Below the pieces are notes generated by a model. That model made no database searches, was not told the origin of the DNA, and saw nothing but the letters and a program-made list of their open reading frames with translations. The translations under genes were made by a program, and so were the position numbers. DNA of 64,000 nt. Origin: Mycolicibacterium poriferae (GTDB taxonomy: Bacteria; Actinomycetota; Actinomycetes; Mycobacteriales; Mycobacteriaceae). The stretch spans positions 1,612,001 through 1,676,000 of the forward strand of contig NZ_AP022570.1 in assembly GCF_010728325.1 (NCBI RefSeq), in the 5' to 3' direction. Below, piece by piece: positions 1 through 64,000 of the stretch. Each line of letters begins with the position of its first letter. Position 1 is the stretch's first letter.

Positions 1-121
1 ACGGGTTCCGGTTCGAGGTGCAGGGAGCTGGCCGCCACGACGGAGTTGGGCTTCATCGGACAAGTATGCGGATCCCGGCGCGGTCACTTCACGAGTGGCA
101 CCGGCCACGCTGTCACCGGCG

Positions 122-181
122 GCGAGCGCGCGTCGACTGCCGGAAACCGCGGCGTGTCGCCGTTCAGACGCGCACTCACGG
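122..181. repeat. Interspersed palindromic GC-rich repeat, copy 1
   Basis: This intergenic element starts with GAGCGCGCG, has a central CGCGGCGTGTCG block and ends in GACGCGCACTC, so its ends can pair imperfectly. Similar elements lie at 1894-1957, 27494-27540, 29443-29508 and 36470-36533. I see no coding potential in bases 1-206 beyond short unconvincing reading frames. The element sits just upstream of the fadE8 promoter. Confidence 0.55.
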
Positions 182-206
182 AAATGACCGGCCATCGTAT
201 TACAGT

Positions 207-235
207 TTGTTGTGCGACTGCAGAAAAGATGTAAC
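207..235 (+). promoter_or_regulatory. Candidate sigma-A promoter of the fadE8 operon, near-leaderless
   Basis: TTGTTG at 207-212 and TGTAAC at 230-235 are separated by 17 bases. Transcription would start about 7 bases downstream, almost at the ATG at 245. There is no Shine-Dalgarno sequence before that ATG, which fits a leaderless or nearly leaderless mRNA, common in mycobacteria. This is a pattern match only. Confidence 0.35.
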
Positions 236-244
236 ACTGCCACC

Positions 245-1897
245 ATGGCTGTTTCCGACACGCATGTCGTCACCAACCAGGTTCCGCCGTTGGAGAACTA
301 CAACCCGGCCACCTCGCCCGTCCTGGCCGAGGCGCTGATCCGCGAAGGCGGTCAATGGGGCACCGACGAGGTGTTCGAACTGGGCGCACTCTCGGGTTCG
401 GCGCAGGCTCAACGATGGGGCGAGCTGGCCGATCGCCACTGTCCGGTGCTGCACACCCACGACAGCGTCGGTCACCGCGTCGACGAGGTCGAGTACGACC
501 CCGCCTATCACGAGCTGATGAGAGTGGCGGTCGGCCACGGCCTGCACGCCGCCCCCTGGGCGGATGACCGGCCGGGTGCGCACGTGGTGCGGGCGGCCAA
601 GACCTCGGTGTGGACCCCCGAACCGGGCCACATCTGCCCGATCTCGATGACCTACGCCGTGGTGCCGGCGTTGCGTCACAACCCCGAACTGGCGGCCGTC
701 TACGAACCGCTGCTGACCAGCCGCGCCTACGATCCGGTGCTTGCCATACCCACGACGAAGGCGGGCATCACCGCGGGCATGTCGATGACCGAGAAGCAGG
801 GCGGCTCCGACGTCCGGGCCGGCACCACGCAGGCTGTGCCGAACGGTGACGGGACCTACCGGCTCACCGGCCACAAGTGGTTCACCTCCGCGCCGATGTG
901 CGACATCTTCCTGGTGCTCGCCCAAACAGGCGGGGGCGAGCGAAGCGATGGGGGATTGAGCTGCTTCTTCCTGCCCCGGATCCTCCCCGACGGCAGCCGC
1001 AACCGGATGTTCCTGCAGCGGTTGAAGGACAAACTGGGCAACCACGCCAACGCGTCCAGTGAGGTCGAGTACGACGGCGCCACCGCGTGGCTCGTCGGCG
1101 AGGAGGGCCGCGGGGTGGCGACCATCATCGAGATGGTCAACCTGACCCGGCTGGATTGCACGCTGGGTAGTGCGACCAGCATGCGAAACGGCCTCACCCG
1201 CGCGATCCACCACGCGCAGCACCGAAAAGCCTTCGGCGCCTACCTGATCGATCAGCCGTTGATGCGCAACGTGCTGGCCGATCTCGCTGTCGAGGCCGAG
1301 GCGGCGACGATGCTGGCGATGCGGATGGCCGGCGCCACCGACCGGGCGGTGCGCGGCGACGAGCGGGAGACACTGCTGCGCCGCATCGGTCTGGCCGCGG
1401 CCAAGTACTGGGTGTGCAAGCGGGCGACCCCGCACGCCGCCGAGGCGATGGAGTGCCTCGGCGGCAACGGCTACGTCGAGGACTCCGGGATGCCGCGGCT
1501 CTACCGCGAAGCACCGCTGATGGGGATCTGGGAGGGCTCCGGCAACGTCAGCGCGCTGGACACCCTGCGCGCGATGGCGACCAAGCCCGAATGCATCGAC
1601 GTGCTGTTCGACGAGCTCGCGGGCACCGAGGGGCAGGACGTCCGGCAGGATCGCCGCGTGGCGGAGCTCAAGGCATCTCTCGGCGACGCCGAGACGATTC
1701 AGTACCGGGCCCGCAAGGTGGCCGAGGACATCTCGCTGGCGCTGCAGGGCTCGTTGCTGCTGCGCCACGGCCACCCGGCGGTGGCCGATGTGTTCCTCGC
1801 GAGCCGGCTGGGCGGACAGTGGGGCGGGGCGTTCGGCACGCTGCCCACCGGCCTGGACCTCGCGCCCGTCCTCGAACGAGCCATGGTCAAGGCGTGA
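245..1897 (+). CDS. fadE8: Acyl-CoA dehydrogenase, AidB/FadE8 type
   Basis: This 550-residue flavoprotein of the acyl-CoA dehydrogenase superfamily belongs to the AidB-like branch. It would carry FAD and either oxidise an acyl-CoA or, like E. coli AidB, act in alkylation protection. Visible hallmarks are the flavin-binding segment MTEKQGGSDVRAG, the GHKWFTSAP loop, and the C-terminal ECLGGNGYVEDSG and MGIWEGSGNV blocks typical of AidB homologues. I chose the ATG at 245, 11 codons into the longest frame, because it follows the candidate promoter at leaderless distance and begins MAVSDTHVV. It is followed by two enoyl-CoA hydratase genes and a PaaX-type regulator, the same order as Rv0672-Rv0675, so it probably belongs to a fatty-acid or aromatic-acyl catabolic unit. 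The physiological substrate is unknown. Confidence 0.93.
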   Translation: MAVSDTHVVTNQVPPLENYNPATSPVLAEALIREGGQWGTDEVFELGALSGSAQAQRWGELADRHCPVLHTHDSVGHRVDEVEYDPAYHELMRVAVGHGLHAAPWADDRPGAHVVRAAKTSVWTPEPGHICPISMTYAVVPALRHNPELAAVYEPLLTSRAYDPVLAIPTTKAGITAGMSMTEKQGGSDVRAGTTQAVPNGDGTYRLTGHKWFTSAPMCDIFLVLAQTGGGERSDGGLSCFFLPRILPDGSRNRMFLQRLKDKLGNHANASSEVEYDGATAWLVGEEGRGVATIIEMVNLTRLDCTLGSATSMRNGLTRAIHHAQHRKAFGAYLIDQPLMRNVLADLAVEAEAATMLAMRMAGATDRAVRGDERETLLRRIGLAAAKYWVCKRATPHAAEAMECLGGNGYVEDSGMPRLYREAPLMGIWEGSGNVSALDTLRAMATKPECIDVLFDELAGTEGQDVRQDRRVAELKASLGDAETIQYRARKVAEDISLALQGSLLLRHGHPAVADVFLASRLGGQWGGAFGTLPTGLDLAPVLERAMVKA

Positions 1898-1957
1898 GCG
1901 CGCGCGAGATGCCAGAACTGCGCGGCCTGTGGTGTGCCGACGCGCGCGCTCGCGGGG
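1894..1957. repeat. Interspersed palindromic GC-rich repeat, copy 2
   Basis: The spacer between fadE8 and echA4 begins GTGAGCGCGCGC and ends GACGCGCGCGCTCGCG, with a CGGCCTGTGGTGTGCC core resembling the other copies. Its first bases overlap the fadE8 stop codon. It could form a hairpin in the fadE8-echA4 transcript. Confidence 0.55.
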
Positions 1958-1970
1958 ACATGGTGACCTC

Positions 1971-2909
1971 ATGACCCACGCGATCAGGCCCGTCGACTTC
2001 GACGATCTGAAGACGATGACCTACGAGGTCACCGACCGGGTCGCCCGCATCACGTTCAACCGCCCGGAGAAGGGCAACGCGATCATCGCCGACACGCCGC
2101 TGGAACTCTCGGCGCTGGTGGAGCGGGCCGACCTGGATCCGAACGTGCACGTCATCCTGGTGTCGGGGCGCGGCGAAGGATTCTGTGCCGGATTCGACCT
2201 GTCCGCCTACGCCGAGGGATCGTCGTCGGCCGGGGGTGGCAGCCCCTACCGCGACACCGTGTTGTCGGGGCGCACGCAGGCCGTCAATCATCTGCCCGAT
2301 CAACCGTGGGACCCGATGATCGACTATCAGATGATGAGCCGGTTCGTCCGCGGGTTCGCCAGCCTCATGCACGCCGACAAGCCGACGGTCGTCAAGATCC
2401 ACGGGTACTGCATCGCCGGGGGCACCGACATCGCCCTGCACGCCGACCAGGTGATCGCCGCTGCCGACGCCAAGATCGGTTACCCGCCGACCCGGGTGTG
2501 GGGGGTGCCGGCCGCCGGGATGTGGGCGCACCGCCTGGGTGATCAACGCGCCAAACGGCTTCTGCTGACCGGCGACTGCCTCACCGGGGCGCAGGCCGCC
2601 GAGTGGGGACTCGCCGTCGAGGCACCCGACGCCGCGGATCTCGACGAACGCACCGAACGGCTGGTGCAGCGCATTGCCGCGGTTCCGGTCAACCAGCTGA
2701 TCATGGTCAAGCTCGCGATGAACAGCGCGCTGTACAACCAGGGCGTGACCAACAGCGCGATGATCTCCACCGTGTTCGACGGCGTCGCCCGACACACCCC
2801 CGAAGGGCACGCGTTCGTCGCCGACGCCCGCGAGCACGGCTTCCGTGACGCCGTGCGCCGCCGCGACGAGCCGTTCGGCGACCACGGCCGGAAGGCCTCC
2901 GGGGTGTGA
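1971..2909 (+). CDS. echA4: Enoyl-CoA hydratase/isomerase family protein (EchA4)
   Basis: This 312-residue crotonase-fold protein would act on acyl-CoA thioesters. The two oxyanion-hole regions are visible as GRGEGFCAGFDLSAY and HGYCIAGGTDIALHAD. The second lacks the usual catalytic Glu of classical hydratases (GGxE becomes GGTD), so the chemistry may not be simple hydration. An insert of about 45 residues (SSSAGGG to DQPW) separates the two regions and makes it longer than the usual 260 residues. The ATG at 1971 directly follows the repeat at 1894-1957. The stop overlaps the start of the PaaX gene (GTGA), indicating co-translation. Position matches Rv0673. Confidence 0.9.
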   Translation: MTHAIRPVDFDDLKTMTYEVTDRVARITFNRPEKGNAIIADTPLELSALVERADLDPNVHVILVSGRGEGFCAGFDLSAYAEGSSSAGGGSPYRDTVLSGRTQAVNHLPDQPWDPMIDYQMMSRFVRGFASLMHADKPTVVKIHGYCIAGGTDIALHADQVIAAADAKIGYPPTRVWGVPAAGMWAHRLGDQRAKRLLLTGDCLTGAQAAEWGLAVEAPDAADLDERTERLVQRIAAVPVNQLIMVKLAMNSALYNQGVTNSAMISTVFDGVARHTPEGHAFVADAREHGFRDAVRRRDEPFGDHGRKASGV

Positions 2910-3643
2910 CGGTGGCGACCCTGTCGCGGATGACCGCTCGCTCGGTGGTGCTCAGCGTGCTGCTGGGTGCCCACCCCGCTTCGGCCACGGCAAGCGAGTT
3001 ACTGAGGCTGACAGCAGATTTCGACCTCAAAGAGCCGACCGTGCGGGTCGCGCTGACCCGCATGGTGGGGGCGGGGGACCTGGTGCGGTCCGCGGACGGC
3101 TACCGGTTGTCCGACCGCCTGCTGGCCCGGCAGCGACGCCAGGACGACGCCATCGACCCGCACACCCGCCCCTGGGACGGTTCGTGGCGGACGGTGGTGA
3201 TCACCGGCGTCGGCGGTGACGCGCGTACCCGTGCTGCGCTGCGAACGGCCCTGCAGGACCGGCGGTTCGGCGAACTGCGCGAAGGGGTGTGGATGCGTCC
3301 GGCCAACCTGGACATCGATACCGACCCGGAGGTGAGCGACCGGGTCCGGACGCTGACGGCCCGCGACGACGCTCCGGCTCAGCTGGCGGCACTGCTGTGG
3401 GATCTGCCCGCGTGGGCGCGCTCCGGGCACGCCCTGCTCGACGAGTTGGCCTCGGCGCCCGACATTCCCGGACGCTTCGTCGCCGCGGCGGGCATCGTCC
3501 GGCACCTGCTCACCGATCCGGTGCTGCCCGACGAGCTGCTACCGGCGGACTGGCCCGGCGCCGCGCTGCGCCGCGCCTACCACGACTTCGCCGCCGAATT
3601 GGTCGCGCGGCGCGACGATGTCGACCTGATGGAGGCGAAATGA
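2906..3643 (+). CDS. PaaX-family transcriptional regulator
   Basis: This 245-residue protein has an N-terminal winged-helix region (VVLSVLLGAHPASATASELL, then PTVRVALTRMVGAGDLVR) and the C-terminal PaaX-like domain with a GVWMRPANLD segment. PaaX proteins repress phenylacetate and related acyl-CoA catabolic genes and respond to CoA thioesters. The GTG start overlaps the echA4 stop, and the stop overlaps the echA5 start as ATGA, so it is embedded in the operon it may control. It corresponds in position to Rv0674. The ligand cannot be inferred. Confidence 0.85.
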   Translation: MTVATLSRMTARSVVLSVLLGAHPASATASELLRLTADFDLKEPTVRVALTRMVGAGDLVRSADGYRLSDRLLARQRRQDDAIDPHTRPWDGSWRTVVITGVGGDARTRAALRTALQDRRFGELREGVWMRPANLDIDTDPEVSDRVRTLTARDDAPAQLAALLWDLPAWARSGHALLDELASAPDIPGRFVAAAGIVRHLLTDPVLPDELLPADWPGAALRRAYHDFAAELVARRDDVDLMEAK

Positions 3644-4413
3644 CCGATACGGCAGGCGGAGTGCGTGTCGAGAAGAACGGCGCGGTCACCACGGTCATCC
3701 TGAACCGCCCGCACGCGCGCAACGCCGTCAACGGCCCGGCCGCCGCCGAGTTGCACGCGGCGTTCGACGACTTCGACTCCGACGACAGCGCCGCGGTCGC
3801 GGTGCTGTGGGGCGACAACGGCACCTTCTGCGCCGGAGCCGATCTCAAGGCGTTCGGTACCTCCGAGTCCAACCCCGTGCACCGCAGCGGTCCCGGTCCG
3901 ATGGGGCCCAGCCGGATGGTGTTGTCCAAACCGGTGATCGCGGCGATCAGCGGCTACGCCGTCGCCGGAGGGCTGGAACTGGCGCTGTGGGCCGATCTGC
4001 GGGTGGTCGAGGAGGACGCGACCATGGGGGTGTTCTGCCGGCGTTGGGGGGTGCCGCTGATCGACGGCGGCACCGTACGGCTGCCCCGCCTGATCGGGCA
4101 CAGCCGGGCGATGGACCTGATCCTGACCGGTCGTGCCGTGGGAGCCGAGGAAGCCCTGTCGATCGGGTTGGCCAACCGGGTGGTGCCCACGGGCCGAGCC
4201 CGGGACAAGGCCGAGGAACTGGCCGCCGAACTCGCCGACCTGCCTCAGCAGTGCCTGCGTGCGGATCGCCTGTCGGTGCTGCACCAATGGGGCCGGCCGG
4301 AGGCCGAGGCGATGGACTTCGAGTTCGGCAGCATGTCCCGGGTGGCGGCCGAGTCACTCGAGGGCGCGTCCCGGTTCGCGGCCGGCGCCGGCCGGCACGG
4401 CGCCAAGGCCTGA
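3640..4413 (+). CDS. echA5: Enoyl-CoA hydratase/isomerase family protein (EchA5)
   Basis: This 257-residue crotonase has a standard layout: VTTVILNRPHARNAV at the N-terminus, the first oxyanion-hole block GTFCAGADLKAF, and the second block GYAVAGGLELALWADL with the conserved Glu. The second catalytic Glu region reads FCRRWGVPLIDGG, so the acid normally before the RRWG motif is Cys here. It is translationally coupled to the PaaX gene by an ATGA overlap. The last codons and the stop lie in a 12-bp unit that is repeated three times (4405-4440). It corresponds in position to Rv0675. Confidence 0.9.
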   Translation: MTDTAGGVRVEKNGAVTTVILNRPHARNAVNGPAAAELHAAFDDFDSDDSAAVAVLWGDNGTFCAGADLKAFGTSESNPVHRSGPGPMGPSRMVLSKPVIAAISGYAVAGGLELALWADLRVVEEDATMGVFCRRWGVPLIDGGTVRLPRLIGHSRAMDLILTGRAVGAEEALSIGLANRVVPTGRARDKAEELAAELADLPQQCLRADRLSVLHQWGRPEAEAMDFEFGSMSRVAAESLEGASRFAAGAGRHGAKA

Positions 4414-4440
4414 GAGAAGGCCTGAGAGAAGGCCTGAGAG
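4405..4440. repeat. Three exact 12-bp tandem repeats over the echA5 stop codon
   Basis: The unit AAGGCCTGAGAG occurs at 4405-4416, 4417-4428 and 4429-4440. The first copy carries the echA5 stop TGA, and the third abuts the stop codon of the convergent gene at 4441. The extra copies look like a duplication of the gene's own 3' end. Confidence 0.95.
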
Positions 4441-4842
4441 TCAGCCCTTGGAGATGCTGTTGTTGGTTCCGGTGTCGTTGACCGTCGGCTCACCCTGCTG
4501 ATACGTCACCGTGTTGTTCAATCCGACCACGGTCAACTCGTTGTCGACCCGCTCGAAGGTCACTTTGTTGTCCGCTCCGCCGATGTTGACGTTGGCGCAC
4601 GCGCCGCTGACCGTCAGCGTGTTGTTGGACCCGCCGATGTTCAGGGACTTGCCCTCGCCGCAGTCGAGGTCGGCGGTGGTGCCGAACGACCCGTAGTTGA
4701 TCGTGTTGCCGATCTCCACCTGGGCGCCCGAGGTGCCCGCTGTCACCGTCGGGCTCCCGTCCTGGTCGCCCGAGCCGCACCCGGTCAGGGCCAGCGCGGC
4801 GGCCGCAGCGGTGACGATCCCGGCGCCGATCCTGCGGCGCAT
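4441..4842 (-). CDS. DUF3060-type lipoprotein
   Basis: This 133-residue protein starts MRRRIGAGIVTAAAAALALTGC, a lipoprotein signal with the lipobox LTGC, so it should be anchored outside the cytoplasmic membrane. The mature part is Asn, Thr and Gly rich with repeated short beta-like segments (GGSNNTLTV, GGADNKVTF, VGLNNTVTY), the pattern of mycobacterial DUF3060 proteins such as Rv0679c. Function is unknown. It lies one base downstream of a secreted paralogue, so the two form a small operon. Confidence 0.8.
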   Translation of the reverse strand: MRRRIGAGIVTAAAAALALTGCGSGDQDGSPTVTAGTSGAQVEIGNTINYGSFGTTADLDCGEGKSLNIGGSNNTLTVSGACANVNIGGADNKVTFERVDNELTVVGLNNTVTYQQGEPTVNDTGTNNSISKG

Positions 4843-4843
4843 G

Positions 4844-5230
4844 TCAGGCCGGCACCTGGTTGATCCGGTTGGTCATGCCGAGCTCGCGGCCCCGGTCCCA
4901 CACGATGGGTGCGCCGTTCTTGTAGAGCACGGTCTGGTCCCATCCGTAGACGGTGATGTCGTTGATGACGTTGTCGGCGACGATGACGTTCGACGAGCCC
5001 TGCACCGTCACGGCCCAGCAGGTGCCGAGCGCGTTGATCTGGTTGGCGGTGCCGTTGACGTGCAGCGTGCCGTTGTTGCAGTCCAGGGTCTGCACGACGC
5101 CCTGTCCGGTGATGTGGGTGTCGCCGTTGACGGCGTGCGCGGCCGGCGCCCCGCCCAGCAGGACGGCCGACGCCGTCACCATGCCGGCGGTCAGTGCCCG
5201 ACCCCCGATCGTGGCAGCCGTTGTGGTCAC
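4844..5230 (-). CDS. Secreted DUF3060-type protein
   Basis: This is a 128-residue protein if it starts at the GTG at 5230, which is preceded by AAAGGGG at good spacing. A signal peptide is visible (LTAGMVTASAVLLGGAPAAHA) with a likely cleavage after AHA. The mature region contains the same Asn-rich short repeats as its downstream paralogue (VNGTANQINALG, VQGSSNVIVADNVIND). Two Cys residues may form a disulfide. It corresponds in place to Rv0680c. Longer upstream frames are out-of-frame shadows of the divergent gene at 5378. Confidence 0.75.
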   Translation of the reverse strand: MTTTAATIGGRALTAGMVTASAVLLGGAPAAHAVNGDTHITGQGVVQTLDCNNGTLHVNGTANQINALGTCWAVTVQGSSNVIVADNVINDITVYGWDQTVLYKNGAPIVWDRGRELGMTNRINQVPA

Positions 5231-5377
5231 GGTGCACCCCTTTGCTCGTCCGCGTGCGGCCCCGACAGCCACCGAAAGCTTACGATGCCGGTCGCTGTCG
5301 GCGACGCCGTTCCCGGGTTCGGTCCTTGTGCTGATACGAGTCGCCCGCGGCGGCGGTGCTCGGTAGCGTGAGCGGCG

Positions 5378-5926
5378 ATGCGCCGAGGTGTCCCACAGAT
5401 TTGTCTCGCCGCGGTCACCGTGACAGCGACCGTGGTCGCGTGCTCGCAGACCGTGACCGGAACGGCCCAGCGCGCCGAGTCCGAGGCGGTCGATGACACT
5501 CGCAGCTACGGATACGTCGACGACCGGTGCGGACTGCTCGACGACAGCTCGGTGCAGGAGACGCTCGGCGCGGCCGAGGTGACCCGGCCGTACAGCGGTG
5601 CGGTGTGCCAGTACATCCTGGCGCGGCGGTCCGGGTCGGGTTCGTCCATGACGATCGATGTCACGTTCTCCTGGTTCGAGACCGGCGAACTCGAGCGGGA
5701 ACGTCGGCTCGCCGAGGCGCGCGGTGCCGTCATCACCGAGTTCGACGTCGAACGCCACAAAGCCTTCGCCGCGCGCCGCGACACCACCGGCGCCGCGTGC
5801 TCGGTCACCGCGGCCGCCGGCACCGGCGTGCTCAGTTGGTGGGTGCAGCTGCGCGGGCAGAGAACCGGGGATCCGTGCGCGGAGGCGCAGAAGTTGATGG
5901 CCGCGACGCTGCAGTCGGACCTCTGA
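5378..5926 (+). CDS. DUF3558-type lipoprotein
   Basis: This 182-residue protein has the N-terminal sequence MRRGVPQICLAAVTVTATVVAC followed by SQTVTGTA. The Cys at position 22 is a plausible lipidation site. The mature part begins with a DDRCGLLDDSSVQETLG segment and has paired Cys residues, as in the mycobacterial DUF3558 lipoproteins. No enzymatic motif is visible. It is two bases upstream of a related lipoprotein gene and divergent from the DUF3060 pair. Confidence 0.7.
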   Translation: MRRGVPQICLAAVTVTATVVACSQTVTGTAQRAESEAVDDTRSYGYVDDRCGLLDDSSVQETLGAAEVTRPYSGAVCQYILARRSGSGSSMTIDVTFSWFETGELERERRLAEARGAVITEFDVERHKAFAARRDTTGAACSVTAAAGTGVLSWWVQLRGQRTGDPCAEAQKLMAATLQSDL

Positions 5927-5927
5927 C

Positions 5928-6458
5928 ATGCGCGGCGCACGCGTCGCGGGCCGGCTCGCCGCCACGGTGGGGGCGGCGGTGGTGCTGGCCGGCTGCGGCG
6001 GCGCCGCGGCACCCGATCAGCAGGCGACCGACGCCGAGCCCGGACCCGGGTTCGACAGTGCGGACTGCAACGGCGTCACGACGGCCGACATCGAGCGGGT
6101 GGTCGGGTCGAACCTGTTCAAGCAGGCGGTGATCGGTGACGCCGGCTGTTTCTGGCAGGAGAACACCATGATCGGCAGCGTCGGGGCCGGGATGGGGATC
6201 TCGACCTGGTGGTACCGGGGTAGCGACATGGCGACCGAACGCGAGCTCGAGGCGCTGGCCGGCCGCGAAGTGACCGAGCTGGCGATGGAGGGCAACGACG
6301 GGTTCATGGCCTTCGACGACACGGCGTGCAGCATCTACGTGGCCAAGGGCGACGACGTCATCACCTGGTCGATCCAGACGATGAACTCGGCCACGCTGCC
6401 CGATCTGTGCGGGATCGTCGACGAGCTCGCCCAGCTCAGCCAGGACCGGGTGAACTGA
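5928..6458 (+). CDS. DUF3558-type lipoprotein, paralogue of the preceding gene
   Basis: This 176-residue protein has the lipobox LAGCGG near residue 24 (VGAAVVLAGCGG). The mature part (DSADCNGVTTADIERVVGSNLFKQ, in pieces) and the STWWYRG segment parallel the DVTFSWFETGELERER region of the upstream gene. The pair therefore looks like a tandem duplication of a DUF3558 family member. They share one transcript, with one base between stop and start. Confidence 0.7.
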   Translation: MRGARVAGRLAATVGAAVVLAGCGGAAAPDQQATDAEPGPGFDSADCNGVTTADIERVVGSNLFKQAVIGDAGCFWQENTMIGSVGAGMGISTWWYRGSDMATERELEALAGREVTELAMEGNDGFMAFDDTACSIYVAKGDDVITWSIQTMNSATLPDLCGIVDELAQLSQDRVN

Positions 6459-6552
6459 GCGCCAGGGCAGGCCGGTTGCGGCGAGCAGCTAGAGTTTCTC
6501 GCTGACCCGGCTGCTTCCGCGGCCGGTCAGGCACCGACCAGGGGGATGACGA

Positions 6553-7128
6553 ATGGCAGCTCGGCCGCCGCGATCGGCGAGGCTGAGCCGCGACTCCATC
6601 GTCAACGCGGCCCTGACGTTCCTCGACCGCGAAGGCTGGGACGCGCTGACGATCAACGCGCTGGCCAACCAGCTGGGCACCAAGGGCCCGTCGTTGTACA
6701 ACCATGTGCACAGCCTCGACGACCTGCGCCGCACAGTGCGGATGCGCGTGGTCGGCGACATCATCGACATGCTCACCACGGTGGGTCGGGGCCGCACGCC
6801 CGACGATGCGGTCACGGTCATGGCCAGCGCCTACCGCAGCTACGCCCACCACCATCCGGGCCGGTACTCGGCGTTCACCCGGATGCCGCTGGGCGGTGAC
6901 GACCCCGAGTTCACCGAGGCCACCCACGCCGCAGCCGCCCCCGTCATCGCGGTGCTGTCGGCCTACGGCCTCGACAACGAGGCGGCGTTCTACGCCGCGC
7001 TGGAGTTCTGGTCGGCGATGCACGGGTTCGTGCTCCTGGAGATGACGGGGGTGATGAACGGCATCGACACCGACGTCGTATTCACCGACATGGTGATGAG
7101 ATTGGCCGCCGGTATGCGGTCGCGGTAG
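6553..7128 (+). CDS. TetR-family transcriptional regulator (Rv0681 type)
   Basis: This 191-residue regulator has an N-terminal helix-turn-helix (SIVNAALTFLDREGW, then TKGPSLYNHVHSLDDL) and a C-terminal helical ligand/dimer domain ending FYAALEFWSAMHGFVLLEMT and MRLAAGMRSR. In M. tuberculosis the equivalent gene Rv0681 sits directly before rpsL. Here about 15.5 kb separate them, and a degenerate second copy of this gene's last roughly 220 bases lies at 22459-22677. The start is the ATG at 6553. No ligand can be inferred. Confidence 0.9.
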   Translation: MAARPPRSARLSRDSIVNAALTFLDREGWDALTINALANQLGTKGPSLYNHVHSLDDLRRTVRMRVVGDIIDMLTTVGRGRTPDDAVTVMASAYRSYAHHHPGRYSAFTRMPLGGDDPEFTEATHAAAAPVIAVLSAYGLDNEAAFYAALEFWSAMHGFVLLEMTGVMNGIDTDVVFTDMVMRLAAGMRSR

Positions 7129-7316
7129 GCGTATACCCAGGTGACAATATGTCCTCCGAACGGCTGACATCGCTGACCAAATCGGTTGAATCGGTTGCCG
7201 AGGTGGTTGGCAAGGGTTAATTTTGTAGGGCCCGTGCGTGATTAGAGCGCTGTCTTGCAGTCCGGATGTTTTGACCGTCATTCGCTGGCCGCGCAATTTT
7301 TTGAGGGGGACGCGCA
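7129..7316 (+). promoter_or_regulatory. Leader and probable promoter region of the island operon
   Basis: This is the AT-richest stretch nearby and lies directly upstream of the ten-gene operon. It contains a tandem AATCGGTTG pair near 7179-7196 and a TTGCCG hexamer 17 bases before TAATTT. A strong ribosome site, GAGGGGG, precedes the ATG at 7317. The exact promoter cannot be fixed by eye. Confidence 0.35.
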
Positions 7317-10184
7317 ATGGCGACCGACGGTCGTAGTCGGCGGCGTATTCATCTGGACGGAGCGCTCGCCGCCGCCGTTCGCCGCGATCCGCCACCGGTG
7401 GCGCCCCTGTCCACCTCGCAGCAGTCCGGGTATCGGCCACCGCAGCCGGCGCCCGCCGCTTCTGCCGCCGACAGCGCCACCGCCGCAACCCTCGAATCGG
7501 AACTGCGGACCAGGGTGGCTGGCCTGCGCGCCGAGTCCGAGCGGATAGCGGCCGGCATCGCGCGCTACAGCGGTGAGGACTCCCGTCGCCTCGACGCCGA
7601 GATCGTCTCGCAGCAACGCGACGTGCTGGAACGCCGGGATCAGGCCCGGATCGCGGCGGATGAACAGCGCCGCAGAGACGACGAGGCAGCTGCGGGCACC
7701 GTCGCCGACGCGGTCACGGCGATTGCGCCGGGCGCAGCCAGTCTGCCCTGGTCGCAACCCTGGCCACCTGCGCAACTACGTCCGGCCAGATATGTACGGT
7801 TCGGCGACACAGCGCTCGGCCCGGCGCTCGCGCCGTTCCTGGAAGACCGCGGCTGGGCGATCTACGGTGACGAGCCGCAGGCCGTCGACCTGATACGCCA
7901 GACGGTTCTGCGCGTCACCGCGCAGCTGCCGCTGCGGTTTCTCCGTGTGCGTGTGTTCGATCCGCGCATCGAGGGCCCGCTTGGAGTGCTGACCGATCTG
8001 CGCGACGCCCACCCGCACAGCTACCCGCCGGCAGCGCACGATACGTCTGCCCTGAGCGCAGTGCTTTCCGAGGTCGGGGCGCTGGCATCGGCCGCCGCTG
8101 AGCAGATCAGCTCCCGGCACCTCGGCGGGCTGGGGGAACTGTGGGGCGACGAGGGGCGGCCGGTGCATCCGTACACCGTGCTGGCGGTGTTCTCCTATCC
8201 GCTCGGAATCGACGAGGCATCCCAGGCCGCGCTGGTCCGGCTGGCGCAGTCCGGATCGCCGCGGGGGGTCTCCCTGCTGGTGCAGGTCGACGAATCCGTC
8301 ACGGCGCCGCGTGATGTCCGACCTCGTGAGCTGCTCGATCTGCTGACTCCGTTCACCGCTGGAGGTGGACGCTGGAAGACGCCGTTGCTGCCTGCCGAGG
8401 TCGAGATCCGGGCGGATCCGCCGCCGTCGCGGGAACAGGTCAAGGCCGTCCTCGCGCGCGCCGCCAACGAAGTCAGCTCCGACACCGGCCCAACCATCGC
8501 GCTCGGCGATCTGCTCGCGGGCTACGCCGCAGACCCGTGGCGCGACACCGTCGACGACGGGATCGAGGCCGTCATCGGGTTGCGGGGGCGCGAACCGGTC
8601 CGGCTCGCGCTGCGTTCGGAGAACCCGCCGCACCCGAACCTGCTCATCGGCGGTGCTGTCGGCCAGGGCAAATCGAACCTACTGTTGACCATCATCTATT
8701 CACTGGCGGCCAGATACAGTCCCGACCAGCTTGAGATGCTGCTGCTGGACTTCAAACAGGGACTGGAGTTCAAGCGCTTCGACAAGGACACTAACGGCCG
8801 TAACTGGCTGCCGCACGCACGAGTCCTGAGTCTGGAGAGCAGCAAGCCCTTCGGACTGGCCGTGCTGGAGTTCGTACAGCAGGAGATGGAACGCCGCGCA
8901 CAACTCTTCAACGCCGCACGCTGCAACGGTTTTCGCGAATATCGGCAACAGACCGGTCAGCCGATGACCAGGATGCTGTTGATCATCGACGAGTTCCAGG
9001 TGCTGTTCGACGGCAACGACGACCTGACCACCAGCGCGGTCCTGCTGTTCGAACAGCTGGCCCGACAGGGCCGGGCCTTCGGCGTCCACATCCTGCTGTC
9101 CTCGCAGACCCTGTCTGGAATCTCCGGACTGCAGGTCAAGGGCGACTCGATCTTCGCCCAGTTCCCGCTGCGTGTCTCATTGAAGAACACCGCCGAGGAG
9201 TCGCAGGCGATCCTGTCCCGGGGCAACACCGCGGCCGCCGAACTCGTGTATCGAGGCGAAGTGGTGGTCAACCGCAACTACGGAATGGCCTCCGCGAACG
9301 AGGTGGCCGTCGCCGGCTATGCCGACCCCCGGTGGATCAGTACCCTGCAGGAACAGTTGTGGGACAGGTACTCTCACGGCGCCGAGCCGTGGGTTTTCCT
9401 CGGTCGCGGCTACGCGCAGTGGCCCGGCCTGTTGCCCGACGCCGATGTGCCGACGGCCCGGATCGGTCGCCCGATCGCCGTCACCGACCGGCTAATCGAG
9501 ATCCCGTTCCACAATGACATCGACCAGGCGGTCGCACTGGTCGGTACCGGGGACGCGGAAGTCGCCGCGGTGCTGGGGGCCGCGGTCGTCACCGCAACGG
9601 CCGATTGGCAGCCCGGTGCCCGCGTCGTCGTACTCGACGGACGTCCGGAGCCAGGGGGCGACGGCACGGATCCTCTGCTCGGTGACGCCCTCGACCGTGT
9701 TCGCGCTCGCGGAGTCGACGTTCAGGTGGTGCGGGGCAGCGCGGTGCCGCCTCATCTCACGGGCGAACTCGCCGGCCAGCTTCGCACCAACACCGCGCCC
9801 ACTCTGGTTCTCGCAGTCCAGCTGCAGCGCGTCGCCGAGATGGACGATGAAGTGCCGGCCGACCCGGACTCCGATGATCTCTACGGACCCCGCATCTCGG
9901 GGTCTTCGGTGCTGCGCGATCTGACCATCCAGGGCAGCGCGCGGGGTATGCACCTCATCGGTTGGTGGCCGAATCTGCGAGCGCTCAAGGCGCACCTGTC
10001 ATTCGAACACGGTGTGACGCGCTACGTGTTTCTCAAGGTCGGACTCGACGATCTGCGCGAAGTCGTCGGACCGCAGGCGCAGCCGGCGGAAGGTTCGCCA
10101 CGTGCGCTGCTGTTCGATCGTGGGTCCGATGAGGGCGTGCAGGTGGTCGTACCGTTCGATCCGCAGGGTGCGGGGGTGTCATGA
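7317..10184 (+). CDS. FtsK/SpoIIIE-type (EccC-like) ATPase with N-terminal coiled coil
   Basis: This 955-residue protein has a disordered Ala/Pro start and a charged coiled coil at about residues 60-130. A middle domain of unknown type follows to about 400, then one FtsK/HerA-like ATPase domain. Walker A is GGAVGQGKSN (K452) and Walker B is LLIIDEF (D558, E559). The later SSQTLSG and QFPLRVSLKNTAEES segments match the FtsK/EccC sensor regions. A further alpha/beta domain fills about 720-950. No membrane segment is seen, and there is one ATPase domain rather than the three of EccC. It is the first gene of the operon and is coupled by ATGA to the tail-anchored protein downstream. It probably pumps or remodels a polymer, protein or DNA; the substrate is unknown. 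Confidence 0.85.
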   Translation: MATDGRSRRRIHLDGALAAAVRRDPPPVAPLSTSQQSGYRPPQPAPAASAADSATAATLESELRTRVAGLRAESERIAAGIARYSGEDSRRLDAEIVSQQRDVLERRDQARIAADEQRRRDDEAAAGTVADAVTAIAPGAASLPWSQPWPPAQLRPARYVRFGDTALGPALAPFLEDRGWAIYGDEPQAVDLIRQTVLRVTAQLPLRFLRVRVFDPRIEGPLGVLTDLRDAHPHSYPPAAHDTSALSAVLSEVGALASAAAEQISSRHLGGLGELWGDEGRPVHPYTVLAVFSYPLGIDEASQAALVRLAQSGSPRGVSLLVQVDESVTAPRDVRPRELLDLLTPFTAGGGRWKTPLLPAEVEIRADPPPSREQVKAVLARAANEVSSDTGPTIALGDLLAGYAADPWRDTVDDGIEAVIGLRGREPVRLALRSENPPHPNLLIGGAVGQGKSNLLLTIIYSLAARYSPDQLEMLLLDFKQGLEFKRFDKDTNGRNWLPHARVLSLESSKPFGLAVLEFVQQEMERRAQLFNAARCNGFREYRQQTGQPMTRMLLIIDEFQVLFDGNDDLTTSAVLLFEQLARQGRAFGVHILLSSQTLSGISGLQVKGDSIFAQFPLRVSLKNTAEESQAILSRGNTAAAELVYRGEVVVNRNYGMASANEVAVAGYADPRWISTLQEQLWDRYSHGAEPWVFLGRGYAQWPGLLPDADVPTARIGRPIAVTDRLIEIPFHNDIDQAVALVGTGDAEVAAVLGAAVVTATADWQPGARVVVLDGRPEPGGDGTDPLLGDALDRVRARGVDVQVVRGSAVPPHLTGELAGQLRTNTAPTLVLAVQLQRVAEMDDEVPADPDSDDLYGPRISGSSVLRDLTIQGSARGMHLIGWWPNLRALKAHLSFEHGVTRYVFLKVGLDDLREVVGPQAQPAEGSPRALLFDRGSDEGVQVVVPFDPQGAGVS

Positions 10185-10714
10185 CAACGACCGAAGAGTA
10201 CGCGGCATACGTGGCGGTGCTGCAGTCGGCAACCGATCTACCGAAGGTCTATGCGGCACAGATCGAATCGATTGAGCGTCGGGCTGCTGACGATACCGAG
10301 GCGCTCAATCGCCGCCGGAATGAAGGAGCGCAACACTGGACTCAGTTCCGCGATACCAGCTCGCGGCTGGCCCGCCGGATCAACGATCTTGCGAGCAAGG
10401 TTGGAGCGCCTGCTGCGAGTTCTACTACTTCCGAACCGATTGTGGTAGCAGCGATTCCGGCAGCTCTGGAATCGCTGAGGGCAGACCTGGAGCGGGCTGA
10501 ACAATCATGGCAGTGGCTGGTGCGGCACCGCGAGCGTGAGCGTGCGGTGGTGGCAATGCCGCCGCCTGCGTATATAGCGCCGACCCCACCTCCACCACCG
10601 GCCCCCGAGCCGCCAGCTCCTTCTAAGGCGAAGGTGAATCCGGTGGTGCTCATCGGGGTGGCAGGTGTCGTCATCGTCATTCTCGTCATCGTGATCATCG
10701 TGATGGCGGTGTAG
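10181..10714 (+). CDS. Coiled-coil protein with a C-terminal membrane anchor
   Basis: This 177-residue protein has an N-terminal charged helical region rich in coiled-coil heptads (about 1-130, with IESIERRAADDTEALNRR), a Pro-rich linker (PPPAYIAPTPPPPPAPEPP) and one C-terminal hydrophobic segment, VVLIGVAGVVIVILVIVIIV, at about residues 154-176. The topology is tail-anchored, with the bulk in the cytoplasm. The ATG overlaps the stop of the ATPase gene. It could tether the soluble FtsK-like ATPase to the membrane. No known family is recognised. Confidence 0.75.
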   Translation: MTTTEEYAAYVAVLQSATDLPKVYAAQIESIERRAADDTEALNRRRNEGAQHWTQFRDTSSRLARRINDLASKVGAPAASSTTSEPIVVAAIPAALESLRADLERAEQSWQWLVRHRERERAVVAMPPPAYIAPTPPPPPAPEPPAPSKAKVNPVVLIGVAGVVIVILVIVIIVMAV

Positions 10715-10723
10715 GAGGCAGCC

Positions 10724-11206
10724 ATGAGTTTTCGCAATCGCATCCAGCAGCAGAAGCCGGCGCGGCAGGTGCTCAACCGGGCCGACACCTCCGCGATGCT
10801 GCGGGGCCGATCGAGTGTCGTCTCTGGGTTGGACAATTTTGCATTGGCAAACCGGCTCAAGCCGCGACGCGATGAGCTGTTGCAAGCGTTGACCCAGATC
10901 GATACGTCGGTGGACCAGGTGGCCCAGGCGCAGATCATGCAGTGGATCCGCGAAGAGTACGAGGCGCGGCAGGGCGGTCAGGTGATCGGCATGTTCGCCA
11001 AGTGTTACCTCGGCCCGCCTTTTGTCGACCACAAGCTCGACCTGTTCGGGTCGATCCTGCAGCACTTCTCACCCTCGGAGGATCCGGGATATCCGTATTC
11101 GCAGGCGCGCGGACTGGTTCGCAGCGGATCGTATGCGTTCATCGAGATCTATTCGGACGGAAAGATTGTGCCGATCCTGCCGGACGGCACAGCAGTGTCA
11201 ATGTGA
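10724..11206 (+). CDS. Island protein of unknown function (160 aa)
   Basis: This 160-residue soluble protein is preceded by an excellent AGGAGG ribosome site. The N-terminal half is basic and helical, and the C-terminal half is mixed alpha/beta (CYLGPPFVDHKLDLFGSILQ, then GSYAFIEIYSDGKIVPILPD). I see no signal peptide, membrane segment or catalytic motif. It is the third gene of the operon and probably a component or adaptor of the same machine. Confidence 0.7.
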   Translation: MSFRNRIQQQKPARQVLNRADTSAMLRGRSSVVSGLDNFALANRLKPRRDELLQALTQIDTSVDQVAQAQIMQWIREEYEARQGGQVIGMFAKCYLGPPFVDHKLDLFGSILQHFSPSEDPGYPYSQARGLVRSGSYAFIEIYSDGKIVPILPDGTAVSM

Positions 11207-11214
11207 GAAAGGCA

Positions 11215-11253
11215 TGAGTATGAATCGCGAACACGGTGAGATGGCGAGATGAG
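11215..11253 (+). CDS. Possible 12-codon coupling peptide
   Basis: The frame ATGAGTATGAATCGC to TGA encodes MSMNREHGEMAR after a GAGAAAGG site. Its stop overlaps the ATG of the next gene as ATGA. The downstream gene has only a weak ribosome site of its own, so translation of this mini-frame may deliver ribosomes to it. No homologue is known to me. Confidence 0.3.
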
Positions 11254-13015
11254 CGTTGATCCCAGCTCGCTGAACAACAAACTCAATGACATTCACAGAT
11301 CGATCAGCAGACAGATCGACGGCATTGACTCGAAGGTGGACGTCGTACGCAGCGAGGTCGGCCGGGTCTCGGGTGATCTGCAGACGACTCGTGCTGAGCT
11401 GCTCGCCCTTCGCGACGAATTCCAGTCGTTCGTCCAGCAGGCTGAACGCGTCGCCAACGTGCAGCGGTCCGAAACGGTCATCGGCAACCTCGAAGCTCAA
11501 CTCGACCGCGACTACGGCCATTACAACGATGTCCGACGCACGACAATTGGCACCCTGCAGGCCTTCGACATCGGCAACGTCACCAACAAGACGGTGCAGC
11601 AAGTGTCCGAGGAGTTGATGATCCAGACTCCGCGATATTGGCTGGCTCCAGCCCTCGTCGGCTTGGCAGCATGGTCACGAGACAACGAGGAACTGGCCAA
11701 CCGGTCCATCGAGGCTGCCTTCAGCCGAGACCCGAGAAAGACGAGCCTGTTTTTTGCGCTGGTGCTGCGCAGGCAGGCGCGCATGGATGCCGCAACCCGA
11801 TGGCTGCGCCACTATATCCAGGCGCTGGATCCGAGGGCGCTGACCCGCGAGTTCGTCGTTATTCTGGAGGCTGCCTCGCAGGAGGCGTTTGGTCCTTACG
11901 GACGCCAACTCATCGGGCAGCAACTGGGTAAGTGGAACGTGCTACTGCGTGACGATCGTTCGGTGGTCGAGTCTCAGATCAGTGCGTGGACCGGGGATCT
12001 CGACATCCACCGGGCCGCCGTCAACGAGTCGCAATGGCCCCACCTGGCGCGCGTCAGCCCGCAGTGGCCGCAGTTCAAGGACACCCTGGAACGGGCATCG
12101 GCGCACGGATTCACCGCCGAGAAGTACCTCGCGATCCGGGAGGAACCGACCCCCCTTGCCAGCTCCGTACAGGATCAACTCGACGACATCCTCGAGAACC
12201 TGGTCACCGAATACGACGAAGAAGAACTGCCGCTCAAGCGTCAGGTCGTCTTCCATCAGGCGGTCATCGACAACAATGGCGACATGGACCGCGCGCATGC
12301 GGCAGCCGACGAGATCAATGTCGCATTGGAGACGACGCTTGACGCAGTCTCGCTGCAGACACAGACCGCGATCCGCAGGGAGTTGTATGGGGTCTCGGTG
12401 TCGGCGCAGAAGGTGGCCATCGGTGGCAGCCGAGAGGACTTCCTCGCGGCGGTGCACCGATTCTCCGCCGACTACCGATCGCGGTATCTGGACACTGTCG
12501 ACATCGTCCTACCGGAGAACCATTCCGAGTATGCGCTGACGCTCGGATTCAAGGGATGGCAGACGAACACCGCGGTGCCACAGCAGCAGGCCGAGGCGTC
12601 TCTGGCCACTACATGGAACCAGACCGTTGAGGACTATCTGGAGAGTGTGCGATTCAAGGACCACAACTATTACATCGCTGGTGGTATCGGCCTCGTTGGC
12701 CTGGTATTCATGATCCTGTGCATCACGGGCGGTGCCGTCGGCTTTGGCTTGCTGGTGTTCGTTGCGGCTGTTGGTGGTGCGGCATTCTGGTTGTGGCGCA
12801 AGAAGACCGACTGTGATGCCAAGTACCGCAAAGCTCAGGACATCGCCCAGGCCGCACTCGAGTTCTCCATAGACATCTATCGAGCCACCGTGGCAGAGTT
12901 CGTCGACGCGAAGATCGCTTTCGGTGAGGAGGACGCGAAGGAGTCCGATCTGCTCCTTCTCATCGATACCTGGCCAACCTTTGTCCAACAACACAAGGAG
13001 GAGCAGGTGTCATGA
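11249..13015 (+). CDS. Large coiled-coil protein with C-terminal membrane hairpin
   Basis: This 588-residue protein opens with a heptad-rich coiled coil (about 1-90, with IDGIDSKVDVVRSEVGRVS). A long helical region with TPR-like spacing runs from about 120-330. Two adjacent hydrophobic spans at about 472-519 (IAGGIGLVGLVFMILCITGG and FGLLVFVAAVGGAAFWLW) form a hairpin that ends in a WRKK stop-transfer patch. A further cytoplasmic helix follows. It would present most of its mass to the cytoplasm as a membrane scaffold. It is coupled to the next gene by ATGA. No described family is recognised. Confidence 0.75.
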   Translation: MSVDPSSLNNKLNDIHRSISRQIDGIDSKVDVVRSEVGRVSGDLQTTRAELLALRDEFQSFVQQAERVANVQRSETVIGNLEAQLDRDYGHYNDVRRTTIGTLQAFDIGNVTNKTVQQVSEELMIQTPRYWLAPALVGLAAWSRDNEELANRSIEAAFSRDPRKTSLFFALVLRRQARMDAATRWLRHYIQALDPRALTREFVVILEAASQEAFGPYGRQLIGQQLGKWNVLLRDDRSVVESQISAWTGDLDIHRAAVNESQWPHLARVSPQWPQFKDTLERASAHGFTAEKYLAIREEPTPLASSVQDQLDDILENLVTEYDEEELPLKRQVVFHQAVIDNNGDMDRAHAAADEINVALETTLDAVSLQTQTAIRRELYGVSVSAQKVAIGGSREDFLAAVHRFSADYRSRYLDTVDIVLPENHSEYALTLGFKGWQTNTAVPQQQAEASLATTWNQTVEDYLESVRFKDHNYYIAGGIGLVGLVFMILCITGGAVGFGLLVFVAAVGGAAFWLWRKKTDCDAKYRKAQDIAQAALEFSIDIYRATVAEFVDAKIAFGEEDAKESDLLLLIDTWPTFVQQHKEEQVS

Positions 13016-13365
13016 CCGGTCCGTCGTCGAATCCACCCCGCATCTCCCGCGCCCCGGAAGCTACGACGCAACGATTCCCGGCTGCTGGCGCTGCGACCGA
13101 GCAGTTCGCGGTTCCGTATCCGGAGCAGGTTGGTCCCATCGAGCAGGCGCCGCCACCGATCGTGATCCGTCGGGCACGGGCCAGCGTTTTCGTGCCGCCG
13201 AAGCCACAGGATCAAGGCCAGGTCATCTCTCGCGATGTGGGCCGGAAGACTGCCCAACCAAAAATCCCGCGCAACCGCAAGATCGCGGGCAACTTGCCTG
13301 AGTGGGATCCACTGCCGCCGGGCGAAATTCATGTAATTCACCGCGGTCGTCACAGCGGTCAGTGA
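13012..13365 (+). CDS. Proline-rich, probably disordered island protein (117 aa)
   Basis: This 117-residue protein is rich in Pro, Arg and Gln and has low predicted structure throughout (PEQVGPIEQAPPPIVIRR; KPQDQGQVISRDVGRK). It overlaps the genes on both sides (ATGA upstream, TGATG downstream), which strongly supports its being translated. A linker or adaptor role is plausible but unproven. Confidence 0.65.
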   Translation: MTGPSSNPPRISRAPEATTQRFPAAGAATEQFAVPYPEQVGPIEQAPPPIVIRRARASVFVPPKPQDQGQVISRDVGRKTAQPKIPRNRKIAGNLPEWDPLPPGEIHVIHRGRHSGQ

Positions 13366-13988
13366 TGACGCCGCATACCAGCGCCTACGAGCAGTGGGTG
13401 ATGGCGGTGCGGGCATGGCGTGAGGATCCGCGTCACGACATGTCTCATTTGCCGACGCTCGTCGTCGACTCGCTGCCCCCGGCCGCCTTTGAACGACTGC
13501 TCGTCCACATCAAAGATGCGCAGCAGCACGTGATGGACCGCTGGGTGGATACCTTCGCCCGGGACTGGGGTGCGGCCCGTGATGAACAGGGCAGAGTTCG
13601 GGCACTACTGGATACCCGCAGGGTCCTCGCGCGCAGACTGCAACTGGCCGCGCACCCCGGGCTTCCCGAAGTCGTCCGGACCGAACTGGGCAACGGTGTG
13701 GCCCGAGACACCCGGCAACTCCAGCAGGAACTCGAAGACGCGGTGACCAAACAGCAACGGGGTGCACGGTTCGACCGCGTGCAGATCGAACGGGCATTGA
13801 ACCTTCTGCGGACCAACCGGCTGACGGCCATCCTGGAGCCGGGATTCTCGCTGCAGGCACTCTTCGACGGACGGGTCGATGCGGCACCGCAACCAGCTGC
13901 CACATCGCCACTGCCCGTTCCCGAAGACCATGTTCCGGCGCCACCGGTGCGCCGTCATCGCGCAATTATCTTCGACAACCAGGCGTAG
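13365..13988 (+). CDS. Helical island protein of unknown function (207 aa)
   Basis: This 207-residue protein starts at the ATG overlapping the previous stop (TGATG at 13363-13367). The upstream extension of the frame is a shadow. It is largely helical, with a long amphipathic region (ARRLQLAAHPGLPEVVRTEL, then DTRQLQQELEDAVTKQQRG). The Pro-rich C-terminal tail ends in a basic patch (PPVRRHRAIIFDNQ). No membrane segment or catalytic motif is seen. Confidence 0.65.
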   Translation: MTPHTSAYEQWVMAVRAWREDPRHDMSHLPTLVVDSLPPAAFERLLVHIKDAQQHVMDRWVDTFARDWGAARDEQGRVRALLDTRRVLARRLQLAAHPGLPEVVRTELGNGVARDTRQLQQELEDAVTKQQRGARFDRVQIERALNLLRTNRLTAILEPGFSLQALFDGRVDAAPQPAATSPLPVPEDHVPAPPVRRHRAIIFDNQA

Positions 13989-13998
13989 GAAGGCGCAC

Positions 13999-15567
13999 AT
14001 GCCGAATCAGGCCGACACCGCCGACGAGTTGAGACGCTATCTCAACGCCCGCATTCCGTTGATCGTGCTAAGGACCTCCGAGGCACGCCGGGCGCAGGAG
14101 CTCATCCGGCAGGTCGCCGGTCAGCTCAAGGCGATGTCGTTTTACTGCCACACCCGCACCGGCGGTCTGGCCGAATTGCTCAGTCAGAAGGCGATAGTCG
14201 ACGACCGCTCGTTGCTCGGTGCATTCGACTACGCCGCCGCGACCTTCAGATCCCGCGACTACGTCAACTTCGTCTTCGTCGACGTGGAGGACATCGGGGA
14301 CGACAGTTCGACGTCGCGGCATCTCGCCGAATTGGCCGATCTCGCCGAGAATCGTTCGGGATCTATCATTCTCATCACCGCCGGTTCGGTGTCTACCGGG
14401 TTGATGAGGTTGGGCATGGCGGTTGAGCTCGATCTGCCCGACCTGGACGAGTTGTTCTATGTGGTCAGCGATCTGATCGACAACTATCGCGGGTCGATGC
14501 AGATCGACTGGAACCACGACGATGTCCGACAGGCATCCGAGGTGCTTGTCGGGCTCAGCGAATCGCAGGCCCTCAATGCGATCAGCACGCTGCTGGCCAA
14601 AGGCAAACTCATCCAGGACGACATCGTCGAGCTCTCGACGTTCAAGGACAGGATGTTCGGGGCGATCTCGGGTATCGAGCGGGTGCCGCTTCGGCCGGAG
14701 GACAGCCAGGTCGGCGGCCTGACACAGCTGCAGAGCTGGCTGCGCGAGCGCGGCGAGATGATCCGGATGGACCTGACCCACTCCCGGTTACGCCCCCCGC
14801 GCGGCGTCCTGCTGGTCGGTGTGCCGGGTTGCGGTAAATCTTTGTCCGCCAAGGTGGTTGCCGCCGAGTGGCGGTTCCCGCTGTACCGCTTGGACATGTC
14901 ATCTGTGCTCGGCATGTATGTCGGCCAGTCCGAAGGCAGGCTGCGTGAGGCGCTGGACATGGCCTCGCGCGTTGCGCCGTGTGTGCTGTGGATCGATGAG
15001 ATCGAGAAGGCGCTCGCCGGTGGCGTGGCCGGCGGGGATTCATCTGGTACGACACGGCGGATGATCGGTCACTTTCTGTACTGGTTGCAGGAGTCGCGGG
15101 CGAAGGTGTTCGTGGTCGCCACGGCCAACGACGTGAGTTCGTTGCCCCCGGAGTTGTTGCGCAAGGGCAGATTCGACGAGCTCTTCTTCGTCGACCTGCC
15201 CGACCCGGAGGACCGTGCCGAGATCATCCGGTTGTACTACCAGTCCTACCTGGAGACCGACGTGTCCCCGTATCTGCTTGAGGAGCTCGTCACGCTGTCC
15301 GACGGGTTCGCCGGCGCCGACATCGCGGCGGTGATCCATGAATTGGCCTCGTACAAGCTGCGGCAGCGACTGGGGTCGGCCCCGATCTCCGATGAGATGG
15401 TCAAAGACGGATTCCGCAACCTGATGCCGTTCAGCCGTACGAATCCCGAGGATGTCGCCGCCATCCGGGCCTGGGGTCTGGAACGTGCCGTCCCGGCAGG
15501 GCGGCCCCGGCAAGTCGACGACGGTGACGCCGGCCGCGGCGTGCGCCGCATCATGACACCGAACTGA
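13999..15567 (+). CDS. Ycf46-like AAA+ ATPase
   Basis: This 522-residue protein has an N-terminal domain (about 1-170) followed by a short helical region with LVGLSESQALNAIS, which precedes the ATPase in Ycf46-family proteins. The AAA+ core has Walker A GVPGCGKS (K280), Walker B CVLWIDEIEKA (D333, E334), sensor 1 in VVATANDVSSLP, and the arginine finger in LLRKGRFDELFF. The ADIAAVIHE helical lid follows. Ycf46 proteins occur in cyanobacteria and plastids and in scattered bacteria, where they may remodel proteins. The start at ATG 13999 follows GGAAGG; the longer frame is a shadow. In this operon it may play an EccA-like or chaperone role. Confidence 0.88.
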   Translation: MPNQADTADELRRYLNARIPLIVLRTSEARRAQELIRQVAGQLKAMSFYCHTRTGGLAELLSQKAIVDDRSLLGAFDYAAATFRSRDYVNFVFVDVEDIGDDSSTSRHLAELADLAENRSGSIILITAGSVSTGLMRLGMAVELDLPDLDELFYVVSDLIDNYRGSMQIDWNHDDVRQASEVLVGLSESQALNAISTLLAKGKLIQDDIVELSTFKDRMFGAISGIERVPLRPEDSQVGGLTQLQSWLRERGEMIRMDLTHSRLRPPRGVLLVGVPGCGKSLSAKVVAAEWRFPLYRLDMSSVLGMYVGQSEGRLREALDMASRVAPCVLWIDEIEKALAGGVAGGDSSGTTRRMIGHFLYWLQESRAKVFVVATANDVSSLPPELLRKGRFDELFFVDLPDPEDRAEIIRLYYQSYLETDVSPYLLEELVTLSDGFAGADIAAVIHELASYKLRQRLGSAPISDEMVKDGFRNLMPFSRTNPEDVAAIRAWGLERAVPAGRPRQVDDGDAGRGVRRIMTPN

Positions 15568-15596
15568 CAGACAGGCCGTCGATCAGGAGCAAACTC

Positions 15597-15857
15597 ATGT
15601 CAGAACTGCAGAAACTCAAGGGCACGCTGGAGACCATCGCCAGTTCGGCCAAACAGACCGGTGGCAGCCTGGGCCAGTTCAAGAGCAAGTTCAGCGCCCA
15701 TCAGGGGCAGGTGCGGGCAGCCATCGGCGGCAGCTCGCAACGCAAGGATCAGGAAGTCCTGCAGGCGCTCGACGCCGCGTCCAAACAGGTCACCGCCGCG
15801 GTGCAGGCGCTGGAACAAGCCGCCAGGGTCGCCGCCAACTACGGCAGGTCGTTGTGA
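15597..15857 (+). CDS. Small helical hairpin protein with IGG motif (WXG100-like size)
   Basis: This 86-residue all-helical protein has no Cys or Trp. Two amphipathic helices flank a central turn with V39-x3-IGGSSQRKD (IGG 43-45, D51). The next protein carries the same motif at the same place, so the two are paralogues. Size, tandem arrangement and hairpin shape resemble WXG100/ESX substrates, but WXG itself is absent. AGGAGC precedes the ATG, and the stop overlaps the next GTG. It may be a secreted or structural subunit of the island machine. Confidence 0.75.
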   Translation: MSELQKLKGTLETIASSAKQTGGSLGQFKSKFSAHQGQVRAAIGGSSQRKDQEVLQALDAASKQVTAAVQALEQAARVAANYGRSL

Positions 15858-16201
15858 CCCGATCGGGGGAACATGACGATCCGGTAGCGCTCGAACGCGC
15901 GGCACGGGAGTTCCATGCCATCGCGCGCAGTGCCCGCGCCCAGGCCGGCTACCTCGACAAGCACGCCGGCAAGGTCGAACCCGTCGCCCAGGGGGTCAGT
16001 TCGATCATCGGCGGCACGGCCAGCGGTACCGATAAGAGGATGATCGGCACTCTGACCCGGGCATTGCGTGACCTGCAGGATGCCTCGCGCCGCCTCAACG
16101 AATCAGCCCATGCCGCCGAACAACTGGCCCGCGAAGCGACCGCACGGGCGTTGTCGGCACGGGAGGCCCAGGCTGCTGCGCAGTCAGCCCGCAGGAGGTG
16201 A
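15854..16201 (+). CDS. Small helical hairpin protein, IGG-motif paralogue
   Basis: This 115-residue protein has a GTG start overlapping the previous stop (GTGA). It has two long helices around V48-SSIIGGTASGTD (IGG 52-54, D60), matching the IGG-[ST]-x4-D turn of the 86-residue neighbour. The C-terminal helix is Ala/Arg rich (AEQLAREATARALSAREAQ). A heterodimer with the upstream protein is a natural hypothesis by analogy with EsxA/EsxB. No signal peptide is present. Confidence 0.75.
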   Translation: MTRSGEHDDPVALERAAREFHAIARSARAQAGYLDKHAGKVEPVAQGVSSIIGGTASGTDKRMIGTLTRALRDLQDASRRLNESAHAAEQLAREATARALSAREAQAAAQSARRR

Positions 16202-16202
16202 A

Positions 16203-16727
16203 ATGGCGTCCGATATCGAAAGGGTTGCGAAGGCGCTGAATGCGTTGGCCTCCGACACAGGTCGAACCGGTCAGGGCGTCACCCATGCCGTGCAGGAAGC
16301 TGCCCGCCTGCTCGACCGTGCGCAGGCGCTGCGCAACAGCGGGGTGTCAGTGGCGCGGTTGGTGGGCCAGCTGCAGGCGGCCCTCGACAAGGGGCGCAGC
16401 GCCGCCGCCGGGGTGGAACAGATCGAACGGACCGGACACTCATTCGCCGACCGACTCGCCGACCGGGCTGGCGGCGGGCAGGGCACGGCGGGATTTCTGG
16501 CAGATGTTTCGATCGGCTTCGCCACCGCGCTGAGTTTCCTGGGGAGCCCGCAGTCAATGCTCAGCGATTCCCCCGACACCACCGGCGCGGGTGAGGTCGG
16601 TGGTTCGAGCATGATCGACCGATCGCTTTCGGCGCAAAGCGATCTCGACGATCTTCACCGCTTCAACCGCGATCGGTCCGACAAGATGATTAGGCCCGAG
16701 GGCCACGACCCGAACCGGGATAGCTGA
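16203..16727 (+). CDS. Helical island protein (174 aa), last gene of the operon
   Basis: This 174-residue protein starts at the ATG at 16203, six bases after an AGGAGG site lying within the end of the upstream gene. The first 95 residues are helical (MASDIERVAKALNALASDT, then AARLLDRAQALRNSG) and resemble the general make-up of the two preceding small proteins, but without the IGG motif. A short hydrophobic stretch (GFLADVSIGFATALSFLG) and a polar tail follow. The last 12 bases, including the stop, belong to a duplicated segment (see 16716-17046). Confidence 0.65.
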   Translation: MASDIERVAKALNALASDTGRTGQGVTHAVQEAARLLDRAQALRNSGVSVARLVGQLQAALDKGRSAAAGVEQIERTGHSFADRLADRAGGGQGTAGFLADVSIGFATALSFLGSPQSMLSDSPDTTGAGEVGGSSMIDRSLSAQSDLDDLHRFNRDRSDKMIRPEGHDPNRDS

Positions 16728-17046
16728 ACTCACGGCCGCAGCAGTGTGGTACTCGTCGTCCCGCGTTGTGGCTGAGGGCCTCTAGAAGGAGCAACCTCTC
16801 AGTCGAATCTATCGCTGCAAGGTAGCAGAATCCCGGCAACTGTCGGCCGTAGGTGCCTTGCCGGCGCCCGGGTATATCTATCCGGAACAGCCTCCGAGAC
16901 CAGATTCGCCTCGCTGACTGTCCGGTCGACGCCTCAAGACGGCTTCAACTCGGGTCGCGCAGGTAACAGACCAAGCCGAGTGTCGGGACAGCTGAGCCTC
17001 ACGGTCGCAATAGGGTGGTACCCGTAGTGCCCATGGTGTGGCTGAG
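16716..17046. repeat. Duplicated 3'-end segment and relic of the convergent gene
   Basis: About 61 bases at 16716-16776 reappear with mismatches at 16984-17046. Both begin CGGGA(T/C)AGCTGA and end GTGTGGCTGAG or GTTGTGGCTGAG. The second copy contains the stop codon and last 15 codons of the minus-strand gene at 16999-18972. The first copy is the same coding end with a one-base deletion, so it is a non-coding relic. Bases 16777-16983 hold no gene that I can support. Confidence 0.7.
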
Positions 17047-18972
17047 CATCTTCGCCAGGCAGTGATCTCGATCGAATCCCTCTGACGCACACCAGCCCAG
17101 GGCATCCTCGCCGCTGCCGAACGGAGTCCCGAGCATGGTGACCCACCAGTTCGGATCGGTGAACACCGGCCAGTCGCCGGACCAGACCAGGCGTGCGGTG
17201 GGAAACCGTTGCCGCAGTTGCAGGTGCTCGCGCACGATCTCCGGGTAGTTCCACGAGATTCCGTCGGCGAACAGGCCGGGCTGTTTCGAGCTCAGCTGCG
17301 GTTGCCAGCGGTTGAGCAGGTTCGCGTCGATGTAGGTACGGTCGGCTATGGCGATGTCGACCAGCGCCGAATGGGCCGCCGCGTTCAAATCGCCCGACGC
17401 CGGTGCGGCGGGTCCGATCGCGGTGATAGCGGTGCCGGAGCCGGTACCGCTTCCCGACGAGCTCCGGCCGCCCCGATAGCAGTCCATCCGGACGTCACCG
17501 GTGATCGCGGCGGCGGTGCGCCAGTACGTCCCGGGCGGAAAGACGAAGGTCACAGACGTGCCGGGGTCCTGCAACAGGATCGGGTTGTTCGACAGGTCGA
17601 AAACACCCGCGGCAACATCCCGTCCCAGGGAATCTGCGACGGTGATCCGGAACTCGTCGTCACTTAGCACATCCCCGGCGGAACAGGTCGTGGCGATCGT
17701 GGTGTCGAAGGTGAGGCCACCGCTGCCATCGGTGACGGATTCGGCGCGCACGGTTGGTGGATCGGAACACGGGGGGGCCTCACCGCTCGTGACAGGAGAT
17801 CCTGGCGCGGCCTCGGTCGCGGTCGGGGAGTTGTCCGGTTTGGTGACGATGTTGACGGTGAGGAGTACCAGCGCAATAAGGGCGAGCAGTGCACCAGCGA
17901 TGAGCGCCCACTGTTTCGGTGACGGTCGGCGCACCGGGCCAGACGAACCGGACGGAGAATGGCTACGGCCGCTGGATGATGTTGTAGTGACAGCGATCTG
18001 GGGATATCCGCCCGCGTTGATCTGCGGATAGGGCGCATTTGCGGTGAACCCGGGCGTGGCGGCTGCGGGCGCGAGCAACGGCTCGGAACCATCGGTTGAG
18101 AGTGTCGGATACGGCGCTGGCGACGGTAGGTCGGGCGCGGAGGCGGGCGGCGGGGTTTGCGTGGCCGGGACGGGTGGTCGTGGCGGTGCCTGCGCTGGTG
18201 CGGTCTCGTCTGTGCCGCTTCGGCTGAGTCTGGCCTCCAGGCCGGCCAATTGGGATCGCAGGCGGTCTGCTCGCTGATCGGCGGTGTCGCGCATACTGGT
18301 GTCAGCCGAGGTGATCGTGACACCGTGCGCCCGGGCCGTCGACAGCAGGCAGTCGTTGACGTTCGGATCTGCGAGCACCAAGGTGGCCAGAATTCCAGGG
18401 GACAGTTGACGATTGCGCAGTGTCCCGCGATATCGAATTTCAGCCGGAATCCTGACGTCCTGATGGCGGTCCAACTGATCTCTGGCGGATGCGACCAGCA
18501 GGGTCAGCAATGCCGTGGAAGCAGCATTCAACAGCTTGCGCCGTCCGGGAAACCATGGCACCGGCAGCGAACCGAGTTGCTCGTGGACGGCGCCGGAAAG
18601 TAGGTACTCGACGAGGTTCCGCGTGCTTATCTCGGTGACGGCCGACCAATCGATGTCGTGTCCGTCGATGGACACCGTGTTTTCGGTGATCGTCAGCCCG
18701 CCATACCGATCGAGTTTGCTTACGGCCGCACGCAACTGGTCGGGCACCCGGGGGTGCGCTGCCAGCACGTCGCCGATTCCGATTGACCACCTTCCGTGCA
18801 CCGGACCGGGCGCGGGCCGCCTCGCGTCGATCAGCGCCCGAAGCCGGTGTGCCTCGTCGCGGACATCGGCGTCGGTGGCATCGGGATCCCTGCTGGGATC
18901 GGTATTCGACTGCTGTGCCGCGTCTTTCAGGCGGGCTCCGATATCGCGTCCCAGACCAGCAAAGTCAGGCAA
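16999..18972 (-). CDS. Single-span membrane protein with large extracytoplasmic domain
   Basis: This 657-residue protein starts at a TTG preceded by a strong GGAGAGGAGA site. The N-terminal cytoplasmic part (about 1-250) is globular, with a YGGLTITENTVSIDGHDIDW segment. A Pro-rich linker leads to one membrane span (WALIAGALLALIALVLLTVN, about 355-378) with an RRPSPKQ positive-inside flank. The outside portion ends in a domain with VWSGDWPVFTDPNWWVT and ALGWCASEGFDRDHCLAK. I recall similar C-terminal domains in actinobacterial membrane proteins and Ser/Thr kinase sensor tails. It could sense envelope state for the neighbouring machine. There is no kinase domain. Confidence 0.75.
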   Translation of the reverse strand: MPDFAGLGRDIGARLKDAAQQSNTDPSRDPDATDADVRDEAHRLRALIDARRPAPGPVHGRWSIGIGDVLAAHPRVPDQLRAAVSKLDRYGGLTITENTVSIDGHDIDWSAVTEISTRNLVEYLLSGAVHEQLGSLPVPWFPGRRKLLNAASTALLTLLVASARDQLDRHQDVRIPAEIRYRGTLRNRQLSPGILATLVLADPNVNDCLLSTARAHGVTITSADTSMRDTADQRADRLRSQLAGLEARLSRSGTDETAPAQAPPRPPVPATQTPPPASAPDLPSPAPYPTLSTDGSEPLLAPAAATPGFTANAPYPQINAGGYPQIAVTTTSSSGRSHSPSGSSGPVRRPSPKQWALIAGALLALIALVLLTVNIVTKPDNSPTATEAAPGSPVTSGEAPPCSDPPTVRAESVTDGSGGLTFDTTIATTCSAGDVLSDDEFRITVADSLGRDVAAGVFDLSNNPILLQDPGTSVTFVFPPGTYWRTAAAITGDVRMDCYRGGRSSSGSGTGSGTAITAIGPAAPASGDLNAAAHSALVDIAIADRTYIDANLLNRWQPQLSSKQPGLFADGISWNYPEIVREHLQLRQRFPTARLVWSGDWPVFTDPNWWVTMLGTPFGSGEDALGWCASEGFDRDHCLAKMLSHTMGTTGTTLLRP

Positions 18973-19076
18973 GGTATCTCCTCTCCTAAGCCCCTACGAG
19001 AATCCGATCAACGGTCGATCGGCGATTGCCCGCAGCAACGCCGAGCCGACCTTCGGTGCCGAGTGCACCGCGCTGC

Positions 19077-19982
19077 TCATTGTGTTCCCGCCGTGCAGTC
19101 TGACCAGGAGAAGTCCTGGCGATGCTCATCGACCCAATCCGCGAGCTGGTTCAGCGCGCCAACTCCGGACTGAAACGTGCCGTCGCCGGGGGTGACCGCC
19201 ATCGCGACCCCGATCGATCCGGCCTCACCGCGTAGCAGTGCGAGTTGACGAACCAGGTAGCTGCCGTCCGGTGCGGGACCCCATCCACCCTTGGCCGCGA
19301 CGCCGTGATCCCCGGCGAAGCCCCACTGTTGGTCCGGGGAAATTTGTTGCATCTCGGCGATCACTTCGCCGGATCCGCTGATACACGGCAGCTGCCATGC
19401 GAAGGCGGCCTGCTGCGGGGTGGGCCAGTCGGTCTGCCCGAAGGCGGTGAATCCGGCCCTTATCCGTTCGGATTGAATGACAGTCTCAGCGTCGCCAGCG
19501 TCGTGGAGCACCGACGTGACCGCCAATGCAGCGTCGGTCGGTGTACCGAGCAGAGACCAGAGACTCTCGGCCGCAGCGTTGTCCGATCGGGTGATGGCGG
19601 CCGAGAGATAGTCGACTGCCTGGACCGGCGCCGCGCGCAGTGCGGCGATGGCCACCGGAACCTTGATGGTCGACCAGGCGGGGCCGGTGACCGCATCACC
19701 GAACGTATGCACATCCGAACCTGACATCACCGAAACCGACACCTCTCCCGCGATCTGTTCGGCCACCGCGGTGAAGCTCTGCCGAAGATCGAGTGGCGGA
19801 ACAGAGTCTGCCGGGATGACTGGTGGCAGTGGCGTGTTGACTGGTGTCACGGCGGGCGCAGGCGGCGACGTGCCCGGGGGATCCGCGGTTGGTGCGGTGG
19901 CGGGTGTGCATCCGGTGAGGGCGATCGCGACCGCGAGGACGACGGCCGGCACAGGGGAATCAGTAGATGAGAACGCGGGCAT
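19077..19982 (-). CDS. Class A beta-lactamase-like lipoprotein (serine hydrolase)
   Basis: This 301-residue protein starts at the ATG at 19982, preceded by GGCGGAAAGA. The lipobox LTGC gives a lipidated Cys25, and a Pro/Thr-rich linker follows. The serine hydrolase domain keeps three beta-lactamase/PBP motifs: S104-TIK107 (SxxK), SDN at 133-135, and K231-GG (KTG-like). It resembles the LppW family of mycobacterial lipoproteins. A 22-base overlap with the upstream membrane-protein gene indicates coupling. With all three motifs present it could be an active peptidoglycan peptidase or beta-lactamase, or a non-catalytic sensor. No omega-loop Glu was assigned with certainty. Confidence 0.8.
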   Translation of the reverse strand: MPAFSSTDSPVPAVVLAVAIALTGCTPATAPTADPPGTSPPAPAVTPVNTPLPPVIPADSVPPLDLRQSFTAVAEQIAGEVSVSVMSGSDVHTFGDAVTGPAWSTIKVPVAIAALRAAPVQAVDYLSAAITRSDNAAAESLWSLLGTPTDAALAVTSVLHDAGDAETVIQSERIRAGFTAFGQTDWPTPQQAAFAWQLPCISGSGEVIAEMQQISPDQQWGFAGDHGVAAKGGWGPAPDGSYLVRQLALLRGEAGSIGVAMAVTPGDGTFQSGVGALNQLADWVDEHRQDFSWSDCTAGTQ

Positions 19983-20661
19983 TCTTTCCGCCAGTGCAGG
20001 TGATCCAGGTGTCTTGGCCGAGCACGGCACATCTCATGACAAAGCGGTCGCCAGAGCATTCGCCGCCCGTGGTGCCGCAGGGCACCGTGCCCTCGGCGAT
20101 GACCGTCCGCCCCGTCTCATCGGGCGACCCGTGCTGATCCCAATACGCGTGCAGGACGCTGCGGGCGAAGAAGCAGGATGTCTGGTCGCTGCCACGTCCG
20201 CTGCGCGTTCCCCAGCCGGATCGCCCTGCGATCTGAAAGCCGGACGCGCACACTTCATCGAATGTGTCCGGCTCACGGACGATCGGCGGGGGAGGAGCTG
20301 CGCTGAATCTGTCCACCGCCGATTGCCGGCGCGGATTCGGTCGGTCAGTCGTGCGATGATCTGATCGCTCGTCGGATCCGGCGTTCTCGTTGTCGGAGTA
20401 TCGGGGGTCAGCGATGTCGTAACGGGCCGTCGGAGCGGAATCGGAATCGGAACCGCTGAGCAGCAGAGTGACCGCCGCGGTCACCGCGATGACGACGACG
20501 CTGACCGCCGCGATCACCGCCCAGACCTTGGACGGGATGCCGCCGGGCGATTTACCGGCCGGGACCGACCGCTGTGAACCCGCCCGGGGATATCCCGACT
20601 GCGGCGGGCGAGCTTCTGGTCCCTGGGGTAAGGGGAACAGCGGCTGGGGACCGTCTGTCAT
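19960..20661 (-). CDS. Type II membrane protein with PQPxFPLP N-terminal motif
   Basis: This 233-residue protein starts at the ATG at 20661 after a perfect AGGAGGA site. The cytoplasmic N-terminus reads MTDGPQPLFPLP and is followed by a Pro/Gly-rich stretch. One membrane span ([20 protein letters not shown]) sits at about 47-68. The outside domain is rich in Cys and Gly and contains VCASGFQIAGRSGWG and CFFARSVLHAYWDQ, with several Cys that could form disulfides. The N-terminus is shared with the protein at 21575-22303. No enzymatic motif is seen. Confidence 0.75.
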   Translation of the reverse strand: MTDGPQPLFPLPQGPEARPPQSGYPRAGSQRSVPAGKSPGGIPSKVWAVIAAVSVVVIAVTAAVTLLLSGSDSDSAPTARYDIADPRYSDNENAGSDERSDHRTTDRPNPRRQSAVDRFSAAPPPPIVREPDTFDEVCASGFQIAGRSGWGTRSGRGSDQTSCFFARSVLHAYWDQHGSPDETGRTVIAEGTVPCGTTGGECSGDRFVMRCAVLGQDTWITCTGGKNARVLIY

Positions 20662-20714
20662 GTTCCTCCTGAAGTGGTTTCGACGAACCATGCGGGATAT
20701 GCGCGGGCTTCCGT

Positions 20715-21548
20715 ATGGTGACTGTCATGGTTACGCCGACGGAAGACGGCCATGGCCGTGGTCGTTTCATGAACCGGCGGCAGTTGCTGTGGGTTGCCGG
20801 CGGCGCCGGTATCGCGGCGGCCGCGAGTGTCTACGCAAAGCAACTCGACGCGGGAGTCCCCGTCGCGGAAGGGACGACCAGTCGGGCGGCGAGCGTCAAG
20901 CCGGCACCGCCGGCACCCGCGCCGGAACCGGTCGTGACGCCTGCCCCGATCGCCGCGTCGGCCGCCGTGATCTGCCGGGATGCCTGGGGCGCACGAGAGT
21001 CCCTGCCCGGCGGCGTACGCCACACCATTACCCGGATGACGCTGCACCACACCGCAGCGGTGTTGGGTGACAACAGGAATGCTCCCGGACGGCTGCGGCA
21101 GCATCAGCGATTGCATCAAGACGAACGTGGTTGGGTGGACATCGCCTACCACGTCGGCATCGACCGCAACGGCAACATCTACGAGCTGCGTAACACAGAT
21201 TTTGCCGGTGACACGGCGACGGAATACAACCCGGCGGGCCATTTCCTGGTGCTGTGCGAAGGGGACTTCGACCAGGAAGCCGTATCGGAAGAGCAATTGC
21301 ACAGTGCGGCAATGGCCTTCGCGTGGGCCGCGCAGACTTTCGAGGTGTCGGCCGACTCGCTGGGCAGTCACCGTGATTTCGCCGCCACCGCGTGCCCCGG
21401 TGCAGATCTCTATGCGCACGTCGAATCCGGTGATCTCCGGCGCCGCATCGATGCTCTGCTGGCCGCGGGAACGGTCGACCTCCATCGTGTCTGCGGTCCG
21501 GAGGCGTCCGAAATCGTCGCGGCAGTGGAAGCCGGCGCGCCGGCCTGA
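20715..21548 (+). CDS. Secreted N-acetylmuramoyl-L-alanine amidase (PGRP/Amidase_2), Tat-type signal
   Basis: This 277-residue protein has NRRQLLWVAGGAGIAAAAS, a twin-arginine-type export signal, at about residues 20-38, then a Pro/Ala linker. The Amidase_2/PGRP domain (about 85-245) begins with CRDAWGARES. Zinc ligands are H111 (TLHHT), H219 (GSHRDF) and C227 (ACPGAD), and the AYHVGIDRNGNIYE core is intact. It should cut the bond between muramic acid and L-alanine in peptidoglycan. Starts at 20727 or 20769 are also possible. It is divergent from the membrane protein at 20661 and probably remodels the wall for the island machine. Confidence 0.88.
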   Translation: MVTVMVTPTEDGHGRGRFMNRRQLLWVAGGAGIAAAASVYAKQLDAGVPVAEGTTSRAASVKPAPPAPAPEPVVTPAPIAASAAVICRDAWGARESLPGGVRHTITRMTLHHTAAVLGDNRNAPGRLRQHQRLHQDERGWVDIAYHVGIDRNGNIYELRNTDFAGDTATEYNPAGHFLVLCEGDFDQEAVSEEQLHSAAMAFAWAAQTFEVSADSLGSHRDFAATACPGADLYAHVESGDLRRRIDALLAAGTVDLHRVCGPEASEIVAAVEAGAPA

Positions 21549-21574
21549 ATGGCACGTGTGCCGATCGCGGGTGA

Positions 21575-22303
21575 TCAGCACGTGATCATGAATCCTGGGT
21601 CGGTGGTCATATCCAACCACTTGCCATAGGCGTCGCCGCCGGCGCGACGGACCTCGGAGCAGATCTCCGCCTCCGTCCGGCCAGCCGGCCGGTAGACCGC
21701 ATATATGGGATCACCGCTGGCGGTCGATTGCCTCAGTGAGGGGCAGCTGTGATCAGTCCGTAGGTACGAGGCGCCCGGAAACTCATTGAGGTACCGCTGG
21801 ATCTCGGTTCCGTAGTTGCCGGGTGTGACCGCGGAACGGAGCACGACGATGCCCGATCCGTCGCATTCGGGCTGGCTGATCGGCACGCTCACGCTCAGCG
21901 CCACCCGGGATGCATCTGGGCGAGGCGATGCAATCGGCGTCGTAGTTCGTGGCCTCGGATCCAGCGTGGACCCGGGGGCCCACTGTGTAGTGGCTGTTGA
22001 CTTGCTGCCCGTGGGCGCCGAACCCGCCTCTGCCCGATTCTCGCCTGCGCTGCGGGTCAGCGCGATAGTGACCGCCACTGCTGCGACGCAGGCGATAACA
22101 GCGCCGGCGACGATGGGCAGTGTCTTCCTGGAGTGGGGTGAGGTGTGGCAAGTTCCCGTCATCCCGCTACCACCGGGCGCCAAACGACCGGGGACTGCTG
22201 ACCGGTCGCCAATCGTCGGGTAACTGGAGCCTGCGTCGGAGCCGTGGGAACTTTGCGAACCGTCCGACGGAAGGGGAAACATCGGTTGCGGTTGATCGGA
22301 CAA
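21575..22303 (-). CDS. Type II membrane protein with PQPxFPLP N-terminal motif, TTG start
   Basis: The most likely start is the TTG at 22303, placed after GGGAAAGG at ideal spacing. It gives (M)SDQPQPMFPLPSDG, matching the start of the protein at 19960-20661. The 242-residue product has one span (LPIVAGAVIACVAAVAVTIA). The outside domain contains GIVVLRSAVTPGNYGTEIQ, PGASYLRTDHSCPSLRQ and YGKWLDMTTDPGF. I recall a very similar module at the C-terminus of actinobacterial Ser/Thr protein kinases, suggesting a sensory or wall-binding role. An upstream ATG at 22345 in the same frame is less well placed. Confidence 0.72.
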   Translation of the reverse strand: MSDQPQPMFPLPSDGSQSSHGSDAGSSYPTIGDRSAVPGRLAPGGSGMTGTCHTSPHSRKTLPIVAGAVIACVAAVAVTIALTRSAGENRAEAGSAPTGSKSTATTQWAPGSTLDPRPRTTTPIASPRPDASRVALSVSVPISQPECDGSGIVVLRSAVTPGNYGTEIQRYLNEFPGASYLRTDHSCPSLRQSTASGDPIYAVYRPAGRTEAEICSEVRRAGGDAYGKWLDMTTDPGFMITC

Positions 22304-22458
22304 GACGCGCCTTTCCCACGAGCGTATCGGTAGATGTGAGTGCATTCCTATCAGCGTGTTGACGCAAATGTAGGGTGGAATGGCCGCCGTCGGTCAAACG
22401 GACTACAAGCTTGTTACCGCGTTACCATCCATTTTGCTAACGCAAGCAGTCTGTGTGC

Positions 22459-22677
22459 GTTTCACGGAGGTGACTCGGACGCCCGCCGCCCCGGTCATCG
22501 CGGTGCTGGCCTCCACGGTCTGGATGACGAGGCGGCGTTCTACGCGGCGCTGGAGTTCTGGTCGGCCATGCATGGGTTCGTGCTGCTGGAGATGACCGGG
22601 TGATGAACGGCATCGACACCGACGGCGTGTTCACCGACATGGTCATGAGATTGGCCGTGGGTATGCGGTCGCGTTGA
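22459..22677 (+). pseudogene. Truncated, frameshifted copy of the TetR 3' end
   Basis: These bases align with 6909-7128, the last third of the TetR gene, at roughly nine identical bases in ten by eye. They encode DDEAAFYAALEFWSAMHGF, then lose one base (ATGACCGGGTGA against ATGACGGGGGTG), creating a stop. The rest continues in another frame to MRLAVGMRSR and TGA. Most differences are at third codon positions, so the copies diverged while both were functional. It marks the right edge of the island. Confidence 0.85.
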
Positions 22678-22712
22678 CGGACCGCGCGAGAAGAGCCGCA
22701 GGTCAGCGGGTT

Positions 22713-22740
22713 TTGTCGAGGTCGGCGGCCCTGGTATTGT
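22713..22740 (+). promoter_or_regulatory. Candidate sigma-A promoter of the rpsL operon
   Basis: TTGTCG at 22713-22718 is followed after 16 bases by TATTGT at 22735-22740. The predicted transcript would have a leader of about 245 bases (to 22993) with no open frame of note. This leader is the only non-coding stretch of that size between the island and rpsL. Confidence 0.45.
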
Positions 22741-22993
22741 GGACCGTCGTGCCTGGCAGACAAGGCGCGTTGTGGTTCTCGGTTGCCGGGGACCGGCAAG
22801 CTTGCCTACACGCCGGGCCAATTTGCATGTCTGCGCCGTGGGTGCCTTGGAAATTACTCCGAGTACACGCGGCGGCCGCATGCGACACGCCCGGAAGCGG
22901 GGTAGCGCAACCGGGTGAAACCGCAGTACGACAGAACTTAAAAGCAATTTCGAGCACGACCGTCACACGACGAGGAACACAGAAAGCCGGTAC

Positions 22994-23368
22994 ATGCCAA
23001 CCATCAACCAGCTGGTCCGCAAGGGTCGCCACGACAAGGTCGCCAAGGTCAAGACCGCGGCTCTGAAGGGCAGCCCGCAGCGTCGCGGCGTGTGCACCCG
23101 CGTGTACACGACCACCCCGAAGAAGCCGAACTCCGCGCTTCGCAAGGTTGCGCGCGTGCGTCTGACCAGCGCGGTCGAGGTCACCGCCTACATCCCGGGC
23201 GAAGGGCACAACCTGCAGGAGCACTCGATGGTGCTGGTGCGCGGCGGTCGTGTGAAGGACCTGCCCGGTGTGCGCTACAAGATCATCCGCGGGTCGCTGG
23301 ACACCCAAGGCGTCAAGAACCGTAAGCAAGCCCGCAGCCGTTACGGCGCGAAGAAGGAGAAGAGCTGA
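22994..23368 (+). CDS. rpsL: 30S ribosomal protein S12
   Basis: This 124-residue S12 is standard from [12 protein letters not shown] to YGAKKEKS and takes part in decoding in the 30S subunit. Lys43 (TTPKKPNS) and Lys88 (GGRVKDLPG), the positions altered in streptomycin-resistant mutants, are the wild-type residues, so this allele should be streptomycin-sensitive. The stop overlaps the rpsG start (TGATG). Confidence 0.99.
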
Positions 23369-23838
23369 TGCCGCGCAAGGGACCCGCGCCCAAGCGTCCG
23401 TTGGTCAACGACCCCGTCTACGGGTCGCAGCTGGTCACCCAGCTGGTGAACAAGGTGCTGCTGGACGGGAAGAAATCGCTGGCCGAGCGCATTGTCTATG
23501 GTGCGCTCGAACAGGCTCGCGACAAGACCGGCACCGATCCGGTCGTCACCCTCAAGCGCGCGCTGGACAACGTCAAGCCCGCTCTCGAGGTGCGCAGCCG
23601 CCGCGTCGGCGGCGCGACCTACCAGGTGCCGGTGGAGGTCCGCCCGGACCGTTCGGTGACCCTGGCGCTGCGTTGGCTGGTGAGCTTCTCCAAGGCCCGC
23701 CGCGAGAAGACCATGGTCGAGCGCCTGGCGAACGAGATCCTCGACGCCAGCAACGGCCTGGGTGCCGCCGTCAAGCGACGCGAGGACACCCACAAGATGG
23801 CCGAGGCCAACCGCGCCTTCGCGCACTACCGCTGGTGA
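23368..23838 (+). CDS. rpsG: 30S ribosomal protein S7
   Basis: This 156-residue S7 nucleates the 30S head. It has the expected start [13 protein letters not shown] and the conserved [18 protein letters not shown] block. It is coupled to rpsL by a one-base overlap, and fusA follows 80 bases later. Length is normal for actinobacteria. Confidence 0.99.
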
Positions 23839-23918
23839 TTTCAGCGCCGGCGTAGCGAAGAGGCTGCGGACGGCGGCACGACACACCTAACTAGAAGCGA
23901 AAGAGTGGGAATTTAGCC

Positions 23919-26024
23919 GTGGCACAGAAGGACGTGCTGACCGACCTCACGAAGGTCCGCAACATCGGCATCATGGCGCACATCGATGCCGGCAAGACGA
24001 CGACGACCGAGCGCATCCTCTTCTACACCGGCATCAGCTACAAGATCGGTGAAGTGCACGACGGTGCCGCCGTCATGGACTGGATGGAGCAGGAGCAGGA
24101 GCGTGGTATCACCATCACCTCCGCTGCGACGACCTGTTTCTGGGGCGACAACCAGATCAACATCATCGACACCCCCGGCCACGTCGACTTCACCGTCGAG
24201 GTGGAGCGTTCGCTGCGCGTGCTCGACGGCGCGGTGGCGGTGTTCGACGGCAAAGAGGGTGTCGAGCCGCAGTCCGAGCAGGTGTGGCGCCAGGCCGACA
24301 AGTACGACGTCCCCCGCATCTGCTTCGTCAACAAGATGGACAAGCTGGGCGCCGACTTCTACTTCTCGGTGCGCACCATGGAAGAGCGCCTCGGCGCCAA
24401 CGTGATTCCGATCCAGCTGCCGATCGGCGCGGAGGGCGACTTCTCCGGCGTCGTCGACCTGGTGGAGATGAACGCCAAGGTGTGGAGCGCCGAAGCCAAG
24501 CTCGGCGAGAAGTACGACACCGTCGACATCCCCGCCGACATGGCCGAGAAGGCCGAGGAGTACCGCACCAAGCTGCTCGAGGCCGTCGCCGAGACCGACG
24601 AGGCGCTGCTGGAGAAGTACCTCGGTGGCGAGGAGCTGTCGATCGACGAGGTCAAAGGCGCGATCCGCAAGCTGACGATCACCTCCGAGGCCTACCCGGT
24701 GCTGTGCGGCAGCGCGTTCAAGAACAAGGGCGTGCAGCCCATGCTCGACGCGGTCATCGACTACCTGCCGTCCCCGCTGGACGTGCCGCCGGCCGAGGGC
24801 CACGCCCCCGGCAAGGAAGACGAGTTGCTGACCCGCAACCCGAACACCGACGAGCCGTTCTCCGGCCTGGCGTTCAAGGTGGCCACGCACCCGTTCTTCG
24901 GCAAGCTGACCTACGTGCGCGTGTACTCGGGCACCGTCGAGTCCGGCAGCCAGGTCATCAACGCGACCAAGGGCAAGAAGGAGCGGCTGGGCAAGCTGTT
25001 CCAGATGCACTCCAACAAGGAGAACCCCGTCGAGCGCGCCTCCGCCGGGCACATCTACGCCGTCATCGGCCTCAAGGACACCACCACCGGTGACACCCTG
25101 AGCGACCCGAACGAGCAGATCGTGCTCGAGTCGATGACGTTCCCGGACCCGGTCATCGAGGTCGCCATCGAGCCCAAGACCAAGAGCGACCAGGAGAAGC
25201 TGGGCACCGCGATCCAGAAGCTCGCCGAAGAGGACCCGACCTTCAAGGTGCATCTGGACCAGGAGACCGGCCAGACCGTCATCGGCGGCATGGGCGAGCT
25301 GCACCTGGACATCCTCGTGGACCGGATGAAGCGCGAGTTCAAGGTCGAGGCCAACGTCGGCAAGCCGCAGGTGGCCTACCGCGAGACCATCCGCCGCAAG
25401 GTCGAGAAGGTCGAGTTCACCCACAAGAAGCAGACGGGTGGCTCGGGCCAGTTCGCCAAGGTGCTCATCGACCTCGAACCGTTCACCGGCGAGGACGGTG
25501 CGACCTACGAGTTCGAGAACAAGGTCACCGGTGGCCGCATCCCGCGTGAGTACATCCCGTCGGTCGACGCCGGCGCCCAGGACGCCATGCAGTACGGCGT
25601 GCTGGCCGGCTATCCGCTGGTGAACATCAAGGTGACGCTGCTCGACGGCGCCTTCCACGAGGTCGACTCGTCGGAAATGGCGTTCAAGGTGGCCGGCTCG
25701 CAGGTGTTGAAGAAGGCCGCGCAGGCTGCGCAGCCCGTCATCCTCGAGCCCATCATGGCCGTCGAGGTCACGACGCCCGAGGACTACATGGGTGACGTGA
25801 TCGGCGACCTGAACTCCCGCCGTGGTCAGATCCAGGCCATGGAAGAGCGCAGCGGTGCGCGCGTCGTCAAGGCGCAGGTTCCGCTGTCGGAGATGTTCGG
25901 CTACGTCGGCGACCTGCGGTCGCGGACCCAGGGCCGGGCGAACTACTCCATGGTGTTCGACTCGTACGCCGAGGTTCCGGCGAACGTGGCGAAGGAGATC
26001 ATCGCGAAGGCGACGGGTCAGTGA
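23919..26024 (+). CDS. fusA: Elongation factor G
   Basis: This 701-residue translational GTPase drives ribosomal translocation. It starts at GTG ([10 protein letters not shown]). G-domain motifs are [13 protein letters not shown] (P-loop), [10 protein letters not shown] (switch I), DTPGHVDF (G3), and NKMDKLGAD (G4). Domains II-V follow at full length, ending [11 protein letters not shown]. Twenty bases of its 3' end recur exactly downstream of the stop (26074-26093). Confidence 0.99.
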
Positions 26025-26093
26025 GAATCGAGGGACGAGGCTCGGAGCTGACCCGGAGTCGAGCAATGGACTCCGCGAAGGCGACGGGTCAGT
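26003..26093. repeat. fusA 3' end duplicated downstream of its stop
   Basis: CGCGAAGGCGACGGGTCAGT occurs at 26003-26022, inside the fusA end, and again at 26074-26093, followed by TGA and TAA respectively. The ten bases AGCTGACCCG also occur twice (26047-26056 and 26095-26104). The second copy has no coding role. Confidence 0.95.
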
Positions 26094-26201
26094 AAGCTGA
26101 CCCGCCGCCCTGGCGGGACCGCACAACTGCAAAAATTTCGGTAGAACGACGATCAACCCTGCTTTAACCAGAAGCACCAACAAGTCCAGGAGGACACAGA
26201 A

Positions 26202-27379
<1,178 letters not shown>

Positions 27380-27392
<13 letters not shown>

Positions 27393-27426
27393 TCTAGGCA
27401 CCGCCTACGGGATCATCAAGTGATCT
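27380..27426. repeat. tuf 3' end duplicated downstream of its stop
   Basis: GATCATCAAGTGATCT occurs at 27380-27395, spanning the tuf stop, and again at 27411-27426. The offset is 31 bases. The second copy also contains the stop TGA but encodes nothing. Confidence 0.95.
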
Positions 27427-27438
27427 GATCTGCCAACG

Positions 27439-27475
27439 AAAGTGGCGCTCACCTTCGGGTGGGCGCCACTTTTGT
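27439..27475 (+). terminator. Intrinsic terminator of the str operon
   Basis: The stem AAAGTGGCGCTCACC (27439-27453) pairs with GGTGGGCGCCACTTT (27458-27472) across a TTCG tetraloop, with a T run after it. One G-T pair is included. This is a textbook rho-independent terminator placed after tuf. Confidence 0.92.
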
Positions 27476-27493
27476 CTGTCCGGACGTATTTTC

Positions 27494-27540
27494 CGCGAGC
27501 GCGCGTGTCAGTACCGCGGCGCGCCGTGCGACGCGCGCAT
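27494..27540. repeat. Interspersed palindromic GC-rich repeat, shorter copy 3
   Basis: CGCGAGCGCGCGTGTCAG at the left and GTGCGACGCGCGCAT at the right resemble the other copies, with a shortened core (CCGCGGCGCGCC). It lies in the 274-base spacer between tuf and the cutinase gene, which otherwise contains only the terminator and duplicated tuf end. Confidence 0.4.
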
Positions 27541-27666
27541 TTTCCGCGCGTTCGGTCGCTGCGAAAGTGCGTGTAACGCCCCTGCTGGGACCGGCGATGT
27601 ACTGGTCAACGGCTGTCGAGGGGTCGGCCGGGTCTATTTGTCACGAGGGTTGGGTTCACACAACTG

Positions 27667-28515
27667 ATGCGTATCTCGAAAATGGCGGCGGTCGCGGCTG
27701 CCGCCATCACCAGCGGGGCGGCCGCCGTCGGCCTGACGACGGGCGTCGCCTCCGCGCAACCGCAATGCCCCGACGTCCACTGGATCGGGGCAGCCGGATC
27801 CGGTGAGCGGGCCGGGGACCTGACCGCCGACGGCGGCATGGGCCGGGTCGTCCACAAGTCCTACCGGGATTTCGCACAGCTGGTCGCCCAGGACGGGCGC
27901 ACCGTCACCGGGGAAGCCGTCCAGTACCCGGCCACCGCGGTTCCCGAAGACGGCGGGATTCTGGACTGGGCGAACTTCATGAGCAGTGTCGACACCGGCG
28001 CGGAGGCGCTGGGCCAGCAGTACGCGACGTTCGTCGCGCAGTGCCCCACCAGCCAGGTCGTGCTCGCCGGCTACTCGCAGGGCGCGATGGTCGTGCACCG
28101 CAATCTGCATGCGCTGGACGCCAGCCCGAACCTCGCGGCGGCCCTGTTGGTCGCCGACGGTGATCGCCTGCCCCAGGATCCGACGATCAACCTCGGTTCG
28201 GTCACGTCGGTCCCGGGCGCCGGCAAGGGCGTCGCTCAGGACTGGCCGATCCTGGCTCACGCTCCGGCGCCGCTGCCGGTGACGATGGGCAGCCGCACGA
28301 TCAGCGTCTGCGACCTCGGTGACGCGGTGTGTGACTACGATCCGGACGCCGAGGACGAGATGAACCCGGCGGCGGTCGCGGTGCACACCAGCTATGCGCG
28401 GTCGGCGACGGACTCCTGGACGTTGCCGCTGTACCAGATCGTGGACGCCACTCCCGGATCGGTGGTGCCGGTGGATCCGCCGGCCGGCCAGATCGTGGCC
28501 AGCGCCGGGTCCTGA
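27667..28515 (+). CDS. Secreted cutinase-family esterase
   Basis: This 282-residue protein has an N-terminal signal peptide (MAAVAAAAITSGAAAVGLTT, cleavage near ASA-QP). The cutinase/alpha-beta hydrolase core has the nucleophile elbow AGYSQG (S137), a CDLGDAVCDYD segment likely to hold the catalytic Asp between paired Cys, and VHTSY with the His. Mycobacterial cutinase-like proteins hydrolyse lipid esters, including in the envelope. It lies downstream of the tuf terminator, so it should have its own promoter. Confidence 0.9.
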   Translation: MRISKMAAVAAAAITSGAAAVGLTTGVASAQPQCPDVHWIGAAGSGERAGDLTADGGMGRVVHKSYRDFAQLVAQDGRTVTGEAVQYPATAVPEDGGILDWANFMSSVDTGAEALGQQYATFVAQCPTSQVVLAGYSQGAMVVHRNLHALDASPNLAAALLVADGDRLPQDPTINLGSVTSVPGAGKGVAQDWPILAHAPAPLPVTMGSRTISVCDLGDAVCDYDPDAEDEMNPAAVAVHTSYARSATDSWTLPLYQIVDATPGSVVPVDPPAGQIVASAGS

Positions 28516-28568
28516 GTCGGGCCTCAAGCTGCGGCGGCGCGTCCCGTCTGCGGTCATAATGCTGAAGC

Positions 28569-31602
<3,034 letters not shown>

Positions 31603-31616
31603 ACTGCCCAGCATCG

Positions 31617-32507
31617 TCACGGGTGGACTTCCAACGTGCAGCATTTGACCGATCCGCCACCCTTGAGCAGTTCGGACAGGTCTACGCCGACCGGGCGGAA
31701 GCCCAGGGCCCGAAGTTGCTCGGCGAAACCGGTGGCTGCGGCGGGCAGCACGACGTTCAGGCCGTCGGAGACGACGTTGAGCCCCAGTACGAAGGCGTCG
31801 GCGCTGCAGACCTCGATCGCGTCGGGGAACAGCTCGGTCAACATCGTCCGTGACGGTTCCGCGAACGCCGGCGGGTAGTAGGCGATCGTGGCGTCGTCGA
31901 GCACTGCGAGCGCAGTGTCGAGGTGATAGAACCGCGGGTCCACGAGTTCGAGGCTGATGACGGGAAGGCCGGTGTGAGCGGCGATTTCGTCGTGCGCTCG
32001 ACGATCGGTTCGGAACCCGTGCCCGGCGAGGATCGTCGCGCCGACGACCAGCAGGTCACCCTGGCCTTCGTTGATGTGGCGGGTGTGCGCCGGGGCATAA
32101 CCGGCTTTGGCCATCCAGTCGCGGTGGGCAGGGGCTTCCCCCGCCCGGCCGTCGTACGCGAAGCGGGCCACCACCGCCCGGCCGTTGACGATCACGCCGC
32201 CGTTGGCGGCGTAGACCATGTCCGGCAGGCCGGCCACGGGTTCGAGAAGGTCGACGGTGTGGCCGAGCGCGAGATAGACCTGCCGCAGCGCGTCCCATTG
32301 CTGCGCAGCGAGTGCAGCGTCGACCGGTGCGGACGGGTCCATCCACGGATTGATGACGTATTCGACGGCGAAGAAGGTCGGCGGCGCCATCACATAGCGG
32401 CGCGGACGGGCGGAGCGGCGGTCGGTGTCGACTACGGAGGTTGCTTCGGGGGTCCGTGTGGTCCTGGCGTCGGTCGTGGCGTCGGTCGTGGCGTCGGTCA
32501 ACGTCAT
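31617..32507 (-). CDS. Amidinotransferase/dimethylarginine dimethylaminohydrolase-like protein
   Basis: This is a 296-residue guanidine-modifying enzyme of the penta-beta propeller family. Substrate-binding and catalytic segments are visible: the PxxFxVEYVINPWM start, MVYAANGGVIV, HINEGQGDLLVVG, RFYHLDTALAVLD (catalytic His region) and the C-terminal KGGGSVKCCT with the nucleophilic Cys. It probably hydrolyses an arginine derivative or arginine, feeding rocD. The N-terminus contains a 12-bp repeat (encoding ATTDATTDA). Start is the ATG at 32507 or 32513. It corresponds to Rv2323c next to rocD in M. tuberculosis, where the module lies elsewhere in the genome. Confidence 0.85.
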   Translation of the reverse strand: MTLTDATTDATTDARTTRTPEATSVVDTDRRSARPRRYVMAPPTFFAVEYVINPWMDPSAPVDAALAAQQWDALRQVYLALGHTVDLLEPVAGLPDMVYAANGGVIVNGRAVVARFAYDGRAGEAPAHRDWMAKAGYAPAHTRHINEGQGDLLVVGATILAGHGFRTDRRAHDEIAAHTGLPVISLELVDPRFYHLDTALAVLDDATIAYYPPAFAEPSRTMLTELFPDAIEVCSADAFVLGLNVVSDGLNVVLPAAATGFAEQLRALGFRPVGVDLSELLKGGGSVKCCTLEVHP

Positions 32508-32531
32508 GATCAAACGGTATGGCGTGGCGGT

Positions 32532-32611
32532 GACGCAAACAATCGAATAGTGTTGCGCGCAGAGCAGTCATTCGTTGCGTGATTTCGTTGGTGACAGCGA
32601 TTCGTTGCGTG
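32532..32611. promoter_or_regulatory. Candidate Lrp/AsnC operator region
   Basis: ATTCGTTGCGTG occurs at 32570-32581 and 32600-32611, 30 bases apart. An inverted relative, ACGCAAACAATCGAAT, lies at 32533-32548. The three sites fill the space between the divergent ddaH-like gene and the Lrp regulator. Arrays of this kind are usual for Lrp-family octamers. Binding is inferred. Confidence 0.45.
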
Positions 32612-32619
32612 GAGGTGAT

Positions 32620-33066
32620 GTGGAGCGTCTCGAGGAGACCGACGAGCGCATCCTGGTCGAGCTCGCCGACCATGCCCGGGCGACGTTCGCCGAGATCGGG
32701 CAGCGGGTGAACCTGTCGGCACCCGCGGTCAAGAGGCGGGTCGACCGCATGCTCGACACCGGCGTGATCCGCGGATTCACCACGATCGTCGACCGCAACG
32801 CGCTCGGCTGGACCACCGAGGCATACGTCCAGGTCTACTGCCAAGGCACCATTGCGCCCGACGAACTGCGCGCGGCCTGGCGCGACATCCCCGAGGTGGT
32901 CAGTGCCGCGACGGTCACCGGTACATCGGACGCCATACTGCGCGTGCTGGCCCGCGACATGCGGCATCTGGAGGAAGCGCTCGAGCGGATCCGGGCCAGT
33001 GCGAGCATCGAGCGCAGCGAGAGCATCGTCGTGCTGTCCAACCTGATCGACCGGGCGCCGGGCTGA
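32620..33066 (+). CDS. Lrp/AsnC-family transcriptional regulator
   Basis: This 148-residue protein has an N-terminal helix-turn-helix (ETDERILVELADHARATFAE, then VNLSAPAVKRRVDRML) and a C-terminal RAM ligand-binding domain (VVSAATVTGTSDAILRVLAR). I chose the GTG at 32620 because GGAGGTGAT precedes it; an upstream GTG would add 15 residues read through the putative operator. Divergent from ddaH/rocD, it probably activates them in response to arginine or ornithine, as Rv2324 may next to its rocD locus. Confidence 0.88.
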   Translation: MERLEETDERILVELADHARATFAEIGQRVNLSAPAVKRRVDRMLDTGVIRGFTTIVDRNALGWTTEAYVQVYCQGTIAPDELRAAWRDIPEVVSAATVTGTSDAILRVLARDMRHLEEALERIRASASIERSESIVVLSNLIDRAPG

Positions 33067-33134
33067 GCGGTTGCCTCCACCACAACCTGTGGGGTGGCAC
33101 ACAACGCTTCGGTGCCATCGTGTAAAACCACCAC

Positions 33135-34328
33135 GTGACCACATCAGAGGGACAGAGTGGCTTGGACGGCGTGGTGATCGTCGGCGGTGGGCTGGCCGCT
33201 GCGCGGACGGCTGAACAGCTGCGGCGCGCGGAGTACACCGGAGCGATCACGATCGTCAGCGACGAAAACCACCTGCCGTACGACCGGCCACCGCTGTCGA
33301 AGGAAGTGCTGCGCGCCGAGACCGACGACGTCACCCTCAAGCCGGCGGAGTTCTATGCCGACAACGACATCACCGTGTTGCTCGGCAACGGGGCGAGGTC
33401 GGTGGACACCGTGGCCAAGTCGCTGACCCTGGCCGACGGCACCACGCTGGGTTATGACGAGCTGGTGATCGCGACGGGCCTGGTGCCCAAGCGCATTCCG
33501 TCATTCCCGGATCTGCCCGGTATCCACGTGCTGCGCTCCCTCGATGAGAGCCGGGCGCTGCGCAGCGAGGCGCGCGACGCCACGCGGGCGGTGGTGGTCG
33601 GCGCCGGGTTCATCGGCTGTGAGGTCGCCGCGAGCCTGCGCACGCTCGACGTGAACGTGACGCTGGTCGAGCCGCAGCCCGCTCCGCTCGCCTCGGTGCT
33701 CGGCGAACAGATCGGCGGGCTGATCACGCGGCTGCACCGGGCGGAGGGCATCGACGTGCGCTGCGGCGTGGGCGTCGCCGAGGTCAGTGGCGACGACCGC
33801 GTCCGCACGGTCACTCTGAGCGACGGCTCGGAGCTCGACGCCGATCTGGTCATCGTCGGGATCGGCTCGAAACCGGCCACCGACTGGCTGGAGGACAGCG
33901 GCATCACGATCGACAACGGCGTGGTCTGCGACGAAGTCGGCCGCACGACGGCGCCACACGTCTGGGCCATCGGCGATGTCGCGTCATGGCTGGACGTGGT
34001 GGCCGGCCAAGTGCGCGTGGAGCATTGGAGCAACGTCGCCGACCAGGCCCGGGCGATGGTGCCGGCGATGCTCGGTCACGAGGCCTCGGCGGCGGTGACC
34101 GTCCCCTATTTCTGGAGCGACCAGTACGACGTCAAGATCCAGTGCCTCGGCGAACCGGAGGCCACCGACACGGTGCACATCGTCGAGGACGACGGCCGCA
34201 AGTTCCTGGCGTACTACGAGCGCGACGGCGTCGTGGTCGGTGTCGTGGGCGGCGGTATGCCCGGCAAGGTGATGAAGACGCGCGCGAAGATCGCCGCGGG
34301 TGCGCCGATCGGTGACGTGCTCGGCTGA
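33135..34328 (+). CDS. FAD-dependent ferredoxin/rubredoxin-type reductase (Rv0688 type)
   Basis: This 397-residue flavoprotein has two dinucleotide-binding motifs: VVIVGGGLAAARTAEQL for FAD at about residues 13-29, and VVVGAGFIGCEVAASL for NAD(P)H at about 150-165. It also has the second FAD motif HVWAIGDVASW. It would pass electrons from NAD(P)H to a ferredoxin serving a P450 or dioxygenase. The start is GTG 33135. In M. tuberculosis the same gene (Rv0688) follows the SDR Rv0687; here the rocD module is inserted between them. Confidence 0.92.
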   Translation: MTTSEGQSGLDGVVIVGGGLAAARTAEQLRRAEYTGAITIVSDENHLPYDRPPLSKEVLRAETDDVTLKPAEFYADNDITVLLGNGARSVDTVAKSLTLADGTTLGYDELVIATGLVPKRIPSFPDLPGIHVLRSLDESRALRSEARDATRAVVVGAGFIGCEVAASLRTLDVNVTLVEPQPAPLASVLGEQIGGLITRLHRAEGIDVRCGVGVAEVSGDDRVRTVTLSDGSELDADLVIVGIGSKPATDWLEDSGITIDNGVVCDEVGRTTAPHVWAIGDVASWLDVVAGQVRVEHWSNVADQARAMVPAMLGHEASAAVTVPYFWSDQYDVKIQCLGEPEATDTVHIVEDDGRKFLAYYERDGVVVGVVGGGMPGKVMKTRAKIAAGAPIGDVLG

Positions 34329-34459
34329 GGGTTCTTCGGTGTGCTCGGGTCTCACCCCGGCGGTGCTGGGAGTGACATCGAGGTGGGGGCTGTGCACACC
34401 CCGTGCGCGCGCCGAATCGCGGCCATGATGTCGATCTCGCCCTGAGCACGCGCCGTCGG

Positions 34460-35851
34460 TCACAGCTCGCCGAGGTAGAAGCGGGTGCCCTGGTCGTCGG
34501 TGCACAATGCTGACTTGCCGTAGGGCTGCACTGACGGCTCCTCGATCACCGTCCCCCCGGCCTGACGCACGCGGCTGACCGCGGCGTCGATGTCCTCGAC
34601 GGTCCACATCGGCACGACGGTCGCAGTCTCGTTGCCGCCTGCCATCCCCGCCATCGGATGGGTCGGCGTCACCTGCCAGCCGTCGTCGATGCGGCCGGGT
34701 TCGAAGGCCCAGAACAGCACTCGGCTGTAGAACGCTTTGAAGGAAGCCGAGTCCGGGACCTGATAGGTGAGATAGGACAGCTCGCCGGGGCCTGTCCCGT
34801 TCAGTGCCGGACGGGGTTCGCCGGTGCGGGGCTGGAAGACGGCGAACTCGAGCCCCTGCGGATCGGTCGCGTCGAGAACCGTGCCGAACGCGAACTCGCG
34901 CTCTTCGCCCACCCTGCCGCCGCCGGTGGCGATGCTGTCGCGTGCGCCGGCGAGGTCGGCCACCGCATAGCAGCAGCACAGGGTGCTCCGGTCGGGGACG
35001 GAGGACAGGCCGATGTGCTGGTCGGTGTTCGTGACCAGCTGGGTGGCCGGGTCGTAGATCCACCCGAGTACGTGGCCGTAGAACGACGCTGCCCGTTCGA
35101 CGTCCGGAGTCCACACCGACACGAACCCGACGTCGCCGTGCTGGATGGGCGCCGCGGCGCCGGTGGCCGGCCCGCTCAGCATCCAGCGGTGTCCGAACGG
35201 GTCGACGATCGTGGCGTTTCTGCCGCCGTGCGCCTCGTACGGTTCGCGCTGGACGTCAGCGCCCTTCTCCCGGGCCCGCTCGAGCGCGACGTCGGTGTCG
35301 GGGACTGCGAGCATCAAGCTGACCGAAACCTCCTGTGGCCGCGGCGCTTTGAGTCCGATCTCGGGAAATTCGTCGGCCAGGTACAGCACGCCGCCGGCCA
35401 GCGCCAGCTCGGCGTGCCCGATGCGGCCGTCGCCCATCTCGATCGGGTCGCCGATGATCGTGGCGCCGAGGGCCTGCTGGTACCAGGTGAGGGCGGCGCG
35501 GGCGTCGGAGACTGCCAGGTAGGGGACCGCGGCGGGCCGCGGAGTGGATGTGGCGGCGGGCCGCGGAGTGGATGTGGCGGCGGGCCGCGGAGTGGATGTG
35601 GCGGCGGGCCGCGGGGTGGTTGTGGCGGCGGGCCGCGGAGTGGTTGTGGCGGCGGGCCGCGGGGTGGACGTGGTGAGGTCGGCGAGCGCCGTGTCGGTTC
35701 CGCTCATGATCACTCCTTCTGTTCGGTCTGGCTGCTGCTCGAAGAGGTTCGCGGCGGCTTCGAGCCTGGCGCGCAGTCGGGTGGCAAACCCGGGGTCGGG
35801 GGCGACCGGAAGGTCGCCGTCGCTCAGCACATCGAGTGGATCGTCGTTCAC
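34460..35851 (-). CDS. VOC (glyoxalase/bleomycin-resistance) multidomain protein with N-terminal octapeptide repeats
   Basis: This 463-residue protein starts at the GTG at 35851, overlapping the sigma-factor stop and preceded by GGAGG. The N-terminus (VNDDPLDVLSDGDLPVAPD) leads to six tandem 8-residue repeats of the form T[ST]TPRPAA, then three VOC-type domains. The first starts VPYLAVSDARAALTWYQQAL, the second IQHGDVGFVSVWTPDVERAA and the third SYLTYQVPDSASFKAFYSRV. VOC proteins bind metals or small electrophiles. Coupling to an ECF sigma factor suggests a stress-responsive detoxification role. The repeat array is a low-complexity expansion. Confidence 0.85.
   Translation of the reverse strand: MNDDPLDVLSDGDLPVAPDPGFATRLRARLEAAANLFEQQPDRTEGVIMSGTDTALADLTTSTPRPAATTTPRPAATTTPRPAATSTPRPAATSTPRPAATSTPRPAAVPYLAVSDARAALTWYQQALGATIIGDPIEMGDGRIGHAELALAGGVLYLADEFPEIGLKAPRPQEVSVSLMLAVPDTDVALERAREKGADVQREPYEAHGGRNATIVDPFGHRWMLSGPATGAAAPIQHGDVGFVSVWTPDVERAASFYGHVLGWIYDPATQLVTNTDQHIGLSSVPDRSTLCCCYAVADLAGARDSIATGGGRVGEEREFAFGTVLDATDPQGLEFAVFQPRTGEPRPALNGTGPGELSYLTYQVPDSASFKAFYSRVLFWAFEPGRIDDGWQVTPTHPMAGMAGGNETATVVPMWTVEDIDAAVSRVRQAGGTVIEEPSVQPYGKSALCTDDQGTRFYLGEL
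35530..35673. repeat. Six 24-bp tandem repeats inside the VOC gene
   Basis: The unit CGGCGGGCCGCGG(A/G)GTGG(A/T)(T/C)GTGG is repeated six times without a gap from 35530 to 35673, each copy coding eight residues. The copies differ only at a few bases, so the expansion is recent. The reading frame is kept. It is not a CRISPR array, as there are no spacers. Confidence 0.95.
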
Positions 35852-36372
35852 GGCATGCCTCCTTCCAGCGTCGGGTATTGCGCTCGGAAGGCGCGACGTG
35901 CCCGCACCAACAACGCCTCGGTGGCGTGCACGGTGCGCCCGATCAGCTCGGCGCACTCCGGCACCGAGCAGTCGTCCATGTAGCGCAGCGCCAGCACCGT
36001 GCGGTGGTGCTCGGGTAGCTGCGAGAGGACCTGCTCGGCGACGATGCGGTCCAGTTCGATGTCCCAGGTGTCGGTGGGGTCATGTTCGGGTGGTTCGGCG
36101 ACCGGAACCGTGAAACGGTCGTGGCGCCTGCGGTAGTGGTCGGCCAGTTTGTGCCGCGCCACCCCGATGAGCCAGGGGACCGAGAACGAGGGCGGATTCG
36201 GTTTGCGGGCGGCGTCCATCGCCGCCAGGAAGGTCTCCGACGTCAGGTCCTCGGCCGTTCCGCGGTCACTGCAGCGCCTCACGAAGTATCCGTAGACGAC
36301 CGGTAGGGCATCGTCGTAAAGCGTCAGCAGTGCGCGCGGACCGTGGTCATCCGGTTCGGCGCTCACACCCAT
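35848..36372 (-). CDS. ECF-type RNA polymerase sigma factor
   Basis: This 174-residue sigma-70-family protein has region 2 (LLTLYDDALPVVYGYFVRRC, then GTAEDLTSETFLAA) and region 4 (VLSQLPEHHRTVLALRYMDD, then VPECAELIGRTVHATEALL). There is no adjacent anti-sigma gene, only the coupled VOC protein. I chose the ATG at 36372; the longer frame runs through the repeat region upstream and is not credible. The sigma gene is first in the operon and its stop overlaps the VOC start. Confidence 0.88.
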   Translation of the reverse strand: MGVSAEPDDHGPRALLTLYDDALPVVYGYFVRRCSDRGTAEDLTSETFLAAMDAARKPNPPSFSVPWLIGVARHKLADHYRRRHDRFTVPVAEPPEHDPTDTWDIELDRIVAEQVLSQLPEHHRTVLALRYMDDCSVPECAELIGRTVHATEALLVRARRAFRAQYPTLEGGMP

Positions 36373-36430
36373 ATCGTCGCGCCCGGGGGACGAACTCCGA
36401 CGCCCTGATCGGAAAGAAATTTCAGTGTGG

Positions 36431-36533
36431 GCTCGTCGGGTGAGCGCTCGACGGGCGAGTGCTCGTCGGGTGAGCGCGCGCTGCGTGTACGCCGCACGCG
36501 GCGCGTCGGTGTGCGGACGCGCGCTCTCGCGCA
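36431..36533. repeat. Direct repeats plus interspersed palindromic repeat, copy 5
   Basis: GCTCGTCGGGTGAGCGC occurs at 36431-36447 and again at 36461-36477, where it runs into a palindromic element (36470-36533). That element reads TGAGCGCGCGC, the core GCGGCGCGTCGGTGTGCGGAC, then GCGCGCTCTCGCG. This fills most of the 196-base gap between the sigma gene and mftR. Confidence 0.7.
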
Positions 36534-36568
36534 AGTGGGGGGAGAAGGGGGAGAGGGCGCGCCTCAGG

Positions 36569-37147
36569 TCACAGGCCGGCGGCGAGGGTGTCGAAGGCGT
36601 TGCCGAGAGCGGCCGACAACGCCACCGCCTCGTCGGCCAGCCAGTTCTCGTAGGCCGCAAGCGCGACACCGAGCATCGTCCACGCCACGGTCTGGGGGAC
36701 CAGATCGGCTGCCGAACAGTTGAGCCGGGCAGCCACGAATGCGGCCACCACGGCCCGCCATCCGGCGTACATCGTCATCGAATACGCTTGCAGCGCTTCG
36801 GTTTGCAGGATCAGTCGCATGCGCTCGCGGTGCCGGTCGGTGTCGTCGAACTCGTTGAATGCCAACAGCGCGGTGCGCAGCGCGTCGCGCATCGGCACGC
36901 TCGGTTCGAGCGCGTCGAGCAGGGCGCGCATGTGGTCGAGGTGGGCGTCGAAGTCACCCCACGGCAGCGCATTCTTCGACGGGTAGTACCGGAACAGGGT
37001 GCGACGGCCGATTCCGGCGGCGGCGGCCACGTCGTCGACGCTGACCTCGTCGAAACCGCGGGCCATGAACAGGTCGATCGCGACGTCGCTGATGTGCTCC
37101 CAGCTCGTCGATCGCCGTCGGCCCACACGCGCCTTGGCAGCGGGCAT
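36569..37147 (-). CDS. mftR: TetR-family regulator of the mycofactocin cluster
   Basis: This 192-residue regulator has an N-terminal helix-turn-helix ([20 protein letters not shown], then [19 protein letters not shown]) and a helical C-terminal domain. It is divergent from mftA and matches Rv0691c, MftR, which represses the mycofactocin genes and responds to long-chain acyl-CoAs. The 82-base mftR-mftA spacer should hold its operator. Confidence 0.92.
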
Positions 37148-37159
37148 CGCACACCACCC

Positions 37160-37188
37160 TTCCGTTTAGGCACCCGATGCCATATTAT
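37160..37188 (+). promoter_or_regulatory. Candidate mftA promoter
   Basis: TATTAT at 37183-37188 is a good -10 hexamer, and TTCCGT 17 bases upstream is a weak -35. The leader to the mftA ATG would be about 35 bases and contains AAAGGCGGGA as the ribosome site. The MftR operator is expected to overlap this stretch. Confidence 0.35.
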
Positions 37189-37229
37189 TGCGACCTGCAT
37201 CACAAAGTCGAGCAGAAAGGCGGGAATCG

Positions 37230-37322
37230 ATGGATCAGAATCAGCAGCACGAGGCCGGCGAGCTGGTGGCCGAGAGCCTGGTCGAGGAAGTGTCGATCGA
37301 CGGGATGTGCGGGGTCTACTGA
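37230..37322 (+). CDS. mftA: Mycofactocin precursor peptide
   Basis: This 30-residue peptide starts MDQNQQHEAGELVAESLVEE and ends IDGMCGVY, the invariant C-terminus of mycofactocin precursors. MftC decarboxylates and cyclises the last Val-Tyr, and MftE releases the modified dipeptide. The gene is too short for usual ORF calling, but its position between mftR and mftB and its exact C-terminal motif make it certain. The RiPP product is a redox cofactor for mycofactocin-dependent dehydrogenases. Confidence 0.97.
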   Translation: MDQNQQHEAGELVAESLVEEVSIDGMCGVY

Positions 37323-37324
37323 GC

Positions 37325-37636
37325 GTGAGCGCGCCGATCGTGAACACCGGAACCTCGCAGGGTTCGTTCGACCCGGACCGACGTTGGCGGTTGCACCCGC
37401 AGGTGGCCGTCCGGCCCGAGCCGTTCGGCGCGTTGCTGTATCACTTCGGGACCCGCAAGCTCTCGTTCCTGAAGAATCGGACGATCGTCGAGGTGGTCAA
37501 CCTGCTGGCTGATCACCCCGACGTTCGCTCCGCCTGCCGGGCCGCCGGGGTCGATGACGACGCGCAGGGGCCCTACCTGCACGCGCTGGGCGTGTTGGCC
37601 CAGTCGAAAATGCTTGTCGCGGAAGAGGATCAATGA
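37325..37636 (+). CDS. mftB: Mycofactocin precursor-binding chaperone (RRE protein)
   Basis: This 103-residue protein starts at the GTG two bases after the mftA stop. It has the winged-helix-like RiPP recognition fold of MftB, with the sequences RWRLHPQVAVRPEPFGALLY and KLSFLKNRTIVEVVNLLADH. It binds MftA and presents it to MftC. The stop overlaps the mftC ATG. The long upstream frame is a shadow. Confidence 0.95.
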   Translation: MSAPIVNTGTSQGSFDPDRRWRLHPQVAVRPEPFGALLYHFGTRKLSFLKNRTIVEVVNLLADHPDVRSACRAAGVDDDAQGPYLHALGVLAQSKMLVAEEDQ

Positions 37637-38820
37637 CTGTCACTGTACCGGTACCCCGTCTGGTCGACCAGTTCGAGAGGGGCTTGGACGCTCCGATCTG
37701 TCTGACCTGGGAGCTGACCTACGCCTGCAACCTGTCGTGCGTGCACTGTCTGTCCTCGTCGGGCAAGCGTGATCCCCGCGAGTTGTCCACCCAGCAGTGC
37801 AAGGACATCATCGACGAACTCGAACGCATGCAGGTGTTCTACGTCAACATCGGCGGCGGTGAACCGACCGTGCGGTCGGACTTCTGGGAGCTCGTCGACT
37901 ATGCGACCGAGCACCATGTCGGCGTCAAGTTCTCCACCAACGGTGTGCGCATTACTCCCGAGGTCGCGGCCAAGCTGGCTGCCAGTGACTACGTGGACGT
38001 GCAGATCTCACTCGACGGCGCGACGGCCGAGGTCAACGACGCCGTCCGCGGCCCGGGCTCATTCGCGATGGCGGTGCGGGCGCTGGAGAACCTGCGCGAC
38101 GCCGGGTTCGGCGACGCCAAGATCTCGGTCGTGGTGACCCGTCACAACGTCGATCAGCTCGACGACTTCAAGGAGTTGGCCGACCGGTACGGCGCCACGT
38201 TGCGCATCACCCGGTTGCGCCCTTCGGGCCGCGGCGCCGACGTGTGGGACGAGCTGCATCCCACGCCGGCTCAACAGGTGCAGCTCTACGACTGGCTGGT
38301 CGCCCACGGTGAGGGCGTGCTGACCGGCGACTCGTTCTTCCATCTGTCCGGATTGGGTGAGCCCGGCGCGCTGGCCGGGCTGAACCTGTGCGGGGCGGGC
38401 CGGGTGGTCTGCCTGATCGACCCGGTGGGCGACGTCTACGCCTGCCCGTTCGCCATCCACGAGAATTTCCTCGCCGGAAACATTCTGTCCGACAACGGCT
38501 TCCAGAACATCTGGCAGAACTCCGAGTTGTTCCGCGACCTGCGTGAGCCGCAGTCCGCCGGCGCGTGCGGTAGCTGCGGGCACTACGACAGTTGCCGGGG
38601 TGGGTGCATGGCGGCCAAGTTCTTCACCGGGCTGCCGATGGACGGTCCCGACCCCGAGTGCGTCGAGGGCTACGGTGAGCCTGCGCTCGCTCGCGAGCGC
38701 GACAAGCCCAAGCCCAGCGTCGACCATTCCCGCTCGGCCGGCCGCAAGGCCTCCGGGCCGGTTCCGCTGACACTGCTCAGCGCGCCCCCCAAGAAGTTCT
38801 GCAACGAAAGCCCTGTGTAG
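37633..38820 (+). CDS. mftC: Mycofactocin radical SAM maturase
   Basis: This 395-residue radical SAM/SPASM enzyme has the cluster motif ACNLSCVHC (Cys32, 36, 39) and GGGEPTVR for SAM binding. A Cys-rich SPASM domain (CGAGRVVCLIDPVGDVYAC; GACGSCGHYDSCRGGC) binds auxiliary Fe-S clusters. It decarboxylates the C-terminal Tyr of MftA and then forms the ring with Val. The last 40 residues are a variable polar tail. It is ATGA-coupled to mftB. Confidence 0.97.
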   Translation: MTVTVPVPRLVDQFERGLDAPICLTWELTYACNLSCVHCLSSSGKRDPRELSTQQCKDIIDELERMQVFYVNIGGGEPTVRSDFWELVDYATEHHVGVKFSTNGVRITPEVAAKLAASDYVDVQISLDGATAEVNDAVRGPGSFAMAVRALENLRDAGFGDAKISVVVTRHNVDQLDDFKELADRYGATLRITRLRPSGRGADVWDELHPTPAQQVQLYDWLVAHGEGVLTGDSFFHLSGLGEPGALAGLNLCGAGRVVCLIDPVGDVYACPFAIHENFLAGNILSDNGFQNIWQNSELFRDLREPQSAGACGSCGHYDSCRGGCMAAKFFTGLPMDGPDPECVEGYGEPALARERDKPKPSVDHSRSAGRKASGPVPLTLLSAPPKKFCNESPV

Positions 38821-38833
38821 TTCGGAGTTCCTC

Positions 38834-40009
38834 ATGGCACGTGATACCTGGTTCGAGACTGTCGCCATCGCTCAGCAGCGGGCGAAGAAACGCCTCCCGA
38901 AGTCGGCCTACTCGTCGCTGATCTCGGCGTCGGAGAAGGGCGTGACGGTTTCCGACAATGTCGAATCGTTCGGTGAACTCGGCTTCGCGCCGCATGTCAT
39001 CGGCGCGACCGAGAAGCGCGACATGGCGACAACGGTGATGGGGCAGGACATTTCGCTGCCGGTCATCATCTCGCCGACGGGCGTGCAGGCGGTGCACCCC
39101 GAGGGCGAGGTGGCCGTTGCGCGAGCTGCCGCGGCGCGTGGCACGGCGATGGGGCTGTCCTCGTTCGCCAGCAAGCCCATGGAAGAGGTCCTCGCGGTCA
39201 ACGACAAGATCTTCTTCCAGATCTACTGGTTGGGCAGCCGCGACGAGATCCTGGCCCGGATGGAGCGCGCCCGGGCGGCCGGAGCCAAGGGCCTGATCCT
39301 GACCACGGACTGGAGCTTTGCGCACGGCCGGGACTGGGGCAGTCCGAAGATCCCCGAGCGCATGGATCTCAAGACGATGATCAAGATGTCTCCAGAGGTG
39401 ATCACCAAGCCGGGCTGGCTGTGGAGCTTCGGAAAGCACCTGCGTCCGCCGGATCTGCGGGTGCCCAACCAGGGCAGGCCGGGCGAGGCCGGTCCCACGT
39501 TCTTCGAGGCGTACGGACAGTGGATGGGCACACTCCCACCCACCTGGGAAGACGTCGCCTGGTTGCGCGAACAGTGGGGTGGGCCATTTCTGCTCAAGGG
39601 CACGGTCAGGGTCGACGACGCGAAACGGGCTGTGGACGCGGGTGTTTCGGCGATCACGGTGTCCAACCACGGCGGGAACAACATCGACGGAACTCCGGCG
39701 GCCATTCGCTGCCTTACGGCGATCGCCGATGCGGTCGGAGACCAGGTCGAGGTTTTGCTGGATGGCGGCATCCGCCGCGGGAGCGATGTCGTCAAGGCCG
39801 TTGCTCTGGGCGCCCGCGCGGTGATGATCGGCAGGGCGTATCTGTGGGGCCTGGCGGCCAACGGCCAGGCCGGCGTCGAGAACGTCTTGGACATCATGCG
39901 GGGCGGCATCGACTCTGCGCTGATGGGGCTCGGTAAGTCATCGATCCATGAATTGAACCCCGACGACGTGCTGGTCCCGGACGGCTTCACCCGCACCCTG
40001 GGTGCCTGA
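38834..40009 (+). CDS. mftD: Mycofactocin FMN-dependent dehydrogenase
   Basis: This 391-residue member of the FMN-dependent alpha-hydroxyacid dehydrogenase family (lldD-like) has the FMN and substrate motifs SNHGGNNIDGTPAAIRCL, LLDGGIRRGSDVVKA and GARAVMIGRAYLWG. In the pathway it oxidatively deaminates the AHDP intermediate to give premycofactocin. It lies 13 bases after mftC. Confidence 0.95.
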   Translation: MARDTWFETVAIAQQRAKKRLPKSAYSSLISASEKGVTVSDNVESFGELGFAPHVIGATEKRDMATTVMGQDISLPVIISPTGVQAVHPEGEVAVARAAAARGTAMGLSSFASKPMEEVLAVNDKIFFQIYWLGSRDEILARMERARAAGAKGLILTTDWSFAHGRDWGSPKIPERMDLKTMIKMSPEVITKPGWLWSFGKHLRPPDLRVPNQGRPGEAGPTFFEAYGQWMGTLPPTWEDVAWLREQWGGPFLLKGTVRVDDAKRAVDAGVSAITVSNHGGNNIDGTPAAIRCLTAIADAVGDQVEVLLDGGIRRGSDVVKAVALGARAVMIGRAYLWGLAANGQAGVENVLDIMRGGIDSALMGLGKSSIHELNPDDVLVPDGFTRTLGA

Positions 40010-40112
40010 TACAGACGGGGCGCAGGGGACGGGGGTTAACCCCGGACCGCCTGCGGAGCTCGGCAGCGCGAAATCCGGTAGTCCTCATGCGTCAACATTC
40101 GGCGCACAGCAG

Positions 40113-40868
40113 GTGAATTCGGCCTACCATCGTCGCGTGGCTTTCCCCAACGAGCTTGGGATCTCAACGTCGAGGCAGCTGCAGAACACACCGTCGACGC
40201 AGAGGCCCGGGCTCATCGTCCCCGTCGGCTCCACCGAGCAGCACGGTCCGCATCTGCCGTTGGACACCGACACCCGGATCGCGACGGCGGTGTCGGACGT
40301 GCTCGCCGCCCGGTTGCAGGCCTGCGAGGACTTCAGCTGGATGGTCGCGCCGGCCGTCGCGTACGGCGCCAGCGGTGAGCACGAGGGCTTTTCCGGCACC
40401 ATCTCCATCGGCACACCGGCACTGGCGGAACTGCTCGTGGAATTCGCCCGTTCTGCGTGCCGCTGGGCCGCCCGCCTGGTGTTCCTAAACGGGCACGGTG
40501 GCAACGTCGCGGCGCTGCGGGACGCGGCCGCTCTGCTGCGCTACGAGGGCCGCGATGCCGCCTGGTGTTCGTGTGTGGCCCGCGATTCCGACGCCCACGC
40601 CGGCCATACCGAAACTTCTGTATTGCTACATATTTCGCCGGAGGTCGTCAGGCAAGATGAACTGGTGCCCGGGAACCGGGCCCCGCTGACCGATCTGATG
40701 CCGGCGATGCGCCGTGGCGGAGTCGCCGCCGTCAGTTCGCTGGGGGTGCTCGGGGACCCGACCACAGCGACGGCCGAAGACGGGGGGCGGATCTTTGCTG
40801 AGATGGTTGACGGCTGCGTCGAACGGGTTCGTCGATGGACGCCCGACCGCGAGGGGATGCTGAGATGA
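40113..40868 (+). CDS. mftE: Mycofactocin precursor peptidase (creatininase family)
   Basis: This 251-residue metallopeptidase releases the modified C-terminal dipeptide from MftA. Metal and active-site segments are [33 protein letters not shown] and [15 protein letters not shown] prefer the GTG at 40113 ([14 protein letters not shown]), because it matches the start I recall for MftE homologues; the GTG at 40137 is possible. The frame extends upstream to 40002, but that part is proline-rich shadow. The stop overlaps the mftF ATG. Confidence 0.9.
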
Positions 40869-42277
40869 CCGGGCCACGGCTTCCCGACGGATTCGCCGTC
40901 CAGGTGGACCGGCGGGTCCGTGTGCTCGGCGAGGGTGCCGCGCTGCTCGGAGGTTCGCCCACCCGGCTGCTCCGGCTCGCGCCGGCCGCCCAGACCATGC
41001 TCAACGGCGGCAGGTTGGAGGTTCACGACGCGGTCAGCGCACACCTCGCCCGTACTCTGCTGGACGCCACCGTCGCACACCCGCGCCCGTTGAGCGGCCC
41101 CTCGCATCGCGACGTCACGGTCGTCATCCCGGTGCGCGACAACCCTTCTGGGCTGATCCGCCTGGTTTCAGCCCTGCGTGGGTTGCGGGTCGTCGTCGTG
41201 GACGACGGATCGGTGACACCGGTCGCCGAGGCCGACTTCGCCGGTATGCACTGCGATGTCCGGGTGGTGCGACATCCCCGGAGCAAGGGGCCGGCCGCCG
41301 CCCGTAACACGGGTCTGGCCGCGTGTGGCACCGACTTCGTCGCGTTCCTGGATTCCGACGTGGTCCCACGCCGCGGTTGGCTGGAGGCCCTGCTCGGACA
41401 CTTCTGCGACCCCGCCGTGGCTCTGGTGGCGCCGCGGATCGTGGCGCTGCATCCCTCCGAGAGCGTGGTCGCCCGCTACGAGGCGGTGCGATCCTCGCTG
41501 GATCTCGGTCTGCGGGAGGCGCCGGTCGTCCCGTTCGGCACGGTGTCGTATGTGCCCAGCGCCGCGATCATCTGCCGGCGCTCCGCGCTGCTGGATGTCG
41601 GGGGCTTCGACGAGTCGATGAATTCCGGTGAGGATGTCGACCTGTGCTGGCGCCTGAACGAGGCAGGTGCGCGGTTGCGTTACGAGCCGATCGCGACGGT
41701 GGCTCACGACCATCGCACCGAACTGCGAAAGTGGTTCGTCCGCAAATCCTTCTACGGCGGCTCCGCGGCGCCGTTGGCGATCCGGCATCCCGGCAAGACC
41801 GCCCCACTGGTGATCTCGGGGTGGACGCTGGTGGTGTGGATGCTGGTCGCCATCGGCTCGGGGATCGGCTACCTCGCCTCGGTGGCTGTTGCCGCGATCA
41901 CCGGTCAGCGCATCGCGAAGTCGCTGTCCAGCGTGCCCACCGAGCCTATCGAGGTCGCGGCCGTGGCAGCGCAGGGACTGTGGTCGGCAGCGCTGCAACT
42001 GTCCTCGGCGATCTGTCGGCACTACTGGCCGGTGGCGCTGGTCGCCGCCGTGCTGTCGCGACGCTGCCGGCGGGTGGTGCTCGTCGCCGCGGTGCTGGAT
42101 GGGGTGTTCGACTGGGTCACTCGCAACGGCAACGCCGACGAGGACACCAAACGGGTGGGGCTGGTGACCTACATCCTGCTCAAGCGACTCGACGACATCG
42201 CATACGGTCTGGGGCTCTGGAGTGGGGTGGTGCGGGAACGCCACGCCGGAGCCCTCAAGCCACAGATCCGGACCTGA
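40865..42277 (+). CDS. mftF: Mycofactocin glycosyltransferase
   Basis: This 470-residue protein is an inverting GT-2 enzyme that adds a chain of beta-1,4-glucose units to mycofactocin. Motifs are [20 protein letters not shown], a DxD-type [12 protein letters not shown], and the acceptor region [15 protein letters not shown]. Two hydrophobic segments in the last third ([20 protein letters not shown]) make it membrane associated. The TGA stop at 42275-42277 is in the same frame as mftG. Confidence 0.94.
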
Positions 42278-42280
42278 CCC

Positions 42281-43744
42281 ATCACCAGCGACGACCTCCA
42301 CGGCAGCCGCGACCTCCACGGCAGCGACGTTCTGATCGTCGGCGCGGGCAGCGCGGGATCGGTGCTGGCCGAACGGCTTTCCGCCGACGACCGGTGCCGG
42401 GTCACGGTGATCGAGGCCGGTCCCGGCCCCCACGACCCGCGGGTCGGGACGCAGATCACCGACGGCCTGCGGTTGCCGATCGGTGCGGCGAGCTCCGTCG
42501 TGCAGCGGTTCAGCACCGCGCTGACCGATCATCCGGTCCGGCATGCGCAGATCATGCGGGGTGCGGTGGTGGGCGGGTCCGGTGCGGTCAACGGCGGGTA
42601 CTTCTGCCGCGCGTTGCCCCCCGACATCGAGTCCTGGGACCTCGACGGCTGGCGGTGGGCCGATGTCCTGCCACACTTCAAGGCGATCGAGAGCGACCTC
42701 GACTTCCCCGGTGAGCCACACGGCTCGACGGGACCCATCACGGTGCGACGGGTCTCCGAATTCAACGGCTGCACAGCCTCATTCGTGACAGCGTGCGGCG
42801 AAGCGGGCTACCCGTGGGTGGCGGATCTGAACGGCTCGTCCCCTGAGCATCCGCTGTTCGCCGGGGTCGGCGCGGTTCCGCTGAACATCGAGCGCGGCAC
42901 CCGGGTGGGACCCGGCGGAGCCTTCCTGCAGCCGGCCCTGGACCGGCCCAACCTGACGTTGCGCACCGATACCCACGCACGCGCCATCCGACTGCGTGAC
43001 GGCCGCGCCGTGGCGGTCGACTGCGTCGGCCCGCACGGGGCGGTCACGCTGTATGCCGATCGCATCGTCGTCTCGGCGGGTGCCATCGCTTCGGCGCATC
43101 TGTTGATGCTGTCGGGGATCGGACCGCAGGAGGTCCTGCGCGCTGCGGGGGTGCCTGTCGCCCTCGACCTGCCCGTCGGTGTCGACACCGTCGACCACCC
43201 GGAATGGGTGCTGCCGGTGAGCTGGCCGCCGACGCAGGGCAGGCCGCCTCTGGAGGCGGTGCTGACCACCTCTGACGGTATCGAAATACGACCGTACACA
43301 GTCGGTTTCGGTGCCATGATGACGGGTCGTCGCGACGACCCGACAGATCGGCCACATCTCGGGGTCACCTTGATGCGGCCACGGTCTCGGGGGCGCATCA
43401 CGCTCGCCTCGGACGATCCGATGTCAGCGCCGGTCATCGAGCACCGTTACGACGGCTCGGCGGCCGACGTCGAAGCGCTGCGCCTCGGCACCGAACTGGC
43501 CCGCGAGATCGCCGGTGCCACAGCAGAAGAGCAGGCGTTCTGGGCGACGTCGCAACACCTCTGCGGCTCGGCGCGCATGGGCCGAGACGGCGACGAGACA
43601 GCCGTCGTCGACCGCCGGTGCCGCGTGCGGGGTGTGGAAGGACTGTGGGTGATCGACGGTTCCGTGCTGCCGGGCATCCCGAGTCGGGGTCCGCACGCGA
43701 CGATCGTGATGATCGGACACCGGGCCGCCGAATTCGTCAGCTGA
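42281..43744 (+). CDS. mftG: Mycofactocin system GMC oxidoreductase, no standard start codon
   Basis: This FAD-dependent GMC-family oxidoreductase recycles reduced mycofactocin and links it to the respiratory chain. The FAD loop DVLIVGAGSAGSVLAERL is encoded from 42326, yet no ATG, GTG or TTG precedes it in frame after the mftF stop at 42275-42277. The most natural start would be the ATC at 42281 (reading ITSDDL, as if MTSDDL had mutated). The first GTG, at 42362, would delete the FAD loop. The C-terminal signature HLCGSARMGRDGD and GLWVIDGSVLPGIPSRGPHA is intact. An 18-bp-period duplication (GACCTCCACGGCAGC twice, 42293-42325) lies in the leader. The 3' end overlaps the convergent racemase gene. 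Confidence 0.88.
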   Translation: MTSDDLHGSRDLHGSDVLIVGAGSAGSVLAERLSADDRCRVTVIEAGPGPHDPRVGTQITDGLRLPIGAASSVVQRFSTALTDHPVRHAQIMRGAVVGGSGAVNGGYFCRALPPDIESWDLDGWRWADVLPHFKAIESDLDFPGEPHGSTGPITVRRVSEFNGCTASFVTACGEAGYPWVADLNGSSPEHPLFAGVGAVPLNIERGTRVGPGGAFLQPALDRPNLTLRTDTHARAIRLRDGRAVAVDCVGPHGAVTLYADRIVVSAGAIASAHLLMLSGIGPQEVLRAAGVPVALDLPVGVDTVDHPEWVLPVSWPPTQGRPPLEAVLTTSDGIEIRPYTVGFGAMMTGRRDDPTDRPHLGVTLMRPRSRGRITLASDDPMSAPVIEHRYDGSAADVEALRLGTELAREIAGATAEEQAFWATSQHLCGSARMGRDGDETAVVDRRCRVRGVEGLWVIDGSVLPGIPSRGPHATIVMIGHRAAEFVS

Positions 43745-44396
43745 ACACCGCGAGCGCCTCGGCCAGGACTGTCGCGGCGACGACGCCGTCGATCACCGGG
43801 ACGCCGAGGCGTCGGGACAGCGGCGTGGCGAAGGGCGCCATCGCGGCGCAGCCCAGGACGATCGCGCGGCTGGAGTCTTCGGTCAGCGCCCGCTCACACA
43901 GGTCGCCGATCGGGTTGATCGTGGCGGGGTCCGAGTCGATCTGCAGCACCGGGATGTCGCAGGCGTGCACCCCGGCGCACTGTGACGGGGTGTACGTCTT
44001 GGCCAACTGCGACGCCCGGGACACGGTCGACGACATGGACGTGACGACCGAGAAGGTGCCCGCGGTCAGCGCGGCGGCGTGCATGGCGGCCTGCGCGATG
44101 CCGAGCACCGGAACATCGAGCATCGCGCGCGCTTCCTCGAGGCCGGGGTCGCCGAAGCAGGCCACGACACACGCGTCCGGGCGTAGCTGTCCGGGCCGCT
44201 GCCGGGACTGCTGGAGCACGTCGAGAAGTCCTGGTACACAACGCTGCTCGTCTTGCTCGGTCTCGATGCTGGGCGGTCCGCCAGCAGGATTGACGGCCTC
44301 GACGATGGTTTCGGGGCGGGCCGCCGCGGACGCGCTGGCCGCGATGGCGGCCGTCATCGAGGCGGTGGAGTTCGGGTTGACCAGCAGCAGTCGCAC
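43737..44396 (-). CDS. Hydantoin/Asp-Glu racemase family protein
   Basis: This 219-residue protein has two lobes with catalytic Cys segments: VVACFGDPGLEEARAMLDVP and AIVLGCAAMAPFATPLSRRL. The N-terminus RLLLVNPNSTASMTAAIA is typical of hydantoin racemases. Start is the GTG at 44396; upstream sequence is unrelated shadow. It converges on mftG and overlaps its last eight bases. Such a gene often accompanies mycofactocin clusters, but a role in that pathway is not established. Confidence 0.85.
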   Translation of the reverse strand: MRLLLVNPNSTASMTAAIAASASAAARPETIVEAVNPAGGPPSIETEQDEQRCVPGLLDVLQQSRQRPGQLRPDACVVACFGDPGLEEARAMLDVPVLGIAQAAMHAAALTAGTFSVVTSMSSTVSRASQLAKTYTPSQCAGVHACDIPVLQIDSDPATINPIGDLCERALTEDSSRAIVLGCAAMAPFATPLSRRLGVPVIDGVVAATVLAEALAVFS

Positions 44397-44407
44397 GCCT
44401 GCCGAGC

Positions 44408-46036
44408 TTACGGTCCGGTGCCGGTCTGCGCTGAACTCGCCGGACCGGACGCGCGGTGAGCCCCCCGGCGACGGATGTGCCGGATGAAGCCGGCCTGGCG
44501 GCCGTCGCGCCCTGGTGACCACACCGCGACGAACACCGCGGCGGTGGCGATCACCACCGCCATGACGAGCAGCGCGTGGTCCATCGACTGCATGAAGGCG
44601 TCCTGGGCCAGCGTCGCCAGTTGCCCGCCCTGCGGACCCATGAGCTCCGAGGCCCGCAGTGCCGACGCCAGCGAGTCGGTTGCGCTGTCGCGGATCTCGG
44701 CGGGGTACGGACTCAGATGCGGTGTCAGCGCCCCGTGATACACGGCGGCCAGAATCGACCCGGCCACCGCGATACCGACTGCGGCGCCGATCTCACGGGT
44801 GGCGTCGTTGACCGCCGACGCGACGCCCTGCTTCTCGTCGGGCACGGCGCCCATGATCGCCGACGTCGTCGGCGCCGTGCAGATGCCGATTCCGCAGGCC
44901 ATGACCAGCAGCGGCCAGGCCAGGTCGATGAACGTGGCGTCCGCGGTCAGAAAGCGCATCAGGAACAAGCCGCCGGCCAGCAGCAGCAGACCGATCGAGG
45001 CGCTGCCCCGCAAGCCGAGTCGCGGAAGGTAGAGATGCACGGTGGCACTGAGAATCAGCACCGGCAGGGCGAGCGGCGCCAGCGCGAACGCGGTCTGCAG
45101 CGGGGTGTAATCCATGACCAGCTGCATGAACTGCATGACGATGTAGAAGAAGCCGAAGTTGGCGAAGAACAGGAACGTGATCCCGACCGCGCCGGTGGCG
45201 AAATCGGCTCGGGCGAACAGTCGGACGTCGAGCAGGGGATGGCGGCGGCGCAGTTCCACGGTGGCGAACGCGCCGCCCAGGAGGATGCCCGCGGCGAGAC
45301 ACCCCACCACCAGCGGATCGCCCCACCCCTGCACGGGTGCCTCGACCACGCCGAGGACGAAGACGGCGATCGCCACTCCGATCAGCGAGGCGCCCAGCCA
45401 GTCGATGGGGGTGGCGGTTTCGTCGCGGGACGAACCGATGGTGCCGGTCAGGATCAGCATCAGCAGTGCTGCTCCGGCGAGGGCGTAGAAGATCGACTGC
45501 CACCCGAAGAACTCCAGCAGGACCCCGGTGCCCAGGAACCCGATGATGGCCCCTGAACCGGCCACCCCGGCCCAGATGCCGACCGCTTTGCTGCGCTCGG
45601 ATTTCGGGAACGCCGCGGTGAGCAGCGACAGCGTGGCGGGCATGATGAACGCCGCCCCGACACCGGCAGCGGCCCGCGCGACGATGATCTGGGTCGGGCT
45701 GTCCAGCAGCGTGGGGGCCAACGACGCGACCAGGAAGACGGCCATCCCCAGCAGCAGCGCGCCCCGGCGGCCGTAGCGGTCCCCGACGGCCCCGGCGGGC
45801 AGCAGCAGGCAGGCCAGTGCCAGCGTGTAACCGTCGACGATCCAGGTGAGCTGGGACTGGCTGGCCGAGGTCTGTACGGCGATGTCCGGTAACGCGGCGT
45901 TCAGCGCCACCATCGACGAGATGACAAGGAGGACATCCATGCTGGCGACTGCCAGCAACCAGATCCGGGCGCGGTGCGACAGCCCGTCCGCGGCCGCGTC
46001 GAGGGTCGGGGTGGACCGTGTCGAGGTTTCGGCCAC
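44408..46036 (-). CDS. MFS drug transporter, DHA2 (EmrB/QacA) type
   Basis: This 542-residue protein shows about 14 hydrophobic spans. The DHA2 motif A appears as GAVGDRYGRRGALLLG, and the first spans carry ALNAALPDIAVQT and LTWIVDGYTLALACLLLPAG. It should be a proton-coupled multidrug exporter. It starts at GTG 46036 after GAAGGA. The TetR gene at 46159 is divergent and its presumed operators overlap the MFS promoter. Confidence 0.92.
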   Translation of the reverse strand: MAETSTRSTPTLDAAADGLSHRARIWLLAVASMDVLLVISSMVALNAALPDIAVQTSASQSQLTWIVDGYTLALACLLLPAGAVGDRYGRRGALLLGMAVFLVASLAPTLLDSPTQIIVARAAAGVGAAFIMPATLSLLTAAFPKSERSKAVGIWAGVAGSGAIIGFLGTGVLLEFFGWQSIFYALAGAALLMLILTGTIGSSRDETATPIDWLGASLIGVAIAVFVLGVVEAPVQGWGDPLVVGCLAAGILLGGAFATVELRRRHPLLDVRLFARADFATGAVGITFLFFANFGFFYIVMQFMQLVMDYTPLQTAFALAPLALPVLILSATVHLYLPRLGLRGSASIGLLLLAGGLFLMRFLTADATFIDLAWPLLVMACGIGICTAPTTSAIMGAVPDEKQGVASAVNDATREIGAAVGIAVAGSILAAVYHGALTPHLSPYPAEIRDSATDSLASALRASELMGPQGGQLATLAQDAFMQSMDHALLVMAVVIATAAVFVAVWSPGRDGRQAGFIRHIRRRGAHRASGPASSAQTGTGP

Positions 46037-46064
46037 GTCATGTCCTTCTCGGCGGAGGTACTTT

Positions 46065-46126
46065 GAGACCTCAGGTCTCGAAAGATAAAACGAGACTAAC
46101 AGTCTTGTAGCGAGACTGACAGTCTT
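46065..46126. promoter_or_regulatory. Operator array between MFS pump and TetR genes
   Basis: Three palindromes occupy the 122-base divergent spacer: GAGACCTCAGGTCTC (46065-46079, exact 7-1-7), AGACTAACAGTCT (46093-46105) and AGACTGACAGTCT (46113-46125). The last two lie in 16-base direct repeats 20 bases apart, which is about two helical turns. They are good candidates for binding sites of the adjacent TetR protein. Confidence 0.7.
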
Positions 46127-46158
46127 GGTGAGGTTCCCGTTGAGGAGGTCGGTGAAAC

Positions 46159-46812
46159 GTGGCCCACGAGGGTGGTGGTGACCCGCGGCCGGCGCGGTCG
46201 CGGGCGCGACTGCTCGAGGCGGCGACCGCGTTGCTGCGCGCGGGCGGACCGAGCGCGGTCACCATCGATGCCGTCACCCGCCGGGCCGACGTCGCGCGCG
46301 CGACCCTCTACCGGCATTTCCCCAGTGCGAACGACCTTGTGGCGGCGGCGTTCACCAGCCTGATCCCGCCGCCGCCGATGCCGCCGGAGAGCGGCAGTCT
46401 GCGGGATCGGCTGATCGCGGTCGTCTCCGGTTGGGCCGAGTCGATCGCCGAGGCGCCGACCACGCTGACCGCCATGGCGTGGTTGTCGCTGGGGCCGGAC
46501 ATCGGCGAACTGCCCGACGCCGGGCGGGCCCGCGGCGCGAGCCCGCAGGTGCTCTCGCTGCGGGAGCGGATCGCCGAGCAGTATTCGGCCCCGTTCGACG
46601 CGGTGTTCGGCGGCCCGTCGGCCGCGGACGAACTCCGCCCGGTCGACCGGCCCACCGCCTTCGCGTTGCTCATCGGGCCGCTGGCATTCGGCCGGATCAG
46701 TACGCTGACCGACTTCGACTACCGGACCGTGGCCACCGCGGCGGTGGACGGCTTCCTGGCGGTGTTCGCCCGCGAGGTCAGCGGATCGAGTACCGAATCG
46801 GGAGGTGCTTGA
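46159..46812 (+). CDS. TetR-family regulator, probable repressor of the MFS pump
   Basis: This 217-residue regulator has the helix-turn-helix RLLEAATALLRAGGPSAVTI, then TRRADVARATLYRHFPSAND, and a C-terminal ligand domain. It starts at GTG 46159 after GAGGAGG. Divergent placement next to a DHA2 pump and the palindrome array suggest classical drug-responsive repression. The 3' end overlaps the convergent P450 gene by 35 bases. Confidence 0.9.
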   Translation: MAHEGGGDPRPARSRARLLEAATALLRAGGPSAVTIDAVTRRADVARATLYRHFPSANDLVAAAFTSLIPPPPMPPESGSLRDRLIAVVSGWAESIAEAPTTLTAMAWLSLGPDIGELPDAGRARGASPQVLSLRERIAEQYSAPFDAVFGGPSAADELRPVDRPTAFALLIGPLAFGRISTLTDFDYRTVATAAVDGFLAVFAREVSGSSTESGGA

Positions 46813-48055
46813 GCCCGCCGACGAACGTGGTGGCCGACAGCTCGGGCCGACCGGCGAACTCGATGGACTCCAACCGCGGGACCAACTCGGTGAAGAAGCT
46901 GTTCATCTCCATCCGGGCCAGTGCGGCGCCCAGGCAGAAGTGCACACCGTAGCCGAAGGCCAGGTGCTTGTTCGGGTCGCGGCCGACGTCGAAGCGGAAG
47001 GGATCGGCGAAGACCTCCTCGTCCCGGTTGGCCGACACGTAGGCCAGATAGACGGAATCGCCCTGGGCGATCGGCACGCCGCGGATCTCGGTGTCGGCGG
47101 TCGCGGTGCGCATGAACTCCTTGACCGGCGTGGCCCACCGGATCATCTCCTCGACCGCGGTGCCCATCAGGCTCATGTCACCGCGCAACCGGTCGAGCTG
47201 ATCGGGGTAGTCGATCAGCGCGTGCAGCCCTCCGGAGATCGCGTCCTTGGTGGTGTCGTGACCGGCGCTGGCCACGATCACGTAGTACGACACGGTGTCC
47301 ATGTCGGACAGCGGCTCGCCGTTGATGGTGCCGTTGGCGATCGCCGAGGCGAGGTCGCCGGTGGGGTTCTCCCGTCGGGCGGCCGTCAGCGCGTTGAAGT
47401 AGGTGAAGAAGTCCATGAGCACCGCGAGCAGATCCTCGGTGGTGCCTTCGCCCCGCTTGTGTTCGGTGTCGTCGCCGCCGAACATCTCCTGGGTGAGCTT
47501 GAGCATGCGCGGAAAGTCCTCTTCGGGCATGCCGAGCAGCGACAGGATCACATACAGCGGGTAGTTCACGGCGACCTCGGTGACGAAGTCGCATTCGGGT
47601 CCGATCTCCCGCATTCGGTCGACGTAGCGTCTGGCCAGCTCGTCGACTCGAACCTTCAAGTCGCGCATGGCTTTCGGGCGGAACCAGTCGGCGCCGATCT
47701 TGCGTACGTCGCGGTGGTGCGGGTCGTCCATGTGGATCAGCGTGCGCAATCCGATCCCGGCGTCCTGCTGCTGTTTCATCACGTCGTCGCCCTCGGCGGG
47801 CATCAGCAGGGGGCGCGGGCCGCTGATGAACAGTTCGTTGTCCCGCTCCACCGCCATGATGTCGGCGTGCTTGGTGACCGCCCAGAACGGCCGGTAGGGC
47901 TCGTGGTCGACCCACGCCACCGGGCGGTGCGCCCGCAGATGTGCCAGCGCCGGATGGAGCCGGTCGTCGTCGGCGTAGGCGGTCGGATCGGCCAGGACCG
48001 TCGTGGCCTCCTTGGTCTTCGAGTCCATATTCAGATCCGGTGCCGATGTGCTCAT
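46778..48055 (-). CDS. Cytochrome P450
   Basis: This 425-residue soluble P450 starts at ATG 48055 after GAGGAG. The I-helix oxygen-activation motif is SAGHDTT, the K-helix ExxR is EEMIR, and the heme loop is FGYGVHFCLG with Cys374 as the axial ligand. All key residues are present, so it should be an active monooxygenase. Substrate is not predictable. The nearby ferredoxin reductase could supply electrons, but no ferredoxin gene is adjacent. Confidence 0.93.
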   Translation of the reverse strand: MSTSAPDLNMDSKTKEATTVLADPTAYADDDRLHPALAHLRAHRPVAWVDHEPYRPFWAVTKHADIMAVERDNELFISGPRPLLMPAEGDDVMKQQQDAGIGLRTLIHMDDPHHRDVRKIGADWFRPKAMRDLKVRVDELARRYVDRMREIGPECDFVTEVAVNYPLYVILSLLGMPEEDFPRMLKLTQEMFGGDDTEHKRGEGTTEDLLAVLMDFFTYFNALTAARRENPTGDLASAIANGTINGEPLSDMDTVSYYVIVASAGHDTTKDAISGGLHALIDYPDQLDRLRGDMSLMGTAVEEMIRWATPVKEFMRTATADTEIRGVPIAQGDSVYLAYVSANRDEEVFADPFRFDVGRDPNKHLAFGYGVHFCLGAALARMEMNSFFTELVPRLESIEFAGRPELSATTFVGGLKHLPIRYSIR

Positions 48056-48083
48056 GGGTCTCCTCGTCGGGGCTGTGACGAAC

Positions 48084-48097
48084 TTGACGGGTGTCAA
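48084..48097. promoter_or_regulatory. Palindrome and -35-like elements between P450 and esterase
   Basis: TTGACGGGTGTCAA is a 5-4-5 perfect inverted repeat that presents a consensus-like -35 hexamer on both strands (TTGACG forward, TTGACA reverse). It lies in the 115-base divergent spacer. Convincing -10 partners are not evident, so an operator role is equally possible. Confidence 0.35.
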
Positions 48098-48170
48098 CTG
48101 GGCCAGTGTATGTGACGGGGGCCACGTCGCGAAAGAGCCCGACGACTCCGTCACCGCTAGGCTTTCGAAG

Positions 48171-49754
48171 ATGCTGATGCGCGCATCGGTCCCCGGCCGC
48201 ATCGGGACTGTCCTTGCGGTGCTGGTGCTGGCCGCGGCGGGTTGTTCCTCGCCCCCGACCGAGCGCCCGACTCCCACCGACCCCGCCGTCGTCCACACCG
48301 AGGCCGGTGCCCTGCGCGGGGTCAGTGCCGAGGACCACCGGTTGTTCGCCGGTATCCCGTACGCGGCGCCTCCGACCGGGCCGCTGCGGTTCCAGCCGCC
48401 GCGGTCCGCGCCGCCGTGGGACGGGGTGCGCGACGCCACCCACTACGGGCCACGCTGCCTGCAGGATCTCAGTGGCGATCTCGAGCTGGGCCGCCAGACC
48501 GATGAGGACTGTCTGAACCTCAACGTCTGGACGCCGGCCTCCGACACCGCCGGGAAACGGCCGGTGATGGTGTGGATCCACGGTGGCGCATTCGTCAACG
48601 GCAGCGGCCGGATCTATGACGCGCGCCGGCTCGTCGCCCGCGGCGACATCATCGTCGTCACGATCAACTACCGCCTCGGGGCGCTGGGCTTTCTGGCCCA
48701 TCCCGCGTTGGGCCCGCCCGGCGAGGTGGGCAACTATGGGCTCGCCGATCAGCAGGCCGCGCTGCGCTGGGTGCGCGACAACATCGACGCCTTCGGCGGA
48801 GACCCCGACCGGGTCACGGTGGCGGGGGAGTCGGCGGGGGGTATGTCGGTGTGCGATCACCTGGTCGCGCCGGCCTCGCAGAACCTGTTCTCGGCCGCGG
48901 TCATCATGAGCGCCCCCTGTCAGGCTCAGGGCGCGCTGCCCGTCGCCGAGGCCCGCAGCACCGACTACGCCGCCGGGTTGGGGTGCGCCGACAACGGCTC
49001 GGCGGCGGCGTGCCTGCGGAGCCTGCCCGCCGACCGGCTGCGGGAGCCGGTGTGGTTCTACCGCATCGGAGAGGACGAACTCACCGGCCCGGTGACCGGC
49101 ACCGCGGCGCTGCCGGACGACCCCGTGACCGCGATCGGCTCCGGACGCGCGGCGCGGGTGCCGGTGCTGATCGGGACCACCCGCGACGAATTCACGCTGT
49201 TCGTCGGGCTGCAATATCTCCGCGAGAACCGGACCTACACCGACGCCGACTACCCGGAGCTGCTGGCGGACACCTTCGGCGCCGATGCGTCCGCGGTGGC
49301 CGAGCGGTACCCGCTCAGCGCGTTCTCCAGCGTGGCGCTGGCCTATGCGGCCAGTGTCACCGACGGGATGTTCGCCTGCGTCGGTGACCGGCTGGCTCAG
49401 GACCTGGCCCGCACCCAGAGCGTCTACTTCTACGAGTTCAACGATCGAGGCGCGCCCGCTCCGGAGCCGCTGCGCACGCTGCCGTTCCCGGTCGGCGCGA
49501 GCCACTCGCTGGAGTTGCGCTATCTGTTCGACGTCGGGGGTGCCCCACCCCTCGACGCCGCGCAACAGCGGCTGGCCGAACAGATGATCGACTACTGGTC
49601 TTCGTTCGTGAAGACCGGCGCACCTGTGGCCGCGGGCCAGCCCGACTGGCCGCAGGTCGACGCCGGGGTGATGTCGCTGCAGCCCGACGGCAGCCGGATG
49701 GTCGACGACTTCTCCCGGGTCCACCAGTGCCCGTTCTGGGCGGGCCTGCGGTGA
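48171..49754 (+). CDS. Lipoprotein type-B carboxylesterase
   Basis: This 527-residue alpha/beta hydrolase has the lipoprotein signal VLAVLVLAAAGC (lipobox AAGC). The carboxylesterase type-B signatures are EDCLNLNVWTP and the nucleophile elbow VAGESAGGMSV with Ser221. The oxyanion-hole region is WIHGGAFVNGSG. It should hydrolyse esters outside the membrane. Start is ATG 48171, with ATG 48177 possible. It is divergent from the P450 gene. Confidence 0.9.
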   Translation: MLMRASVPGRIGTVLAVLVLAAAGCSSPPTERPTPTDPAVVHTEAGALRGVSAEDHRLFAGIPYAAPPTGPLRFQPPRSAPPWDGVRDATHYGPRCLQDLSGDLELGRQTDEDCLNLNVWTPASDTAGKRPVMVWIHGGAFVNGSGRIYDARRLVARGDIIVVTINYRLGALGFLAHPALGPPGEVGNYGLADQQAALRWVRDNIDAFGGDPDRVTVAGESAGGMSVCDHLVAPASQNLFSAAVIMSAPCQAQGALPVAEARSTDYAAGLGCADNGSAAACLRSLPADRLREPVWFYRIGEDELTGPVTGTAALPDDPVTAIGSGRAARVPVLIGTTRDEFTLFVGLQYLRENRTYTDADYPELLADTFGADASAVAERYPLSAFSSVALAYAASVTDGMFACVGDRLAQDLARTQSVYFYEFNDRGAPAPEPLRTLPFPVGASHSLELRYLFDVGGAPPLDAAQQRLAEQMIDYWSSFVKTGAPVAAGQPDWPQVDAGVMSLQPDGSRMVDDFSRVHQCPFWAGLR

Positions 49755-49847
49755 GGTGACGGCCTGCGACGCCCACCGCGGGACCCGGGTAGCCTGACGG
49801 CCGGCTTTGCGCACGTCGGGCCCCTGCTCGGCGGCCGGACCGGGGAT

Positions 49848-49877
49848 TTGGATCAAGCCCCCGGTCTGGGGCATACT
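49848..49877 (+). promoter_or_regulatory. Candidate S10 operon promoter
   Basis: TTGGAT at 49848-49853 and CATACT at 49872-49877 are separated by 18 bases. The promoter would give a leader of about 240 bases before rpsJ. The whole 370-base gap 49755-50124 has no credible gene. It may hold a regulatory leader, but I see no defined L4-binding hairpin. Confidence 0.5.
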
Positions 49878-50124
49878 GTTCGGGTTGCCTTGAGCCGGAA
49901 CGTGCCGTCACGGACGTCCGGTGCGGGCATGCGACCGGCGCCCTAGCGGGCGCATCCGGTTTCCACCTCGTTCGCGACGATTCCGACGCAGACGAGTGTG
50001 CGCGAGGGTGACACACCCGACCGCGGGGGCCGGTGGACCACAGACAGAAAAACAGCGGCGGCACAGCCAGGCCCGACAGGGCTGCCAACGGCGAGGCCCG
50101 TGTGAGTAGTGAGGTAGGAGAAGC

Positions 50125-50430
50125 GTGGCGGGACAGAAGATCCGCATCAGGCTCAAGGCCTACGACCATGAGGCCATTGATGCCTCAGCGCGCAAGATCG
50201 TCGAGACGGTCACCCGGACGGGCGCCAGCGTGGTCGGTCCGGTGCCGCTGCCGACCGAGAAGAACGTGTATTGCGTCATCCGGTCGCCGCACAAGTACAA
50301 GGACTCGCGGGAGCACTTCGAGATGCGCACCCACAAGCGGTTGATCGACATCCTCGACCCGACGCCGAAGACCGTTGACGCGCTGATGCGGATCGATCTG
50401 CCGGCCAGCGTCGACGTCAACATCCAGTAG
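50125..50430 (+). CDS. rpsJ: 30S ribosomal protein S10
   Basis: This 101-residue S10 starts at GTG ([19 protein letters not shown]), preceded by AGGAG. It contains the conserved [19 protein letters not shown] loop. S10 assembles the 30S head and also joins NusB in antitermination. It is the first gene of the eleven-gene S10 operon. Confidence 0.99.
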
Positions 50431-50454
50431 AAGCCCCCAGGAGAACGAACAGAA

Positions 50455-51108
50455 ATGGCTCGTAAAGGAATTCTGGGCACCAAGCTGGGCATGACGCAGG
50501 TGTTCGACGAGAACAACAAGGTCGTGCCGGTGACGGTCGTGAAGGCCGGGCCCAACGTCGTCACGCGCATCCGCACCCCGGAGCGCGACGGATACAGCGC
50601 CGTGCAGCTCGCCTACGGTGAGATCAGCCCCCGCAAGGTGACCAAGCCCGTGTCCGGCCAGTACGCCGCCGCGGGTGTCAACCCGCGCCGTCACCTCGCC
50701 GAGCTGCGTCTCGACAGCGAAGACGCGGCGGCCGCCTACGAGGTCGGTCAGGAGCTGACGGCCGAGATCTTCGCCGACGGCAACTACGTCGACGTGACCG
50801 GCACCAGCAAGGGCAAGGGCTTCGCCGGCACCATGAAGCGCCACGGCTTCCGCGGCCAGGGCGCCAGCCACGGTGCCCAGGCGGTGCACCGCCGGCCCGG
50901 CTCGATCGGTGGCTGCGCCACCCCGGGCCGCGTGTTCAAAGGCACCCGTATGTCGGGGCGCATGGGTAATGACCGCGTCACGACCCAGAACCTGAAGGTG
51001 CACAAGGTCGACGCCGAGAACGGCGTGCTGTTGATCAAGGGCGCCATCCCCGGACGCAACGGTGGACTGGTCGTCGTCCGCACCGCAGTCAAGCGAGGCG
51101 AGAAGTAA
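50455..51108 (+). CDS. rplC: 50S ribosomal protein L3
   Basis: This 217-residue L3 has the start [20 protein letters not shown] and the [14 protein letters not shown] loop that reaches the peptidyl-transferase centre. It overlaps rplD by one base (TAATG). Confidence 0.99.
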
Positions 51109-51755
51109 TGACACTCAAGATCGATGTGAACACTCCGGCCGGCAAGAAGGACGGCAGCGTGGAGCTCCCCGGTGAGCTCTTCGACGTCGAGCCCAACGTC
51201 GCGCTGATGCACCAGGTGGTCACGGCTCAGCTGGCCGCCGCACGTCAGGGCACGCACTCGACGAAGACCCGCGGTGAGGTCTCCGGCGGCGGCAAGAAGC
51301 CGTACCGGCAGAAGGGCACCGGCCGCGCCCGCCAGGGTTCGACCCGCGCCCCGCAGTACACCGGCGGCGGCACCGTGCACGGCCCGAAGCCACGCGACTA
51401 CAGCCAGCGCACCCCGAAGAAGATGATCGCCGCCGCGCTGCGCAGCGCGCTGTCGGACCGGGCGCGCAACGACCGGATCCACGCCGTCACCGAGCTGGTG
51501 GAGGGGCAGACGCCGTCGACGAAGAGCGCCAAGGCGTTCCTGTCGACCTTGACCGACCGCAGGCAGGTTCTGGTCGTCATCGGCCGCGCCGACGAGACCA
51601 GCACGCTGTCGGTACGCAATCTGCCCGGCGTGCACGTGATCTCGCCCGATCAGCTGAACACCTACGACGTCCTCAAGGCCGACGACGTGGTCTTCAGCGT
51701 GGAGGCGCTCAACGCTTACATCGAGGCGAACAACAAGTCGGAGGTGTCTGCCTGA
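51108..51755 (+). CDS. rplD: 50S ribosomal protein L4
   Basis: This 215-residue L4 has the exit-tunnel loop [20 protein letters not shown]. In E. coli L4 also represses its own operon; here that is not shown. Its TGA overlaps the rplW ATG. Confidence 0.99.
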
Positions 51756-52057
51756 TGGCGACCGTGACCGATCCCCGCGACATCATCCTGTCCCCGGTGA
51801 TCTCGGAGAAGTCCTACGGGCTCATCGAGGACAACGTGTACACGTTCATCGTGGCGCCGGACTCGAACAAGACCCAGATCAAGATCGCGATCGAGAAGAT
51901 CTTCAAGGTCAAGGTCGAGTCGGTGAACACCGCCAACCGCCAGGGCAAGCGCAAGCGCACCCGCACCGGGTACGGCAAGCGCAAGGACACCAAGCGCGCC
52001 ATCGTGACGCTGGCCGCGGGTAGCAAGCCCATCGACCTGTTCGGAGCACCGGCCTGA
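51755..52057 (+). CDS. rplW: 50S ribosomal protein L23
   Basis: This 100-residue L23 has the conserved [20 protein letters not shown] start. It lies at the tunnel exit and docks trigger factor and SRP. It is coupled to rplD. Confidence 0.99.
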
Positions 52058-52078
52058 CGCCGGGAGGGATAAACAGAC

Positions 52079-52915
<837 letters not shown>

Positions 52916-52937
52916 GCCGGGAAGGAAACCGAGAGCG

Positions 52938-54552
<1,615 letters not shown>

Positions 54553-54554
54553 GC

Positions 54555-54971
54555 ATGCTTATCCCTCGTAAGGTCAAGCACCGCAAGCAACATCACCCGC
54601 GCCAGCGGGGCATCGCCAGCGGCGGTACCTCGGTCAGCTTCGGTGACTACGGCATCCAGGCCCTGGAGCACGCCTACATCACCAACCGGCAGATCGAGTC
54701 CGCGCGTATCGCGATCAACCGGCACATCAAGCGTGGCGGCAAGGTGTGGATCAACATCTTCCCGGACCGCCCGCTGACCAAGAAGCCGGCCGAAACGCGG
54801 ATGGGTTCGGGCAAGGGCTCGCCGGAATGGTGGGTCGCCAACGTCAAGCCCGGCCGCGTGCTGTTCGAGCTGAGTTACCCCAATGAGCAGATCGCCCGCG
54901 AGGCGCTGACCCGCGCGATCCACAAGTTGCCGATCAAGGCACGCATCGTCACCAGAGAGGAGCAGTTCTGA
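54555..54971 (+). CDS. rplP: 50S ribosomal protein L16
   Basis: This 138-residue L16 has [19 protein letters not shown] and the [19 protein letters not shown] loop contacting tRNA in the A site. It lies two bases after rpsC, and its TGA overlaps the rpmC ATG. Confidence 0.99.
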
Positions 54972-55204
54972 TGGCAGTCGGAACCACGCCCGGCGAACTG
55001 CGCGAGCTGAGCGACGACGAACTGACCGACAAGCTGCGGGAATCCAAGGAAGAGCTGTTCAACCTGCGCTTCCAGATGGCCACCGGTCAGCTTGCCAACA
55101 ACCGCAGGTTGCGCACGGTCCGTCAGGAGATCGCGCGCGTCTACACCATCCTGCGCGAACGTGAATTGGGTCTGGCCGCCGGACCCGGAGGTGAGGACTC
55201 GTAA
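54971..55204 (+). CDS. rpmC: 50S ribosomal protein L29
   Basis: This 77-residue L29 is all helical, with LREL-type heptads and [20 protein letters not shown]. It is coupled on both sides by one-base overlaps. Confidence 0.99.
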
Positions 55205-55506
55205 TGGCTGAAGCAAACACGAAGGGGCCGGCCAAGACGCCCCGCACCGAGAAGCCGCGCGGCCGCCGCAAGACCGCGATCGGTTACGTCGTCAGCGACA
55301 AGATGCAGAAGACCATCGTGGTCGAGCTCGAGGACCGCAAGATGCATCCGCTGTACGGCAAGATCATCCGGACCACGAAGAAGGTCAAGGCCCACGACGA
55401 GAACGGCGACGCCGGCGTCGGCGACCGCGTCTCGCTGATGGAGACCCGGCCCACCTCGGCCACCAAGCGCTGGCGCCTGGTGCAGATCCTCGAGAAGGCC
55501 AAGTAG
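55204..55506 (+). CDS. rpsQ: 30S ribosomal protein S17
   Basis: This 100-residue S17 has a 20-residue basic N-terminal extension before the conserved [20 protein letters not shown] core. It is the last gene of the operon. Its stop lies in an 11-bp tandem repeat, and a terminator follows. Confidence 0.99.
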
Positions 55507-55524
55507 GTCCGAGGTAGGTCCGAG
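55503..55524. repeat. 11-bp tandem duplication over the rpsQ stop
   Basis: GTAGGTCCGAG at 55503-55513, which includes the rpsQ TAG, is repeated exactly at 55514-55524. Confidence 0.95.
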
Positions 55525-55544
55525 CGTCCCGACGCTCACCGCGC

Positions 55545-55578
55545 AGCCCCCGTACGCCTGATGGCGGCGGGGGCTTTT
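55545..55578 (+). terminator. Intrinsic terminator of the S10 operon
   Basis: AGCCCCC (55545-55551) pairs with GGGGGCT (55569-55575), the stem followed by TTTT. The loop between is 17 bases and may contain extra pairs. It lies 39 bases after the rpsQ stop. Confidence 0.75.
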
Positions 55579-55662
55579 GCGTACGCGCACGACCCTGACG
55601 ACTGCGTCACGATCGAGCCTTTGGGATTTGCGCAGGCACCATTGCCATTACGCTGACCTGCG

Positions 55663-57618
55663 ATGAACGTGTGTGTCGCTACCGTAATGAGATTGCTCGC
55701 CGCGGTGACCCTGACGGCTTTGCTGATCTCGCCGGTGGCTATGAGCCAGCCGCCCGCCGACGGCGGGGTGTCCGCAGCGCCCACACTGCCCCTCGTTCAG
55801 CTCGGAGCGCCCGCTGATCTGGCGTTTTACGGTATCCAGGGCACCGAAACCCTGACCATCCCGGTGCCGTCGGGGCTCGCACCGGTCGCATTGAACGTGA
55901 CCACGCAACTGCCCGTGAATGTGCAGAGCGCGACCGTGACCGTCATGCAGGAGGACCGCACTCTTTCCCGCGTCGACATCCCGCCCGGTGAGCGTGTGCC
56001 GGTATCGATTCCGCTCGCCGGCGCCGAAATCGTCGACAACGCCGTCACCGTCATCCTGCGCAGCTACCTGCTGCCGGTGCCGGGGTACTGCCTGGATCCG
56101 ACGAACCCGCTGCGGTTCTCCGACGGAGCCGTCGCGTTCGCCGGGGTGGAGATCGCACCCACGGTGGTGGCCGACTTCCTGCCGCCGGTGTTGCGCCAGC
56201 TGACGATCTTCGTCAGCGGCGAGCCCTCCCAGGCGGAATCGGATGCCACGGTGCGCCTCGCCACTGCCGTCGCCGCACAGTTCGGATCACAGGCGCCCGA
56301 CATCATCGTCGCGCCGCTGCCCGACCGGCAGAGCGCGCCGCCGGGGCCGTCGGCGCCGCTGCAACGCCAGATCCTGATCAGGGAGGGCCCAGACGTCGGG
56401 GTGTTCCTGCTGCCGACCGGCGGGGTGCCCGCGCTGGTCATCGAGGGTCCGCCGGACGCGCTGGCCAACCAGGGCCGGCTGCTGGCCAGCGACGTCAACC
56501 GGCTGGCGCTGGCGTCCAAAGCGGTGGCGGGCCCGTTGAACTCGACGCCGCAGTTACCCGGCGACCAGACCACCCTGCGGCGGCTCGGGCAGCCGGGCGT
56601 CAACGCGGTGGCGCTGTCACCTCAGGTGAACATCGGCCTGGACCAGACCCGCCTGGGCAGGTCGGCGCACGGCATCAGGGTGCACCTGCAGGGCTCGTAC
56701 ACACCGCTGCCCCAATCGATCGGCGGTCAGCTGGTCGCCTCCATCGCCGGGGAGACGATCGCACGCTGGCCCGCCGACTCGTCCGGTGCGATCGACCGCT
56801 GGGTCGACGTGCCCGATCGGTTGCTGCAGCGCTACACCAACCTCGGGTTGCGCCTGGACATCAGCGGAGACACCGGCCGCTGCGGAGAATTCCAGCCACT
56901 GACGCTGACCATCGACGGTGAGAGCCCGGTGCTGAGCAGCCCCGCCGACCCCCCGGTGCCGCGCGGCTTCCAGTCGATGCCGCAGTCGCTGATGCCGCGC
57001 ACCGTGGTCGGCCTCGGCGGGGGCTTCGACGACCTGCGCCGCGCCACCGACATCATGGTCGGGCTGCAGCGGCTGTCGGCGCTGCCGATCGACACCGCCG
57101 TCATGCCGCTCGGCGACGCCGTCGCCGATTCGGCGCCGGCGGTGCTGGTCAGCGCCGAACGCTGGACCGACGACACCATCACGCTGCCGGTCCAACCGGG
57201 CGCCGACGGTGAGCTGACGGTGCAGCGCGCGGGCGAGCCGGGGGAGGCCACCACGCTGACGCTGGATCCGGCGCTGCGGTTCGGTTCGTTGCAGACGGTC
57301 TACGACGACGGGCGCAGCATGCTGGTCGCCACGTCGAACGACGCCCCCGAGCAGGTCGACGCGCTGCTGAGCTGGCTCGGTGAGAACGTCCAGCGCTGGT
57401 CGGGCCTGGACGGGACAGCGGTGATCGCCACCGCCGACCGTCAACCCGTGGTCTATGGCGCCACCCAGGCCGAGGAGGAGGACACCGCCGAGTCACCGGC
57501 ACCCGACGCGGGCCTGCCGTGGTGGGCGTGGGCGGCGATCGCGCTCGCGGCAGTGTCGGTCGTGCTCGCGGTGGCGGTGATCGTGGCGCGCGCACGACGG
57601 AAGTCGCCGACGTCATGA
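55663..57618 (+). CDS. Secreted, membrane-anchored BcsB-like polysaccharide synthase subunit
   Basis: This 651-residue protein has a signal peptide (VMRLLAAVTLTALLISPVAM), a large beta-rich extracytoplasmic region and one C-terminal span (WWAWAAIALAAVSVVLAVAV) with an RARRK cytoplasmic end. That layout and the carbohydrate-binding-like N-terminal domain resemble BcsB, the periplasmic partner of bacterial cellulose synthase. The next genes include a processive GT2. A start at ATG 55687 is also possible. The stop overlaps the next ATG. Assignment to BcsB is by layout and context. Confidence 0.68.
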   Translation: MNVCVATVMRLLAAVTLTALLISPVAMSQPPADGGVSAAPTLPLVQLGAPADLAFYGIQGTETLTIPVPSGLAPVALNVTTQLPVNVQSATVTVMQEDRTLSRVDIPPGERVPVSIPLAGAEIVDNAVTVILRSYLLPVPGYCLDPTNPLRFSDGAVAFAGVEIAPTVVADFLPPVLRQLTIFVSGEPSQAESDATVRLATAVAAQFGSQAPDIIVAPLPDRQSAPPGPSAPLQRQILIREGPDVGVFLLPTGGVPALVIEGPPDALANQGRLLASDVNRLALASKAVAGPLNSTPQLPGDQTTLRRLGQPGVNAVALSPQVNIGLDQTRLGRSAHGIRVHLQGSYTPLPQSIGGQLVASIAGETIARWPADSSGAIDRWVDVPDRLLQRYTNLGLRLDISGDTGRCGEFQPLTLTIDGESPVLSSPADPPVPRGFQSMPQSLMPRTVVGLGGGFDDLRRATDIMVGLQRLSALPIDTAVMPLGDAVADSAPAVLVSAERWTDDTITLPVQPGADGELTVQRAGEPGEATTLTLDPALRFGSLQTVYDDGRSMLVATSNDAPEQVDALLSWLGENVQRWSGLDGTAVIATADRQPVVYGATQAEEEDTAESPAPDAGLPWWAWAAIALAAVSVVLAVAVIVARARRKSPTS

Positions 57619-59138
57619 CCGCCGGCCCGGCCACTGTCGAGGACGGCGACGCAGCCGATGTCTCGTTCGCGCAGCGGTACTACAACCTGCACCCGGTCTA
57701 CCGGTTGGTCCTGCGCTGGGCGTTCATCATCGCGACGACCGCCGTGGCGTTCCACCAGAGCCTGCTGAGCCTGGTCGAGGTCACTCGGAACGGCAGCCTG
57801 GGCGGGTTCGTGTGGACCGTGCCCGTCGCGGCGGTCCTGGTGGCGTTCGCCGTCGCGCGTCGCAGGCGCACCGAGCTGCCGATCCACGACCGTCAGACCG
57901 ACATCATCGTCGGCCTGATGGGCATGGGGGTGGCCATCATGATCCAGTGGGTGCTGCTGCCGCGGTACGACCTGTACTTTCTGCTGCTGCGGCTCGACCT
58001 GATCGCGATGTGGTTGTTTGCGACGTCGTCGGCCGTGTTGCTGTTCGGCCTGCGCCCCGTCATCCGGTTCGCCTGGGTGTGGGGCATGCTGCTGCTGGTC
58101 TTCCCGCTGCCCTACTACCTGGCTGTGTTGACCTTCGGGGGCGGTAAGACGGCGGCCGGCGCCGCGACGTTGCTGATCGCCGGTCTGGGCGCCGGCATCG
58201 CGTTCGGCCCGAGCTATCGCCGGGGAGCCATCGCTTCGCTCGCGGCATGGGTGGTCGGATTCGCCGTGCTCGGTGTGATCACGTTCTTCGTGCCGACGGC
58301 GGCCCTGTGGGAGTACCAGCAGGTGCCCGCGCTGACCGCGCTGTCTGTCGTCGGTGCCATCGGTTATTTCATGGCCAGGCGCGGGCAACCCAAGAAGGTG
58401 CTTGATCGCAAGGTGGAACCCCTTGCTGCCAAGCAGGTGTGGGCCGGTCTGCCGTTGGTCCTGGTGTGCACTCTGGCCCTTGCACAGTTCCAGCTCCCGA
58501 GCACCGACGGCGAAGCTCCCGCCCCGCGGTCGAGCCCGTACCCGTTGCGGCAGGAGATGCCGATGGTGGCGCCGCCGGGGTGGACCATCCAGGGCACCCT
58601 GAAGTTCCCGGTCTCCCGGATGTTCGGGCCCGGCGCCGTGCTGGTGCGCCAGCAGATCACCGCCGACGTCGGTAACCCCCGCTGGGACAAGTTCTCCCGG
58701 CCCCGCACCCTTGTCGTGGACAGCACGGTCAGTACGCGGCCGTATGCGTTCCGCACGTTCCCCACGCGCGTGCTGTACGGCCTCACGTCTGCCCGGATCA
58801 GCGAACCCCAGCTTGTTCAGCTGAGTAGGGACGTGGAAGCACGGATGATCTCCGTGGTCGACGACGACCTGCTGGTGACCTGGAACTCACTCGAGTTCGT
58901 CTGGGGCGACGACGAACTCGCTCAGCGCGTGACGGTGTTCGCGGTCGACAACCACGAACCCGGCGCACCGTTTCCCGAGCCGACGCAGAGCCTGCTGCCG
59001 TCCATCTCGACGCTGCTGACCCTGCTGTTCCGGGGCAACGACGTGCTGTTCCAGGAGGCACCCACCTGGAAGGATGCCGCCCTGCTGACGACGTTCGGCC
59101 GGGCGTTGATCGCCGCGCAGACGGGAGATTCACCGTGA
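57615..59138 (+). CDS. Polytopic membrane protein of the polysaccharide cluster
   Basis: This 507-residue protein has about eight spans in the first 280 residues (LVLRWAFIIATTAVAFHQSL; AVAIMIQWVLLPRYDLYFLL), then one more span and an extracytoplasmic domain of about 200 residues. The VWGMLLLVFPLPYYLA segment recalls exosortase-like membrane cores, but the exosortase catalytic Cys motif is absent. It is ATGA-coupled upstream and GTGA-coupled downstream, so it works with the BcsB-like protein and the GT2. It may be a transport or assembly subunit. Confidence 0.6.
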   Translation: MTAGPATVEDGDAADVSFAQRYYNLHPVYRLVLRWAFIIATTAVAFHQSLLSLVEVTRNGSLGGFVWTVPVAAVLVAFAVARRRRTELPIHDRQTDIIVGLMGMGVAIMIQWVLLPRYDLYFLLLRLDLIAMWLFATSSAVLLFGLRPVIRFAWVWGMLLLVFPLPYYLAVLTFGGGKTAAGAATLLIAGLGAGIAFGPSYRRGAIASLAAWVVGFAVLGVITFFVPTAALWEYQQVPALTALSVVGAIGYFMARRGQPKKVLDRKVEPLAAKQVWAGLPLVLVCTLALAQFQLPSTDGEAPAPRSSPYPLRQEMPMVAPPGWTIQGTLKFPVSRMFGPGAVLVRQQITADVGNPRWDKFSRPRTLVVDSTVSTRPYAFRTFPTRVLYGLTSARISEPQLVQLSRDVEARMISVVDDDLLVTWNSLEFVWGDDELAQRVTVFAVDNHEPGAPFPEPTQSLLPSISTLLTLLFRGNDVLFQEAPTWKDAALLTTFGRALIAAQTGDSP

Positions 59139-60622
59139 GCGCCCCCCACCCGGCCGCCGACGACCTGACACCGGTGCAGCGCCATGCGCTGCACCGGGCC
59201 ATCGAGGGGCTGCGCGAAGACGATCCGTTGCGCTCGGCGTCGGTGGCGGTGGTGGGCTGGCAGCGGGCGCTGCTGTGGTCGGCGCTGCTCATCACGATCC
59301 TCTGCGCGGTGCGGTGGCCGATGGGTACCGCGGTGGTGCTGGTCGGGGTGAGCACCGTCGCGTATCTGCTGACGATGACCGACCGGGTCCTGATCTTCCG
59401 GCAGGGCCTGCGCTCGCGGCCCATCGGCATCTCCGACGAGGCGGCCCGGGCGATCCCCGACGAGGATCTGCCGCCGTACACCATTCTGGTTCCCGCCTAC
59501 AACGAGCCCGAAGTGGTGGGTGACCTCATCGGCGCGATGGCCACCCTGGAATACCCCCGGGACAAGCTGCAGGTGCTGCTGCTGCTGGAAGCCGACGACG
59601 ACGTCACCATCGCCGCGGCCCGAGACTGCGCGGAGTCCGACGCGATCACCCTGTGTCTGGTTCCGCCCGCGCATCCGCGTACCAAACCCAAGGCGTGCAA
59701 CTACGGCCTGCATTTCGCGACCGGTGAGATCGTCACGATCTACGACGCCGAGGATCTGCCGGAGCCGCTGCAGTTGCGCCGTGTGGTGGCCGCCTTCCGG
59801 TCGTTACCCGACAACGTGGCGTGCGTGCAGGCGAAGCTGGTGTACCACAACGGACATCAGAACATCCTCACCGCGTGGTTCACCGCGGAGTACGGACTGT
59901 GGTTCGGGTACCTGCTGCCCGGGATGATGGTGTCGACGTCGCCGATCCCGTTGGGCGGCACGTCGAATCACCTGCGCCGCGACGTCCTCGACGAGATCGG
60001 CGCGTGGGATCCGTTCAACGTCACCGAGGACGCCGACCTCGGCCTGCGGATCGCCTCGAGCGGCTACCACACCGCCGTGATCGACTCCTACACGCTCGAG
60101 GAGGCCAACAGCGACCCGATCAACTGGGTCCGGCAACGCTCGCGCTGGTACAAGGGCTACCTGCAGACCTGGCTGGTCCAGATCCGCCGGCCCGTGCGGC
60201 TGTACAAGACCGTCGGGTTCCGCAGCTTCCTGCGGTTCAACCTGGTGCTCGGCGGTACCCCGATCGTGTCGGTGCTCAACCTGGTGTTCTGGCTCATCAC
60301 CGTGCTGTGGTTCCTGGGGCAGCCGGAGGTCGTCGAAGAGGTCTTCCCGCCCTACATCTACTTCCCCGCATTGGTGGCTCTGGTGCTCGGCAACGCCGCG
60401 ACGATCATGATGAACCTGATCGCGCTGCGGGAGGACGACCGCAGCGATCTGCTGCTCGCCGCCATCACGGTGCCGATTTTCTGGGTGATGATGAGTGTGG
60501 CGGCCGCCAAAGGTCTTTACCAGATGATCCGCAATCCGTCCTACTGGGAGAAGACCTTTCACGGTCTGGCGGGCAAACCGCCCGAACATCCGGCCGACGC
60601 TCGAAAAGCCGGGGCGCCATGA
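59135..60622 (+). CDS. Cellulose-synthase-like processive glycosyltransferase (GT2)
   Basis: This 495-residue protein has two N-terminal spans, a cytosolic GT-A domain and C-terminal spans. The processive GT2 motifs are all visible: TILVPAYNEPEVV, LLLEADDDVT (D), YDAEDLPEP (DxE), TEDADLGLRI (TED base) and QRSRWYKG (QxxRW). It should polymerise a sugar from a nucleotide donor and thread it out. No PilZ domain is seen. The start is GTG 59135, overlapping the previous stop. Confidence 0.88.
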   Translation: MSAPHPAADDLTPVQRHALHRAIEGLREDDPLRSASVAVVGWQRALLWSALLITILCAVRWPMGTAVVLVGVSTVAYLLTMTDRVLIFRQGLRSRPIGISDEAARAIPDEDLPPYTILVPAYNEPEVVGDLIGAMATLEYPRDKLQVLLLLEADDDVTIAAARDCAESDAITLCLVPPAHPRTKPKACNYGLHFATGEIVTIYDAEDLPEPLQLRRVVAAFRSLPDNVACVQAKLVYHNGHQNILTAWFTAEYGLWFGYLLPGMMVSTSPIPLGGTSNHLRRDVLDEIGAWDPFNVTEDADLGLRIASSGYHTAVIDSYTLEEANSDPINWVRQRSRWYKGYLQTWLVQIRRPVRLYKTVGFRSFLRFNLVLGGTPIVSVLNLVFWLITVLWFLGQPEVVEEVFPPYIYFPALVALVLGNAATIMMNLIALREDDRSDLLLAAITVPIFWVMMSVAAAKGLYQMIRNPSYWEKTFHGLAGKPPEHPADARKAGAP

Positions 60623-62289
60623 CCCGACGGCGCCTGCTGGTGGCGTTGTTCTTCGCGGCGCTGGTCCTCTACGGCGCGGTGGGCTACTGGCTGCAGGTGC
60701 GCCACGGCTTCATCCTGGGCGACGCACTGTCACGCGTGATGGCGGCGCAGTCGGTGCTGTTCAGCCGTGACCCGCACCTGGCCGCGATCGGCTTCATCTT
60801 CACGCCGTTGACCGCGATGGTGCAGATACCGTTCCTGACACTGAGCCCGATCTGGCCCGAAATCGCCGAACGCGCTTTCTCGGGCACGCTGATGTCGGCG
60901 CTGTTCATGGCCGGCGCGGTCGTCCAGATCGCCGGAATGGGCCTGGACCGGGGGCTGCCGCGCTGCTACACGCTCGCCATCACAGCCGCGTTCGCGCTCA
61001 ACCCGATGATCGTGTTCTACGGCGCCAACGGGATGAGCGAGGCGCCGTTCATCTTCTTCATGTCGTGGGCGGTCCGCAGGCTGATCATGTGGATGGTCGA
61101 CGACGACGTGCACCACCTCGTGACCGCGGGCGGTATCGCGATGGGATTGGCCTATCTGACCCGCTACGACGCGGTGGCCTGTATCGCCGCGGCGGGTGTG
61201 CTGGTCGGCGTCACCACCTACCGGCGCGCCACGCCGTCGCCGCGAATCCGGCGGGCGCTACTCGACGTCCTCCTGGTCAGCGGGCCGGGGCTGGCCACCT
61301 TCCTCGGCTGGGCCGCGATCAGCTGGTTGATCACCGGGGAAGCGTTCGCGCAGTTCACCTCTCAGTACGGCAACACCGCGATCCTGGAGCAGTCCGGGGC
61401 GTCCGCCCCCTCGTTCGGCGGCGGGCTGCTGTTCGCCCTCGCCTGCATCACGCTGCTGGCGCCCACGCTGGTGCCCATCGCCATGTGGGGCGTGGCGCGC
61501 CGATGGGACACGCCGAACTGGCAGGTGATGCTGGTGCCGTTGGGCATCTACGGTGCCGCGCTGGCCTTCCAGGCCTACAGCTACGCGTCGGGGTCGACGT
61601 TTCCGTTTCTGCGGTTCTACATCATCGCCATACCGCTGACCGCCTGCCTGGCGATGCTGGCCGTCCCGGACGGGGTGCTCGTCGAGGCGCGGCGGCGGGG
61701 CCGCTACGCGCCGCCGCGCGTCGAGACGCAGCCCCCTGGGCGTCGCGCGTGGCCGGCATACGCCCCAGTGGCCCTGCTGTTCGCGGTCACCGTCCCGGTC
61801 ACGGCGTGGGGGATGGGCATGCCGCGGTACGCGCCCCAGGAGTACGCGCTCGGCGCGGTGCTGTCGCCGGACCCGGACAACGTGACCGAACGCAAGGCCC
61901 TCGAACACCGCATCGCCGCCACGTTCTCCACCGAACGCACGATCGCCGACTATCTCGACAGCCTCGATCTGCCCGACTCCTCGGTGATCACCGACACGGT
62001 GTACGGGTTCGCCGTCGTGGCGGCCTCGGAGGACCCCAACATGTTCGTCATCCCGTCGGACGACGACTTCACCGAACGACTCAACGACCCGGCCGCCGGG
62101 GGAATCCGCTACCTGCTGGCGGTGCCCAACGAAGGGCGGGGCGTCTCCGACGCCCTGAACCTGCGCTACCCCACCCTCTACGAGACCGGTGCCGACATCG
62201 CCACTCTGGAACTGGAGATCCCCAACGACGGCGACAGTCAGCCCGATTGGCGGCTCTACCGGGTCAACGAACCCGCGGTGACGGACTAG
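60619..62289 (+). CDS. GT-C-type multispan glycosyltransferase or related membrane protein
   Basis: This 556-residue protein starts at ATG 60619, overlapping the GT2 stop; the much longer open frame upstream is a shadow of the GT2 gene. It has about 10-11 spans (LLVALFFAALVLYGAVGYWL; GLATFLGWAAISWLI), a first outside loop with HGFILGDALSRVM, and a C-terminal soluble domain of about 150 residues. The layout suits lipid-sugar-dependent GT-C transferases. It closes the four-gene cluster. Donor and acceptor are unknown. Confidence 0.65.
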   Translation: MTRRRLLVALFFAALVLYGAVGYWLQVRHGFILGDALSRVMAAQSVLFSRDPHLAAIGFIFTPLTAMVQIPFLTLSPIWPEIAERAFSGTLMSALFMAGAVVQIAGMGLDRGLPRCYTLAITAAFALNPMIVFYGANGMSEAPFIFFMSWAVRRLIMWMVDDDVHHLVTAGGIAMGLAYLTRYDAVACIAAAGVLVGVTTYRRATPSPRIRRALLDVLLVSGPGLATFLGWAAISWLITGEAFAQFTSQYGNTAILEQSGASAPSFGGGLLFALACITLLAPTLVPIAMWGVARRWDTPNWQVMLVPLGIYGAALAFQAYSYASGSTFPFLRFYIIAIPLTACLAMLAVPDGVLVEARRRGRYAPPRVETQPPGRRAWPAYAPVALLFAVTVPVTAWGMGMPRYAPQEYALGAVLSPDPDNVTERKALEHRIAATFSTERTIADYLDSLDLPDSSVITDTVYGFAVVAASEDPNMFVIPSDDDFTERLNDPAAGGIRYLLAVPNEGRGVSDALNLRYPTLYETGADIATLELEIPNDGDSQPDWRLYRVNEPAVTD

Positions 62290-62378
62290 CGAGGAATCAG
62301 CCGACCTCGCCATTCGAGCCGGTGTAATGTCTGCCGCGAGCAGGGCTGACGCGGCACCACCGACAGGGACGGGGCGTT

Positions 62379-64000
62379 ATGGCGACGGAGTTCAACGGCA
62401 GGATCGAACTGGACATCCGGGATTCCGAACCGGATTGGGGGCCCTACGCGCCGCCCACCGCGCCGCCCGACGCCCCCAACGTGCTCTATCTCGTCTGGGA
62501 CGACGTCGGTATCGCGACGTGGGACTGCTTCGGTGGGCTGGTCGACATGCCTGCCATGCGCCGCATCGCCGAACGCGGAGTCCGGCTTTCGCAGTTCCAC
62601 ACCACCGCCCTGTGCTCGCCCACGCGTGCCTCACTGCTGACCGGACGCAACGCCACCACGGTCGGCATGGCGATCGTCGAAGAATTCACCGAGGGTTTCC
62701 CCGGCATCAACGGCCGCATTCCTCCTGACACCGCCCTGATCTCGGAGGTGCTGGCCGAACGCGGATACAGCACGTCCTGTGTCGGAAAATGGCATCTGAC
62801 GCCCCTGGAGGAGTCCAATCTCGCTGCCACCCGCCGACACTGGCCGCTGTCCCGCGGTTTCGACCGGTTCTACGGGTTCATGGGCGGCGAGACCGACCAG
62901 TGGTACCCGGAGCTGATCTACGACGGCCATCCGGTCGAGGCGCCCGCCACGCCGGAGGAGGGCTACCACTTCTCCAAGGACATGGCCGACCGGACCATCG
63001 AATTCATCCGCGATTCGACGATGATCGCACCGGACAAACCCTGGTTCTCCTACGTCTGCCCGGGCGCCGGGCACGCGCCCCATCATGTGTTCACCGAATG
63101 GGCGGACCGCTACGCCGGCGCCTTCGACATGGGTTACGAGCGGTACCGAGAGATCGTGCTGGAGAACCAGAAGCGGCTCGGCATCGTCGCACCGGACACC
63201 GAGCTCTCCCCGGTAAACCCGTACAGCGATGTCACCGGCCCGGACGGGCAACCCTGGCCGGAGCAGGACACGGTGCGGCCGTGGGATGAGCTCAGCGAGG
63301 ACGAGAGGAAGCTGTTCGCCCGCATGGCCGAGGTGTTCGCCGGTTTCCTGTCCTACACCGACGCGCAGATCGGCCGCATCCTGGACTATCTCGAGGAGTC
63401 CGGCCAGCTCGACAACACCATCATCGTCGTCATCAGCGACAACGGCGCCAGCGGTGAGGGCGGGCCGAACGGGTCCGTCAACGAGGGCAAGTTCTTCAAC
63501 GGCTACATCGACACCGTCGAGGACAGCATGCGCTTCTTCGACGAACTGGGTGGCCCCACGACGTACGGCCATTATCCGATCGGGTGGGCGATGGCGTTCA
63601 ACACCCCCTACAAGCTGTACAAGCGCTACGCCTCGCACGAGGGCGGGATCGCCGACGCCGCGATCATCTCCTGGCCCGCAGGCATTTCCGCGCATGGAGA
63701 GATCCGCGACAACTACGTCAACGTCTGCGACATCACCCCGACGGTGTACGACCTGCTCGGCATCGTGGCGCCGGCCACCGTGAAAGGCATTCCGCAGAAA
63801 CCGCTGGACGGCGTCAGCTTCAAAGTGGCCCTGGCTGATCCGGACGCCCCCACGGGCAAGGAGACGCAGTTCTACACGATGCTGGGCACCAGGGGCATCT
63901 GGCACCGGGGCTGGTTCGCCAGCGCGGTGCACCCCGCCGCACCGTCGGGGTGGTCGCATTTCGACCAGGACCGTTGGGAGCTCTTCCATCTCGACGTCGA
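62379..64000 (+). CDS. atsA: Sulfatase (AtsA-type), cut at the window end
   Basis: This is a formylglycine-dependent sulfatase of which the first 540 codons are present. The metal-binding start VLYLVWDDVGIATWDCFGG has Asp41 and Asp42. The CSPTRASLLTGR sulfatase signature has Cys79, which is converted to formylglycine. Later motifs GKWHLTP and VVISDNGASGEGG complete the metal site. It lies behind the S10 operon as does Rv0711, with the polysaccharide cluster inserted between. The start is the ATG at 62379. The 3' end is outside the window. Confidence 0.93.
   Translation, partial: MATEFNGRIELDIRDSEPDWGPYAPPTAPPDAPNVLYLVWDDVGIATWDCFGGLVDMPAMRRIAERGVRLSQFHTTALCSPTRASLLTGRNATTVGMAIVEEFTEGFPGINGRIPPDTALISEVLAERGYSTSCVGKWHLTPLEESNLAATRRHWPLSRGFDRFYGFMGGETDQWYPELIYDGHPVEAPATPEEGYHFSKDMADRTIEFIRDSTMIAPDKPWFSYVCPGAGHAPHHVFTEWADRYAGAFDMGYERYREIVLENQKRLGIVAPDTELSPVNPYSDVTGPDGQPWPEQDTVRPWDELSEDERKLFARMAEVFAGFLSYTDAQIGRILDYLEESGQLDNTIIVVISDNGASGEGGPNGSVNEGKFFNGYIDTVEDSMRFFDELGGPTTYGHYPIGWAMAFNTPYKLYKRYASHEGGIADAAIISWPAGISAHGEIRDNYVNVCDITPTVYDLLGIVAPATVKGIPQKPLDGVSFKVALADPDAPTGKETQFYTMLGTRGIWHRGWFASAVHPAAPSGWSHFDQDRWELFHLDV

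Follow-up and report, generated by a model that had tools for sequence, protein, structure and literature searches.

Organization of the locus

Ten co-directional genes, g1 to g10, occupy positions 7317-16727 of the window, that is, of the whole 64,000-nucleotide stretch of Mycolicibacterium poriferae DNA analyzed here. Their open reading frames and junctions bear out the operon described in an earlier reading made from the letters alone (hereafter the sequence-only reading). Its statement that the genes are mostly joined by overlaps was exaggerated, since the nine junctions from g1 to g10 measure -4, 9, 42, -4, -1, 10, 29, -4 and 1 nt and overlap in only 4/9 cases, although the other five leave gaps of just 1-42 nt.

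The same families recur together elsewhere. Our comparison set comprises 43 loci (L numbers; at least 43, among the matches listed). All ten families, with order and strand kept, are present in L017, L018 and L019, and three more loci (L029 of Nesterenkonia muleiensis, L031 and L037) hold all ten with g10-g9-g8 on the opposite strand. This co-occurrence, which the sequence-only reading had proposed to look for, argues that the arrangement is not due to chance. The impression of an unfamiliar system also stands, as Pfam assigns a family above the cut-off to g1 and g7 alone and family searches did not place the genes wholly in one known system. What found no support is the idea of a single machine: g3-g7 are self-contained, and g1 and g8-like genes also occur without them. 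The operon is real but consists of two modules on one acquired island, module A (g1, g2, g8, g9 and g10) and module B (g3 to g7). These are separable gene sets, combined in some genomes, where their sequences diverge in step. The toxin domains of the g10 family and the island borders, both overlooked earlier, were detected on follow-up.

Module A: an EssC/EccC-like ATPase with small helical proteins

g1 (7317..10184, + strand; 955 aa) encodes a soluble EssC/EccC-like FtsK ATPase (PF01580, E = 2.1e-19). Previously described as having one ATPase domain and no membrane span, it does have a single intact domain (residues about 404-665) and no N-terminal span by hydropathy; that description missed two degenerate FtsK-like domains on either side (profile comparison, probability 90 for D1-D2 and a moderate 69 for D3-D2) and a borderline stretch at 713-731, the only one in the protein. 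The N-terminal sequence suggests a coiled coil. The resemblance to type VII secretion was well founded: the NCBIfam EccCa model TIGR03924 matches residues 404-642 (E = 2.2e-29) with 102.8 bits, far short of its cut-off at 509, which denotes homology with the equivalog threshold missed, and a PDB search matches g1 to the EccC-type structure 4nh0 (2.4e-24).

The proximity of g1 to EccC/EssC, together with the role of FtsK-type pumps in driving actinobacterial conjugation, is what speaks for a canonical ESX (T7SSa) variant or for a conjugation apparatus that pumps DNA. We consider this explanation poorly supported and very improbable. EccB, EccD, EccE and MycP were found neither among the ten genes nor among the flanking proteins scanned, and EssA/B-type families were absent from the genes scanned, so that the earlier claim of no other Ecc-type gene agrees with the family searches. 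In addition, g1 has no N-terminal transmembrane helix, the small proteins have no WXG motif, and no integrase, relaxase or replication gene was found by family search among the island genes scanned.

g2 (10181..10714, +; 177 aa) is tail-anchored, as had been read, with a single C-terminal hydrophobic segment at 156-174 by hydropathy (13/14 homologues). g8 (15597..15857, +; 86 aa) is a helical hairpin whose turn is rich in Gly, and g9 (15854..16201, +; 115 aa) is a related hairpin; position D51 of their alignment is an invariant Asp in 23/23 sequences. The W-x-G motif occurs in 0/23 of these sequences, the WXG100 Pfam match to g8 lies below the cut-off (E = 0.051), and matches of g8/g9 to ESAT-6 fall short of significance (E = 0.54), with far higher scores for designed coiled coils.

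g10 (16203..16727, +; 174 aa) belongs to a family with a conserved helical N-domain and a variable C-terminus, the median pairwise identity being 27% in the N-domain versus 17% beyond it (near copies excluded). Pfam places a toxin domain above the cut-off at the C-terminus of 2/12 g10 proteins scanned, Endonuclea_NS_2 in L034 (3.3e-16) and papain-fold Gln_amidase in the Microbacteriaceae locus L033 (1.6e-6), and recognizes none in the window's own g10 or in 10/12 members. The small genes beside the g10 genes of L034, L033 and L075 matched no family. Against an exporter stand several features: g1 is without membrane spans, the scanned genes are without an EccB/D/E or EssA/B-type family, the g10 of the window is without a recognized toxin domain, and g8/g9 are without WXG.

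Module B: a p97-like AAA+ cassette

g3 (10724..11206, +; 160 aa) combines a low-confidence N-terminus with an alpha/beta domain (model pLDDT 82), and C94, H103, H114 and E141 are invariant in its alignment. g4 (11249..13015, +; 588 aa), the putative scaffold, is predicted to have a long N-terminal helix, a TPR-like solenoid, and a C-terminal membrane segment and long helix; hydropathy gives one hydrophobic segment, at 485-503. g5 (13012..13365, +; 117 aa) is of low complexity and carries a W-x-P-x-P-P motif near its C-terminus, conserved in 31/31 called homologues, and g6 (13365..13988, +; 207 aa; it may instead start with a GTG at 13362) is helical. g7 (13999..15567, +; 522 aa) is confirmed as the AAA+ ATPase of the operon and is p97-like (PF00004, 2e-31; p97/VCP structure matches), with Walker residues invariant in 15/15 aligned sequences. 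Its start is most likely 13999 and not 13879, because homologues begin near the former position. Where enough contig is available, g3 is present in 40/42 loci, g5 in 38/41 and g6 in 36/37, and g7 follows g4 in 35/35.

Three of these proteins, g3, g6 and g7, have a terminal Arg-Arg-hydrophobic motif in common, which is C-terminal in g6 and g7. It is found in 34/35 g7, 29/39 g6 and 21/38 g3 proteins, compared with 4/394 (C-terminus) and 13/394 (N-terminus) among other genes. No published description of the g3-g7 AAA+ cassette was found in the literature searched.

Borders and further genes of the island

The island runs past 16727 to about 22460, spanning about 7129-22460. In 6/6 relatives examined, the flanking TetR gene adjoins an rpsL-type gene; here about 15 kb separate the two, bordered by a partial TetR copy. 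The 3' part of the intact TetR gene (6910..7124, +) forms the left border repeat and is identical at 185/213 aligned positions to the partial copy that marks the right border (22461..22673, +). A similar partial copy lies at the right end in L018, and none was detected at the right end in L017.

Beyond the operon, the island encodes a 657 aa protein in which the eye picks out one hydrophobic segment (16999..18972, -), a Beta-lactamase2-like protein (19077..20030, -; PF13354, 7.2e-7), an Amidase_2 protein of the N-acetylmuramoyl-L-alanine amidase family (20769..21548, +; PF01510, 1.3e-10) and a 256 aa protein with no Pfam family (21575..22345, -). The first has a related gene near the EccC-like locus L064, where the other three have homologues; the amidase and beta-lactamase-like genes thus recur beside an EccC-type locus unlike this one.

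Distribution and correlated divergence of the modules

Module A is joined to module B in 12/43 loci, and in 24/35 loci whose contig is long enough the stretch examined contains no relative of g1. The g3-g7 cassette spans four phyla, its carriers including mycobacteria, Fusobacterium and acetic acid bacteria such as Komagataeibacter nataicola. Outside Actinobacteria, module B occurs by itself on plasmids of Comamonas and Komagataeibacter, in Fusobacterium and in a single Streptococcus satellite phage record, at whose end it lies; no other phage-collection record carries it, and three viral-contig scans gave no relative. In L021 or L054, where module A is not adjacent, the roughly 3.3 kb downstream of g7 contain WXG100, EspC and WXG100_2 genes. 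Conversely, module A occurs without g3-g7 in L060-L063, paired with Hsp70 in 4/4 (9.4e-101 to 4.3e-123) and with a TPR protein in 4/4, one case among the sister loci being DnaJ-TPR. The annotation of L075 likewise places it with Hsp70 and a TPR protein. The TPR proteins of these Hsp70-linked loci have a hydrophobic segment in 5/5.

The occurrence of each module alone, their unlinked presence within one Pseudoclavibacter genome, and a g4 tree on which the FtsK link needs 8 changes (7 without contig-limited rows and L027) would fit two unrelated systems sharing an island, a T7SS-like toxin exporter beside an independent AAA+ cassette. We hold this to be improbable. Genes g1-g2-g3-g4 form one tight operon, and module B is embedded within module A in the window and in L017-L019. 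Moreover, the correlation between g1 and g4 distances is r = 0.96 (12 loci) and stays at 0.80 for the 9 loci left when near copies are removed (0/5000 permutations), although shared host phylogeny could add to this value, and g1 and g7 distances correlate with r = 0.93 (12 loci; 0/5000) and 0.59 (9 loci, near copies removed; p = 0.005). Repeated gain of the same neighbor is, besides, more readily attributed to function than to chance.

Module B is found without module A, and therefore its role here need not be that of a secretion chaperone. In this regard, many loci without module A have CHAT, caspase, RES or TIR genes near module B. The main rival explanation, less likely than not, is intracellular defense or abortive infection, in which module B would be a membrane AAA+ threshold machine, sensing infection and then deploying an effector that varies between loci (the g1/g10 toxins in this one; CHAT, caspase, RES or TIR proteins in others), with nothing exported. 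With Pfam run on one member per cluster, 17/17 Streptomyces/Micromonospora loci whose left flank reaches about 9.9 kb have a TPR-CHAT family gene within the stretch covered, and a gene of the caspase C14 family is found in 15/20; because the Streptomyces and Micromonospora loci group as a single clade in the g4 tree, the counts are not independent. CHAT is also found in L035, where a TIR gene (PF10137) lies directly upstream of g3, a CHAT-cluster member occurs in L021, and RES and a sub-cut-off Macro match are seen in Streptomyces loci. By comparison, a CHAT-cluster gene is found in 0/12 FtsK-linked loci, 7 of them with about 10 kb on both sides. The plasmid and satellite phage locations point the same way, as do the similar FtsK/WXG100 operons that extend CoCoNuT defense loci in the available portion of PMC11090510. 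Weighing on the other side, the g10 toxins and g8/g9 hairpins resemble T7SS substrates, the island holds the amidase and other envelope genes, a single phage-collection record carries the cassette and the viral-contig scans are empty. PADLOC 2.0, furthermore, gives g2-g6 and g8-g10 no defense family at E up to 1 and matches g1 and g7 over their ATPase domains only.

A model for the locus

Taken together, our findings favor, at slightly below even odds (about 0.47), a horizontally acquired island of about 7129-22460 that would carry a composite envelope machine: a T7SS-like toxin exporter (module A) powered or gated by the AAA+ cassette (module B), a function deduced from sequence. According to this model, g2 and g4 would hold the ATPases g1 and g7 at the membrane, and g8/g9 would bind the g10 N-domain and present g10 to a g1 hexamer, which would drive it outward by analogy with EssC acting on WXG100/LXG substrates. 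g7 may unfold or release the substrate, or reset the complex, a job that in the sister loci would fall to Hsp70 and the TPR (in one case DnaJ-TPR) membrane protein. The Arg-Arg-hydrophobic tails of g3, g6 and g7 could be docking tags that fit a single pocket common to all three, with g4 as its most likely site. The output would be g10-family toxins delivered against neighboring bacteria, and the amidase and beta-lactamase-like proteins may remodel the wall. Elsewhere in the host genome lie ordinary EccC-type loci, and actual export could go through their channels instead.

A broader and rather unlikely proposal is that module B is a mobile, membrane-tethered p97-like unfoldase, held together by the shared tail code and plugging into different effector arms across four phyla, either T7SS-like toxin delivery or CHAT, caspase, TIR and RES cell-death modules. 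Overall, the locus looks like an undescribed machine directed against other bacteria or phages. If this is true, a soluble ATPase coupled to interchangeable chaperone engines, either Hsp70 or the p97-like cassette, can drive T7SS-like toxin modules, and g3-g7 would constitute a new antagonism or defense module with hosts as different as mycobacteria, Fusobacterium and acetic acid bacteria. Through the terminal motif that its proteins share, the assembly of the cassette could be mapped quickly.

Comparison with known systems

With the T7SSa-T7SSj systems, as the available portion of PMC11217815 presents them, the locus shares the EccC/EssC ATPase family, small helical hairpins and toxin-bearing substrates; some of those subtypes also have a second AAA+ ATPase. 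Their shared ATPase is described as membrane-bound, whereas g1 has no N-terminal span, and no EccB/D/E or EssA/B-type family is found among the genes scanned here. Relative to ESX/T7SSa in particular, g1 lacks the two N-terminal transmembrane helices and the candidate substrates lack the WXG motif. Like polymorphic toxins of the LXG/WXG type, the g10 family joins a shared helical N-domain to an exchangeable toxin C-terminus (L034, L033); unlike them, it shows a toxin domain in 2/12 members only, and family searches identified no immunity genes.

The kind of operon represented by module A is already published from CoCoNuT loci. As far as the accessible part of that article goes (PMC11090510), type III-A/TerY-P loci contain a WXG100-linked EssC-like ATPase with three domains, one of them active, in an operon that reportedly can be found apart from its host locus; the article also names a CDC48-like AAA+ extension as an alternative, and its authors assign similar ATPases to defense loci. 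Module A agrees with that description in its soluble FtsK/EssC-like ATPase, whose middle domain alone of three ATPase-type domains has Walker motifs, in the lack of an N-terminal transmembrane segment and in its small WXG100-like proteins. It differs in that the Pfam scan of window genes detects no vWA/TerY-P, CnuB/McrB or McrBC-type gene in those it covered, in the WXG count of 0/23 for g8/g9, and in being joined to g3-g7 or, in sister loci, to Hsp70 and TPR.

An AAA+ core with exchangeable effectors is also a feature shared with the NTP-dependent conflict systems in the available text of Kaur et al. (2020; PMC7159879). That core consists of a MoxR ATPase and a vWA protein; among the window genes scanned there is no vWA gene, g7 matches PF00004 and p97/VCP and not the MoxR clade, and the partner of the p97-like ATPase here is a membrane protein of TPR-like type.

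A constant cassette and an optional partner

The ten co-directional genes at 7317-16727 of the window (g1 to g10; the window spans 1612001-1676000 on contig 1 of a 5.93 Mb genome) are closely packed, with junctions of -4, 9, 42, -4, -1, 10, 29, -4 and 1 nt. When the ten were scanned, g1 (FtsK_SpoIIIE, 2.1e-19) and g7 (AAA, 2e-31) matched Pfam families above cut-off; the remaining eight matched none, and NCBIfam and PADLOC gave weak matches at most for them. The closest named relatives of g4, a membrane scaffold, belong to Mycobacterium species.

A scan for g4 relatives with one genome per species returned 43 loci. Among those with enough contig, g7 is found in 35/35, g3 in 40/42, g6 in 36/37 and g5 in 38/41, whereas g1 is found in only 11/35. 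Over all 43 loci g1 is present in 13, with operon-type linkage in 12; at locus L027 it is a distant relative lying 3.2 kb off on the other strand, and is not counted as linked in this sense. Given the near-universal g3 and g5-g7 and the infrequent g1, g3-g7 make up a constant cassette, named module B here, to which g1-g2 and g8-g10, named module A, are joined optionally. The sequence-only reading, which took the ten genes as a single machine, is therefore not borne out, since g3-g7 also occur alone. Module B stands by itself on a megaplasmid of Comamonas antarctica and a plasmid of Komagataeibacter nataicola, both with the gene order g3-g4-g5-g6-g7, and also in Fusobacterium vincentii, where the order is g4-g5-g6-g7-g3 and g5 was assigned from its position and tail motif. 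In the Streptococcus satellite record Javan368, g4, g6, g7 and g3 were found and g5 was not called. High-stringency g7 searches recovered these same records and none further. Both modules are rare: with few candidates scored per genome, g4 occurs in at least 3 of 396 actinobacterial genomes and g1, at E 1e-60, in at least 9, only four of these aligning along most of the protein; both counts include the window's own genome.

Mapped on a g4 tree of 48 rows, linkage to FtsK requires 8 changes, all within one 24-row clade, a value equally low in 7/500 label shuffles (mean 11.5); without contig-limited rows and L027 it requires 7. The linked modules diverge in parallel: g1 and g4 distances correlate with r 0.96 over the 12 linked loci and 0.80 over 9 with near copies removed (0/5000 permutations each), and g1 and g7 distances more weakly (r 0.93 and 0.59, the latter with p 0.005), correlations to which shared host phylogeny may add. 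Among 15 genomes with an unlinked cassette, a true g1 relative is apparently absent from 12, which gave only EccC-type or no matches (G451-G453, G455-G457, G459-G462, G464, G465), and lies elsewhere in the genome in G454, G458 and G463; Pseudoclavibacter carries an A-like gene set unlinked from module B. With parallel divergence on one side and these separate gene sets on the other, we regard mere co-location of the two modules as unlikely.

Module A and its toxin-bearing relatives

The g1 protein comprises three FtsK-like domains and no N-terminal transmembrane segment. Walker A and B are kept in the central domain (D2), and D1 and D3 can still be recognised but have degenerated (comparison probabilities: D1-D2 90, D3-D2 69, D1-D3 64). 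The window g2 has a strong C-terminal anchor, and the mutually related hairpins g8 and g9 share an invariant Asp behind a Gly-rich turn. The WXG motif is found in 0/23 g8/g9 sequences, and their similarity to ESAT-6 is not significant. A canonical ESX or conjugation apparatus seems very improbable. Ordinary EccC-type matches are present at other sites of the same genome. At loci where A does not adjoin B, a WXG100 gene directly follows g7 in one case (L021), and EspC and WXG100_2 genes lie within about 3.3 kb in another (L054).

The g10 family is a clue to the effector. Its members consist of a helical domain of some 90 aa at the N-terminus and a variable part of 5-202 aa, which above Pfam cut-off carries a C-terminal DNA/RNA non-specific endonuclease in the Gardnerella locus L034 and a C-terminal papain-fold toxin domain in L033; the other 10 of 12 scanned proteins, the window member included, show no toxin domain by Pfam. 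A search of a large protein set yielded only 14 g10 relatives, two of them with PF13930. Small genes with no Pfam family adjoin both toxin-bearing members and are candidate immunity genes (L034:16613-17032; L033:14505-14822).

An alternative partner accompanies module A in four genomes from two other families of the order (L060-L063), where g1 and a g8/g9-like gene occur with Hsp70 (4/4) and a TPR protein (4/4), and a g2-like gene is detected by profile in 3/4. The L060 TPR protein has a DnaJ domain above cut-off, and on a Rhodococcus plasmid (L075) Hsp70, TPR and GrpE genes are annotated at the corresponding place. A hydrophobic segment is predicted in 5/5 TPR proteins of Hsp70-type loci and, judged from sequence, parallels g4. 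At L060-L063, Hsp70, TPR membrane protein, hairpin protein, EssC-like ATPase and tail-anchored protein make up a unit, which looks like occupying a fixed genome position, near genes that by eye we take to be purM-type, BldC-like and DUF3073-like.

Module B, its terminal motif and a tentative mechanism

The AAA+ motifs of g7 are kept in 15/15 aligned proteins; VCP-like ATPases are its nearest structural relatives (2e-75), and the four non-Actinobacteria proteins share 42-48% identity with the window member. For g4 the model (pLDDT 87.7, 64 sequences) predicts an N-terminal helix of 100 residues, a solenoid of TPR-like type and, towards the C-terminus, a membrane segment accompanied by a long helix; the g3 model (pLDDT 82) has no confident structural match. 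The g5 family (13012-13365 in the window) bears a W-x-P-x-P-P motif in 31/31 called members.

A newly noted, shared terminal motif, a basic-Arg element followed by hydrophobics, is found at the C-terminus of g7 (34/35) and g6 (29/39) and the N-terminus of g3 (21/38), against shuffled means of 1.2, 0.7 and 1.3, and in other genes of the same loci in 13/394 N-termini and 4/394 C-termini; as the pattern was set after viewing the tails and the loci are related, this control is only descriptive. In the four non-Actinobacteria cassettes the strict motif occurs in g7 1/4, g6 1/4 and no g3, and a relaxed form (two basic residues, an optional residue, two hydrophobic) in g7 4/4 and g6 2/4.

The analysis establishes the island, the two modules and their parallel divergence, the g10 relatives with toxin domains, Hsp70 as an alternative partner and the terminal motif. 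Our leading, still tentative reading is export-type antagonism, at slightly under even odds (about 0.47). Module A would export g10-type proteins, module B would act at the membrane in an unfoldase or release step, and the tails of g3, g6 and g7 might act as docking tags.

The main rival, an intracellular defence function, is a plausible though lesser possibility, favoured by the neighbours of module B and by similar ATPases published in a defence setting. Among Streptomyces/Micromonospora loci, where A is absent, the examined stretch includes a TPR-CHAT family gene in 17/17 of those with about 9.9 kb on the left side and a caspase C14 family member in 15/20, accompanied by RES and a sub-cut-off Macro match; families were called by Pfam on one member per cluster, and these loci form one clade, so the counts are not independent. 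This recurrent group of TPR-CHAT, caspase C14, RES and Macro-like genes near the AAA+ cassette (L040-L059) may be an undescribed NAD/protease conflict cluster. L035 encodes a TIR protein immediately upstream of g3, with a CHAT gene downstream. A search of the window and of the 12 FtsK-linked loci, 7 of which have about 10 kb on both sides, gave no CHAT-cluster gene.

An acquired island

In six same-genus genomes, chosen from those carrying the left flank gene, a TetR gene (6553-7128 in the window) either directly precedes a gene of the 22994-23368 type and its neighbours (3/6), which we take to be rpsL, rpsG, fusA and tuf, or is separated from it by one called gene of 44-92 aa (3/6). In the window about 15 kb intervenes, the right border carries a partial TetR copy (22461-22673, 185/213 positions identical), and G+C is 62.3% in g2-g7 versus 69.5% and 67.3% in the left and right flanks; the stretch of roughly 7129-22460 is therefore read as an acquired island. 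L018 shares this layout, partial copy included, and at the same site in L017 a second TetR copy was not detected. Directly after g10 in L018, on the opposite strand, lies a protein kinase fused to a glycosyl hydrolase family 3 domain (L018:15494-17440).

Right of g10 the island encodes a 657-aa protein, a Beta-lactamase2-like, an Amidase_2 and a 256-aa protein. Homologues of all four (53%, 44%, 68% and 71% identity, respectively) adjoin a distinct and longer EccC-like ATPase (1149 aa) in another same-genus genome (L064; contig 1, 306000-325000), with a WXG100-like gene just short of the family cut-off (E 1.6e-5) and a protein with a sub-cut-off DAHL match.

Comparison with known systems

The g3-g7 cassette was not found in the published literature searched; Pfam, NCBIfam and PADLOC matched nothing in it except ATPase domains, and PHROGs, scanned for g3, g4, g6 and g7, gave only a g7 match to the unnamed phrog_8638; on these grounds the cassette on its own is possibly categorically new. 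PMC11217815 lists T7SSa-T7SSj and terms their common ATPase membrane-bound, and PMC7159879 and PMC8195603 describe conflict systems of the MoxR-vWA type and related ones. Modules of A's kind are already described: PMC11090510 reports CoCoNuT loci with soluble EssC-like ATPases, one of whose three domains is active, together with WXG100 proteins, and refers to previous work on an operon that stands alone. At a further locus (L080:4085-10431), an EssC-like ATPase adjoins a vWA gene (PF13519, above cut-off) and a gene whose kinase match falls below cut-off, a layout resembling TerY-P/CoCoNuT neighbourhoods.
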